A stretch of DNA of 64,000 nt from Oryzias latipes (lineage: Eukaryota; Chordata; Actinopteri; Beloniformes; Adrianichthyidae): positions 21,480,802 through 21,544,801 of the forward strand of contig NC_019866.2 in assembly GCF_002234675.1 (NCBI RefSeq), in the 5' to 3' direction. Of the stretch, positions 1 to 64,000 are shown piece after piece. The notes under the pieces are model-generated. The model did no database searches, had not been told where the DNA came from, and was given only the letters and a program-made list of their open reading frames with translations. The position numbers were made by a program, and so were the translations under genes. Position 1 is the first letter of the stretch, and each line of letters opens with the position of its first letter.

Positions 1-175
1 CGAGTTTTCATTGGAAAATCCTGCGTCCTGCATTTTGTGTCCACCTTGTATCCTGACAGAGCCCTGCAGATACTAAGATAAGCAGCTAGAGGTACTGATA
101 TTTGAAAAAGCATTTGTTGTTTTCTGCAAGAACTACGCCAAAACAGAGGTTTTTATTTTACGTTGTGAATTGCAG

Positions 176-1355
176 ATGCATTAACAACATGTGGACTCGG
201 CCAGTTCCAGTGTGGAAATGGGAGATGCATCACGATAAGATGGATATGTGATGGCGGCGTCGACTGTGGAAATGGCACCGATGAACTTCCAAGCACCTGC
301 TGTGAGTATCCCATGACATTACAGCATCTCCGCCCCCTAGAGTGTATGAGCTGCCTTTTTTTTGTGTATTTTTTTTTATATCTATAGTGGCAAGAACATG
401 TAAACCTACAGAGTTCAATTGTGGAGACCGCTTTCACCTGTGTTTACCGAGCTCCTGGCGCTGTGATGGTAAAGCTGACTGTGAGAACAGAGCTAATGAG
501 AGGGGCTGTGGTAGGCTTGCACTTCATCTTAATGCACATCTGCGCTCGTCTGCCTCTCTCTGACCTCTCAAACACTAAACAGTGTTTAGCCTCAGACTTG
601 CGCTGCGAGAATGGCCAGTGCGTCTCAGCTTCCTTTGTGTGTGACGAAGATGAGGATTGCGATGATGGGAGTGATGAGGCCTCCTGCCCTCCCATCACCT
701 GCAGCTCTGCATCCTTCCAGTGCAACAACAGCATCTGCATCCCTCGCCAGTGGGCCTGTGACGGTTACAACAACTGCCCTGATGGCTCAGACGAGTGGCC
801 CCAGAGCTGCCACGCCGAATCCCCCGTGACGCTCGCCTCTCATCAGTGCCACTCGATGGAGTTCCACTGTGGCAGCGGAGAGTGCATCCACGGCAGCTGG
901 AAGTGGGATGGAGATGCTGACTGCTTGGATGGATCTGATGAAACTGGCTGCAGTAAGTTTGTGGTTCCAAACGTCATGTCCTGCATTTCTTCACTGCCCC
1001 TTTACTTACTACAGTTGCTTTGCCCTTAGCTCGCTCCACCTGCTGTCCAGATGAGTTTGAATGTGGCGATGGAACCTGCATCCACGGCAGTCGCCAGTGC
1101 AACCAGCAGTACGACTGCAGAGACACGACTGACGAATCCGGCTGTGTCAACGGTAAGAGGACCCTCCCACGCTCCATAGTCCCACTGAAAAGCTGTACCT
1201 TTTTCACTCATCATTTCATTTGGCTTCCACAGTGACCCGCTGTGAGGGCCCGGACAAGTTCAAGTGCCGCAGTGGGGAGTGCATAACCATGGAGAGAGTG
1301 TGTGACAGCAAACGGGACTGCAGGGATTGGTCAGATGAGCCTCTTCGGGAATGTG
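176..1355 (+). CDS. LDLa repeats 1-7 exon cluster, left copy
   Basis: Five exons encode seven LDL-receptor class A repeats, recognised by six cysteines and the acidic Cys-Asp-x-x-x-Asp-Cys...Ser-Asp-Glu calcium cage. Examples are [16 protein letters not shown] in repeat 3 and [14 protein letters not shown] in repeat 7. Nearly all introns are phase 1, the usual arrangement for shuffled LDLa modules. Departures from consensus in this copy: repeat 2 reads ANERGC where the mirror copy has ADERGC, and repeat 5 reads KWDGDADC where the mirror copy has KCDGDADC. Losing that cysteine would leave repeat 5 with an unpaired partner. The exon cluster is clear, but it is not one continuous frame because of the exon-4 splice problem. 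Confidence 0.88.
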
Positions 1356-1476
1356 GTGGGTGCAGCTTTTCACAACTTTCTGGTTAATTACTAGTTTATG
1401 CATTTACCTCGGGTCCTGCGTGTCCTTAGAGTTGTAATTATATCCTCATAAAAAGGCCTCTTCTTTTTCTTTGCAG

Positions 1477-1550
1477 GCTCTAACAAATGTCTTTACAACA
1501 ATGCTCTCACATTTGCAATAGCAAATGTGCCTGCAATTGGTAGCAGGCAC
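1477..1550 (+). pseudogene. EGF-A exon remnant of LDL receptor
   Basis: After a good acceptor (tttctttgcag, ending at 1476) the sequence reads GSNKCLYNN, matching the start of the LDLR EGF-A module (G-x-N-x-C-L-x-N-N). It resumes one frame over with CSHICN, which matches CSHVCN of EGF-A. A deletion of about seven bases (the expected GG codons) explains the shift. The frame then hits a stop near 1542-1544. It is the only trace of the EGF-precursor region in this copy; the mirror lies at about 15425-15489. Confidence 0.72.
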
Positions 1551-1661
1551 CACATATTTTTATAGAGGCATCTGATTATTTTTTACTTTTATTTTAGTTT
1601 TTTACTTGAATAACTTGCAGTATGGAAAAAATGGCATGAAAAAAGAAAATAAGATGATGAA

Positions 1662-2039
1662 TAGGCTGCACAATATAGCGCAAATTTATCGCTATCGCAA
1701 AATCAGCTTTGTAATATGCACATCGCAAAAGACGGCAAATATTGCAATAAATCGTAAACCTTGAATGTGTTTAAAAAATCTAATGCAGCTTGAACCATTA
1801 ACAAATTAAATAAATCCCATTATGCATTTGACCAATCAGATGGAGGCCTATTATGTTAGATGCTTGTCACCTATGTCGACGAGGGTCATTTGGAGTATAA
1901 ATTTTAAAGTGTTGCAATGAAATGGGAATGGTTATTTGGTTATTTTGCTATTTGTCTATATACCGCAAATTATATCGTTATCGCAATTTTAATCTCTAAT
2001 ATCGCATATCATGAGTTTTCCTCATACCGTGCAGCCCTA
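1662..2039. mobile_element. hAT-like MITE with imperfect terminal repeats, left arm
   Basis: The ends are taggctgcacaatat and the complement of tagggctgcacggtat. The interior is AT-rich and nearly palindromic (repeated gcgata/tatcgc motifs) with no coding sequence. The element occupies the place where LDLR EGF/propeller exons would be expected. The mirror copy is at 14923-15304 and a related copy lies at about 35757-36090. Family assignment to hAT-type non-autonomous elements is by terminal sequence style only. Confidence 0.6.
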
Positions 2040-2654
2040 ATCAAGAACATGTTAAAAAAAGGTAGCCTAAAAGTCTATGGGATTTTGGCATCATGACACC
2101 AGCAAGTACTTCCTGGGAGAACGGCCAAGATGGCGTCTGCGTAGGTACGTACCTTCTGAGCTCCTGCAAAAGTTATCGGACATAACATCTATTTTGGAAT
2201 CATGACACCAGCAAGTACTTCCTGTTTGGAAAACCGGGGGAGGGTCACCTAGTCCAGTTCTCGTATACAGTCAATGATCCATACCCAGTCTTGCAATGGT
2301 TGTAATGCAGTTTTGTGCATTTTATTGTTTCATGTGGAGATTACTTTTTGCACACAACCAGGTTCTCTGTGCTCAAAATTGGGGGTCAAATCTGGCTCTT
2401 ACCCTTTAAAACCAGAGCTGTCACCGGTGACAGGAAAATAAACACACGCTCTTTGACCTGTCGCAGATCTTCAACCGTTTACGCAATTAATGGAATTCTA
2501 ACAGATTCTGTTCGGCACAGAGAGAAGAGAGGCGTGCTTCTCTCTGCATGCAGCACCTTACATTAGTGAATAGTTTACGCAATTAACGTAAATCAGCTGA
2601 AAATAGCACAAACAGTAGTTTGCATGATAACGTTCAATTCGCTCAAAAATACCA

Positions 2655-3039
2655 GCTAAATACGAGCTTTAGCTGGTATTTTTGTTAGAACTGAGCGACT
2701 TTACGAGCTAAATCGGGACAAGGAAGTGAAGACTTTAACCACTTCTCATTGGTCAGACTGATGACATGTGATTAAGCCCCCCTAGAATGATTGGTGGAGA
2801 CAGTTAAAGGGACGGGACTTTTCCAAAATACAGCTGAAGCTGCAGCTGAATCGTACCGTCATTCTTATCAAAATGTCTTTAATAAAATAAACGCAAAGAA
2901 AAAGTATTTCACGATCTTTTCTATTCCTAACTCCTCAATGTTTTATCAGGGCCTGTTTGGATGAACAGAGCTGAAATCCTGGAGATGGGAAATGTGTTTA
3001 GATCAGTTAATGAGGGCAATTTCTGGTTGAAAAACACTG
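2655..3039 (+). mobile_element. 3' fragment of a hAT element (left arm)
   Basis: Homologous to the right part of the complete element at 7437-8293. Shared features include the ctttagctggtatttttg block, the tggtcagactgatgacatgt block and the terminal ggttgaaaaacactg. The 5' end is missing. It ends only 48 bases before the acceptor of the LDLR-like stalk exon. The mirror copy is at about 13924-14308. Confidence 0.7.
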
Positions 3040-3087
3040 TGGTAGATGATTTAAATAATGAATTCATGTAATGTTTTTGCATTTCAG

Positions 3088-3385
3088 AGGCACCAACACC
3101 TGCAGGACCATCGCAGTCAGAATCTCCATCCGCCTCCACAACCCGTCTGCCTCTCAGGACGTCACCTAGAGCCACGTTGAATCCCAGACTCCACCACAGC
3201 AGCGCCGGTGGTGATCACCAGTACCACCCCCAGGGCTGTAACCCACACCACCCCAAGGTCACAGACACAGAGGACCACCAAGCCTTCAATCAGGAGCACC
3301 ATACCACTCCCAAAGACCACTACTCCCAGGCTGATCGATCTGAAAGTCCTGCAGACCTTCACAGAGGCTCCAACCACCTCTCTGG
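3088..3385 (+). CDS. LDLR-like O-glycosylation stalk exon (two frames)
   Basis: Between acceptor atttcag (ends 3087) and donor gtaagct (3386), this 298-nt exon encodes a Pro/Ser/Thr-rich stretch like the O-linked sugar domain of LDLR. The 5' part reads APTPAGPSQSESPSASTTR in one frame. The 3' part reads ITSTTPRAVTHTTPRSQTQR in another, and only the second frame meets the donor in phase 1. The length of 298 is not a multiple of three although phase-1 introns flank it, so about one base is extra (or two are missing) near 3165-3190. The same length occurs in the mirror copy at 13578-13875. Confidence 0.7.
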
Positions 3386-3467
3386 GTAAGCTGTCAAAGC
3401 AGTTCATCTGCTGACGTTTCGCATTGACTTCTTTCTCAGCTGTACATAACAATCCTTTCCCTTTTAG

Positions 3468-3903
3468 AAAGCAAACGTGGGCTTGGTGTGACTCTTTACT
3501 CGGTCCTCCCTCTGGGTGAGTTGTTGCAGCAGCTGCCGAAACACTGAGCTGTTGCTCACCCTCAACATGTGACGTCTTACCCCCAATATCTGTTCATCCA
3601 ACAGCGGTTCTCTCTCTGTTGGCTGTTGGTGGCGTGCTGCTGTGGAGGAACTTCAGGTTGAGAAGCTCCAACACCATCCACTTTCATAACCCTGTTTATC
3701 AGAAAACCACAGATGACCAGGTGCACATTTGGAAAAGCAACAGCCTTGACGGTTACTCCTACCCAAAAGTAAATGTTACAAAAACTTTGTAGATACCGCC
3801 CTGCAAAATACTTTATCTAACATTCTTTTCTTTGCTTTTTGATCAGAGGCAAGTTGTGAGCGTGGACGAAGAAACCGACAATCCCACCTTCACTGAAAAC
3901 TGA
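3468..3903 (+). CDS. LDLR-like transmembrane and cytoplasmic-tail exons
   Basis: Exons 3468-3515, 3605-3768 and 3847-3903 correspond to human LDLR exons 16-18 and are in consistent phase with one another. The membrane helix is [14 protein letters not shown]. The tail begins RNFRLRSS and contains [16 protein letters not shown], then DGYSYPK and RQVVSVDEE, ending NPTFTEN. In LDLR the Phe-x-Asn-Pro-x-Tyr signal in this tail recruits the adaptors ARH and Dab2 and clathrin for endocytosis; here it is Phe-His-Asn-Pro-Val-Tyr, so the signal is kept. This is the best-preserved part of the gene and the strongest evidence that it is LDLR rather than another LDLa protein. Confidence 0.85.
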
Positions 3904-4858
3904 ATGCTGTCTTAAGGTGGATTTGATGATGATGATCAGTGTTTTTACCTCAAATGAACAAAGAGGTGAAGCCTGAATGTTCCAACCACTGAATCCTCAC
4001 AAACAGATGGTTTGTCTGCAGCCCAACAAGTTTTAATCCCACAAGAAAACATCTGAATGCTCATCAAACATCATTAATTTCTCAGGTTGATTTTTCCTCT
4101 CTTGATGTTCAGACTCTGATAGTTGATGAGGGGAAAAGTCTTATGTTGCTGATCAGGGAACAGTTTTGGTTTATACACAACAAACCACTTTTCTTTTTTC
4201 AGACGAAGATGGATAAATTGTATTTTTAAAGCACATGAAGTCAAAGATGAATGTAACCTCACAGAAAACACTCATCATCATGTGGTCGTGCCTTGATTAT
4301 ACCATCCTCTGTCTGGGCTCCCAGATGTTCCCTCTGCATCTGTAAGAGCTTCCACTCTCCACATGCTTGTCGGTGGATTGGACAGAAACCTTTAAATGAT
4401 TCTTTTTTCATGTTGTTAAAAAGCTTTGATGCCACCAAACCGCTGTACCGTGGCACATGTATTTGTGTCCCCGTCATGCCAGCATTCCTGTTCAAATGGC
4501 TCTTGGGTCTCCCCGGTGTTTGCGTGTTTGGCTTTTTTTCCCCTTCAAATTCTCCTTGTCTGGGAACAGGTACAGGGAGGCAACAACACCCCCCCCCCCC
4601 CCCCCTTTGGATCTGTATTTGTGTTGTGGGAGTAAATAAGCATGAATGGTTGAAAAGTGAGGGTGAAACAACGGACGAGGGTTTCTGGGTTTGTCAGCTT
4701 GTGAGGACTAAACGGCACATGAATTCTGTTTCCATTCAGCTTGTAAATATGTTTATAAGTGTACAGAAATGTGTTCTGTACTGGTTTTGTTAATGATTGA
4801 ATGTTCTGTAAATAAATGCTGCTATTTATTATAGAATTTGATATTTCTGGTTTTATCG
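3904..4858 (+). other. 3' untranslated region of the LDLR-like gene
   Basis: No coding sequence is visible here. A canonical polyadenylation signal AATAAA lies at 4811-4816 and the SINE begins at about 4859. A homopolymeric C tract of about 19 bases sits at 4588-4607; the mirror copy (G tract about 12356-12374) has a slightly different length. Open frames through this tract are artefacts of the C run. Confidence 0.6.
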
Positions 4859-5165
4859 TGGCTGCACGGTTGAGCAGTGCTTATCGCGCTTGCCTGACAT
4901 AGAAGACCTCTGGTTCAAGTCCCGGCTGGTGGACCTGGAACAGGACGTGCTCTGTCCAAAAAACATGCTTCATAGGTTAATTGGTTACTCTCCTCTTTTC
5001 TTTTTCTTTTTTTTTGTCCATGTGTGGATGGGTGTGTGTGTGTAATTGTGGCCCTGTGACAGACTAGCGTCCAGGGTGTGCCTAGCCTTTGCCCACAAGT
5101 GGTTGGATAGGCTCCGGCAGCCCGTAACCCCGAAAGGGACAAAACGGATATGAATGTATCGATGT
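4859..5165 (+). mobile_element. tRNA-derived SINE with L2-like tail (left arm)
   Basis: The head resembles a tRNA: an A-box-like ggttgagcagtgctta and a B-box ggttcaagtcc near 4913. The body matches the widespread fish repeat containing catgcttcataggttaattgg and ataggctccggcagcc. The mirror is at about 11800-12101, and a related tail without the tRNA head lies at 21084-21360. Confidence 0.7.
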
Positions 5166-5176
5166 ATAAGAATAAA

Positions 5177-5445
5177 TTAAATTGATAAAAATGTAAACGT
5201 CAAAATAATTAAATAAAAACAATAAATCAAGAGGGGCGCAGAAAATGCCAGCAAATAATAAAGGCCGCCCCCCAGCAGGAGAGGCCAGAGTAGGTCTTCA
5301 GGCCTCGGTCGGATGCCATCCTAGAGACAAAAAAAAAGTAATCAGGCATCAATTTTAATAGCAGAAGATGACTGACTACTGCTAGACCCTTACATCTGCC
5401 GGCTCTCTTTCGGCTCTCGGCTCAAACGGTGGCTCGTATTGTAGT
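5177..5445 (-). pseudogene. Promoterless last two exons of small tail-anchored protein gene
   Basis: Minus-strand mirror of the last two exons of the gene at 6088-11734. The small exon (5394-5445, 52 nt) follows an acceptor ttgtttag and reads LQYEPPFEPRAEREPAD. The last exon begins at 5320 after gtctctag with DGIRPRPEDLLWPLLLG. One extra G in the G run relative to the right arm shifts the end, so it reads on to a stop at 5177-5179; without that G it would end like the right copy. No start exon or repeat exon is present on this side, because the inverted duplication broke the gene in its second intron. The 52-nt exon still equals 1 modulo 3. Confidence 0.6.
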
Positions 5446-5935
5446 CTAAACAAAGACAATGAAGTTTTCAGTTAATACAAAATAGTTTTCATTCCAAAAT
5501 GATTTATCAGAACATAAAAGGTAGTAAATGCAGCTGAAAATCAGAGCTAAAGAGCTGCTCACGCCCTCATGAATCAGTGAAAATGAAGACACAAGGACAA
5601 TGTTTTGAAATGTTTGTATAGATTATAGAAAACAATAAGAAAGCAAAAGATTAACAAAGTCAAATAACATTACTTTGAAAAAGTTGATTAACAAAGATTA
5701 CTTTTTTTTAAATATACTGTAGCATTGCAACACAAAAATAGGATTGACATTTCACTGTTGGGATAAAAGACAGTAAATGCTTCCAAATTAGACACCAATA
5801 TTAATGGTCCAGTATTTCATTGTTATGTTTCCAGGTGAGCACATAATAGTTTGATTTGTATTTATTTGGTTTTGCACAACATTTGTGGTAAATGATGTAT
5901 TAGATGACTACAAATATGGCGGTGATTTCCGATTA

Positions 5936-6091
5936 CAAACGGGTAACGTTTAACATTCAGGAAAACGGATGGAAATGTATTTATTTAACAGTCACTGTGT
6001 CCAACTGCATTTATCAAAAAAGTCCTTAGCAACTGTAGTTTTTTTCATTTACAATTCTCAACTGGTCAAAAACTGTCATCAGGCGACATGG
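5936..6091 (+). promoter_or_regulatory. Conserved promoter and first exon of the small gene family
   Basis: A block containing caggaaaacggatgg, an AT-rich TATA-like stretch (tatttatttaa, about 5979-5989) and actgtgtccaactgcat leads to gacATGG and a gtaag donor. The reverse complement of the same block precedes the related genes: it lies at 30398-30545 and at 31397-32205 (interrupted), and a truncated form lies at 44988-45090. Promoter function is inferred from position and conservation only. Confidence 0.5.
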
Positions 6092-9000
6092 GTAAGACAC
6101 TTCTTGTTGTGAAAGATGATGATCTGTTTCCGTACTTGTATGTGGGTCTAAATCAGTGCTTCTCAAATAGAGTGGGGCCAGGGGGGGGGGGGGGGGGGGG
6201 GGAGCGTTGGTGGCGGTTTTAGGCACAGGTAATACGGGCAATTGTCCCGTATTACATGTGCACTGAGCCGCTGTCATTTAACGTGACAGCGGCTCAGTGC
6301 TTAGAAATAAATCTGATTCCTATTCGGTTCCTATCATCTGTTCTATCACAGAGTTTGTAACAGACTGAAACCTGTGAATCCCTGTTCGTGAAGCTGCTCC
6401 TGGCTGTCTCGTGTCACACGCAGCTGCGCGAATGAGAACGAAAGGGGAGGGGTAGTGTGGGCTCTGACTCCCGGGCACGCGGAAGGGAGCTGCTCATCAT
6501 TTAGACAAAAAATCAGCACAATGTTTTTATCTATTTCTTCAGACTAAAAACGTTACATTTTTTTGTTCTGCTGTGTTAATGTTTCAGATCAATTTACATT
6601 GGATGCTCATGCTTCTTTGAGAAACATAGAAATCCTGTATAATTTAGCTACCTCAGATCACATACCAGTAGTCTTCTCCTTAAATGTGGCAAATGTACCA
6701 TCTCTTGTGATGAAAGAAAATAACGCTCTTACAGATAAACTTGATTGGTCCAAAGTTACAAATGAGGACATCAATAAATACACAGCAACCACCGATGCTC
6801 AGCTGCAGGCTGTAAAATTGCCCAGGGATGCACTGGCATTCTGTGATCCAAACTGCAAAAATACTACTCATTGTGATGAATTGTGTAAACTCTATGAAAA
6901 TATAGTCAAAGCTGTAAAAGATAGTAGTCTTTGCCTACGAAGCAGGAGTCATAAAAGCTGGACTGTCAAGCCAGGCTGGAATGACTTTGTAGCTGAACAT
7001 CATGCTGCAGCCAGGGATGCTTTCAGACTCTGGCATGAAGCTGGGAAGCCTCGACAAGGTGCCTTGTTTGAGAGCAAGAAAATGACTACTGCGAGATTTA
7101 AATATTCACTTCGCATTATCAAAAGGCAAGAAAACATGATGAGAGCAGACTCTCTGGCCAGAGGTCTACAAAAAAATGATAACCATAAATTCTGGAAGGA
7201 AGTTAATGCTGTGAACAATCGTAAAACTTCATTGCCATCCAACATTGAAGGTGTATGTGGTGCTGATAAAATTTGCTGATTTATGGCGTAAGCATTACTC
7301 TGACCTGCTTAATTCAGTAAAAAGTCATGCAGTTTCTATTGACAATGTGGATTTTACCGACACAATGGTTATTCGTGCAAGTGAGATTCAAGATGCAATT
7401 TCAAAGATAAAAGAAGGCAAAGCATGTGGTCTAGATCAGTGTTTTTCAACCTTTTTTGAGCCACGGCACACTTTAACCTTGACCAAAATCCCGCGGCACA
7501 CCAGCGTCCAAAAAAAAAAAAAAAAAGCAGAAATTCATGGTCTGTATTGATCTACAGCCCCCCCCCTCTCAATCTCACGTGGATTTTTATGATAATTGTG
7601 GCAGAAAAAGCAGGAAGTTACAGGTGTTTTTTTCTAAGAGATGAAATAAAAGTTAAATTAGAAAAATTTAGAAACTGTTTGTTGTGGTTTCAAGACATTT
7701 CACAAGGACGACTCATTGTGCGCTGTCCCTTTAAGCCAATGCATCATGGGAGATGTAGTGTGAAAACTGCCAAAAAAGGGCAGAAAGACTCGCGTGTCTG
7801 AGCTTCATTGTTTTGTTCACTTGTTCCACGGTCTGACACCGGACTCTGTGGAAAGCTACACCGCTAAATACAAGCTTTAGCTGGTATTTTTGTTAGAACT
7901 GAGCGACTTTATCAGCAGAATTAAGAACAAGGAAGTGAAGACTTTAAGCACTTCTGATTGGTCAGACTGATGACATGTGATTAAGCCTTCAAGAATGATT
8001 GTCGGAGACAGCTAAAAGGGCGGGACTTTTCCTTACACAGTTATAGCTGAAGCTATCGCGGTACCGTCATTCTTATCAAAATGTCTTTAATAGAATTAAA
8101 TAAACACAAAGAAAAAGTAATTTTATAACCTTTTATATTCCTAACTACTCAGTGTTTTATCAGGGCCTGTTTGGATGAACAAAGAGCTGATTTCCTGGAA
8201 ATGGAAAATGTTTTTAGATCAGTGAAGTAGGGCAATTTTCCACGGCACACTTGACCATCTCCCGCGGCACACTACACTGGTTGAAAAACACTGGTCTAGA
8301 TGACATCTCAGTCGAGCATTTAAAATATTCAAGTTTTAAATTACTGCCCCTGCTGGCCATGTGTTTCACTGGCTTTCTAACCCATGGAGTCCTGCCTGAT
8401 TCAATTCTCTCAGTTCTATTGATTCCTGTCATCAAAGACAAGACTGCCAGTTTAAATAGTCTGTTGAATTACCGACGATTGCCCTTTCCAGCAACATTTC
8501 AAAACTTTTAGAATATGTTTTATTGACTAGACTCGAAGTGCATCTTTTAACAAGTGAGAATCAATTTGGTTTTAAAAAAAGCCTCGGCACTGATATGTGT
8601 ATTTACGCATTACAGGAAATAGTTGGGAAATACCTGCATCTGAATAAATCTGTATTTTTGTGTTTTATTGATGCCACTAAGGCCTTTGACAGGGTCAACC
8701 ACCTCGAGCTTTTTCAGAAGCTAATTAATCGAAGAGTGCCCAAATATCTTGTACGATTCCTGGCTTTCTGGTATGCTAATCAAACAATGGTAGTCAAATG
8801 GGGCAATGTCTTATCAGAGCCTTTTTATGTAAGCAATGGTGTTCAACAGGGGGGGGGGGGGATCCTCTCTCCATTTCTATTCAATGTGTGTATTCATGAC
8901 CTATCCACTAATCTGAATCTGTGCAAAACTGGGTGTGTTGTTGGATGTCAAACCTTTAACCATCTCATGTATGCTGATAACCTTGTCATTTTTAGCCCCT

Positions 9001-11734
9001 ACAGTGCTGGGTTACAAACACTTTTAAAAGTTTGTTCTGACTATGGCAGAGACTTTGATATAAACTACAATCCCTCTAAAAGCAAAGTAATGATTGTAAG
9101 GACCAAAGATGACAGAAATGTAAACTTTCCTGTTTTTAAGCTTTGTGGAACGACTCTGGAACAAACCTCATCTATCAAATATCTTGGACATTTCATTAAT
9201 GATGTTAGAGACATTCAGAGACAGTACTGTAAACTCTATGCTCAGGCAAATGTGCTGATGAGAAAATTCAGTGCATGTTCACTTCAATTGAAGTGTTCGC
9301 TGTTCAGAGCTTACTGCACTCCTCTGTATACGGCCCCTCTTTGGTGGAACTATGGACGTGGGACATTCCGCAAATTCTTAGTAGCCTATAATGATGCTTT
9401 TAGGCTTCTGCTACAGGTGCCCAGGTGGTACAGAGCCAGTCAGCTGTTTGTGGATGCTCACATCCCCACCACCTGTGAAGCTCTACTGCGTAAGCTAACG
9501 TACAGCCTCATGGAACACCTGGACAAATCTAAGAACTCAATTATCATGTCTCTGACTGATCCCAAAAGAAGCTCATGCCGCTACACTTCTGCCCTGAGGA
9601 AACACTGGATACAGCGATTATACTCCTTTTAATTTATATCTTTTTACTTTTTATTATGTATACTGTATTTGTATCTTTTTTTTCCTATGGACCACATCTG
9701 AGTCTGAAATAAAAGTGTGAATTTAGTATTATTTATTGATTGAATTATTTTTCTCAGTATCAAATGGTTCAGTTGGTCAAAATGTCTCTAGTTTGAATAA
9801 GAACTGACATTTTATTTCTGGCACGTTAAGCTTCTTTCTGTTTTAAACTACAACAGGGTTTCTGTGTGGCAAAATAAAGTTAATATTTGTTGAAAGTGCA
9901 TTTATATACATTTTTTCTTTTGTTAATGTTAAATGATACAATTTTAGGTACACTTACGCAAATTTTGTATATACTAATCTAATATATTGTCGCCGCGCAA
10001 GTGTGTGTGGGGTCGGGGGGGGGGGGGGGGGCGCGAAACAATAATAATTGAGAAGCACTGGTCTAAGCACTGGTTTAATCATTTTCCTTGAAAATCCACC
10101 ACGTTTAACATACTTATGCATCCGCCATCCTTGCCAGCAGAGTATGAAAAAAATGACATCTGGATTTTGTCTTTCAGAAATGAATTCACAGAATGTGAAG
10201 AATGTCCGCGAAGAGGCGGGGGCCCACCAGGCAAGGCCTCCGAGCGAAGAGGCGGGGGCCGACCAAGAGCGGCGACGCCACGAAGAGCCGGGAGCCAACC
10301 AGGACCGGCCTCCCCGCGTGCAGGCGGGGGCCCTGCAGCAGCGGCCATCCCGCGTGGAGGCGGGGGCCCTGCAAGAGTGGCCTCCCCACGTGCAGGCGGG
10401 GGCCCACCAGGAACGGCCTCCACATGAAGGGACGGGGGCCCACCAGGAATGGCCTCCTTGCGGAGAGGCGGGGGCCCACCAGGAATGGCCTACACGTGAA
10501 GAGGCGGGGGCCCACCAGGAATGGCCTACACGTGAAGAGGCGGGGGCTCACCAGGAATGGCCTCAGCGCGCGGAGGCGGGGGCCCACCAGGAATGGCCTC
10601 CACGCGGGGAGGCGGGGGCCAACCAGGAACGGCCTCCACGTGAAGAGGCGGGGGCCCTGCAAGAACACCCTCCCCGTGAGGACCAGGGGGGAAGATATAT
10701 CTTAACCCTGCAGTAAGTAGACTTCCCGCCTGACTTTCTTCTTGTTGAACTTGGTTAACAAGGTTATCTGGATTTTTAACGGTTGCTGTTAAATGTCATA
10801 CTGTATTGTAATACTCAGCGTTAAATTAGAGTATTTACAAAATCAATCAGGGTTTTACTTACTTTCTCAAATTTGTGTGTTTGTCCACGTTCAGATGGAC
10901 AACGGCTTCTTAGTTGAGGCTGATATCGTAACACTTTCCAAGAATAGGGAAGACCTTCTGAAATTCCGTAATATCCTCCCTTCTTGTTTGGCTCTGTCTC
11001 CCCCTCTTTGTGCTGTCACTAGCTGTAATCAGCCACACACCTGAGTAATCGGAAATCACCGGCATATTTGTAGTCATCTAATATATCATTCACCACAAAT
11101 GTTGTGCAAAACCAAATACATACAAATCAAACTATTATGTGCTCACCTGGAAACATAACAATGAAATACTGGACCATTAATATTGGTGTCTAATTTGGAA
11201 GCATTTACTGTCTTTTATCCCAACAGTGAAATGTCAATCCTATTTTTGTGTTGCAATGCTACAGTATATTTAAAAAAAGTAATGTTTGTTAATCAACTTT
11301 TTCAAAGTAATGTTATTTGACTTTGTTAATTTTCATTTGCTTTCTTGTTTTCTATAATCTATACAAACATATTTCAAAACATTGTCCTTGTGTCTTCATT
11401 TTCACTGATTCATGAGGGCGTGAGCAGCTCTTTAGCTCTGATTTTCAGCTGCATTTACCACCTTACATGTTCTGAATCATTTTGGAATGAAAACTATTTT
11501 GTATTAACTGAAAACTTTGTCTACTTTGTTTAGACTACAATACGAGCCGAGGGGTCCAGGAGTGCCGGTGGGTCTAGCAGTAGTCAGTCATCTTCTGCTA
11601 TTAAAATTGATGCCTGATTACTTTTTTTTTGTCTCTAGGATGGCATCCGACCACCAAGGCCGGAGGACCTTCTCTGGCCTCTCCTGCTGGGGGCGGCCAT
11701 TATCATTTTTTGGCGTTTTCTGCGCCCCTCATAG
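6088..11734 (+). CDS. Unrecognised tail-anchored 12-residue-repeat protein (spliced)
   Basis: I do not recognise this gene. Proposed exons: 6088-6091 (ATG G, donor gtaag), 10178-10712, 11534-11567 and 11639-11734, totalling 669 nt and 222 residues. Exon 2 encodes MNSQNVKNV and then 13 copies of a 12-residue unit such as REEAGAHQEWPT. Exon 3 gives QLQYEPRGPGVP. Exon 4 gives DGIRPPRPED, a single helix LLWPLLLGAAIIIFW and the tail RFLRPS. There is no signal peptide, so a tail-anchored topology with a cytosolic repeat domain is inferred. Every junction is GT-AG and in phase. The same four-part structure recurs at two other loci with unlike repeats, which supports a real gene. Intron 1 contains a nested hAT/LINE insertion of 3.9 kb. 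Function unknown; a gene carried by a mobile element is the main alternative. Confidence 0.6.
6563..9720 (+). pseudogene. Fish LINE ORF2 (endonuclease end and reverse transcriptase), broken
   Basis: 6563-7436 encodes the end of an APE-type endonuclease (SDHIPVVFSLNV) and linker, with a frameshift near 7255. After the nested hAT, coding resumes at 8294 with EHLKYSSFKLLPLL and continues to the stop at 9630-9632. RT motifs are recognisable: FIDATKAFDRVNH, GVQQGGGGILSPFLFN and MYADNLVIFS. The catalytic YADD box reads YADN, and a G-run expansion is visible in the GVQQG motif. The 5' end is truncated, as usual for LINEs. Inactive. The family is CR1/L2/Rex-like by RT motif style; the exact family is uncertain. 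Confidence 0.85.
7437..8293. mobile_element. Non-autonomous hAT element, complete, with perfect 8-bp TSD
   Basis: Begins cagtgtttttcaacc and ends ggttgaaaaacactg, a perfect 15-bp inverted repeat. It is flanked by the identical 8-bp duplication gtctagat (7429-7436 and 8294-8301), diagnostic of hAT transposition. There is no transposase, only an A tract and short spurious frames. It interrupts the LINE ORF between its linker and RT regions; removing 857 bp plus one TSD copy rejoins KACGLD with DDISVEHLKY. A truncated relative lies in each palindrome arm. Confidence 0.93.
10207..10674 (+). repeat. 36-bp coding minisatellite, 13 units
   Basis: Thirteen 36-bp units lie end to end inside the second exon of the repeat-protein gene, each with a core like gaggcgggggcccaccagga. 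Because the unit is a multiple of three, copy-number change never shifts the frame. All three forward frames happen to be open across it, as expected of a stop-free GC-rich repeat. Splice phase from the ATGG exon selects the frame with the 12-residue unit ending AGAHQEWPP. Later units are more alike than early ones, suggesting recent expansion at the 3' side. Confidence 0.9.
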
Positions 11735-11799
11735 TTTTTCATTTATTTATTCAATTTAATTATTTTGACATTTACTTTAATTAAATTTATTCTTATTTG

Positions 11800-12101
11800 A
11801 TACATTCATATCCGTTTTGTCCCTTTCGGGGTTACGGGCTGCCGGAGCCTATCCAACCACTTGTGGGCAAAGGCTAGGCACACCCTGGACGCTAGTCTGT
11901 CACAGGGCCACAATTACACACACACACCCATCCACACATGGACCAAAAAAAAAGAAAAAGAAAAGAGGAGAGTAACCAATTAACCTATGAAGCATGTTTT
12001 TTGGACAGAGCACGTCCTGTTCCAGGTCCACCAGCCGGGACTTGAACCAGAGGTCTTCTATGTCAGGCAAGCGCGATAAGCACTGCTCAACCGTGCAGCC
12101 A
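11800..12101 (-). mobile_element. tRNA-derived SINE (right arm)
   Basis: Mirror of the SINE at 4859-5165, read on the minus strand with the tRNA-like head at its right end. Confidence 0.7.
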
Positions 12102-13923
12102 CGATAAAACCAGAAATATCAAATTCTATAATAAATAGCAGCATTTATTTACAGAACATTCAATCATTAACAAAACCAGTACAGAACACATTTCTGTACA
12201 CTTATAAACATATTTACAAGCTGAATGGAAACAGAATTCATGTGCCGTTTAGTCCTCACAAGCTGACAAACCCAGAAACCCTCGTCCGTTGTTTCACCCT
12301 CACTTTTCAACCATTCATGCTTATTTACTCCCACAACACAAATACAGATCCAAAGGGGGGGGGGGGGGGGGGGGTGTTGTTGCCTCCCTGTACCTGTTCC
12401 CAGACAAGGAGAATTTGAAGGGGAAAAAAAGCCAAACACGCAAACACCGGGGAGACCCAAGAGCCATTTGAACAGGAATGCTGGCATGACGGGGACACAA
12501 ATACATGTGCCACGGTACAGCGGTTTGGTGGCATCAAAGCTTTTTAACAACATGAAAAAAGAATCATTTAAAGGTTTCTGTCCAATCCACCGACAAGCAT
12601 GTGGAGAGTGGAAGCTCTTACAGATGCAGAGGGAACATCTGGGAGCCCAGACAGAGGATGGTATAATCAAGGCACAACCACATGATGATGAGTGTTTTCT
12701 GTGAGGTTACATTCATCTTTGACTTCATGTGCTTTAAAAATACAATTTATCCATCTTCGTCTGAAAAAAGAAAAGTGGTTTGTTGTGTATAAACCAAAAC
12801 TGTTCCCTGATCAGCAACATAAGACTTTTCCCCTCATCAACTATCAGAGTCTGAACATCAAGAGAGGAAAAATCAACCTGAGAAATTAATGATGTTTGAT
12901 GAGCATTCAGATGTTTTCTTGTGGGATTAAAACTTGTTGCGCTGCAGACAAACCATCTGTTTGTGAGGATTCAGTGGTTGGAACATTCAGGCTTCACCTC
13001 TTTGTTCATTTGAGGTAAAAACGCTGATCATCATCATCAAATCCACCTTATGACAGCATTCAGTTTTCAGTGAAGGTGGGATTGTCGGTTTCTTCGTCCA
13101 CGCTCACAACTTGCCTCTGATCAAAAAGCAAAGAAAAGAATGTTAGATAAAGTATTTTGCAGGGCGGTATCTACAAAGTTTTTGTAACATTTACTTTTGG
13201 GTAGGAGTAACCGTCAAGGCTGTTGCTTTTCCAAATGTGCACCTGGTCCTCTGTGGTTTTCTGATAAACAGGGTTATGAAAGTGGATGGTGTTGGAGCTT
13301 CTCAACCTGAAGTTCCTCCACAGCAGCACGCCACCAACAGCCAACAGAGAGAGAACCGCTGTTGGATGAACAGATATTGGGGGTAAGACGTCACATGTTG
13401 AGGGTGAGCAACAGCTCAGTGTTTCGGCAGCTGCTGCAACAACTCACCCAGAGGGAGGACCGAGTAAAGAGTCACACCAAGCCCACGTTTGCTTTCTAAA
13501 AGGGAAAGGATTGTTATGTACAGCTGAGAAAGAAGTCAATGCGAAACGTCAGCAGATGAACTGCTTTGACAGCTTACCCAGAGAGGTGGTTGGAGCCTCT
13601 GTGAAGGTCTGCAGGACTTTCAGATCGATCAGCCTGGGAGTAGTGGTCTTTGGGAGTGGTATGGTGCTCCTGATTGAAGGCTTGGTGGTCCTCTGTGTCT
13701 GTGACCTTGGGGTGGTGTGGGTTACAGCCCTGGGGGTGGTACTGGTGATCACCACCGGCGCTGCTGTGGTGGAGTCTGGGATTCAACGTGGCTCTAGGTG
13801 ACGTCCTGAGAGGCAGACGGGTTGTGGAGGCGGATGGAGATTCTGACTGCGATGGTCCTGCAGGTGTTGGTGCCTCTGAAATGCAAAAACATTACATGAA
13901 TTCATTATTTAAATCATCTACCA

Positions 13924-14308
13924 CAGTGTTTTTCAACCAGAAATTGCCCTCATTAACTGATCTAAACACATTTCCCATCTCCAGGATTTCAGCTCTGTTC
14001 ATCCAAACAGGCCCTGATAAAACATTGAGTTAGGAATAGAAAAGATCGTGAAATACTTTTTCTTTGCGTTTATTTTATTAAAGACATTTTGATAAGAATG
14101 ACGGTACGATTCAGCTGCAGCTTCAGCTGTATTTTGGAAAAGTCCCGTCCCTTTAACTGTCTCCACCAATCATTCTAGGGGGGCTTAATCACATGTCATC
14201 AGTCTGACCAATGAGAAGTGGTTAAAGTCTTCACTTCCTTGTCCCGATTTAGCTCGTAAAGTCGCTCAGTTCTAACAAAAATACCAGCTAAAGCTCGTAT
14301 TTAGCTGG
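13924..14308 (-). mobile_element. 3' fragment of a hAT element (right arm)
   Basis: Mirror of the fragment at 2655-3039, beginning with cagtgtttttcaacc, the terminal inverted repeat of this hAT family. Confidence 0.7.
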
Positions 14309-14922
14309 TATTTTTGAGCGAATTGAACGTTATCATGCAAACTACTGTTTGTGCTATTTTCAGCTGATTTACGTTAATTGCGTAAACTATTCACTAATGT
14401 AAGGTGCTGCATGCAGAGAGAAGCACGCCTCTCTTCTCTCTGTGCCGAACAGAATCTGTTAGAATTCCATTAATTGCGTAAACGGTTGAAGATCTGCGAC
14501 AGGTCAAAGAGCGTGTGTTTATTTTCCTGTCACCGGTGACAGCTCTGGTTTTAAAGGGTAAGAGCCAGATTTGACCCCCAATTTTGAGCACAGAGAACCT
14601 GGTTGTGTGCAAAAAGTAATCTCCACATGAAACAATAAAATGCACAAAACTGCATTACAACCATTGCAAGACTGGGTATGGATCATTGACTGTATATGAG
14701 AACTGGACTAGGTGACCCGTCCCCCCGGTTTTCCAAACAGGAAGTACTTGCTGGTGTCATGATTCCAAAATAGATGTTATGTCCGATAACTTTTGCAGGA
14801 GCTCAGAAGGTACGTACCTACGCAGACGCCATCTTGGCCGTTCTCCCAGGAAGTACTTGCTGGTGTCATGATGCCAAAATCCCATAGACTTTTAGGCTAC
14901 CTTTTTTTAACATGTTCTTGAT

Positions 14923-15304
14923 TAGGGCTGCACGGTATGAGGAAAACTCATGATATGCGATATTAGAGATTAAAATTGCGATAACGATATAATTTGCGGT
15001 ATATAGACAAATAGCAAAATAACCAAATAACCATTCCCATTTCATTGAAACACTTTAAAATTTATACTCCAAATGACCCTCGTCGACATAGGTGACAAGC
15101 ATCTAACATAATAGGCCTCCATCTGATTGGTCAAATGCATAATGGGATTTATTTAATTTGTTAAATGGTTCAAGCTGCCATTAGATTTTTTAAACACATT
15201 CAAGGTTTACGATTTATTGCAATATTTGCCGTCTTTTGCGATGTGCATATTACAAAGCTGGATTTTGCGATAGCGATAAATTTGCGCTATATTGTGCAGG
15301 CCTA
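14923..15304. mobile_element. hAT-like MITE, right arm copy
   Basis: Mirror of the element at 1662-2039, with the same terminal tagggctgcac motif and palindromic AT-rich interior. Confidence 0.6.
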
Positions 15305-16973
15305 TTCATCATCTTATTTTCTTTTTTCATGCTATTTTTTCTATACTGCAAGTTATTCAAGTAAAAAACTAAAATAAAAGTAAAAAATAATCAGATGCCT
15401 CTATAAAAATATGTGGTGCCTGCTACCAATTGCAGGCACATTTGCTATTGCAAATGTGAGAGCATTGTTGTAAAGACATTTGTTAGAGCCTGCAAAGAAA
15501 AAGAAGAGGCCTTTTTATGAGGATATAATTACAACTCTAAGGACACGCAGGACCCGAGGTAAATGCATAAACTAGTAATTAACCAGAAAGTTGTGAAAAG
15601 CTGCACCCACCACATTCCCGAAGAGGCTCATCTGACCAATCCCTGCAGTCCCGTTTGCTGTCACACACTCTCTCCATGGTTATGCACTCCCCACTGCGGC
15701 ACTTGAACTTGTCCGGGCCCTCACAGCGGGTCACTGTGGAAGCCAAATGAAATGATGAGTGAAAAAGGTACAGCTTTTCAGTGGGATGTGTGACTACGGA
15801 GCATAGAAGGGTCCTCTTACCGTTGACACAGCCGGATTCGTCAGTCGTGTCTCTGCAGTCGTACTGCTGGTTGCACTGGCGACTGCCGTGGATGCAGGTT
15901 CCATCGCCACATTCAAACTCATCTGGACGGCAGGTGGAGCGAGCTAAGGGCAAAGCGACTGTAGTAAGTAAAGGGGCAGTGAAGAAATGCAGGACATGAC
16001 GTTTGGAACCACAAACTTACTGCAGCCAGCTTCATCAGATCCATCCAAGCAGTCAGCATCTCCATCACACTTCCAGCTGCCGTGGATGCACTCTCCGCTG
16101 CCACAGTGGAACTCCATCGAGTGGCACTGATGAGAGGCGAGCGTCACGGGGGATTCGGCGTGGCAGCTCTGGGGCCACTCGTCAGAGCCATCAGGGCAGT
16201 TGTTGTAACCGTCACAGGCCCACTGGCGAGGGATGCAGATGCTGTTGTTGCACTGGAAGGATGCAGAGCTGCAGGTGATGAGAGGGCAGGAGGCCTCATC
16301 ACTCCCATCATCGCAATCCTCATCTTCGTCACACACAAAGGAAGCTGAGACGCACTGGCCATTCTCGCAGCGCAAGTCTGAGGCTAAACACTGTTTAGTG
16401 TTTGAGAGGTCAGAGAGAGGCAGACGAGCGCAGATGTGCATTAAGATGAAGTGCAAGCCTACCACAGCCCCTCTCATCAGCTCTGTTCTCACAGTCAGCT
16501 TTACCATCACAGAGCCAGGAGCTCGGTAAACACAGGTGAAAGCGGTCTCCACAATTGAACTCTGTAGGTTTACATGTTCTTGCCACTATAGATATAAAAA
16601 AAAAATACACAAAAAAAAGGCAGCTCATACACTCTAGGGGGCGGAGACGCTGTAATGTCATGGGATACTCACAGCAGGTGCTTGGAAGTTCATCGGTGCC
16701 ATTTCCACAGTCGACGCCGCCATCACATATCCATCTTATCGTGATGCATCTCCCATTTCCACACTGGAACTGGCCGAGTCCACATGTTGTTAATGCATCT
16801 GCAATTCACAACGTAAAATAAAAACCTCTGTTTTAGCGTAGTTCTTGCAGAAAACAACAAATGCTTTTTCAAATATCAGTACCTCTAGCTGCTTATCTTA
16901 GTATCTGCAGGGCTCTGTCAGGATACGAGGTGGACACAAAATGCAGGACGCAGGATTTTCCAATGAAAACTCG

Positions 16974-17182
16974 AATTTAATTGTTACTTCGCTCTTAAGA
17001 CAAAAGATTAATGTAACTCTGTGAACAGCACAAAACAATCTGGCAACAAGGGCAGGGGAGACGCAGACCTTAAGCATGAGGATTGATTAAAAAATTACAA
17101 ACAGGTGCGCACATCAGGGAGGGCAGGTGAACACACTGAGGGAAGGTCAAGAAAACTGAAATGAGAGGACATGTGAGATACA
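16974..17182. other. AT-rich flank of the palindrome
   Basis: No gene is seen. The stretch joining the palindrome's outer end (tgcaggacgcaggattttcc...) to the Harbinger-type element resembles repetitive DNA, but I could not place it in a family. Confidence 0.3.
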
Positions 17183-17407
17183 GGGGCCTGTTGCACAAAA
17201 GTAGAATTAAGACATCCGGGATAAATGACTGAGCTGAGCTCAATGAATCCAAAACATGTGCGTCCAGGCTTAATCGGTTGCAAAAAGACCAAGCCAGGAT
17301 GAGCAGACACGGATTCATCAAGCCAGGTGTAACCAATCCTGGATAGGTGCGCGCTCACGGCTCACTCAAACAGACCCCTCCACAGATCACAGATAAACTG
17401 ATTTACC

Positions 17408-17569
17408 ATGGCAACTAGAGCCGCGTACCTTTCCCCGTCGGAAGCACAAATCCTCATGGAGGCATACGAGGAGATAAAAGATATAATTAAGAAGAAAGGC
17501 AACACCGCCACAGTGATAAAGCACACTCAAGATTTTTTTAATGAAATTACCAGCCAATTAATTTTATGA
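17408..17569 (+). pseudogene. Harbinger Myb/SANT-like protein fragment
   Basis: A 53-residue frame starting ATGGCAACTAGAGCC. The first 40 residues (SPSEAQILMEAYEEIKDIIK) look like helix 1-2 of the Myb/SANT-like (Myb_DNA-bind_5) domain used by Harbinger elements to recognise their own ends. After GNTATVIKHTQ the frame leaves the family and stops, so it is a truncated relic. Confidence 0.55.
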
Positions 17570-19079
17570 AAATGTGACTTGTCATTTTTAACCAGAAAAT
17601 GTTATGTTTGTTAATCTTACGTGAATGAATCATGTCGATCGTACATAAAAATATTCCATTTAAAAGTTACTCATTTCAATCATGTTGATCCAATATGATA
17701 CCGTTAAATTGGATGCATTAGTAATCGCAAGGAATTGTGGGATTCCATTTTCTTTGTCTATCTGGGCAGATTGGGGTCTAAGTGTGAGTTTTTGTCCATG
17801 GGTTTTATTGTCTAGCTGTTTTACTCTGTTTTAACTAGTGATTTAAACTGATATGTTTATTTCTTTTCTGCACCATGAGTTAGAGTGTGGGAGAGGATGA
17901 TGACCAAACCCCTTGTGCGGTAAACTGTTCAGGTAACTTAAAACAGAATTTGCATTATTTGAACTCCTGTCTTGTCATGTGGGATATTACTGCGCATTTC
18001 ATGTCTTTGATGTGAATATTAAAAGACCCATTGGTTGAAACTTTGGAAAACCTTATCATTGTCAGATGTATAAATAAAATTAAAGCAAAAAATTAAGTAA
18101 TATCAACATGAATTGTGTTAGGTAGTCATACAAATTTAAGTTGAATAAACTTAATTTAATGAGGTGTGACCAATTAGAGTGATTCAATTAAGTTGGATCA
18201 ACTTTTATCTTTTGAGAGTGAGCAACAATATTAATTTAAAGTTGGGTCCAACTGCAGTATTTAGATTGAATCAACTTAAATTTATTAGTTTGAGCCTAAG
18301 TACATTAAGTAGGACCAATATGATTCATTTTTGTTCAAGTAACGTTGTCTAATCATGTGGAAATCATTTCCATAATTTTTTTATGTTCATTCAAAGTGAA
18401 CGTTTTTGAGTGTAGTTTACCTGCTTTGTTTTGTCCTTATTCAATAAAGGAACATAATGTTACACATTGTGTTTTCATATTCATATGGAATGTGTATTAT
18501 TTTGTATGACAGAGTACTAGGGCCCCACTGAGGAAAAAGGATAAAGTCATAAATTTATGAGGCTGGTTCTTTCTGCAGAAAAGCAACATATTCTTTTTAC
18601 AGTTTTGATAGTTATGAAAATGTGATACTTCATATTCTGATACATCAGCATGTCTTCGTTTATGAAACCATACTGAAGGACAATTTCACGAAATGCCCCA
18701 CATCTGTCATTTTAACAACTGTCCTCCTTTAAAACAACTGGTTACAATATTATGACTTGTCTTTTTTTTCCCTCTGTGGCCCTAATATTCTATCATTTTA
18801 TATATAGCCTTATAGTCTATGGGAAACTGTAAATTATCTAATGATAGCAACATCATCTAAAACTCATTATTTATCCAAAATGATTGAAATTAATGATCAC
18901 AAACGTTTAAATAATGACAGGGGGTCTAGTTATATGTGATAACAATGTATAGTGAGCAGTGAAATAACTATTGGTTTCCATTTGTGGCGACAGCTGACTG
19001 ACATTAGGGATGAGATTAAATAGATCCTGGAATTTAGCCTGGTCTGGAGCAGGCTAGCTCCACAGAATAAATCTCCATG

Positions 19080-19198
19080 GTAACTTATACCATAACATAT
19101 CCTCCTGCCCCCTATCCAGCTTTAGTGCAACCGGATTGGTAACTTATACCATAACATATCCTCCTGCCCCCTATCCAGCTTTAGTGCAACCGGATTGG
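19080..19198. repeat. Tandem duplication, about 60 bp x 2
   Basis: The segment starting taacttataccataacata and ending gtgcaaccggattgg occurs twice in a row (about 19080-19138 and 19139-19198) inside the right end of the Harbinger-type element. The related fragment at 33021-33945 has it only once, so the duplication is specific to this copy. Confidence 0.9.
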
Positions 19199-19269
19199 GG
19201 ATCAATTGAGCCAGGATCACCAAGATATCCTGGCTTAATCCCTTATCCTACTTTTGTGCAACAGGCCCC

Positions 19270-20310
19270 GGAGCAGGAGCAGATGCGTGGAGTGACAATA
19301 ACATGGAATGTAGATGAAAACATTGGGATTGAAAACTTATATTCTAAAACAGAACATTCTAAAATTTTTAGTTTAAAACTTTTGTTCCCATTTTAGATCA
19401 TTTGTTTTTAAATCGTGAAGCCCTTTGGTTCCTTCAGGAGTTGTAAATTACTGTATAAAGTTTAATTCAATCATGATCCTTTTAACAAAATAAACATTAT
19501 TTAGAAAATAAAGCAATGACTAAATAGCACTCTTTGATATTCAAAGACAAAAATTCAGTAAAAATATACTGATAGATTTAATAAAATAAAATAACATAAA
19601 TAATGGATCCTCTCCCGTCATAATTCTGGAGTAACTTTGAGCTCATCACGCGTCTCACAGTTTGAGCAGCTGCGTTATGTTCTGTGCGCCTGTTTCTCAT
19701 CCAGTAATAATGAAAAAAGCTCATTTCTCTGTCTTCTGCCGCAGCTAATCATATATCTGTTACCTTTTCACCAGTACAGAGTTCCTCGTTCATTGCAGGA
19801 CTTACGTTCTAAGAACAATCATGATCTGTAAAATCCACAGAGAATGATTACAAATGTTTTATGGCAGTAAAACTCCTCACTGCCTAAATATACTTTTCTC
19901 ACACAGACATGTACATTTTCACCCTTTTCTCTTGTTTACATTCTCAAACCTTCATAGAAATCAGGTCCAGGAACTTAGAATAAAAACAAAGATCTGATCA
20001 CAGATTTCTGATCTGAAGAGCTCTGCATTTCTGCACAGGAGACATGTCACGGACTGAGGACATTGATTGACAGGGTCTCCAGCCAATCAGGACACAGAAC
20101 AGGATGCACTGTTTAAAAAAAGCAGCATAATCGCTCAGAAATAATGATCTAAACCGGGAAAGATGAAATGCGACATAGAAAGGAAAGACTGTCTTCTGTT
20201 CTGTTTGACAGATTTTAGAGGGTTTCAGGTTGAACACAGACTGCAGAAGGAGAAGGTGTTTAGACACACCTGAAATGTGTGTATTTGATAAATGTGTTTG
20301 TCTTTTCCAG
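19270..20310. other. AT-rich DNA, no gene recognised
   Basis: Short frames occur on both strands but none has coding character or splice support. Part of it may be intron of whatever gene owns the candidate exon at 20311-20476. Confidence 0.3.
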
Positions 20311-20476
20311 TCATCATCAACCTGCAGCTGCTGGATTCTCTCAGAGTCGACTTTTCCAGAGTTAGGATGCCGGATTTGAACAATTGGGCCAGACGCTACA
20401 CACAGACGTTCAGCTCCATCCAGGACCCACAGTCAGCACCATCCTCAGCAAACATTGTTCCAGCTCCAGAGGACAG
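20311..20476 (+). CDS. Candidate isolated exon, product unknown
   Basis: A strong acceptor (tgtttgtcttttccag) and a donor (gacag|gtacac) bound 166 nt of open frame that reads like real protein, including [20 protein letters not shown] and [21 protein letters not shown] do not recognise the family. The neighbours are transposon remnants, so it may be a stranded exon of a host gene whose other exons lie outside the window or were lost. Entry is phase 1 and exit phase 2 in the chosen frame. Confidence 0.35.
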
Positions 20477-20559
20477 GTACACTCTGCTGTTCTCTTTGAA
20501 TTGATAGGAATGATATTTGGAGGAGGTTTGTGTTTTCATGATGTGTGTTTCTGCCTCTA

Positions 20560-20935
20560 AGAATCTTCAAGGGGGGGCTCCATTTGCCAGGTGCTGCACT
20601 TTGGACTGGATCCCTTCCTCTTCCAACAAGTCAGAGTCTGGTGGGATGACCTGGACTGACCTGCACAGAGTCCTGACCTGAACCCCATAGAACACCAGGC
20701 CTTCTCCACCAACATCAGTGTGTGACCTCACCAATGACCTTTAGGAAGAAAGGTCAGGGACTCCTCCAAACACTCCTCAACCTTGTGGACATCATTCCCA
20801 GAAGAGTTGAAGCTGTAATCGCTGCAGGAGGTGGATCCACACCGTACTGAACTCTATGGGTCAGTGCTGGGACGACACTTCAGTTCATGTGAGTACAGGC
20901 CGGTGAGCGTATACTTTTGGTACTACAGTGTACAT
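20560..20935 (+). mobile_element. Degenerate Tc1-like transposase fragment
   Basis: Pieces such as cctgacctgaaccccatag (the PDLNPI block preceding the catalytic glutamate) and a terminal gtatacttttggtactacagtg suggest the end of a Tc1/mariner element. Stops and frameshifts are throughout, and no usable frame remains. Confidence 0.5.
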
Positions 20936-21083
20936 GTGAGTACATCACAGAGATGCTCTGCAAAGTTCCTGAGCAGCTGGGGGCAGATAAAATCTGACAT
21001 CTTTCATGCTCTTTAGATTTAGAATATAGATTTTTCGACTGAACATGACATGAATAACACAGCATCAATGGGGGGGAGGGCAT

Positions 21084-21360
21084 CTCTGTGTGGAGTTTGC
21101 ATGTTCTCCCCGTTCATGTGCAGGTTTTCTCTGGGGTCTCCGGCCTCCTCCCACCATCCAAAAACATGCTTCATAGGTTAATTGGCAACTCTAAATTGTC
21201 CATAGGTGTGAGAGTGAATGGGTGTGTGATTGTGGACATTTTACCCTGCAACAGACTGGTGACCTGTCCAGGGCGTCCCCTGCCTTCACCCAAAAGGGCC
21301 CGGGATAGGCTCCAGCAGCCCTGTGACCCCGAAAGGGAATAAACGGAATAGAAGATGATT
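21084..21360 (+). mobile_element. Fish interspersed repeat (L2/SINE tail type)
   Basis: Contains the widespread teleost motif series gtttgcatgttctccccgt, catgcttcataggttaattgg and gggataggctccagcagcc, ending in a gaatgattg-like tail. It is the same tail found in the SINEs of the palindrome arms, but without the tRNA head. Confidence 0.6.
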
Positions 21361-21421
21361 GAATGATTTCTAATCTATCTGATTGTCCAACTTATAAGCT
21401 AAGAACTATGTGGCAATTCAA

Positions 21422-22515
21422 TAGGGATGGGTATCGTTAAGGTTTTAACGATACTACTACTCTTATCGATACTGCTTATCGATCCGGTACTCTTATCGGT
21501 ACTCTTATCGATACTTTTTGAGGACGAAAAAAAATAAATAAATAACAAATTAAGAACATAAAGTGTTTTATTTCCTCATTATGCAACAACATTGTTTTTT
21601 TTAGCAAAACATTTTACTTTATACATGAGAATGTTCCAGACAGGATATTTATTTAATTATTTAATTTAATTGTTTTTATTATTTATGAGTGTGATGTTTC
21701 ATTTGATCTTTTGTCCATTTTCCACAACTTTGAATAGACTTTTCTGTCTGTCAAACACCAGAGTTAAGTTAAGTTAAGTTAAGTTAAGTTAAGTTAAGTT
21801 AAATGATGGAAACAAATTCACTTTGATGCAGACTCCTTTCTATTGCCAACTCCATTTATTTTTCTTTAAATCCAGTAAACCCAATAAATGATATTAATTT
21901 TACGGATGACAACTATCATTAGTTATTAATTATTATTAAGTATTAGGAAGCAGCTGATAGTTTGTCGCGGGTCTGGAATCATAAGCGGTGAGTCTAAGCC
22001 CCGCCTCTCTACCTGTTTGTTGTATGCTCTGCGTGCAACGCCCCCCCCCCCTCCCTCCCGCTGCCCCAGCCTGTTCTGCACAAACAGTGCAACATACGGT
22101 CATCAAGGTGACAGCATGGTAGGCAAACTTAATAATTTTTACGCAGAAACGTTAGTTCTTAGTCTAGGGCGCTCACGTGTCGCCACTGACTGTGTGTGTG
22201 CTGCCTTGTCTTGTGTGTGTGCGCGCGCTGCGCGTGCTGTCTGAACAACAGCCATGCACACAAATAGACAGACAACGCTCTCCTCTTCAACGAGAATACC
22301 GAAATTAATATAATCATTAATTAACGGAAAATTGACTGACTTGGTGAGATAAATATGGCAGATAACGCTTATATTTTGTGGGACACACAAAAAAGAAAAA
22401 GTAACTTCTCCAGTACCGATAGCAGAACCGTTCAGGTCAGATCTTAACGATACTGCGGTCTTGAAGAATGCGGCCCCGGGGCTGGTTCAATACCGGGGCA
22501 CGGTACCCATCCCTA
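21422..22515. mobile_element. MITE with tagggatgggta terminal repeats
   Basis: The left end is tagggatgggtatcg and the right end is cggtacccatccc followed by ta, its inverted complement. The interior near both ends carries tatcgatact/accgatagc repeats. A pentanucleotide (aagtt)n microsatellite lies at 21762-21801. No transposase is present. Confidence 0.65.
21762..21801. repeat. (AAGTT)n microsatellite
   Basis: About eight uninterrupted pentanucleotide units. Confidence 0.95.
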
Positions 22516-22751
22516 CTCTTCAATCTCCCTCATATGTTTGTTTGAGACTTTTTTTTGTTTCTGAAAAATGTTGCAGAAATAATTATTTATTACTAAATAA
22601 CTAAAAGGGCCAGTTTCAACTTCAAAGATTTACATATTTATTTGCTCACAAGTTAAACAGAAAACATTTATTTTGAGCCACAATTATAATTAGCTGTTTC
22701 ACTCGGGGTGTGGTACATTTTATGTCCACTAGATGGTGCCAAGAGTGGTGG

Positions 22752-24480
<1,729 letters not shown>

Positions 24481-24483
24481 CAG

Positions 24484-26077
24484 CAACGTCAGAATCAGAA
24501 TCAGAAAGCCTTTATTGTCATTGTAACACAAGAAACTTGTGACAACGAAATTTCTGGTGCTCTCCAGCTGCTTAAACAATAAAATAGATAATCTTCTAAA
24601 GAACAATAAAATTGTGTTTAACTGAAAATATACATATGTACAAGCTACGTAACTTTTCTTTATTGGACTATATTGCACATGGGAATTTATAATATTGCAC
24701 ATTGGCTTCAAATATTGCACGAGTTACAGATTTTTGTGGGATTCACATTTGTTTAGGAGGTTGACTGCTCTGGGAAAAAAACTGTTCTTGAGTCTATTTG
24801 TGCGAGCCTTGTGGGATCTGTACCGTCGGCCTGACGGTAGCAGTTGGAACAGGTGGTGGTTGGGATGGTGGGAGCCCTTGATGATTTGGCTGACTCTGCT
24901 CGTGTAGCGAGAGCTAGCAATGTCCTCTAGGCTGGGCAGGGGGGAGCCGGTGATTTTCTGGGCCGTGTTGATCACCCTCTGCAGCGCCTTCCTGTCTGCG
25001 GCTGAGCATCCTGTATACCAGGCTGTGATGCAGTACGTGAGGATGCTCTCGATGGTGGCTCTGTAGAAGGTCACCAGCAGCTTCTTGTCCAGGTTGTTCC
25101 TCCTGAGTATTCTCAGAAAGTGGAGACGCTGCTGGGCCTTCCCTACTGCCGCAGTGGTGTTTGCAGTCCAGGAGAGGTCCTCTGTGATCAGCACACCTAG
25201 GTAGCGGATGGAGTGAACCCTGTCCACGCTGACCCCATTTATATAAAGTGGGGGCGGGTCCACTTTCCCCTTTCTGAAGTCCAGGATTATTTCTTTCGTT
25301 TTGGTGGTGTTCAGGTGGAGGTTGTTTCCTGAACACCACTTTTCCAGTCTGCTGACTTCATCCCTGTAGAGAGTCTCATCTTCCCCTGAGATGAGCCCGA
25401 CCACAGCGGTGTCATCAGCAAACTTGATGATGGTGTTGCAGGGGTGGGTTGGCGTGCAGTCCGATGTGTAGAGCGTGAAGAGGAGAGGGCTCAGTACACA
25501 TCCTTGTGGTGATCCTGTGCTGATGGTGATGGTGGATGAAAGGTGGGGTCCAAGTTTAACAGATTGTGGTCGTTCTGACAGAAAGTATTTAATCCATGAG
25601 CAGATGGGGGAAGAAAGGCCCAGGTGAAGCAGTTTCTCTGTCAGGATGTCTGGGATGATGTTGTTAAAGGCTGAGCTGAAGTCCAGAAAGAGCAGCCTAA
25701 CGTAGTTCCCTGGGTGGTCCAGGTGGCTCAGGGCAGAGTGAAGAGTGGTGGAAATAGCATCATCTGTTGAGCGATTTGGTTTGTAGGCAAACTGAAGCGG
25801 GTCGAGGGTGGGTGGGAGATTATCTTTGATGTGTTTTGCTATCAGTCTTTCAAAACACTTCATGATTACAGGCGTGAGGGCGACTGGCCTGTAGTCGTTG
25901 AGGCTGTCTGCTGGCTGACTTTTTGAGAACCGGAATTATGGTGGAGGTTTTGAAGCAGGCTGGGATACTGCACTGTTGTAGGGACTGATTAAAGATACTG
26001 GTGAAGACGTCCGCTAATTGGTCGGCGCATGCGCTGAGTACTTTGCCTGGTACTCCAGGCAAAGTACTCCTGGTCAC
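24484..26077 (-). pseudogene. L2-like LINE ORF2, 5'-truncated
   Basis: Minus strand. 24724-25863 is a 379-residue open frame with a complete reverse-transcriptase core: [38 protein letters not shown] and IRYLGVLI, then the C-terminal [20 protein letters not shown] region. The catalytic FADD is intact. Upstream, 25850-26077 continues in another frame (SIFNQSLQQCSIPACFK), so one frameshift is present before the element ends in a fold-back. The 3' end carries the usual caaacttgtgacaacgaaat-type tail region and a short (cagaat)n repeat near 24490. The family resembles fish L2/CR1-type LINEs. Confidence 0.88.
26037..26068. repeat. Perfect 14-bp hairpin at LINE 5' breakpoint
   Basis: agtactttgcctgg (26037-26050), loop tact, then ccaggcaaagtact (26055-26068). 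The left arm is genuine LINE coding sequence (PGKVLS on the minus strand); the right arm is its inverted copy, after which non-LINE DNA begins. Confidence 0.9.
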
Positions 26078-26653
26078 TAATTGTCTCCCGTTAAATAGGC
26101 AGACTGAGTGATTCTGAAAACAGCTGTGATGTCAATTAAAGTTTATCATGACCGCCTGGGCAATTAGTTCTCAGTCTTTTATTATTTTTCTCACTAGTAT
26201 GACGATGTACAGTGCTTAAATTATCAATATTAAAGTATAGTTGAAGTTTGCCTAAATATACATCTATATGAGCTTCATGTACTCCTTGGCACCATCTAGT
26301 GGACAACAAAATGTACTACAGAGTGAAAAAAGCAAATAATCATTGTAGTTTAGAAGAATGATTTCTATTTAAATTTTTGAGCCTATAAATATGTAAATCT
26401 TTAAATATACCTGTAAATGTAAATGAAATATGTAAATCTTTGTGAGATCAACATAAATGGTTAACTATATTAACATAGAGTTCTGTAACAAAAATATCTA
26501 ATATTGCAGAATTTTTAAAAGCAGAAACCAATTTCATGTTGAAACGGCTCTTTTTAGTCATTTAGTATAGATTTAAGGACAGTTTATATTAATTATTCCC
26601 AAATATTACTAACAATTTATTCACACTTGCTAAATATCTAATTCACTGCTGTA

Positions 26654-27653
26654 NNNNNNNNNNNNNNNNNNNNNNNNNNNNNNNNNNNNNNNNNNNNNNN
26701 NNNNNNNNNNNNNNNNNNNNNNNNNNNNNNNNNNNNNNNNNNNNNNNNNNNNNNNNNNNNNNNNNNNNNNNNNNNNNNNNNNNNNNNNNNNNNNNNNNNN
26801 NNNNNNNNNNNNNNNNNNNNNNNNNNNNNNNNNNNNNNNNNNNNNNNNNNNNNNNNNNNNNNNNNNNNNNNNNNNNNNNNNNNNNNNNNNNNNNNNNNNN
26901 NNNNNNNNNNNNNNNNNNNNNNNNNNNNNNNNNNNNNNNNNNNNNNNNNNNNNNNNNNNNNNNNNNNNNNNNNNNNNNNNNNNNNNNNNNNNNNNNNNNN
27001 NNNNNNNNNNNNNNNNNNNNNNNNNNNNNNNNNNNNNNNNNNNNNNNNNNNNNNNNNNNNNNNNNNNNNNNNNNNNNNNNNNNNNNNNNNNNNNNNNNNN
27101 NNNNNNNNNNNNNNNNNNNNNNNNNNNNNNNNNNNNNNNNNNNNNNNNNNNNNNNNNNNNNNNNNNNNNNNNNNNNNNNNNNNNNNNNNNNNNNNNNNNN
27201 NNNNNNNNNNNNNNNNNNNNNNNNNNNNNNNNNNNNNNNNNNNNNNNNNNNNNNNNNNNNNNNNNNNNNNNNNNNNNNNNNNNNNNNNNNNNNNNNNNNN
27301 NNNNNNNNNNNNNNNNNNNNNNNNNNNNNNNNNNNNNNNNNNNNNNNNNNNNNNNNNNNNNNNNNNNNNNNNNNNNNNNNNNNNNNNNNNNNNNNNNNNN
27401 NNNNNNNNNNNNNNNNNNNNNNNNNNNNNNNNNNNNNNNNNNNNNNNNNNNNNNNNNNNNNNNNNNNNNNNNNNNNNNNNNNNNNNNNNNNNNNNNNNNN
27501 NNNNNNNNNNNNNNNNNNNNNNNNNNNNNNNNNNNNNNNNNNNNNNNNNNNNNNNNNNNNNNNNNNNNNNNNNNNNNNNNNNNNNNNNNNNNNNNNNNNN
27601 NNNNNNNNNNNNNNNNNNNNNNNNNNNNNNNNNNNNNNNNNNNNNNNNNNNNN
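26654..27653. other. Assembly gap, 1,000 N
   Basis: Exactly 1,000 Ns. The sequence right of the gap matches 42245 onward, where the DNA on the other side is a hAT transposase gene. The gap therefore probably hides another copy of that element. Its true length is unknown. Confidence 0.99.
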
Positions 27654-27947
27654 TCACGTGTCTTCCCTCCAAAACACTGGTCGCGGCATGAAAGGAGGCT
27701 GTCAGTGACGTTGTTTACCTGCGTCATTACGTACGTGAACCGCATAATAGGCTGGAGCAGTTAGTCACCAGTCACATTCACTGACTCACATTGAAAAATA
27801 GCTCCAAATAAATTTTTATGTATTTATTTTATTTTGAATTCAAGTTTTTTTTCTTACCTGTGCGCCGCCTAGATTTTCTGTGCTCGGAGAGTGTCAGCAG
27901 TGCGCTATTGCGCACGCGCGCAGCTTAGAGGGAGCAGTGGATGACCA

Positions 27948-30402
27948 TTAAGGCACGTGCCGGTACCAGCGGATCATCATAAGACATGCCGTGAGGGCGG
28001 CCCCCGCCAGGCAGGTCATCACCAGCCCTCTGACAACTGTTGTAGCCGGACGGATGGGATTCTAGAGACAAAAAAAAGCAATCAGGCATCAATTTTAATA
28101 GCAGAAGAGGACTGACTACTGCTAGACACTTACGTTCGGCGGCTCCTCACGATAGGTCGTGTAAGTAAGTCTAAACAAAGTGGACAATGAAGTTATCAGT
28201 TAATACAAAATAGTCATTCCAAAATGATTCACCAGAACAGGGCAGAGGCTTGTGACACATCTGATGTTGTTCACGCCCTAATGAATCAGTGAAAATGAAG
28301 ACACAACAAGGACAAACAATGTTTGGAGATATGTTTGTATAGATTATAGAAAACAATAAGTAAAGATATGGAAGCGATTGTAAGGTAAAGTCAAAACCAG
28401 AAATGCTTTTTCCTTTTCAAAATGAAGCTGCATTTTTGACTCAAAATTAAAATGATAAAGTAATCCGCCAAAATGCTTTTTCATTTCCTTCCTTAACACT
28501 GCTTATTCTGTCACTTAATTAAAATGATAATGAAAATAGTATTTGACATTTCATTTTCAAAATGTTCCATGCTAAATCTTCTTACTCTATTGGCTTTTCC
28601 CATCAGGGGTCGCCACAGTGAACATGGTAAACTTGGCAATGTTTTACGCCGGATGCCCTTCCTGACGCAACCTTCTCAAAGCAACCGGGCTTGGGACCGG
28701 CACAGAAGTAGAGAAGGGAACAGGGAGCAGCCCGGATTCGAACCCTGGTTTCACGGACGGAAGGCGCCGCAAACCAACACAAGCAAAAGCGGCTCCCGCA
28801 AAATGTTCTCTGCTAAATGTGTAGCATAATTCATTTAGAAATGTCTAATTTGACAATTAAAATGGATTATTAGAAATGCTTTTTAATTTTCAGGCAGTCT
28901 ACTTACTGAACAGAGAGCTGGGACGCCACTTGTGGCTCCTCCAGGCGCCTGGAGTTTGATGTTTCTGGGGGGCAGCTGCCTGTGTTTGATTCTGAAAGAC
29001 AAAAATCTAGATGTCATTTTTTCATACTCTGGCAAGGATGGTGGATGCAAAAGTATTATAACAATCCAGCCTAACCAACACTTGAGCGGGGAAGCAACAG
29101 CTGAGCTGCTCATGAAGAGGCTTCTTTGGAGAGCTAATTGTGCCCCATACACTGCACAATCCCGGTCAGTCTCAGGCCGGATTGATCAGAAAGAGAGACA
29201 ATATCTCCTTTAGAGCAAAAAGCTTATTTAGTTTATTTATTAAGTTTCTCAAACAGCCAAAACAGGATGGATGTTAGTTCAACTTCCAGCCTTCTAAACT
29301 CAAGGTTTCACCCCAAAACTCATCACTTCCCATGAGCCTTAGGCGCTGGAGGCGGGGATAACCCCCTGGTCGCCACACTGCCCCCACCTAAGAGGGTTAA
29401 GTGTCCCTACAACCCTCACATAACTGCAGAACAGCCCCATCAGCGTGTTACCTTTCAGCCTCAGGCTTCAAACCGCTGTTATTTCCGGTCCGGTCCCGGT
29501 CAGGACGCAAACGGTAACTAATGAAGCGGGACACCGTTGCTCTGGAACAGGCTAGAAGCCGTTTATTTCTTTGCTTGGATCAAACTGTTAGTAAAGCACA
29601 ATGTCTGCAAACACTTCCTCGTTCAAAACTCAGAGAGAGCACATAAGCTGGCAGAGCAGCCCCCCTTTTTCCTCTCCTGCGCATCCCCTCTCCTGCCTCA
29701 TCCTGGAGCAACCAAGCACCCAAGGCAACGCCTCCTTCCATCACTGTGTTGCCTCCATGACAACCGCATTGATTCACAAAATAGAAACACAACAAAAAGG
29801 GGAGGGTTTCGCCATGCTAAACGTTTGCCGTTTGGACCAACACGCATCTTCTAAATGTGCTTTTATTACTGTTATGATTATTATTAAGGGCCTGCTCGCT
29901 CATAATTTTTTTAATCCGTGCGGTCAGTGCTCAGGTCCGCGGAAGGCGGAAATGCTGCTACGTTACGTAGTCCTCAGAACGTTTATGTTTGATAGTTTCA
30001 GCATTGTAAAGTATAAATGCAAAAATAGGATACGGGTCACTTTTAAAAGATAATGTAAGCGGGTCATTAAAAAAATCGGATATAGTCAGAAAATCGAATT
30101 TGGGCATCAAGACCTGCAGTGTAAATGCAGCCCTAGTCTCGCGGCTTTTCCTCCCGGCTCCTGCCACGCCCACTGTTCACCGTAATCAACAGAGCAATTT
30201 AGCATCAATAGAACATCAACAAAGCAACAGAACACGGGGATACTACAATATGTTACTTACCATGGGAACTAGCATAACCTGCTTTCTGGAATACCCCCCA
30301 GGCCAGATTCACGCACTTTTTTCTTATTATTTTTTTAAGGTACCCATTCAATCGTCCAATCAGAAACAGACCATCTTCCACAACAAGAAGTGTCTTACCC
30401 AT
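27948..30402 (-). CDS. Unrecognised tail-anchored small protein, copy at 28-30 kb
   Basis: Minus strand. Proposed exons: 30399-30402 (ATGG; donor gtaag), 28907-28991 (85 nt), 28134-28170 (37 nt) and 27948-28061 (114 nt), totalling 240 nt and 79 residues. The second exon reads MESNTGSCPPETSNSRR then LEEPQVASQLSV. The third gives QLTYTTYREEPPN. The last gives NPIRPATTVVR, a helix GLVMTCLAGAALTACLMM and the tail IRWYRHVP. It corresponds exon for exon to the gene at 6088-11734: shared QL-x-Y and IRP motifs, one helix, and a basic aromatic tail. Intron 1 holds a gypsy LTR. Family and function are unknown. All junctions are GT-AG and in phase, but no expression evidence is available. Confidence 0.58.
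28575..28805 (+). mobile_element. SINE-like repeat (copy 1)
   Basis: Contains cttttcccatcaggggtcgc, ttttacgccggatgcccttc and ggattcgaaccctggtttc (a B-box-like tRNA motif). It shares its left edge with the 3' end of the LINE remnant at 37480-37805, as expected for a SINE mobilised by that LINE. The duplicate is at 43103-43333. Confidence 0.65.
29045..29381 (-). mobile_element. Gypsy-type 3' LTR fragment (copy 1)
   Basis: On the minus strand, a purine-rich tract (taggtgggggcag) is followed by TGTGGCGACCAGGGGG, the usual start of a fish gypsy LTR, and later by an aataaataaa signal. Only the 3' LTR and a little internal sequence are present. The duplicate is at about 43617-43953. The lower boundary, in intron 1 of the small gene, is approximate. 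Confidence 0.5.
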
Positions 30403-30549
30403 GTCACCTGTGTCTCACCCAGCTACGACAGATTTGATCCGTTTAGAATTGTTAATGTAATTGCTAAGGACTTTTTTGATCGATGCAGTTGGACACAGTG
30501 ACATGACGGACTATTAAATACTTTTCCATCCGTTTTCCTGACTGTTGTG

Positions 30550-32100
30550 GGGCAGCTGAAGATACGTGTCATCATGAGGTTGTCTTTCCTCCAGTTTATT
30601 TAATGTCCTTTCTAGATTCATTGTTAACTTTAATTTATTATAGGCTTTGCTTTCAACTGACCAGAACACTCATCCTTTACTGTAGTGGTCACTGCTTTGT
30701 ACTTTTGAAGCAGCATCGCTGATGTGGTTTGTTCAGTGGATGCAGATTTTCCTGTAATGCGTCCTCTGGCTCACCATGACAACATGACCTGATATGAATA
30801 CAGATGCCTTATAGAGACAACCATAAAACATCACTGCTCACCCAATACTCAGCAAACAAACAGCCAGCTTCATACGACCTTTGCTCAGGTTGACTTTTAT
30901 TGGAGACCGGCCTAATTTGGGAGGAACAGTTTGCTCACCAGAGTTTCCAAAGTGAAAAAGTACATTTATTTTAATTAGGTTGTAACAAAACACGAGTGGG
31001 AAGAGACATGGGCAAGTTACAATACTATGGTCTGTTTAGATAAGAGCTATATTCTCTTTATTTCTACAGTTTCAAAAAAAATCTTATTTTGTTTGTCACT
31101 AAAACAAAATATGGAATTTGGAACATCAAGTTAAAGTAATAAGGAAAACTGCTGTTTGTTGAAAAAAGAAAAATTATAGACCAACTGTTAACTATGTAAT
31201 TATTAGTACTAGATTTTAGATTAAAAAAAATTGAGAAATCACTTTGTAAATGTATTCTTTACTGGGAGAGTTCATTACCATTTAGTGTAAACTGGTAAAT
31301 AAAGGATCTGAAGGATGGGATTGTGCAACAACTGTCACTGAGCAGCAGTTAATAACAAACCATCTTCCACAACAGGAAGTGTGTGTATCTTGCTTACCCA
31401 TGTCACCTATGTTATCTTTTTGAGCTATGAGCGATCCAACAGGCTATGTGTCGACCCTCACCATGCTACGACAGTTTTTATCCATTTAGAATTGTTAATG
31501 TAAAAGCACAGCGGCGGTTGCTAATGTAGCTGGGGCAGACTTTTGCTGTGGGGTGCGTGCAGCGCCGGCTAAAGTCTTCTGCGTTGTGTTTTCAGATGAA
31601 TAAGTCATCATTGCCATCCAGAATGAGGGATTTTACTGTGTTAATGCTAAAATAAATACAGCACATGTGTTTTTATTTCTGGTCTCACTCCAACACTCAC
31701 CTGAGGGAAGGCAAAAAAAAAAAAAAACCCACAGACACACATGAGACCATGCTGCAAGTTAGCTTAAGTCTTGCTAACACTAACACACTTCTGAATGCTG
31801 CATTTACCCTTAACATTTTTCACATGATTGGCAAAAACAAAAAAGGCGTGAGAAGAGTTTTAAGTTATGAACATTGTTTTTCTATGTTTTAAAATTTAAA
31901 CTCTCTTTTCAGTCAAACTAGTGCGAGTAACGTCTACGGCTTACCTACTCTTAGAAGTTCTCATGGGGGACTGAGGAGAATGCCGCGAAAGAACAGGAAG
32001 TAGCGAACCATCAAAATAAAAGTCTCCGCTTAAAACATTCGCATGCAAATAACAAATTAAAGATAAAAAAGCAATTTTGGTGAAATTAACACAACAAACA
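30550..32100. other. AT-rich intergenic DNA
   Basis: Apart from the duplicated start exon at 31397-31500, I see no gene. An A tract at 31713-31726 and short frames have no coding support. Confidence 0.3.
31397..31500 (-). other. Second copy of the ATGG start exon
   Basis: On the minus strand it reads aggtgacATGG followed by the donor gtaagcaag, preceded by the same 5' leader as the 28-30 kb gene. The promoter block belonging to it continues at about 32117-32205 after an inserted stretch. It lies 1 kb upstream of the other start exon and could act as an alternative first exon or be a leftover from a tandem duplication. Confidence 0.5.
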
Positions 32101-32224
32101 TCACATGGCCTACACTAAGGACTTTTTGATCGATGCAGTTGGACACAGTGACATGACAGAATGTTAAATAAATACTTTTCCATCCGTTTTCCTGACTGTT
32201 GTGGTGAAGCTGAACTGTCCACTA

Positions 32225-32400
32225 AAAAAAGTGATTCTGGCCTCTAGTAAATGCTTCAAATATCTTTTTAGTTCACTTTAATTATTTTAATCACATTTTT
32301 CGGTTATACCTAATTAATTTAAGTAAGTCAAACATATTTTTTCTTTTTAAAAACAACGTTATTAAATTGTAAATATAACTTTAAAAATTATGTTCATCCA
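32225..32400. mobile_element. AT-rich MITE end (probable)
   Basis: Starts cactaaaaaaagtgattctgg and contains taattaatttaagtaagtc, a style shared with 18100-18360 and the far side at 36719-36870 (taattgaattaatttgaatg). It is probably one end of an element split by later insertions. Weak. Confidence 0.35.
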
Positions 32401-32408
32401 ACCTGCAA

Positions 32409-32529
32409 TGACGTCATCTAATTTGCGCATGCGCACACCATGCACCCGCCATTTTAAGATCAGAAGCGCGTGCCTTAGTATCACTGCAGACAGAAAAGGG
32501 AGCGGGTTGATCGAAGTTGCCTGGGTTTG
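32409..32529 (+). promoter_or_regulatory. CpG-type promoter with CRE, NRF1 and YY1 motifs and first exon
   Basis: Within 50 bases lie a perfect cAMP-response element TGACGTCA (32409-32416), a palindromic NRF1 site GCGCATGCGC (32425-32434) and a YY1-like CCGCCATTTTAAG (32447-32459). They are followed by about 70 bases of G-rich leader that ends in a strong donor, tttg|gtaagt (32530). This is the usual layout of a TATA-less vertebrate promoter with a short untranslated first exon. A candidate second exon lies at 34232, and Harbinger-type fragments have entered the intron. Confidence 0.6.
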
Positions 32530-32830
32530 GTAAGTAACGTTTTCAAACTTTTTTTTGTCTTTTTACTTGACTTTAATCTTTTACAATTGTTTGACCTTGG
32601 TCCACAAAGTTACTAGCCTTAACAATGCCTCGTAGTTTTGTTTTTAGCCAGCAAATTAGTCATTTTGCATCATGCTTGAGTATAGCTAAGCTTTAGCTAG
32701 CTTGTTTTTCAGACTAATCCGTAGAGCAGAGCTAGATGCCGCGTTTTTGGCACTATAGTGATACTTTATCACCGCAAATGTAAAGGCAGCTCTCTTATAG
32801 CAGTAGGGCAGTTGACCGGGGCACAATCTG

Positions 32831-32852
32831 ACACCCCCCCCCCCCCCCCCCC
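32831..32852. repeat. Poly-C tract
   Basis: An uninterrupted run of about 20 C. Similar C or G runs occur near 4590, 6180, 10016, 12356, 22041 and 45463, and cause spurious proline- or glycine-rich frames. Confidence 0.95.
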
Positions 32853-33020
32853 TCTTCTCGCTGGTTTCTCTAAACGAATACGCCACGTGAAGTTGACAAA
32901 CTGCGCGCTCGGGTGCTGCATAGCGACGATATAATCACGCTCTCTGTGTAGAAAAACGTGGGAGGAAAGCAAGCGGGGGTGTGGGTGAGTTTCACTAACT
33001 TACATCCGCAGACGACGTGA

Positions 33021-33945
33021 ACAGGGGCCTGTTGCACAAAAGTAGGATAAGGGATTAAGCCAGGATATCTTGGTGATCCTGGCTCAATTGATCCCTAATC
33101 CGGTTGCACTAAAGCTGGATAGGGGGCAGGAGGATATGTTATGGTATAAGTTACCATGGAGATTTATTCTGTGGAGCTAGCCTGCTCCAGACCAGGCTAA
33201 ATTCCAGGATCTATTTAATCTCATCCCTAATGTCAGTCAGCTGTCGCCACAAATGGAAACCAATAGTTATTTCACTGCTCACTATACATTGTTATCACAT
33301 ATAACTAGACCCCCTGTCATTATTTAAACGTTTGTGATCATTAATTTCAATCATTTTGGATAAATAATGAGTTTTAGATGATGTTGCTATCATTAGATAA
33401 TTTACAGTTTCCCATAGACTATAAGGCTATATATAAAATGATAGAATATTAGGGCCACAGAGGGAAAAAAAAGACAAGTCATAATATTGTAACCAGTTGT
33501 TTTAAAGGAGGACAGTTGTTAAAATGACAGATGTGGGGCATTTCGTGAAATTGTCCTTCGGTATGGTTTCATAAACGAAGACATGCTGATGTGCCAGAAT
33601 ATGAAGTATCACATTTTCATAACTATCAAAACTGTAAAAAGAATATGTTGCTTTTCTGCAGAAAGAACCAGCCTCATAAATTTATGACTTTATCCTTTTT
33701 TCCTTAGTGGGCCCTAGTACTCTGTCATATAAAATAATACACATTCCATTAAAATATGAAAACACAATGTGTAACATTATGTTCCTTTATTGAATAAGGA
33801 CAAAACAAAGCAGGTAAACTACACTCAAAAACGTTCACTTTGAATGAACATAAAAAACTTATGGAAATGATTTCCACATGATTAGACAACGTTACTTGAA
33901 CAAAAATGAATCATATTGGTCCCACTCAATGTACTTAGGAGTCTT
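33021..33945. mobile_element. Harbinger-type fragment, inverted relative to 17183-19269
   Basis: Starts with the terminal repeat ggggcctgttgcacaaaag and matches the reverse complement of about 18320-19269, with a single copy of the 60-bp unit that is duplicated there. The other half, with the Myb-like fragment, is missing. Confidence 0.8.
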
Positions 33946-34231
33946 CTTGCAGGAAGTAAAGGTGTAACTTGTACTAAAGCTGAAAATGTGACCCCAGAAG
34001 GCTTTAAATCTTTGTGTAGAAGTGGCTGGAAGTTTTGTTAGACTGGACTGTGGCTTTTGAAGTATAAGTTAATGCTTCACTTTTGGCAAGTGTCTATTTT
34101 TTTAATAGTATTTTTGCATAGATATTTGAGTCTGTGATATAATAACTGGGTCAATGTTACACTAGGATGACTGGACAAAATATACTAGATTAAGTTTTAT
34201 AGTGATACATTTATTTATTTTTCCTTTACAG

Positions 34232-34321
34232 ACCACAAGCAATGTTCATCAGAAAAGGGAAGCAGTTCTCAGAGCACTTTGTTGGTACCTGGGGGAAGAT
34301 GAGTCTAATTCATGAGTACAG
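34232..34321 (+). CDS. Candidate second exon, cut by a Harbinger insertion
   Basis: A good acceptor (tatttttcctttacag, ends 34231) leads to an ATG at 34242-34244 and a frame MFIRKGKQFSEHFVGTWGKM. Harbinger-type terminal repeats then begin at about 34322, and the exon's probable donor (ggg|taagcc) reappears beyond the element at about 37167. It may belong to the transcript starting at 32460. I do not recognise the product, and the interrupted frame stops inside the transposon. Confidence 0.35.
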
Positions 34322-35361
34322 GGGGGTATTCCAGGAAGCATGTTTAAACTAACCTGACTTTAAGCCTGAACTCTGGCTGAAATCCGCCTGAACTTGCTTA
34401 CTCTGGGTATGTCGGTTCCAAAAGACCGGATATGAGTTGGCGTAATTACGCTCGACTTAGTATAACCCTGGGTTAATGCACGTGCACAGAAGGTACATAA
34501 AGACATTCTCAATAGATTGCCGATTTCCGGAGTCACCATGGAAACGCGCGGAGAACCAGAGAGAGCGCAATACTTTAGTGAGACGGAGTCTGAGATTTTA
34601 AAGACGGCGTAGGTAGATTATACGTCCATCAAAACAGTAACACGGCAGCATCCGCAAAAGAGAGTTTCTGCTTGTAGTAGAAGAACAAAGTATCTGCACA
34701 AGTTTCTGATCTTATTTCCATTTTCCTTGTGACGTGTATATATATATATAACTTATCCAATTTTGCTACCTTAAATGAAATACTTCTATTAGTAACAAAT
34801 AATTGAGTTAAATTTAATCAACCTAATTTCTTACGTCTATAAAACTCAATAATTGTTTATACAACTCAAATTTATGTATTATCTAACTACATGTCATATT
34901 ACTCCAATTCATTTAATATTTTTTCCATCTTAAATAATTATATTTCTTGATCTCTCATATGTCTAAGTATGAGCCGGCAGATATGTCCATTTTTATAATA
35001 ATAAAAAGGACGGTAAAAAATGCACGCAGGGCTCGACATAGCCATTTGTCCGCTGGCCCGGTCCTGTTTTTCGAGCAGTGCGGACCACAAGACTTTACTT
35101 TTCACTTGTCCGCTCGGGCCACTAAAATATTTAACGGTTTATATATTCTTCACCTTTTTCAATAAAGTAAATTTTGCGAAAACGTGTAGATTTACCTCGT
35201 CTTCATAATTTAGTTTTTCTGCTAGTCCTGTGTTCAAACTTCAAGGGTTTCTATGGGAAACCTTTGATCACTTCTCCTTCTCTCCCGCCTGCGCGCGCTC
35301 GGCTTTCACTGCCGAGCACCACGCGGCACGCGCTCACTACTTTTAACCTTTTCAAACTTTA

Positions 35362-35613
35362 TTGAATGTAACGATTCAATACAAAACAATGTTAAACAGC
35401 AACAACGAAGGCACAAGCCAGTGGGTTATTATTACATTTGATTATAAATCCGACACCGTCACTGAAGAGAGACTGAAGCATGTCAGAGATGTGGAAGACA
35501 TGGCAGGAATAGATAGGAATATGTTGGATGGAGTAATGGGTATAATTAGTAGTATGGACAGCAAGATATTTAATGAATGCATTGAAGATGAAACTGTATC
35601 CACTAAGCTTTAA
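35362..35613 (+). CDS. Small open frame inside hAT-like element, function unknown
   Basis: An 83-codon frame. Its second half (EERLKHVRDVEDMAGIDRNM and SSMDSKIFNECIEDE) is acidic and helix-prone, unlike random AT-rich translation, and it may be a remnant of the element's own protein. No transposase motif is seen. Confidence 0.25.
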   Translation: MNVTIQYKTMLNSNNEGTSQWVIITFDYKSDTVTEERLKHVRDVEDMAGIDRNMLDGVMGIISSMDSKIFNECIEDETVSTKL

Positions 35614-35756
35614 GCTGAATGTCAAAGAATCAAAGGCAACTCCAAATACCGGAATCTCACACTCAAATGCAGTAGAATGTTAAACTACTTAATTTTGTTT
35701 TTCTTTACAACACTGTAAGCAGTAAGTATTTCTAGTTAGCTGAATGATCTCAGTTA

Positions 35757-36090
35757 GACCTGCACAATATGAGGAAAACTCGTGATATGCGATATCAGAG
35801 ATTAAAATTGCGATAACGATATAATTTGCGGTATATAAACAAACAGCAAAATTACCAAATAACCATTCCCAGTTTAAAAATTATACTCCAAATGACCCAC
35901 GTTGACATAGGTTACAAACATCTAACATAACAGGGCTCCATCTGATTGGTCAACAATGTGAAGGCGTCCATCCGATTGGTCAAATGCATTAAGGGATTTA
36001 TTTGATTCGTTAAATGGTTCAAGCTGCCATTAGATTGTTTTAACACATTTAAGGTTTATGATTTATTGCGATATTTGCCGTTAAAAGCAC
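35757..36090. mobile_element. hAT-like MITE, third copy
   Basis: It shares the gcacaatatgaggaaaactc start and the tataatttgcggtatat core with the two palindrome copies. It lies inside a larger element bounded near 35027 and 36425, and its far end is degraded. Confidence 0.55.
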
Positions 36091-37479
36091 CATGAAAACT
36101 TCTTAACTAGTGTTAACTACTACACTGCAGTGCTCTCTTCAAAACATCTAAAACAGACTAGAGCAGATTTAAGTTTGATATGGTCTATTTTCAGTCATTG
36201 AAAAGTGTAGAAATAAGTGATGTCACCAGAATGCACCAAATTGTACCATATTAAAAGTTTCCGGGGGGCCATGCCCCCAGACCCCCCTAAAGTTGCAAGC
36301 ACCTGCGGAGCGGCGGGTCCCGCTATGCGCTGTGTCGGGCCAGTAACTTTCAGGCAGGGCCAGTAAGTTTCAAAAACTACTGGCCCTGTGGGCCAGTGCA
36401 AATTTCTGGGCTATGTCAACCCCTGGCACGTAGTGCATAAATTCATTAAAGAATCATCCGTCATTATCATTACAGAAATACTCGGTAGGGGTGCTATATA
36501 AACTCATCATCCTCTCCTTCACTCTTACTCATGGTGCAGAGACTTAAGCACAGTATGAGAAAATAAATCAGCAAAACACGGCAAAACACAGTAAAACAGC
36601 CAAACAACTAAACACATTTGGTCAAAAACCCACACTTAAACCCAAATCCGTCCAGACAGGCAAAGGGAATGATATCCCAGAATCCTTTGCGGTGCCGATC
36701 TAACGGCAGCCCCAAAGTTACACCTACTTAATTGAATTAATTTGAATGAAAGTAAAATAACTGTCTGAAAGCTACGTGTTATTTTTAAGCTGACTTAAAA
36801 AAACAAATGATTTATCTTAACTGAAGCAAATAACTAAGTTAGATCAAAGTAAAAAAGTTAAATTTTCCAACATCCATATGTGGTCTTATCACCCTCTCAC
36901 GGTGAAAAAAGTATTATCTGAGCTTCTTCATCCACTAAATCATCTTCAAATGGACACGGCATGCTGCTTCCCCTCTCTGTAAACAAACTAACCTTCAACT
37001 AAACCTGCTCCCGACCAGGTTATGTTCAGAGCATGAGTTGCCATGGCAACTTGACGTACCCTGAAACATACCTCCATTTCTGGAACCGAAAACTGAGGTT
37101 ATCAACTTCCTTAGCCTCAAACTTACCGTGGGAGCTAGCATAACCTGCTTCCTGGAATACCCCCCTGGGTAAGCCTATAATCAAGATCTTCAGATTGTTT
37201 TTACTTTTATTTATTTAATTTTTTATTTTTCTGCATCTGTAAGTCCATGGTGAAGAGAAACTTGCCCCCTTTCCAAAGTCTTCTGCCACTTTTCCACAGT
37301 GGGGAAAAGTGAACCTTTTCCTGTATGTTAGGGATATTATTGTTTACATTTGTAAAGCACACTGTGAGATATTTATTTGGAAAACAAAGATGTGTATCAC
37401 CCCAAAACAATTGCTTCCCAAATCTGAAATTGCTAAAGACGCACTAAATACGCCAAATATGACATTTACTGAGTTTCAT

Positions 37480-37805
37480 TTTTTCTTCTTTTGGGTTTTC
37501 CTCTTCAGGGGTCGCCACAACCAATCAGTTTCCTCCATCTAACCCTTTTTTTTTTCTGCATCCTCTCCTCTAACAGCAGCTACCTTCATGTCTTTGATTT
37601 TCCTCTAGACCTCTGGCAGCTCTAGACTCAGCATCTTTCTACCTCTGGACATGCCCAAAACATCTGTCTGACTCTATCTGCAAAACCTCTGACAAGTACT
37701 GCCCCTCTGATGTGCTCATTCCTGATCCATCCAGGTCCCTCCCAAGGAGAACCTCAGCACCCTTCATCTCTGCTACATCCAGTTCTGCTGTCTCTAGACA
37801 AAACA
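37480..37805 (-). pseudogene. LINE 3'-end remnant
   Basis: On the minus strand the sequence reads ELDVAEMKGAEVLLGRDLDG and SDRCFGHVQR. It then continues through stops to a terminal tggttgtggcgacccctgaa, the 3' end used by a fish LINE and its partner SINE. The 5' portion is missing and the frame is destroyed. Confidence 0.5.
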
Positions 37806-39478
37806 AAACGCATACTTGCAGCTTAAGGAATATTTGAAAGATATGTTTATTTAACATTAGAAGTCGCATAGATAAAACATCTACATAACATTGCACACAG
37901 ACACAGCCATATAATCTCTTGTTAGCAAATTTCCAAACAGTGAACATATATATAAGTCTAGAAGATGGATGCAAAAAGGGAGTACAGAGATCAGTATCAA
38001 CTGCAAAAGTAAAACAGTGTAGAATTTAAAAAAAATTTAACAATAAATTCAAATGCATGTTTAAATTTTTCAAATTCTGGGCCCTCAATGATGACTGACC
38101 CATACACAGGGTCTTGGTTGTCCTGTGTTTCATTGGGAAGGACCAAGACAATCTTGAAGCGATTAGTTCAGTCCTCTTTCACTGCTTCTCGGCTGACATC
38201 CTGAGAAGAAAAAAAACTGTAATTAGAAATAATTAAGAATAGATCTCAAGAAAAACAAATGGCCAAGAGAGTAAAAAATGTTAAAATTAAAAGTATACTT
38301 AATTTAGTTTCATTTAAACAATAGTCATATGACAATTTATTTTTATTTCATGTCACACAACATTGTTCACAGGGGCTGACCCTGAGACAAAGACATGTTT
38401 GGGGGCCATACACGCCAAGAGTCAACACCCACAACCCTGGCCTGGGCACATAGTGGTGCAGAGCCCTCCAGTCACCAGGCTGGAGCTGTCAATGGGACAG
38501 CAACTGTGATGGTAAACCAGAACTATTCCTAGTGTGAAATGTCCCGATGGGAGGAAAAACACTGGAGCCAAAAAAAAAACAAAAAAAGAAACGGGGATCA
38601 AATCAGGGGAAAAAAAGGTATAACTGAAATAAAATTATGCTCCTAAAATAACAGTAATAATTCATCAACAGCTAAAGATAATTTAAAAAGGGTAAGAGAA
38701 TAAAATGCATATAAAAATCAGTTAAAAACCTAATAGAAAAAAATATGCACCTATTTTCTCTTTTAAAAAAATCACGTGTAAAGAATATTTTACCTTCAAT
38801 AAAATATCACAAGTAAAAACCATATTACAAGGTTAGTCAATCATTGAAATATGGTCATGATGATCATAAGATACCTCATACTCTTTGATCATCTTCACTT
38901 CTCCACATCCATCTCATGTTGTGGCACCTGAAACATACCAATTAAAAATTTAGAATAAAACCAAACGACCACCCAACCAAATCTTGTGACAAATTGAACC
39001 TAATCATTTGGTCTTACGTTGTCAGCTGGGGGTGGGGGTCCAGATTAGCAGTCAGAATGTGCCATGCTCTTGAAAAACAAAGGTTGTTTTTCAACTCCTT
39101 ATTAACTCATGGATGTAGATTGATATTTATTTATTTTTTATTACATATATTACAAATGATTTGAAAAGTTTTTTGTAATATTACCTGTATGGCCAGGTGT
39201 CCTGTAGTTGTACAAAGTAGTTGCTTATGGGCATTCAAAGTCTGATGCTCCTTCGGTTCTGACTTCCTGTTAGACTCTAAAAGGAGAACAGAAATATGGC
39301 AAGCGGCAAAGACTCTCTTAACATGCATATGATTACTATGGCGCCATGGTCAAAAAACCGAAAGTTACTTGAGCGACGCTGACCCGCCCGCACAGTCCGC
39401 AGACGTCTGGGGTTTACCGTGTCAGCTCGGTGTTGCATTTGAAACGGGTCATTCAGTAAAAATGTTTTCATTTTGCAG
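37806..39478. other. AT-rich DNA between LINE remnant and kri1
   Basis: No recognised gene. On the minus strand, 38020-38202 has an acceptor-like tttcttctcag followed by pieces such as FKIVLVLPNETQDNQDPVYG, but with an in-frame stop; it may be a dead exon. The kri1 5' exons, expected here, are not visible. Confidence 0.3.
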
Positions 39479-41250
<1,772 letters not shown>

Positions 41251-41254
41251 TTGT

Positions 41255-41348
41255 GTGGATCTTCCCCCTTCTTCAGGAGGGCTTTGATGGTCCTCACAGC
41301 CCTTTCTGCTTCCCCGTTGCTTTGAGGGTAGTGGGCACTCAAGGTCAC
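41255..41348 (-). pseudogene. Ty3/gypsy integrase fragment
   Basis: The minus-strand reading HYPQSNGEAERAVRTIKALL is the hallmark region around the catalytic glutamate of a gypsy integrase core. Only about 30 codons remain, wedged between the broken kri1 exon and the hAT transposase. Confidence 0.8.
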
Positions 41349-41351
41349 ATG

Positions 41352-42212
41352 TCACACTCCGTTGCGCTTTCCCAACATTACTGAGGCACCATCGGAGGTC
41401 AGCATCACCATTCTCTGCATATCCAGCCCATGCTTGGTGTAAAACTGACGTATTGCTTGTACAATATCCTGAGCGGTGCATGATCTCAGCTGGATTAAGC
41501 CAGCAAACACAGTTGCATGGTTGACGCTGTTTTCCTCTCTGTATTTAATATACAGGACTAGCATTTTGTGTACTGTTATGTCTGTGCTCTCATCTACAAT
41601 CAGGGTGTGCCAAGGAGCATTTTTTATTTTACACATCGTCTCATTCTGCACTGTTTGATTGATGGAATTCACAAACTCAAAGGCATAATTTTTGCTTCGC
41701 CAGCTTTCTGGTAGACTCACATACTTTGCCATGTGATCATGAATTTGTTGAACTGACAGCATGGAGGCGTTCATGTTGATGGCTAGCAGAATATTGTCAA
41801 TGAGAATTTTAACTTGCTCGGGGTTGGATTTATTTATGAGTGACAGCTCGATCCTCTGCTCTCTGTTTTTGGAGCTCTCCCCCAACAACGTGCCGATCCC
41901 CATTCCCAGCTTACATCTTTTTACAATTTCCACTGCTTTCAAATGACTTTTGTGCTGAATGTGACGCTTGAGATAATCTAGCTTCCATGTCGTCCACACT
42001 TTTCCCTCCGAAAACTCGCTTGCTATTTTGGCTTCGCAGCACGTCTTGCAGAGCAAGCCTTTCTCGCTCGAAAACGAAAAAATGTCACCCAGTTTCACAG
42101 CCTTTCCTTCTATTTGTACATACTCCGACAGCCATTCTATCTTAAAAGAATCACATGTCTTTTTTACTTTGGCTCGGTGAGAGGACGTGCCGCTGATCGT
42201 TCGTTTTGCCAT
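41352..42212 (-). pseudogene. hAT transposase, N-terminal part
   Basis: A minus-strand open frame from ATG at 42210-42212 (MAKRTISGTSSHRAKVKKT). A zinc-binding N-terminus follows (CKTCCEAKIAS and LKRHIQHKSHLKAV), and then the hAT catalytic start (WHTLIVDESTDITVHKMLVL) and LTSDGASVML. It breaks off at the gypsy fragment after about 287 residues, well short of the dimerisation domain, so it is inactive. It resembles ZNF862/KIAA1586-type hAT proteins of fish. The upstream flank is the segmental duplicate whose partner ends at the assembly gap. Confidence 0.82.
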
Positions 42213-42475
42213 CGTTATAAAGGGTCGACGTAAACGGTACTCACTCACGTGTCTTCCCTCCAAAACACTGGTCGCGGCATGAAAGGAGGCTGTCAGTGAC
42301 GTTGTTTACCTGCGTCATTACGTACGTGAACCGCATAATAGGCTGGAGCAGTTAGTCACCAGTCACATTCACTGACTCACATTGAAAAATAGCTCCAAAT
42401 AAATTTTTATGTATTTATTTTATTACGAATTCAAGTTTTCATGTCCTGTAGCTTAGAGGGAGCAGTGGATAACCA

Positions 42476-44992
42476 TTAAGGCACGTGCCGGTACCAGCGG
42501 ATCATCATAAGACATGCCGTGAGGGCGGCCCCCGCCAGGCAGGTCATCACCAGCCCTCTGACAACTGTTGTAGCCGGACGGATGGGATTCTAGAGACAAA
42601 AAAAAGCAATCAGGCATCAATTTTAATAGCAGAAGAGGACTGACTACTGCTAGACACTTACGTTCGGCGGCTCCTCACGATAGGTCGTGTAAGTAAGTCT
42701 AAACAAAGTGGACAATGAAGTTATCAGTTAATACAAAATAGTCATTCCAAAATGATTCACCAGAACAGGGCAGAGGCTTGTGACACATCTGATGTTGTTC
42801 ACGCCCTAATGAATCAGTGAAAATGAAGACACAACAAGGACAAACAATGTTTGGAGATATGTTTGTATAGATTATAGAAAACAATAAGTAAAGATATGGA
42901 AGCGATTGTAAGGTAAAGTCAAAACCAGAAATGCTTTTTCCTTTTCAAAATGAAGCTGCATTTTTGACTCAAAATTAAAATGATAAAGTAATCCGCCAAA
43001 ATGCTTTTTCATTTCCTTCCTTAACACTGCTTATTCTGTCACTTAATTAAAATGATAATGAAAATAGTATTTGACATTTCATTTTCAAAATGTTCCATGC
43101 TAAATCTTCTTACTCTATTGGCTTTTCCCATCAGGGGTCGCCACAGTGAACATGGTAAACTTGGCAATGTTTTACGCCGGATGCCCTTCCTGACGCAACC
43201 TTCTCAAAGCAACCGGGCTTGGGACCGGCACAGAAGTAGAGAAGGGAACAGGGAGCAGCCCGGATTCGAACCCTGGTTTCACGGACGGAAGGCGCCGCAA
43301 ACCAACACAAGCAAAAGCGGCTCCCGCAAAATGTTCTCTGCTAAATGTGTAGCATAATTCATTTAGAAATGTCTAATTTGACAATTAAAATGGATTATTA
43401 GAAATGCTTTTTAATTTTCAGGCAGTCTACTTACTGAACAGAGAGCTGGGACGCCACTTGTGGCTCCTCCAGGCGCCTGGAGTTTGATGGTTGTGGAGCC
43501 ACTTGTGGCTCCTCCAGGCGCCTGGAGTTTGATGTTTCTGGGGGGCAGCTGCCTGTGTTTGATTCTGAAAGACAAAAATCTAGATGTCATTTTTTCATAC
43601 TCTGGCAAGGATGGTGGATGCAAAAGTATTATAACAATCCAGCCTAACCAACACTTGAGCGGGGAAGCAACAGCTGAGCTGCTCATGAAGAGGCTTCTTT
43701 GGAGAGCTAATTGTGCCCCATACACTGCACAATCCCGGTCAGTCTCAGGCCGGATTGATCAGAAAGAGAGACAATATCTCCTTTAGAGCAAAAAGCTTAT
43801 TTAGTTTATTTATTAAGTTTCTCAAACAGCCAAAACAGGATGGATGTTAGTTCAACTTCCAGCCTTCTAAACTCAAGGTTTCACCCCAAAACTCATCACT
43901 TCCCATGAGCCTTAGGCGCTGGAGGCGGGGATAACCCCCTGGTCGCTACACTGCCCCCACCTAAGAGGGTTAAGTGTCCCTACAACCCTCACATAACTGC
44001 AGAACAGCCCCATCAGCGTGTTACCTTTCAGCCTCAGGCTTCAAACCGCTGTTATTTCCGGTCCGGTCCCGGTCAGGACGCAAACGGTAACTAATGAAGC
44101 GGGACACCGTTGCTCTGGAACAGGCTAGAAGCCGTTTATTTCTTTGCTTGGATCAAACTGTTAGTAAAGCACAATGTCTGCAAACACTTCCTCGTTCAAA
44201 ACTCAGAGAGAGCACATAAGCTGGCCGAGCAGCCCCCTTTTTCCTCTCCTGCGCATCCCCTCTCCTGCCTCATCCTGGAGCAACCAAGCACCCAAGGCAA
44301 CGCCTCCTTCCATCACTGTTGCCTCCATGACAACCGCATTGATTCACAAAATAGAAACACAACAAAAAGGGGAGGGTTTCGCCATGCTAAACGTTTGCCG
44401 TTTGGACCAACACGCATCTTCTAAATGTGCTTTTATTACTGTTATGATTATTATTAAGGGCCTGCTCGCTCATAATTTTTTTAATCCGTGCGGTCAGTGC
44501 TCAGGTCCGCGGAAGGCGGAAATGCTGCTACGTTACGTTGTCCTCAGAACGTCTATGTTTGATAGTTTCAGCATTGTAAAGTATAAATGCAAAAATCGGA
44601 TACGGGTCACTTTTAAAAGATAATGTAAGCGGGTCATCAAAAAAATCGGATATTGTCAGAAAATCAGTCAGAAAATCGAATTTGGGCATCAAGACCTGCA
44701 GGGTAAATGCAGCCCTAGTCTCGCGGCTTTTCCTCCCGGCTCCTGCCACGCCCACTGTTCACCGTAATCAACAGAGCAATTTAGCATCTAATAGAACATC
44801 AACAAAGCAACAGAACCCGGTGATACTACAATATGTTACTTACCATGGGAGCTAGCATAACCTGCTTTCTGGAATACCCCCCAGGCCAAATTCACGCACT
44901 TTTTGCTCATTATTTTTTAAGGTACCCATTCTATCGTCCAATCAGAAACAGACCATCATCTTCCACAACATAAATGTGTTCTGCTTACCCAT
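42476..44992 (-). CDS. Unrecognised tail-anchored small protein, copy at 42-45 kb
   Basis: Minus strand. Proposed exons: 44989-44992 (ATGG), 43435-43564 (130 nt), 42662-42698 (37 nt) and 42476-42589 (114 nt), totalling 285 nt and 94 residues. It is identical in plan to the 28-30 kb copy, except that the variable exon contains a second 45-nt unit encoding SNSRRLEEPQVAPQP, so the repeat number differs by exactly one in-frame unit. The last exon again encodes GLVMTCLAGAALTACLMM followed by IRWYRHVP. Upstream of the start exon the conserved promoter block is cut at about 45090, so this copy may lack its normal promoter. Function unknown. Confidence 0.58.
43103..43333 (+). mobile_element. SINE-like repeat (copy 2)
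   Basis: Duplicate of the element at 28575-28805, carried in the segmental duplication. Confidence 0.65.
43460..43550 (-). repeat. Two 45-bp coding repeat units in the variable exon
   Basis: The 45-bp block containing cacttgtggctcctccaggc occurs twice here and once at 28.9 kb. It adds 15 codons without a frame change. Confidence 0.92.
43617..43953 (-). mobile_element. Gypsy-type 3' LTR fragment (copy 2)
   Basis: Duplicate of 29045-29381, starting TGTAGCGACCAGGGGG on the minus strand. Confidence 0.5.
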
Positions 44993-45234
44993 GTCGATCC
45001 TGGTACCTGCGATCCCTGCTCACTCGACCCTGCTATGTCAGTTTTGATCAGTTAAGAATTTTTCATGTAAAAAAACAGCAACGGTTGCTAAGGACTTTCT
45101 GGAACCTGCCTGGTGTGTTCCTAGTTCTTCATGATGCTCTCTCTGAGACACATATCAGGTGTATTGATACGGAGACCTTGGTGGATTCTATTTATCCTCA
45201 TTAGTCATTTAGGTCAAACTTTGGATCATTCAGA

Positions 45235-45500
45235 GATCCTCACTTGAACACGAGGAGAGACTTTGCTGCACTGACAGTAAATGGGGCTGAATAATTTTGT
45301 CCAACATTTCAGGTTTTTAGTTGTTAAACAAGTTTGAAACATCCAATAAATTTTATTACACTTCAGTATTGTGTCCCACTTGATGTTGATTCTTCACAAA
45401 AAATGACAGCTTTATATCTTTGTGTTTGAAGCCTGAAATGTGGCAAAATGTTGAAAGGTTCGGGGGGGGGGGGGGGGGTAAATACTTTCACAGGCTCTGT
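45235..45500. mobile_element. Tc1-like element end
   Basis: Sequence such as ggggctgaataattttgtcc and a terminal aaatactttcacaggctctgta is typical of the 3' terminal region of Tc1/mariner elements in fish. A poly-G run (45463-45478) interrupts it. Confidence 0.45.
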
Positions 45501-46586
45501 ACATGATGTCCTTTTTTTGTACCTGGTGTTGAGGTGAACAGGGGTTCCATATGATTTTCTATGATCTTTTCATTATGCATTACAGGGGTTCTATTATATT
45601 GTCTATGTTTTTGTTATTATGCATTTAATGGATTCTATATATGCATGTATATTGTACTGCAGAAATATGCTTGGTTCCTGCCCTCAGTAACAGATATGTG
45701 CCGAGGTCACCAGCATGGCCGGCCCTCCCTATACGCAAATTACGCAGCCGCGTAGGGCCCCCGTCACCACCAGGGCCCCGAAGTGGCGACAAAAATAAAA
45801 AAAGACCCAAATCTGGCAACCCATTTCATAGCTCTGAATGTTGTGCAAAAGAAAGTGGCCTGCACTTTAATGATCCACCTTGTCAACACACCTGAACCAA
45901 TCTGGCAACCCAATTAATGACGTTACGCCATTCTTAGCAACGATTGGTCAACATCATTGCATCTAAGCCTGGCATAGTGTGCATTTACTAGCCCATTTTG
46001 TTTCAATAAAGCTGGGGAAAAGAAAAAAACGACTGCATTTTGTCACACTGATCAAAGCGACAACAAGAGAACTTCATGCCAAAGATACTTTATCATCAGG
46101 AGCTGGAAAAAGAGGAAGAACTTCAACATCAGTCACAAGGTAAGTTTGGAGGATGTTGGGGCCGTATTTTTACATTATCCAGTATTTCTGTGCATTCGCG
46201 AATCATTTACGTAAAATGCTAATCGATCTGAGGTGAAGATTGCACATAAACGATCCCGTTTGTCGTAATTTCCAATGGAAAACTCTAAAATAATTCTGTT
46301 ACCCAAGTTTCCAAAATGAGGTCGGACATGACTTTCCAAAACGGCGAAGAGGAGTAAATAATGACAACGGTGATGATGGCTGAAAAAGGTTTTAACTCAC
46401 GTTATCTTATTGTTTGTTTTTCTAACACACATTCATGCGTTCTGCATTTTCCGGTTTCAGTAAAAAAACTGCTGTTTATCTGTTATAGACAGTCAGGTAG
46501 TCTGACTTTTTCAATAATGTGTCTTAAAATCTTGCATTGGCATGGATTATGGAGAATCAAAACTGCCAAATAAGAAATAAAGGTTC

Positions 46587-47093
46587 TGTTAGGAATAGTT
46601 AGGAACTGCCTTTAACTCTTATTACACTAATGGTTTAAACTTAATTCACTGAGCATGTATTGTCATCTCAAAATTATATTGCATCCTAAGACAGCACAAC
46701 CAAGCTATTGTCCTCACAGTTTCTTCTCATCCTCCCTTTTTCTGTGAATGTTTTCTGCTGAGCGGGCCTCAGACTTATCTTCACTTTAGCCTTGGAGCTT
46801 CCCTCCAGCAGTAACCTGTGGGCGTGATTTTCACACGAAGATCCTCAGACCATCTTCTGAATATGCAAATGCAGGGTTTTTATACCAAAGCCCATCCCTG
46901 AGCTCGTTGGTTCGGACTTTGAATGTACCATGTACTTCTGTCTGTCCCCTTCGTGTTTGTGCGAAGTAAAACCTCCACAAAAGCTAAGTAACTGTCTCTG
47001 AGTCATTATTCATTATTTCTGTGTGCTGGAAACTGACGGGGTAACGAACTAAAATTTTATACAGTCCTTTCTAGAAAATCCAGTTTCCTCACA
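46587..47093. repeat. 5' LTR
   Basis: Starts TGTTAGGAATAG and ends TTTCCTCACA; paired with 50313-50819. Confidence 0.92.
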
Positions 47094-50000
47094 TTTGGTC
47101 CTTTCGAGCTGGCCGGCGCGCGCCCTGGACATCGCTGGAACCCCTGGGGGGGGGGTTGCCCGAAAACCATGCATGGTCTGAGATCACAGTCTCAGTATTG
47201 ACACATCCGCCTTCAGGATCAGCGGCCCTCGCCCTTTGGATCCGGCGATGCCCCCGACGTCGTGTCGGACCCTCATCAAATAACGGGGTTCATTGCTTGA
47301 AGTGAGTACGCCACACAGAAAGTCTGTCCTCTCTTTACTTGCTAAGGTTTTATGTTGACTGTGTCTGTGTCTTGTGTGTGGGCGCATCATCTTTTGGGGA
47401 AGAACAGAGAGAACCGCGTGCAGTAACAGTGCTGCGCGTGCACGCTGACCACAGGAGCGCTTGCGGTCAGCCTGCTGCGGGTGCATGTGTCCTCCTTCAC
47501 GGGTGATGACAGGGAGAAGTGTGTAGCTTAGGAACAGATTCGGTTACGTCGCAGGCTGTGTGCGCGACTTAGGGAAAGGTTCGGTTGAAACGCGTCGATG
47601 ACTGTGTGTTCCGACGCAGGGAAAGGTTCGGTTGAAACGCGTCGATGACTCTGTGAACCGACGTTTGGGAATAAACGAAGCTCCGGGGAATTCATGTGTG
47701 TGTAACGTTTTTTATGTCTCTGTCTGTGTCTGACTGTGCTTTCTGCGACGGCTTCTGTGGGGTGTGCTCGCTTTTATTAATGCCTCATGATTGCTTTGTT
47801 TAATGCCTCGTTCTAAAACAAAATAGTGACTCAGTTGACAAATAATTAGGTTTCTTTTCTGATTCTCCAAGCTTTTTCTGCTGATTAGATTCAGCGCTGG
47901 AGAATCCATAAAACGGGTTACATGGGTGGGGCTCATTCACAAAATCTCACTAAAAAGAAAGACGGCACATTGATCAGGTCCAGAAAACTTTTCATACAGT
48001 TTGGAAGTATGTGGAAAGTCAGGAGCAGACATTAATCAAGTATTTGGATAAATGGGTTAAAGATTATGGATTTCATAGAAAGTTAAGCAGATCAGAGTGC
48101 AGGACAGAGCAGTAGGAGGGGGAACAGCTTCATAGATCAGAGTGCGCGTGCCTCTGATCTGCAGACAGGCTGATGAGGACTCGCAGAAAGGAGGGGTGAT
48201 TTCTCCGTTGTAAGCAGATATAACAGCTTTCTCTGCTCTCCGAATAATGATAGGATGTGTTTTACTGTGTTTTACTGTGTTTTACTGTGTATTTTAGTGT
48301 GTATTTTAATGTTTAGGACATGGACTAAGGTAGATGTTCAGAAAAAAGCTATAGACATTATCATTTCTTACAAAGCAGTAGTGGATCATTTTGTGCAGGA
48401 CACACCTCCCTCATGAATAAACATGCCGATTTCTCTTTTTTAGTTCACTTTCCCCTGTTCATAAAAAGTTTGATTGCAGCCTTCTGACCCCACTTCTCAG
48501 GTCCCTGCATTTTTTCTGCTTGTAAATCAGGATTGACCCCTTAAAAGCATTCCTAAGGATCTCTGGTTCACTAACTCATCCTTACATTTTTTTTTAATGG
48601 ACATGTCTGCTAATCTTTCTAAGTTTCAACTCTCAGGACAATAAGTGCGGTAAAACTAAACTCCAGCTGGCCCAAGCACAGGTTAAAATTTTCGGGACAT
48701 TTAGTTTCTGTTTCTAGCGAAATTATTTCTCTCCCTGGACCTCACCACCTTATGACCTGATCAGCCCCCCACCCTCACTCACTCGCTGTAAGCTGCAGCT
48801 GCTTGAGCGGCTGATAGTTGAAACAATGTCACCTGTGATTCTCTTGTGCGAATTCTCCAGAATCACATGCAGTATGCTCCACTCCCTTCCGTCCAAGCAT
48901 TAGCATTAGTCAAACTGTTATCAGCCTGTTCATGCTGCTGTTGAAATGAGACGCAGTTCTTGTCTGTTTCACTTTCGATGTGTTTTTTTTTCACAATTTT
49001 TATTTTTTAATTTTTATTTCTTTTATTTTTTTTTCCTGATTTTTTTTTTTTCTCTACTCTCATGCCTGGCTCTACTGACACCATTGATGATTTACATGAT
49101 TGTTTGAAGAAAGCTTTGAGAACAAAGGAACGCATTGAGTCTGCCTCCAGCTCTCTCCTCCCCACAGACTCTGAATCCCGACCAGAAGGCCCCTGTCGGT
49201 GACCTGCTTTACCCTGAAGACCATTTAACGGACTGATTGGTCACACCTGAGGTGGACAGGACCCTTCAAGGTTCTCCTCACCATGCCAACCGCAGTACAC
49301 ATTGCTGACTGACCCTCCTGGATTCACGTAAGCCACTGTAAATTGCTGAGAGCCTACAAGACTGACATTTTGAGACGCACCCCTGGTTGAAGTCCAACTA
49401 CGGAGCCGCCGCAGTGTGACACTACTCCTGGCGAGGGGCGCTCCCTGGTGTGTTTCCTCTAGCACTGCTCTCTTCCAGCTACAGTGAGCTTCGAACCAGC
49501 TAACATGGGTCCAGCTGTTGCTCGTGGTTTCATCTTGTACTTTTATTCCCTCTTCCTCTGGAGATCTCACTCACATCATCAGTGAGGTCAAGGCCCTTAA
49601 ATCACACATTTCTTCTCAGATGACTGATGCCTACTGGTCTGGGTCCCCACTTTATTGGTTTACTTCTGGTGGAGTGTACTGATAAAACTAGTCACTCCGC
49701 TTCTCTGTGTCTTGTTTTTATTTTTTATTTTCGTCACCTGTTTGATTCCATGTGTCAAATGAATGATCGCTGTCAGGCCGACTCTATCAGCATTATGCCT
49801 ACAATTAACCTGATTCGCATCCGCTCGTGGTTGAAACTGGTCTTTACAGATTTATTTTATTGTTTTTCTTTTGTTTGATTTGATTTTCTTTATTTTTCTT
49901 TATTTCTTAATTTGTTTCTTGTTCTATGTAACTTTAATTAATGATTTTGTGCCGAGGTTTGGACTGGTGATGCATGCGTATCCTAACGGATGACTGCTGA

Positions 50001-50312
50001 AGGGCACAGAGTCGTTGATGAGTTTTGCCCTCCCTGACTGCTCAATGAAAGTTTCACACAGATGGTATAAGTTTAGCCCTGGAGGTTTTCGCATCAACAC
50101 TCATGTATCACCTACCACCTCTGATGTGCTCATTTATTCACGTTGATTTTATGTTTTCTTTTGTATTTACATGTACCTCTAAACTTTTGTTTTCGATGCA
50201 GAGCCGATATGCTGCCTATACTGAAAATATTTGTGAAATGGTATTTGGTTGATGATGACAGGAGTTCTGCTGTCTTTACACATATAATTTTGATATGACA
50301 AACAGGGGGGTA

Positions 50313-50819
50313 TGTTAGGAATAGTTAGGAACTGCCTTTAACTTTTATTACACTAATGGTTTAAACTTAATTCACTGAGCATGTATTGTCATCTCAAAAT
50401 TATATTGCATCCTAAGACAGCACAACCAAGCTATTGTCCTCACAGTTTCTTCTCATCCTCCCTTTTTCTGTGCATGTTATCTGCTGACCAGGCCTCAGAC
50501 TTATCTTCACTTTAGCCTTGGAGCTTCCCTCCAGCAGTAACCTGTGGGCGTGATTTTCACACGAAGATCCTCAGACCATCTTCTGAATATGCAAATGCAG
50601 GGTTTTTATACCAAAGCCCATCCCTGAGCTCGTTGGTTCGGACTTTGAATGTACCATGTACTTCTGTCTGTCCCCTTCGTGTTTGTGCGAAGTAAAACCT
50701 CCACAAAAGATAAGTAACTGTCTCTGAGTCATTATTCATTATTTCTGTGTGCTGGAAACTGACGGGGTAACGAACTAAAATTTTATACAGTCCTTTCTAG
50801 AAAATCCAGTTTCCTCACA
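50313..50819. repeat. 3' LTR
   Basis: Same length as the 5' LTR, with scattered differences such as tgtgcatgttatc against tgtgaatgttttc. Confidence 0.92.
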
Positions 50820-51704
50820 GGTTCTCATTTATAAATGACAAACAAATTAAATGTACTGATTTTAAAATTATGAACATACAAAATAATAGGTAAAGAAGTG
50901 TATAAATGCTTATATTTCCATTTATACTGAAATTAGTGTTCACATTAATTATTTATAAATGGGTACAATTATTTTTTTATTTGTATTTGGCAGTTTTGGT
51001 TTTACATAATGATGATGTTTTTCACAGTTTCTTCTGCTCTCAAAAAGTATCAAATAGTGCTGGAGGTTGTGCAGCGTCCACATCCCAAGATGTTCCTGAC
51101 ATCACTGAAGACGTCATCTCAGGTCATTTTAACCGCATGTAAATTAATTAAAACAACAGTTTCTGCATAACCCCTTTTTCATAAACAGCAGCTGAAGAGT
51201 ATGGAATCCCGAGTTGTTCATATTTAAATAAATAAATATGATCTTGTGCAAATACACAATCAAACAATAAATCTCTCATAAATATATAAAAGGATCATGA
51301 AATTGTGAAAAAACCTGCACATAGATTTTAAATGAGCCACTAAACTATTATTAGTATTCTGCTGTAGTTATTTTATTAGCTTTATCATTGATTATTGTAC
51401 AATAATGATTCTTGTTTTTTATCTGCAGAAGAAACTCCTGTCACCACATCTACTGTTGAAATGGACAACGTTGATGCTGCTGCTGGTATGTTCAAATCCA
51501 CCCAATATGGAACCTAAATCAAACTAATTGTTTCATTACTACTTGAAAAATAGTCATACATTTGCACACACACACAGTGAAGGCACTTCTTTCCAACATT
51601 CTGCTACCAGCATCACAGCAACTGTTCTGTAGATTTGATTGGACTGTTGGACTGATTGGACTTTTCACTGTTTGCTGTTGAAGTTCTGTCTCTGATGTTC
51701 CAGA

Positions 51705-51886
51705 GGCTCCAAGAGAGGCGTGTCTGGAAGAGGAACCAACTGGATCCAAAATTCCTCCAACCTCAAATCCAATTGGTCCAGCTGAATGGCCAACCGCACT
51801 CTCTGATCCAGTAAGAATGGATTTGGTGCAAAGAGGTCCTTTTCATACTGATAAAGACTTTGACTTTCCAGAAACCCCCTCATTGA
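51705..51886 (+). pseudogene. TTF-type finger region of hAT (ZMYM1-like) protein
   Basis: After an acceptor (ctgatgttccag) the reading EAPREACLEEEPTGS then PIGPAEWPTALSDPVRMDLV and QRGPFHTDKDFDFPE follows the D-P-A-x-W-P...L-V-x-x-G-P pattern that opens the TTF zinc finger of ZMYM1-like hAT transposases. It ends at a stop shortly after. Confidence 0.55.
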
Positions 51887-52379
51887 GCTGCTGTGTTCTT
51901 TATTTTGGATTGTTTCATCGTTATTTGATTTTCTATTAAGTTGCTGTTTTTAATAAGTTGGAGTTTTGGGAATGTCATTTGCTAAGTGCCTAATGTTACA
52001 TTAAAAAAAAATATATACATTTGTCATTCATGTTTTTTTTTTTTCACTTTTAAAATTGGTTTTCCAACACTAAATGTGCATCCAACATTCAGTCAGTATA
52101 CTGTGTTCAATTCTTCAGCAGCAACAATAATCCATTCACAAAATCTATTAATAGAGAGATCTCAGTTATATTACAACAACAGTTGCGTTTTGTTGGTGCT
52201 GCTGATCAGTTGGAGGGCCCACAAATAAAATTTCGCTTAGGGCCCCCGGAAGACCAGGGCCGGCCCTGATGTTCAGTAATAATGTGGCATTAATTAAATG
52301 TTTCATGTGCTTCACTAAATTGAAGCCACTCTGAGAAGCAGTGGAGCAAAGTATAACCAAACAAATTTCTGTAGAGCAC

Positions 52380-53508
52380 ATAGCCAACTGAACGGTTGTA
52401 ACAAACTGAGCCGTGCTCCGTAAGAGAGGGAGAGACAGGAACTATCCCGAGACGCCTGGGACTCATGTGCAGATTATTTTAGAGTGACAGCAAATGCCAT
52501 GGCCTTCTCAGGTGAATCAAAGATCCTGGCCTCTCCGTGATGTAGGATTTTCAAGGTGGCAGGGTACAGCATAATGTATTTAGCGCCGATGTCCCGCAGA
52601 TGTTTTTTAACCTCGTCAAATCCTTTCCGCTTGCGCATGACAGCAGCTGACAGATCCTGGAAAAACATGATGCTTGACTCCTGAAATTTCACAGACCCAT
52701 TGTGTCTTGCTGCGTCCAGGACCCTCTGTTTGTCAACAAAGTTGGGAAACCTGATCAGGACGGGGCGAGGTCGCTGATTCGGGCCCGGCTTGGGAGCGAG
52801 GGTGCGATGCGCCCTTTCAATTTTAACAGGGCCGTTTTTGGCTTCCATCCCGAGCAGGCTCGGGATCCAGGTTTCGAAAAACCTTGTTGGGTTACCTCCC
52901 TCCGCCTCTTCTGCTAAGCCGATAATTCGTATATTCATATGTTCTCCTGCCTCTGTTCTCCAGATCATCCACATGCTCTGTCATAGCCTGTATTTGGCTT
53001 TCCAGCGCCTTGATCTGTTTTATGACCGCGTCGGTAATGTGTTCCGTCGCCGAGATCCGAACCTCCATTTCGGTAGTTCGTTCTTCGATTTCCTTCAGCT
53101 GTTGAGAATGGGTCTCCAGCAACCTTGAAAGTGGGCACAGCCTCTCGTCCAACACATTAGTTATGTTTGCAGTTATTACTCGTATGGTTTGACGAAAAGC
53201 CGGGTCCAGAGCACTCTCTGCGTCATTTAGTACCTGTTGCTCCTCGGCTATCGAAGGCTGGCCGGGCAAGCTAGCAGTGACTTCGGGCTTGCTCGTCTTA
53301 GCCGATTTTCTACTCTCTTTCGGTGGCATCTTGTCCTGGCACTTCAAAAAATACTCATCAATGCTCACAATAAAACACCAGTTTTTCGTTATTTTTCCTT
53401 AAAAAGGATGTAGATGACAGATTTAGTGGGGTTATGCTGAAAAAGACAGTGAAGTGGTGCGGAGCTAAGAGAAAATCAACCCTTCTACGCTGCCATCTTG
53501 AGTCCCCC
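52380..53508 (-). pseudogene. L1-type LINE ORF1 (RNA-binding protein), frameshifted
   Basis: Minus strand. A 5' end with ggactcaagatggcagcgta leads into MSIDEYFLKCQDKMPPKES and a long coiled coil (LKEIEERTTEMEVRISATEH). The L1 ORF1 RRM-like and C-terminal domains follow (RIIGLAEEAEGG, KIERAHRTLAPKPG, RPRPVLIRFPNFVDKQ and KHLRDIGAKYIMLYPATLKI). A frameshift near 52920-52990 separates the two halves. ORF2 is absent. In L1 elements this protein binds LINE RNA as a trimer. Confidence 0.85.
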
Positions 53509-54410
53509 CCCATCTAGAGCATTCTTAACGCAGTTATTAGAAAGGGTGCCAAAGAAAATGGTTATCCTAAATATTTTATTTATGATGAAAGGGAAAGTTA
53601 CAAGATGGAGGATGTGGCTGAAAGCTTTAACCAGTATTTTGTAAATGTTGGACCAGAATTAGCAAAAACACTCTCTGATTCAGGACCATCTGGATACCAG
53701 TACCATGAACTAATCAGTCGGAATCCCAGTTCAATGTTTCTCAGTTGTGTCACAGAAAAGGAAATATTAGACTAAGGAAAAAAGATGAGTAACAAACATT
53801 CAACTGATGTCAATGACATTGACATGGCTTTATTGAAAAAAGTGATTGATGGTATTTTGAAACCACTCTTGTTCATCTGTAACTTATCTTTTCAGTCAGG
53901 TTCCTTTCCAAACATCATGGAAATAACCAAAGTCATACCGCTGTATAAAACTGGGAACAAGCACCACTTCACAAACTACAGACCCATATCCTTATTACCT
54001 CAGTTATCCAAAATATTGGAAAAACTTTTTGAATCTAGATTGGATGCATTTATGGAAAAGCACAAACTTCTTAGTGACAGTCAATACGGATTCAGAGCAA
54101 ACAGATCAACGTCATTGGCAATCATAGACTTTATAGAGCAAATCACAAATGCAATTGATCAGAAAAGATATCTTGCTGGAATTTTTATTGACCTAAAGAA
54201 GGCTTTTGATACTATTAATCATGATACATTACTGAATAAATTAGAACATATGGTATTAGAGGGATAGTGTTAGATTGGATCAGAAGCTACTTGAGTATGA
54301 GAAAGCAGTTTGTGAAGCTTGGAGATGTTTGTTCAGGATGTTTGGACATTGCTTGTGGTGTCCCATAGGGGTCAGTGTTGGGCCCCAAGTTATTCATTCT
54401 GTATATCAAT

Positions 54411-55551
54411 AGCCGCGGTTTCATGGGCAGAATATCTTGATCGGATCAATGGTCGGGTTAAAATTCACCCATGCACATGGGCACACAAAACCTTTTTCTG
54501 ATTAGAACAAATGTTCCCATGGCTCACACTTTCATTCGGAATGAATCATCTGGGCATGCAAAGTTGTGTAAAATCACCCGGATGCGAAACTAGGTCCCGT
54601 TGTAAACAAACCACTGCCACAGAGAGACAGCATGTGCTGCAGCTCCGTAATACGAGACGACCTTCCAAACGAGCTTTTATTAATGTCATGAATATTATGA
54701 AGTGCCTGTTCGCTCATCGTTATATTTAATCCGTGTGATCAGTGCTGTTTTATGAATGAAACAGAGCTGGAAGAAGGCTTAGGACAGGCTAACACGGGCT
54801 AACAACATTAGCCTTGATGGACACAAAATCCAGGACCGTGCGAGAAACGCAGCAATTTGCATCTTAGCGCACATAAATGTATGGAAATAACATCAGCCTT
54901 TATTTTGTCGGGACACAAATGGAAACACAAATCCACTTGACACCACGCGACATTTATTTCTGCTCTGAAAAGTTCACACAGGCCGCCCCAAAGCCACTCT
55001 GTGAGCTGGCGGCCCGAGCTCTGTTCGAACACGGTTCCTCCTGAGTCCTGCAGCCGCTAACCCAGAGCGGCGGGGCGGCTCGCAGTCTGGATTCTCCCAC
55101 ACATAACAAAACGCACACGTAACAAAGCATCCTCCCCCCTCGGAAACAAAATTATTAATCCAGCTCCTCTGTTCACTCAGGTGCCAGTGGACTGCGTGAG
55201 CGTCGGGGGGCACGAAGCGCTCCTTCCCTGCATCTCCTTCGTGAAGGGTGAAAGAGAGGGGAGAGCCAGCGGGGTGAGAGCGGAGCGGCGCTTTTCACGG
55301 GGCGTCCGCAGAGCCACACACCATCTATGCATGACGTAACCCAGAGCAATAGTGACACACGATCGGAATGACCGTTTACATGCTCCACGATCGGATAAAC
55401 GATCGGTATAACCCACCTATCTCGATCGGAAAGAAATTCTGATCCGAATGAGTCTGATCAGGGCAGAGTATTCCAAACGGCGCGTTTACTTGAAGCATTT
55501 TCTTTCCGATCAGGCGTTCTTTCCGATTACTTTTGCCCATGTAAACACGGC
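54411..55551. mobile_element. MITE with ccgtgtttacatgggca-type ends
   Basis: The left end is gccgcggtttcatgggca and the right end is tgcccatgtaaacacggc, flanked by TA. Tandem ngatcgga motifs lie near both ends and the centre is GC-rich. A related interior (tgcctgttcgctcatc...taatccgtg) occurs at 29,870-29,940 and 44,440-44,520, so a relative sits in the segmental duplicates. Confidence 0.7.
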
Positions 55552-56847
55552 TAGTGATATATGCAAAGTATCTACAATATTTAAAATAGTTCTATTTGCA
55601 GACGATAAAAATATTTTCGGTGATGGTGATGACTTAAACAAACTGTTGGAAGATGTAACTAAAGAGATCAAAAAGTTGAAAATATGGTTTAATATTAATA
55701 ATTTATCACTGAATTTGAGCAAAACAAAAATTATGTTGTTTGGTAACTGTAAAAAAAGCATGCACATTGATGTAACGATTGAGGGGGTAGAACTTGAAAG
55801 AATATATGAATGTAAATTCCTTGGTGTTGTAATTGATGATAAATTAAGTTGGAATCCACATATCAAATACATACAATCAAAATTGTCTAAAAGCATATCA
55901 GTGCTAAATAAAGCAAATTTTGTACTAAATTATAAATCCCTTTATATTCTATACTGTTCCCTGGTGCTACCGTATCTAAACTACTGTGTGGAGGTATGGG
56001 GAAACAATTATAAAACATCATTACATTCACTGTTAATTCTTCAAAAGAGGGCAATACGAATCATACATAACATGGGTTATCTGGATCATACACATGCATT
56101 ATTCCTACAATCAAAATTATTGAAACTTACAGATCTAAAGGAGCTGCGTACAGCATTAATCACGTTCAAAGCCACATACAGCATACTACCAGCAAATATA
56201 CAAAAATTATTCATGAAAAGAGAGGGAGAGTACAGTTTGAGAAGAAAACAAAATTTTTACGTACACAAAGCACGCACAAATAGAAGATGTTTCAGTGTTT
56301 CTATTTGTGGAGCAAAACTGTGGAACAGTGTAGAAGATGAAATAAAGCAATGTCCAAACATAAAACTGTTTAAAATAAGATGTAAAAATATGATTTTAAA
56401 ACGATATTCAAATATATCGGATGGATATTAGATGTATATATGTATGTAAGTATACATATGTAAAAATACGTATGTGTAAATTATTCTTATCTTAATATAC
56501 GCATAGTATTTTTCAATAGTAATTCATGCTCAGTATTTAGGACAGTACTCTGTGAAAACTATTATTCCTTATAAAACATTGTATATAAATAAAGAAGCTG
56601 CTTGCTAATATAATTAATATTAATGAGGAATAGGAGGTGAGTTTATATAAGTTTATACTTCTTCTCACTCCTTTTCAAATATGTATAATTGTTTAATTGT
56701 TTGTAATATGTGTTCATATATGGAAGAAAAAAAAATTCTGTTTGTCTTTATAACGGTTCTTGAGCGTGAACGTTTTCTATTCTCTTTTTTTAATTATGTG
56801 TGTTCTTTCTTTTTGTTTTGTTTTTTAATACATATATTCGAAATAAA

Positions 56848-56873
56848 CTTGTTTCCATTCCATTCCATTCCAT
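56848..56873. repeat. (ATTCC)n tail of the LINE
   Basis: Short tandem attcc units at the 3' terminus, usual for LINEs of the Rex/CR1 type. Confidence 0.85.
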
Positions 56874-57135
56874 GTCTAAAATACATGTGTTGTTGTGGGA
56901 TCAGCTGATGATGTCTGATGTGGGAACCGCGGTCATTCATCACCTAAACCTTTATCTAACCACTGCAGTGTGAAGTACAGTTAACCAAGGCTCTGGTGAT
57001 TTTCAAAATCTTGATGACATCACACACACAGCAAAGGGCCATGATACTTTTCCTGTTTTTGTGACATCAGATAGTTTTTTGATGGCATCATACGCACTCA
57101 TTCTGGTTTTGATGACATCATTTGACATCATTTGA

Positions 57136-57597
57136 CATGCATCCCAACTCAAGAAACATTGTCAACGAAGACAGTTTATACATGTTCTGATTGCAAGAGA
57201 AGCTAAAAGATACGGAAGAGACTCAAAAGATAAAGGGCAAACGAGAGACAACACAACACATTCAATTCAATTCAAAGACAAAGAGATACTCATTCAGAAA
57301 GAAAAAATGCTTTTTCGATCTTATGATCTTGAAATTCAAAGAATACAGGACCAATTTCATCAAATTAATCATTTCAACTCTGAAATAATTCAAGAGCTAA
57401 GAACACAGAACCATTTACTTTGGGAACAACTTGAAGAAGAAAGAAAACAGAACGCTTTACTTAGGGAAGAACTTCTCAGAAAGAACTCTTCCCAACCAGA
57501 AGAAACATCTACATTTGCTGAAGTGATGTACAGTGTAGCTGTAGGCTGTGTATCTGCTTGCATTGTGATTGCAGCATACGAGATGTTTTCACAGTGA
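57136..57597 (+). CDS. Coiled-coil protein with C-terminal membrane helix, identity unknown
   Basis: A 153-codon stretch is open from just after a TGA at 57133 to the stop at 57595-57597; the first ATG in it is at 57307. The product would begin MLFRSYDLEIQRIQDQFHQ, continue as a charged coiled coil (LRTQNHLLWEQLEEERKQNA and LLREELLRKN), and end with a hydrophobic segment (VMYSVAVGCVSACIVIAAY) and EMFSQ. The part before the ATG also looks like protein (FIHVLIAREAKRYGRDSKDK), so this may be a 3' exon with its start elsewhere. A polyadenylation signal (aataaa, about 57716) follows. It would be a tail-anchored membrane protein. I do not recognise the family. Confidence 0.45.
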   Translation, partial: HASQLKKHCQRRQFIHVLIAREAKRYGRDSKDKGQTRDNTTHSIQFKDKEILIQKEKMLFRSYDLEIQRIQDQFHQINHFNSEIIQELRTQNHLLWEQLEEERKQNALLREELLRKNSSQPEETSTFAEVMYSVAVGCVSACIVIAAYEMFSQ

Positions 57598-57965
57598 CAG
57601 CTTAGAGAGGGATGTTTTTAGTTTAGTTATTCATTTTTTGTAGTTTATGAGTTTAGCTTTTTATCCCTGTAAGTTTGGGTATATATTCTTACGTTTTGAC
57701 TTTACTGTCATGAAAATAAAGCTTAGAAAAACAGGATTTTAATGAAACTTAACTGTGTCCCTTATTATTTTGTTTTTATTTATTTCTATTTATTTACTGA
57801 ATGAGTTTAGTTTTAGAGATTTAGAAACAGTAGGGTTTTGAAAGAGAACATGTTTTATTTAGTTACTAAGACAACATTTAGTAAGGCATATCTTTTCATT
57901 GTAGGTATTTTAGTTTTTCATTTTTTTGTAGTTTATCCAATAACTATCTTTGGGACAATCAGTTA

Positions 57966-58740
57966 ATTATGGCCCGCAGCAGTCATAGACTGCAAGGACC
58001 ATATTGTAACTGGTACGAGGGTCGAACACTCAAAAAGGTCCAAAACGTCAAAAAAACGCGTCAAAACGCCAAAAAATGGGGTCAAAAGTCGCCCAAAGCA
58101 CACAACGACACGACAATTGTGTAACACAACAAAAATAGACACACACACGCACAACACCCCTGCACAAACGACAAAATTGTAGTCGCAAAAATGACGACAA
58201 AAAGCCAAAAAAGCCCCAAAAAGCCCTCAAAGGAAGGGTTTAAAGCCAAAAAGACATGCCCAGCCTATAGTAAAAGACAGGCCGCATTGAAATACATGGG
58301 AAATCCTAACCGCAAAAACTTCTATATTGTTTCTGCTTCGTTTCATTATTATGGCCCGCAGCACTCACAGAGTGCAAGGACCATATTGTAACTGCTACGA
58401 GGGTCGAACACTCAAAAAGGTCCAAAACGTCAAAAAAACGCGTCAAAACACCAAAAAATGGGGTCAAAAGTCGCCCAAAGCACACAACGACACGACAATT
58501 GTGTAACGCAACAAAAATACACACACACACGCACAACACCATCGCACAAACGACAACGTTGTAATCGCAAAATGACGACAAAAACACAAAAAAGACCCAA
58601 AAAGCCCTCAAAAGACAGGTTTAAAGCCAAAAAGACATGCCCAGCCTATAGTAAAAGACAGGCCGCATTGAAATACATAGGAAATCCTAACCGCAAAAAC
58701 TTCTATATTGTTTTTGCTTCGTTTCATTATTCTTCTTCTT
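57966..58740. repeat. Tandem repeat, two units of about 385 bp
   Basis: Two units (from about 57969 and 58351) begin atggcccgcagc, share gtaactggtacgagggtcg and gtcaaaaaaacgcgtcaaaa, and end ttcgtttcattatt. They form the left edge of the large repeat array. Frames across them are low-complexity. Confidence 0.88.
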
Positions 58741-60349
58741 TCTTTCTTCCACTTTGACCTCAAATTTGACCCCCGCCACATACCCGAAAACTCACCAAAA
58801 TTGGCACACACCTAGGATAAATTGAAAATGAATTTTCGGCAAAGAGTACGTCACCCCCCCCACGATGATGACATCATGGCGAGCGTTCCCGTAAAAAAAA
58901 TGAATGGGCCGAAAATCGTTTATGGGGCCAAAAAAAAATATTTTGGAATACAGTTACGAAACCAAAACACAGGTGTTGGAGATATCTTGAAAAAGTTATG
59001 AAATTATTATGGGATGGCCACACGACCTACGGCTTGGCGGCCATTTTGTGGCGAACTCAGAGAAATGGCGATTTTCGTGTTTTTTCACAATATGGGAAAA
59101 CGACACTTTTGTTCAAGCGATTTTCACGAAATTGCACACACATGCCACAAACACGATTCTACAACTACAAAAGAAGTTTCGTTGACCTTTGACCTTGGGA
59201 ACGGGCGGCCATCTTGAATTTTCAGAAAAAAGCACCTTTAGTAACAGATACAAACGAAAACTCGTCCTAGGGATTTTTATCGATCTTTTTGAAACTTCTC
59301 GGGCATCAATGGCAAGCTACTGTGGACAAAATGTTGGAATTAGAAGTTGTAGAATTTGAAACGCGTGCGCGTGGCGAATTCGCAACCGACGCCATTTTAG
59401 CTAGCTCGCACATATTTTATCGGAATAGCCTGAAACTGAAATATGCGATACCCTGGCCCACACTGAACAAAACGATGTCACATACGACAAAATCGATAAA
59501 GGAATGTGGCCGTGGTAAACAAAAAACGATCGCAAAAAAAAGTGCTGACTCGGCAAAAAAAAATTTTTTCGGATTTTTTTTTTAAGAATCGGGTAACGAA
59601 ACCCAGATAACTTTGTCGGGTATATCCAAAGAAAGTTTTGAAATCATTACTTGATGGCGACACGACCTACTGTTTGGCGGCCATTTTGTGCCAAAATCTG
59701 CCATTTTGAGTTTTTCGCGTTTTTACACAATATGGAAAAATTTCCTTTTTTTCGAGCGATTTTCACGAAATTTGACGCGCATGTCCCTAGCGTAAGTTTA
59801 CAATCACATTTGGAGTTTCATCGACCTTTGACCTCGGGAAAAGGCGGCCATCTTGAATTTTCTATAAAAAACACCTTTGCCATTGGATTCAAACGTAAAC
59901 TTGTCGTTGGAATTTTTATCGATCGTCTCGAAACTTTTTGGGCATCAATGGCAAGCTACTGTGGAAAAAATGTTGGAATTAGAAGTTGTAGATTTTGAAC
60001 GGCGTGCGTGTGGCAAGCTAGCAAAGTGGCGCACTGTTATAACTCCCATGTCTTTCAATACAATACAGTGAAAATTGAATGCATGCATTCATGCCTGAAA
60101 CTGAATACATTGAATAACACTGGATATGGACATATAAGGAATGTGGGCGTGGTTAGCATAAAACCACTGTTGCTAAGGACGACAAAAAGTTTACTTTTAC
60201 CGATTTGTCCGAAACTGACGTCAATCTGTTCGTCCTCCTGAGGGGACCAAGACATAAAATGGTTGCTATGGAGATAAAATCAACAGAAAAGCCGCCATTT
60301 TGGAAAAAGTGGGTTTTTTAGCAACTTATGACATATAACTCTTACCAAT

Positions 60350-60650
60350 GGAGGAATGTGTTTTTCTGAGTCAGTTGATGATGCGGAACGCTATGCTAGC
60401 ACTTTTAGCTATGTTAGCATAACTAGCATAGTTAGCATAATTAGCATTTTAGGTAATGTGTTTTTCTAAGTCAGTTGATGATGCTGATCGCTATGCTAGC
60501 ACTTTTAGCCACATTAGCATAGTTAGCATAGTTAGCATAATTAGCATTTTAGATAATGTGTTTTTCTGAGTCAGTTGATGATGCTGATCGCAATGCTAGC
60601 ACTTTTAGCCATATTAGCATAGTTAGCATTGTTAGCATAATTAGCAAATC
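60350..60650. repeat. Sub-repeat of about 100-115 bp, three copies
   Basis: Three copies of a block with aatgtgtttttctgagtcag, ttgatgatgctgatcgctat and gctagcacttttagcc, separated by (agttagcat)n. The next unit has a single copy at about 62405-62510, which accounts for most of the length difference between units. Confidence 0.88.
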
Positions 60651-62530
60651 CAGCCTTGACTAGCTTTTAATTTGCGGGCTGTGAGGGCGGTAAGGTCAGC
60701 GTTTGTGCGTAGAGTTGGGCGTGGAAGGCGGGTTGCTTCTGCGGGCCATACAACGCCGCTTGCGGCTTTAATTATTATTATTATTCTCGTTTCTAACGGC
60801 GTCTTTGAGCTCAAATTTGACCCCCGCCACATACCCGAAAACTCACCAAAATTGGCACACATCTGGGATAAATTGAAAATGAATTTTCGGCAAAGAAAAC
60901 GTCAACCCCCCCACGACGATGACATCACGGCGAGCGTTCCCGTAAAAAAAATGAATGGGCCGAAAATCGCTTATGGGGCCAAAAAAAAATATTTTGGAAT
61001 ACAGTTACGAAACCAAAACACGCGTGTTGGAGATATCCCAAAGAAGATTTGAAATCATTATGGGATGGCCACACGACCTACAGCTTGGCGGCCATTTTGT
61101 GGCGAACTCAGAGAAATGGCGATTTTGGTGTTTTTTGACAATATGGGAAAACGACACTTTTGTTTATGCGATTGTCACGACATTGCACACACATGCCAAG
61201 ACCCTGATTCTACAATAACCAAAGAAGTTTCGTTGACCTTTGACCTTGGGAAGTGGCGGCCATCTTGAATTTTCAAAAAAAAGCACCTTTAGTAAGGTAT
61301 TCAAACGAAAACTCGTCATAGGAATTTTCATCGATCTTTTTGAAACTTCTTGGGCATCAATGGCAATCAATTGTGGACAAAATGTTGGAATTAGAAGTTG
61401 TAGATTTTGAAACGCGTGCGCGTGGCGAATTCGCAACCGTCGCCATTTTAGCTAGCTTGCACATATTTTATCGGAATGTCGTGAAAATGAAATATACGAT
61501 TCCCTGGCCCACACTGAACAAAACGATGTCACATACGACAAAATCGATAAAGGAATGTGGCCGTGGCAAACAAAAAACGATCGCAAAAAAAAGTGCTGAC
61601 TCGGCTAAAAAAAAAGAATTCGGATTTTTTTTTTATGAATCGGCTAGCGAAACCCAGATAACTTTGTCGGGTATATCCAAACAAATTTTTGAAATCATTA
61701 CGTGATGGCGACACGACCTACGGTTTGGCGGCCATTTTGTGCCAAAATCGGCCATTTTGAGTTTTTCGCGTTTTTACACAATATGGAAAAAGGAACTTTT
61801 TTTTGAGCGATTTTCACGAAATTTGACTCGCATGTCCGTAGCATAAGTCTACAATTACCTCTGGAGTTTCGTCGACCTTTGACCTCGGGAAAAGGTGGCC
61901 ATCTTGAATTTTCTATAAAAAACACCTTTGCCACTGGATTCAAACGTAAACTTGTCTATGGAATTTTTATCGATCGTCTCGAAACTTTTTGGGCATCAAT
62001 GGCAAGCTACTGTGGAAAAAATGTTGGAATTAGAAGTTGTAGATTTTGAACGGCGTGCGCGTGGCAAGCTAGCAAAGTGGCGCACTGTTATAACTCCCAT
62101 GCATTTCAATACAATACAGTGAAAATTGAATGCATGCATTCATGCCTGAAACTGAATACATTGAAAAACACTGGTTCTGGACATATAAGGAATATGGGCG
62201 TGGTTAGCATAAAACCACTGTTGCTAAGGACGACAAAAAGTTTACTTTTAACGATTTGTCCGAAACTGACGTCAATCTGTTCGTCTTCTCAAGGGGAACA
62301 TAACATAAAATGGTTGCTATGGAGATAAAATAAACCAAAAAGCCGCCATTTTGGAAAAAGTGGGTTTTTTATCAACTTATGGCATATAGCTCTCACCAAT
62401 GGAGGAATGTGTTTTTCTGAGTCAGTTGATGATGCTGATCGCTATGCTAGCACTTTTAGCCACATTAGCATATCTAGCATAGTTAGCATAATTAGCATAT
62501 GCAGTTTTGACTAGCCTTCATCAAAAGTGG

Positions 62531-62576
62531 GCAGTGAGGGCGGTGAGGGCGGTGAGGGCGGTGAGGGCGGTGGTGC
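62531..62576. repeat. 9-bp minisatellite (gtgagggcg)n
   Basis: Four to five tandem gtgagggcg units; the preceding array unit (about 60680) has only one. Confidence 0.9.
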
Positions 62577-64000
62577 GTAGAGTTGGGCGTGGAAGGCGTG
62601 GAAGGCGGGTAGCGCCTGCGGGCCATACAACGCCGCTTGCGGCTTTAATTATTCTTCTCGTTTCTAACGCCGTCTTTGAGCTCAAATTTGACCCCCGCCA
62701 CATACCCGAAAACTCACCAAAATTGGCACACACCTGGGATAAATTGAAAATGAATTTTCGGCAAAGAGAACGTCACCCCCCCCACGACGATGACATCACG
62801 GCGAGCGTTCCCGTAAAAAAAATGAATGGGCCGAAAATCGCTTATGGGGCCAAAAAAAAATATTTTAAAATACAGTTACAAAACCAAAACAAGCGTGTTG
62901 GAGATATCCCAAAGAAGTTATGAAATCATTATGGGATGGCCACACGACCTACGGCTTGGCGGCCATTTTGTGGCGAACTCAGAGAAATGGCGATTTCCGT
63001 GTTTTTTGACAATATGGGAAAACGACACTTTTGTTCAAGCGATTTTCACGAAATTTCATACACATGCCAAAAACACGATTCTACAACTACCAAAGAAGTT
63101 TTGTTGACCTTTGACCTTGGGAAGGGGCGGCCATCTTGAATTTTCATAAAAAAGCACCTTTAGTAACGGATACAAACGAAAACTCGTCCTAGGGATTTTT
63201 ATCGATCTTTTTGAAACTTCTCGGGCATCAATGGCAAGCTACTGTGGACAAAATGTTGGAATTAGAAGTTGTAGAATTTGAAACGCGTGCGCGTGGCGAA
63301 TTCGCAACCGTCGCCATTTTAGCTAGCTCGCACATATTTTATCGGAATAGCCTGAAACTGAAATATGCGATACCCTGGCCCACACTGAACAAAACGATGT
63401 CACATACGACAAAATCGATAAAGGAATGTGGCCGTGGTAAACAAAAAACGATCGCAAAAAAAAGTGCTGACTCGGCAAAAAAAAATTTTTTCGAATTTTA
63501 TTTTTAAGAATCGGCTAACGAAACCCAGATAACTTTGTCGGGTATATCCAAAGAAAGTTTTGAAATCATTACGTGATGGTGACACGACCTACGGTTTGGC
63601 GGCCATTTTGTGCCAAAATCTGTCGTTTTGAGTTTTTCGCGTTTTTACACAATATGGAAAAATGAACTTTTTTTCGAGCCATTTTCACGAAATTTTACTC
63701 GCATGTCCTTAGCGTAAGTTTACAATCACCTCTGGAGTTTCGTTGACCTTTGACCTCGGGAAAAGGCGGGCATCTTGAATTTTCTATAAAAACACCTTTA
63801 CCACCAGATTCAAATGTAAACTTGTCGTTGGAATTTTCATCGATTGTCTCGAAAGTTTTTGGGCATCAATGGCAAGCTACTGTGGAAAAAATGTTGGAAT
63901 TAGAAGTTGTAGATTTTAAACGGCGTGCGCGTGGCGAGCTAGCAAAGTGGCGCAGTGTTATAACTCCCATGCATTTCAATACAATACAGTGAAATTTGAA

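Follow-up and report, generated by a model that had tools for sequence, protein, structure and literature searches.

Chromosome C8 of medaka carries a multicopy gene family whose descent from BAX is near certain on the sequence comparisons presented here. Overall, the best explanation of the data, and a probable one, is that these BAX descendants encode putative tail-anchored repeat proteins with a proposed action at mitochondria. The window analyzed, a 64,000-nt stretch at C8:21,480,802-21,544,801 of a genome assembled into 25 contigs (734 Mb), holds three full copies and one truncated copy, and further copies (numbered with the prefix L) were read elsewhere on the chromosome.

Gene plan of the copies in the window

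Copies A, B, and C share a four-exon plan (Table 1), with GT-AG sites at every junction. Their conceptual proteins are open over 222, 79, and 94 aa, respectively, and each frame ends with a hydrophobic stretch and a short basic tail directly before the stop. The exon coordinates, lengths, and phases of the original prediction were all borne out, including the 52-nt exon of the truncated copy, and the protein landmarks it had named (QL-x-Y, IRP, the hydrophobic stretch, and the tails WRFLRPS and RWYRHVP) are all present. Its claim of three loci with one plan stands as to the plan. As to the number, B and C are near-identical, and the distinct intact genes in the window therefore number two instead of three. 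A run of 1000 N at window positions 26654-27653 adjoins copy B, near the B/C duplication, and assembly could affect the copy number there. The truncated copy, A', sits beside A in the left arm of a large palindrome; it lacks exons 1 and 2 and has a 1-nt length change within the helix.

Table 1. Exons of the family copies in the window (window positions) and defects of broken copies
Feature	Position	Strand	Details
Copy A exon 1	6088..6091	+	ATGG, donor GTAAGA; flank common to B and C
Copy A exon 2	10178..10712	+	535 nt; array of ~12.5 x 36 nt; 12-residue unit, e.g., EEAGAHQEWPPR
Copy A exon 3	11534..11567	+	34 nt; by position, BAX exon 3 start and BAX exon 5 end, fused
Copy A last exon	11639..11734	+	DGIRPPRPEDLLWPLLLGAAIIIFWRFLRPS; by position, counterpart of BAX last exon DGIFGTPGWQTLAVFVAGVLTAAVVIRKM
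A'	~5227..5445	-	truncated inverted copy
A' exon 3	5445-5394	-	52 nt
A' last exon	from 5320	-	G run 1 nt longer, frame shifted
Copy B exon 1	30399..30402	-
Copy B exon 2	28907..28991	-	85 nt
Copy B exon 3	28134..28170	-	37 nt
Copy B last exon	27948..28061	-	NPIRPATTVVRGLVMTCLAGAALTACLMMIRWYRHVP
Copy C exon 1	44989..44992	-	ATGG, donor GTAAGC as at BAX exon 1 donor
Copy C exon 2	43435..43564	-	130 nt (B plus one in-frame 45-nt unit)
Copy C exon 3	42662..42698	-	37 nt
Copy C last exon	42476..42589	-
L024			broken: stop; 116-nt exon 2
L026 and L027			broken: 66-nt exon 3
L028			broken: 170-nt exon 2 (scripted translation)
L005/6			broken: TAA inside array
L032			broken: 65-nt exon 3
L031			broken: last-intron donor missing (read by eye)

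Several other elements were observed in the window. The palindrome arms (1-5936 and 11045-16973) are mostly 97-100% identical, less so near the center, and each carries a gene that, from its translation, we take to be LDL-receptor-like. A LINE-type reverse transcriptase, apparently split by another insertion, occupies 6548-9629 (+) in intron 1 of copy A. The conserved sequence AAAAAGTCCTTAGCAAC, presumably an RFX-type half site, lies ~55-92 bp upstream of exon 1 in A, B, and C (6017-6033, +; 30460-30476, -; and 45084-45100, -, with one edit in B and C), and L004 has it before a candidate exon 1. An ORF at 40188-40532 (+) resembles what we take to be an exon of a KRI1-like nucleolar protein. 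A 153-aa ORF at 57136-57594 (+), coiled-coil-like by eye and with a C-terminal hydrophobic stretch, had no Pfam family above cut-off. Rfam yielded no matches over the whole window.

Introns and phases shared with BAX

The same chromosome carries a BAX gene at C8:6.96 Mb that is complete except for a start codon. Its reading frames comprise KSKELLDVGTKLLKK; FICERVRR...LAQCLQQIGDELDGN...; a BH1-type exon; ...IREQGGW; and DGIFGTPGWQTLAVFVAGVLTAAVVIRKM, with the BH labels being our assumption. The hand-joined exon products match Bax structure 5w63 (E 2.1e-74, the best solved match) and BAX structure 1f16 (3.1e-53), which we take to be the zebrafish and human proteins, respectively; one exon scored above the Pfam Bcl-2 cut-off and another below it. 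Exon 2 is 46 nt long (1 modulo 3) and ends in phase 2, exon 3 begins FICERV, exon 5 ends IREQGGW, and the last exon begins DGI in phase 0. Exon 1 (C8 ~6.966 Mb, L029 and L033) reads CCACCATCG before GTAAGC where the family has ATGG before GTAAGC; there is an in-frame TAG upstream with no ATG between (frame read by eye), so the start codon has been lost, the sequence contains an error, or a different first exon is used.

Comparison with this gene links the family to BAX through its introns. In copy A there are six intron matches, all collinear with BAX. Intron 1 has two at its end, intron 2 has one at its start at the donor and two farther in, and the last intron has one. From its donor, intron 2 is 80-83% identical to BAX in A, L024, L026, L031, and L005/6, and its inner part reaches 94% in A and 92% in A'. 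The last intron is identical at 63-65 of 71-72 aligned bases (87-90%) in all eight copies compared, with the match running 9 nt into the last exon. B, C, and L026 also match BAX on the donor side of exon 1, and both the intron phases and the exon order are those of BAX. Collinearity is fullest for A; B, C, L025, and L028 have fewer matches. These four do not match BAX at the exon 2 donor, and they carry a 166-174-base match (89-91%) out of BAX order, which we take for a shared mobile element. The family region upstream of exon 1 had no match within the BAX DNA at 6.96 Mb. Against the BAX helix 9 exon, only ~9 nt of the last exon align, and BAX and B are 22% identical there with only I and P invariant; the last exons share few residues with BAX, and the case for descent rests on introns and position.

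This descent was missed when the copies were first described as an unrecognised family of spliced, tail-anchored repeat proteins, although the family is indeed unknown to Pfam: copy A had no hits, and copy B had one sub-threshold hit, to Neurensin (E 0.033, 14.3 bits versus a cut-off of 27.7). Among the literature matches listed, and as judged from the listings, no paper dealt with tail genes derived from BAX, whether in medaka or in another fish.

In the family, the end of BAX intron 2 precedes the tiny exon and the start of the BAX last intron follows it; the placement of this exon at the exon 3 start and exon 5 end points to an internal deletion that removed the BAX core. We infer that a BAX copy lost the interior of exon 3 through the end of exon 5, that is, the BH3, BH1, and BH2 region, and that the remaining stubs of exons 3 and 5 would have fused into one exon of 34-66 nt. 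Exon 2 would have acquired arrays of 36- or 45-nt repeats, while the tail-anchor exon was presumably retained and then altered; the deleted copy may afterwards have multiplied along C8. Internal losses do occur in this setting, since L030 at 23.86 Mb is a decayed BAX copy without most of the exon 4 region. An in-frame fusion of exons 3 and 5 always has a length of 1 modulo 3, and this accounts for the frame rule of the original prediction. The rule holds for A, B, and C, often fails outside the window, and is inherited BAX intron phase, no independent proof of function. Downstream of L024-L028 there are third modules with ITYERF or ITYKRF in place of the BAX FICERV, although these are out of frame relative to their own helix.

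Copies along C8 and the divergence of exons and introns

Five genome queries matched sequence on C8 alone, apart from a single hit on C1 at E 5.7. A query from the B intron 3 region matched at least 35 pieces, 25 of them at 21.19-21.52 Mb and three at 6.96 Mb. Exon 2 acceptor-side, exon 2 donor-side, type II tail-peptide, and type I tail-peptide queries gave at least 21, 9, 10, and 10 matches, respectively, these counts being lower bounds because the search scores best candidates only; two exon 2 matches lie at 21.225 Mb. We coined the names type I (...WYRQVP) and type II (...WRFLRPS) for the two kinds of last exon. L024-L028 each have a type I exon followed downstream by a type II module, which is open in L024, L025, and L028 and shifted in L026 and L027. 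Exon 2 arrays are also of two kinds, with a 36-nt unit in A and a 45-nt unit in B, C, L025, L028, L005, L035, and L036. L025 has two exon 2 copies, of 310 and 115 nt; as each is 1 modulo 3, only one is usable at a time. L036 likewise has two open exon 2 copies, and L035 is disturbed. No exon 1 was found for L025, L028, L035, or L036 in the DNA examined around them, and codon-position bias within the repeats was weak or absent (p 0.06, 0.15, and 0.68).

Exons 2-4 were read in 11 copies (A, B, C, L005/6, L024-L028, L031, and L032). Four are open throughout (A, B, C, and L025) and seven are broken (Table 1), or three of nine are open when B/C and L026/L027 each count once. With seven of 11 broken, the earlier argument that such frame discipline is unlikely for decayed DNA was too strong.

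A better case for coding, present or recent, comes from exons differing more than introns together with protein constraint on the last exon. Three pairs have a full-length intron 2; in these, introns are 1.0-2.5% apart and exons 3-4 are 7-25% apart, a 7-10-fold excess: 37/151 exon versus 21/840 intron differences for L028/B (p 2e-18), 27/151 versus 17/840 for L025/B, and 11/157 versus 8/840 for L025/L028. The excess was seen in six of the seven pairs run. L024/L026, L026/L025, and A/B agree, and L024/L025 has none (14/157 versus 23/192, p 0.39); some of these four smaller comparisons include 3' flank beside the intron. Between A and A', the last exon has 12/93 differences versus 2/71 in intron 3 and 22/486 in intron 2, while exon 3 depends on the alignment (13/34, or 3/32 plus long gaps).

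Silent sites share this excess, with dS at 0.28-0.87 in diverged pairs, mostly near 0.5, and intron p at 0-0.08 in 15 type I pairs; raised amino-acid change is thus not the whole story. Pure positive selection was rejected on this ground and because last-exon dN/dS is ~0.3-0.6 in diverged pairs. CpG decay is not favored, as exon differences are transversion-rich (15 transitions and 22 transversions for L028/B, 24 and 39 for A/B, 13 and 14 for L025/B), though L024/L026 (26 and 19) runs counter to this.

The original prediction had proposed comparing dN/dS among last exons. The ratio is below 1 in diverged pairs; in L024/L025 dN (0.04) exceeds dS (0.02), on four changes. Amino-acid changes fell below neutral simulation in B/L025, L026/L5, and A/L025b (p 0.014, 0.030, and 0.046; pairs judged non-overlapping, without a tree), and two further pairs gave p 0.052 and 0.0083. 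The last exons of six distinct type I copies are open, and about half of the simulated pairs gain a stop. Exon histories are also mosaic: exon 3 is identical in B and L025 (0/37) and differs from both in L028 (10/37), whereas in the last exon L025 and L028 are 1/120 apart and each is 27/114 from B; the introns around all of these exons are 1-2.5% apart. We read this as old exons, apparently protein-constrained, in young introns kept alike by gene conversion.

An alternative account rests the exon excess on conversion, and we rate this slightly better than even. Conversion among copies would keep homogenizing the introns, with divergent exons blocking it or being selected against it, and the exon excess would then reflect conversion, compatibly with coding and with decay alike. 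The mosaic exons and the excess at silent sites fit well; the origin of the exon divergence, and the exact bounding of tiny exon 3 by near-identical introns, are left unaccounted for by conversion alone. Less probable, though a serious contender, is that these are decaying BAX duplicates that make no protein, with A, B, C, and L025 as recent or lucky survivors and the frame rule as simply BAX phase. The broken majority, the dead appearance of A' and L030, and the missing exon excess in L024/L025 would follow from decay. Dead DNA, however, should diverge alike, and exons differ 7-10 times more than introns in three full-intron-2 pairs; six distinct type I last exons are open, with amino-acid change below neutral. 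It is highly improbable that non-coding transposon DNA mimics a gene here: copy A intron 1 holds the LINE (RVT_1 Pfam match at 8460-9629, +) and an ORF adjoining C (41355-42305) is by eye a candidate hAT-type transposase, but the queries match one chromosome, bar the hit at E 5.7, and the loci align with BAX introns.

Predicted proteins and their possible action

Present-day coding of the predicted proteins is, judged from sequence, more likely than not. Copies A, B, C, and L025, at the least, could encode small proteins whose N-terminus is cytosolic and variable and that end in a C-terminal helix and a short basic tail. Tail-anchored proteins of the mitochondrial outer membrane have one moderately hydrophobic C-terminal helix and a basic tail. 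A and B have this arrangement, with 19-residue hydropathy of 1.77 and 2.08, respectively, against 1.92 for BAX, and a membrane location is predicted from hydropathy and the basic tail alone. Pfam PF00452, which covers the BH1-BH3 core, gave no Bcl-2 hit for A or B, and none of the 16 genome Pfam Bcl-2 matches listed lies at family loci. The BH3 motif, LxxxGD, was not seen in the A, B, and C translations read by eye.

Most likely, the predicted proteins would insert by their tails into the mitochondrial outer membrane, with the repeat part as a putative fast-changing cytosolic face. There, a BAX-like tail could touch the tails of BAX or of Bcl-2/Bcl-xL and tune cell death. A review (PMC11346437) reports self-association of isolated BAX tails, binding to the tails of Bcl-2/Bcl-xL, and caspase activation when the BAX tails are expressed alone, and calls it unclear how well isolated tails represent whole proteins. 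If so, a free BAX-like tail could tune death.

The family resembles BAX in the order, phases, and sequence of its introns, in the ME- start of exon 2, in DGI at the A last exon, and in the C-terminal membrane helix with a short basic tail. It differs in lacking the BH3, BH1, and BH2 region, in having one fused exon of 34-66 nt in place of exons 3-5, in the tandem repeats of exon 2, and in being multicopy. BH3-only proteins such as BIK and BIM are small and tail-anchored, with a cytosolic N-terminus, a C-terminal anchor, and basic residues. The family products are predicted to share this layout, but no BH3 motif was seen in those of A, B, and C, and they appear BAX-derived by deletion. Snake venom phospholipases A2 and MHC class I genes are multicopy with introns more alike than exons, for which gene conversion has been the view. 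The family shares with them exons that are mosaic and, silent sites included, more diverged than the adjacent introns; unlike them, it would encode a membrane-tail protein with no assigned role, and last-exon dN/dS is below 1 in diverged pairs. The wtf killer genes of fission yeast are multicopy, encode fast-changing membrane proteins that contain repeats, and are found chiefly on one chromosome. The medaka family is likewise multicopy, repeat-bearing, and on one chromosome, with fast-changing predicted membrane proteins; it has no known sequence relation to wtf, and the comparison here is one of gene features. We regard as quite speculative the idea that BAX-tail proteins act as mitochondrial decoys or effectors in conflict, either against a parasite or as a selfish set of killers and antidotes sharing one chromosome, their diversity arising from repeat number and conversion-made exon mosaics.

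If the BAX-descended family is expressed, it would represent gene birth in which a death effector lost its working domain, with BAX pared down to its anchor, fitted with a repeat head, and multiplied. Such a family would also offer a natural test of whether the BAX tail alone tunes cell death. With the contrast between exons and introns and a BAX outgroup on C8, the interplay of selection and gene conversion is directly testable.
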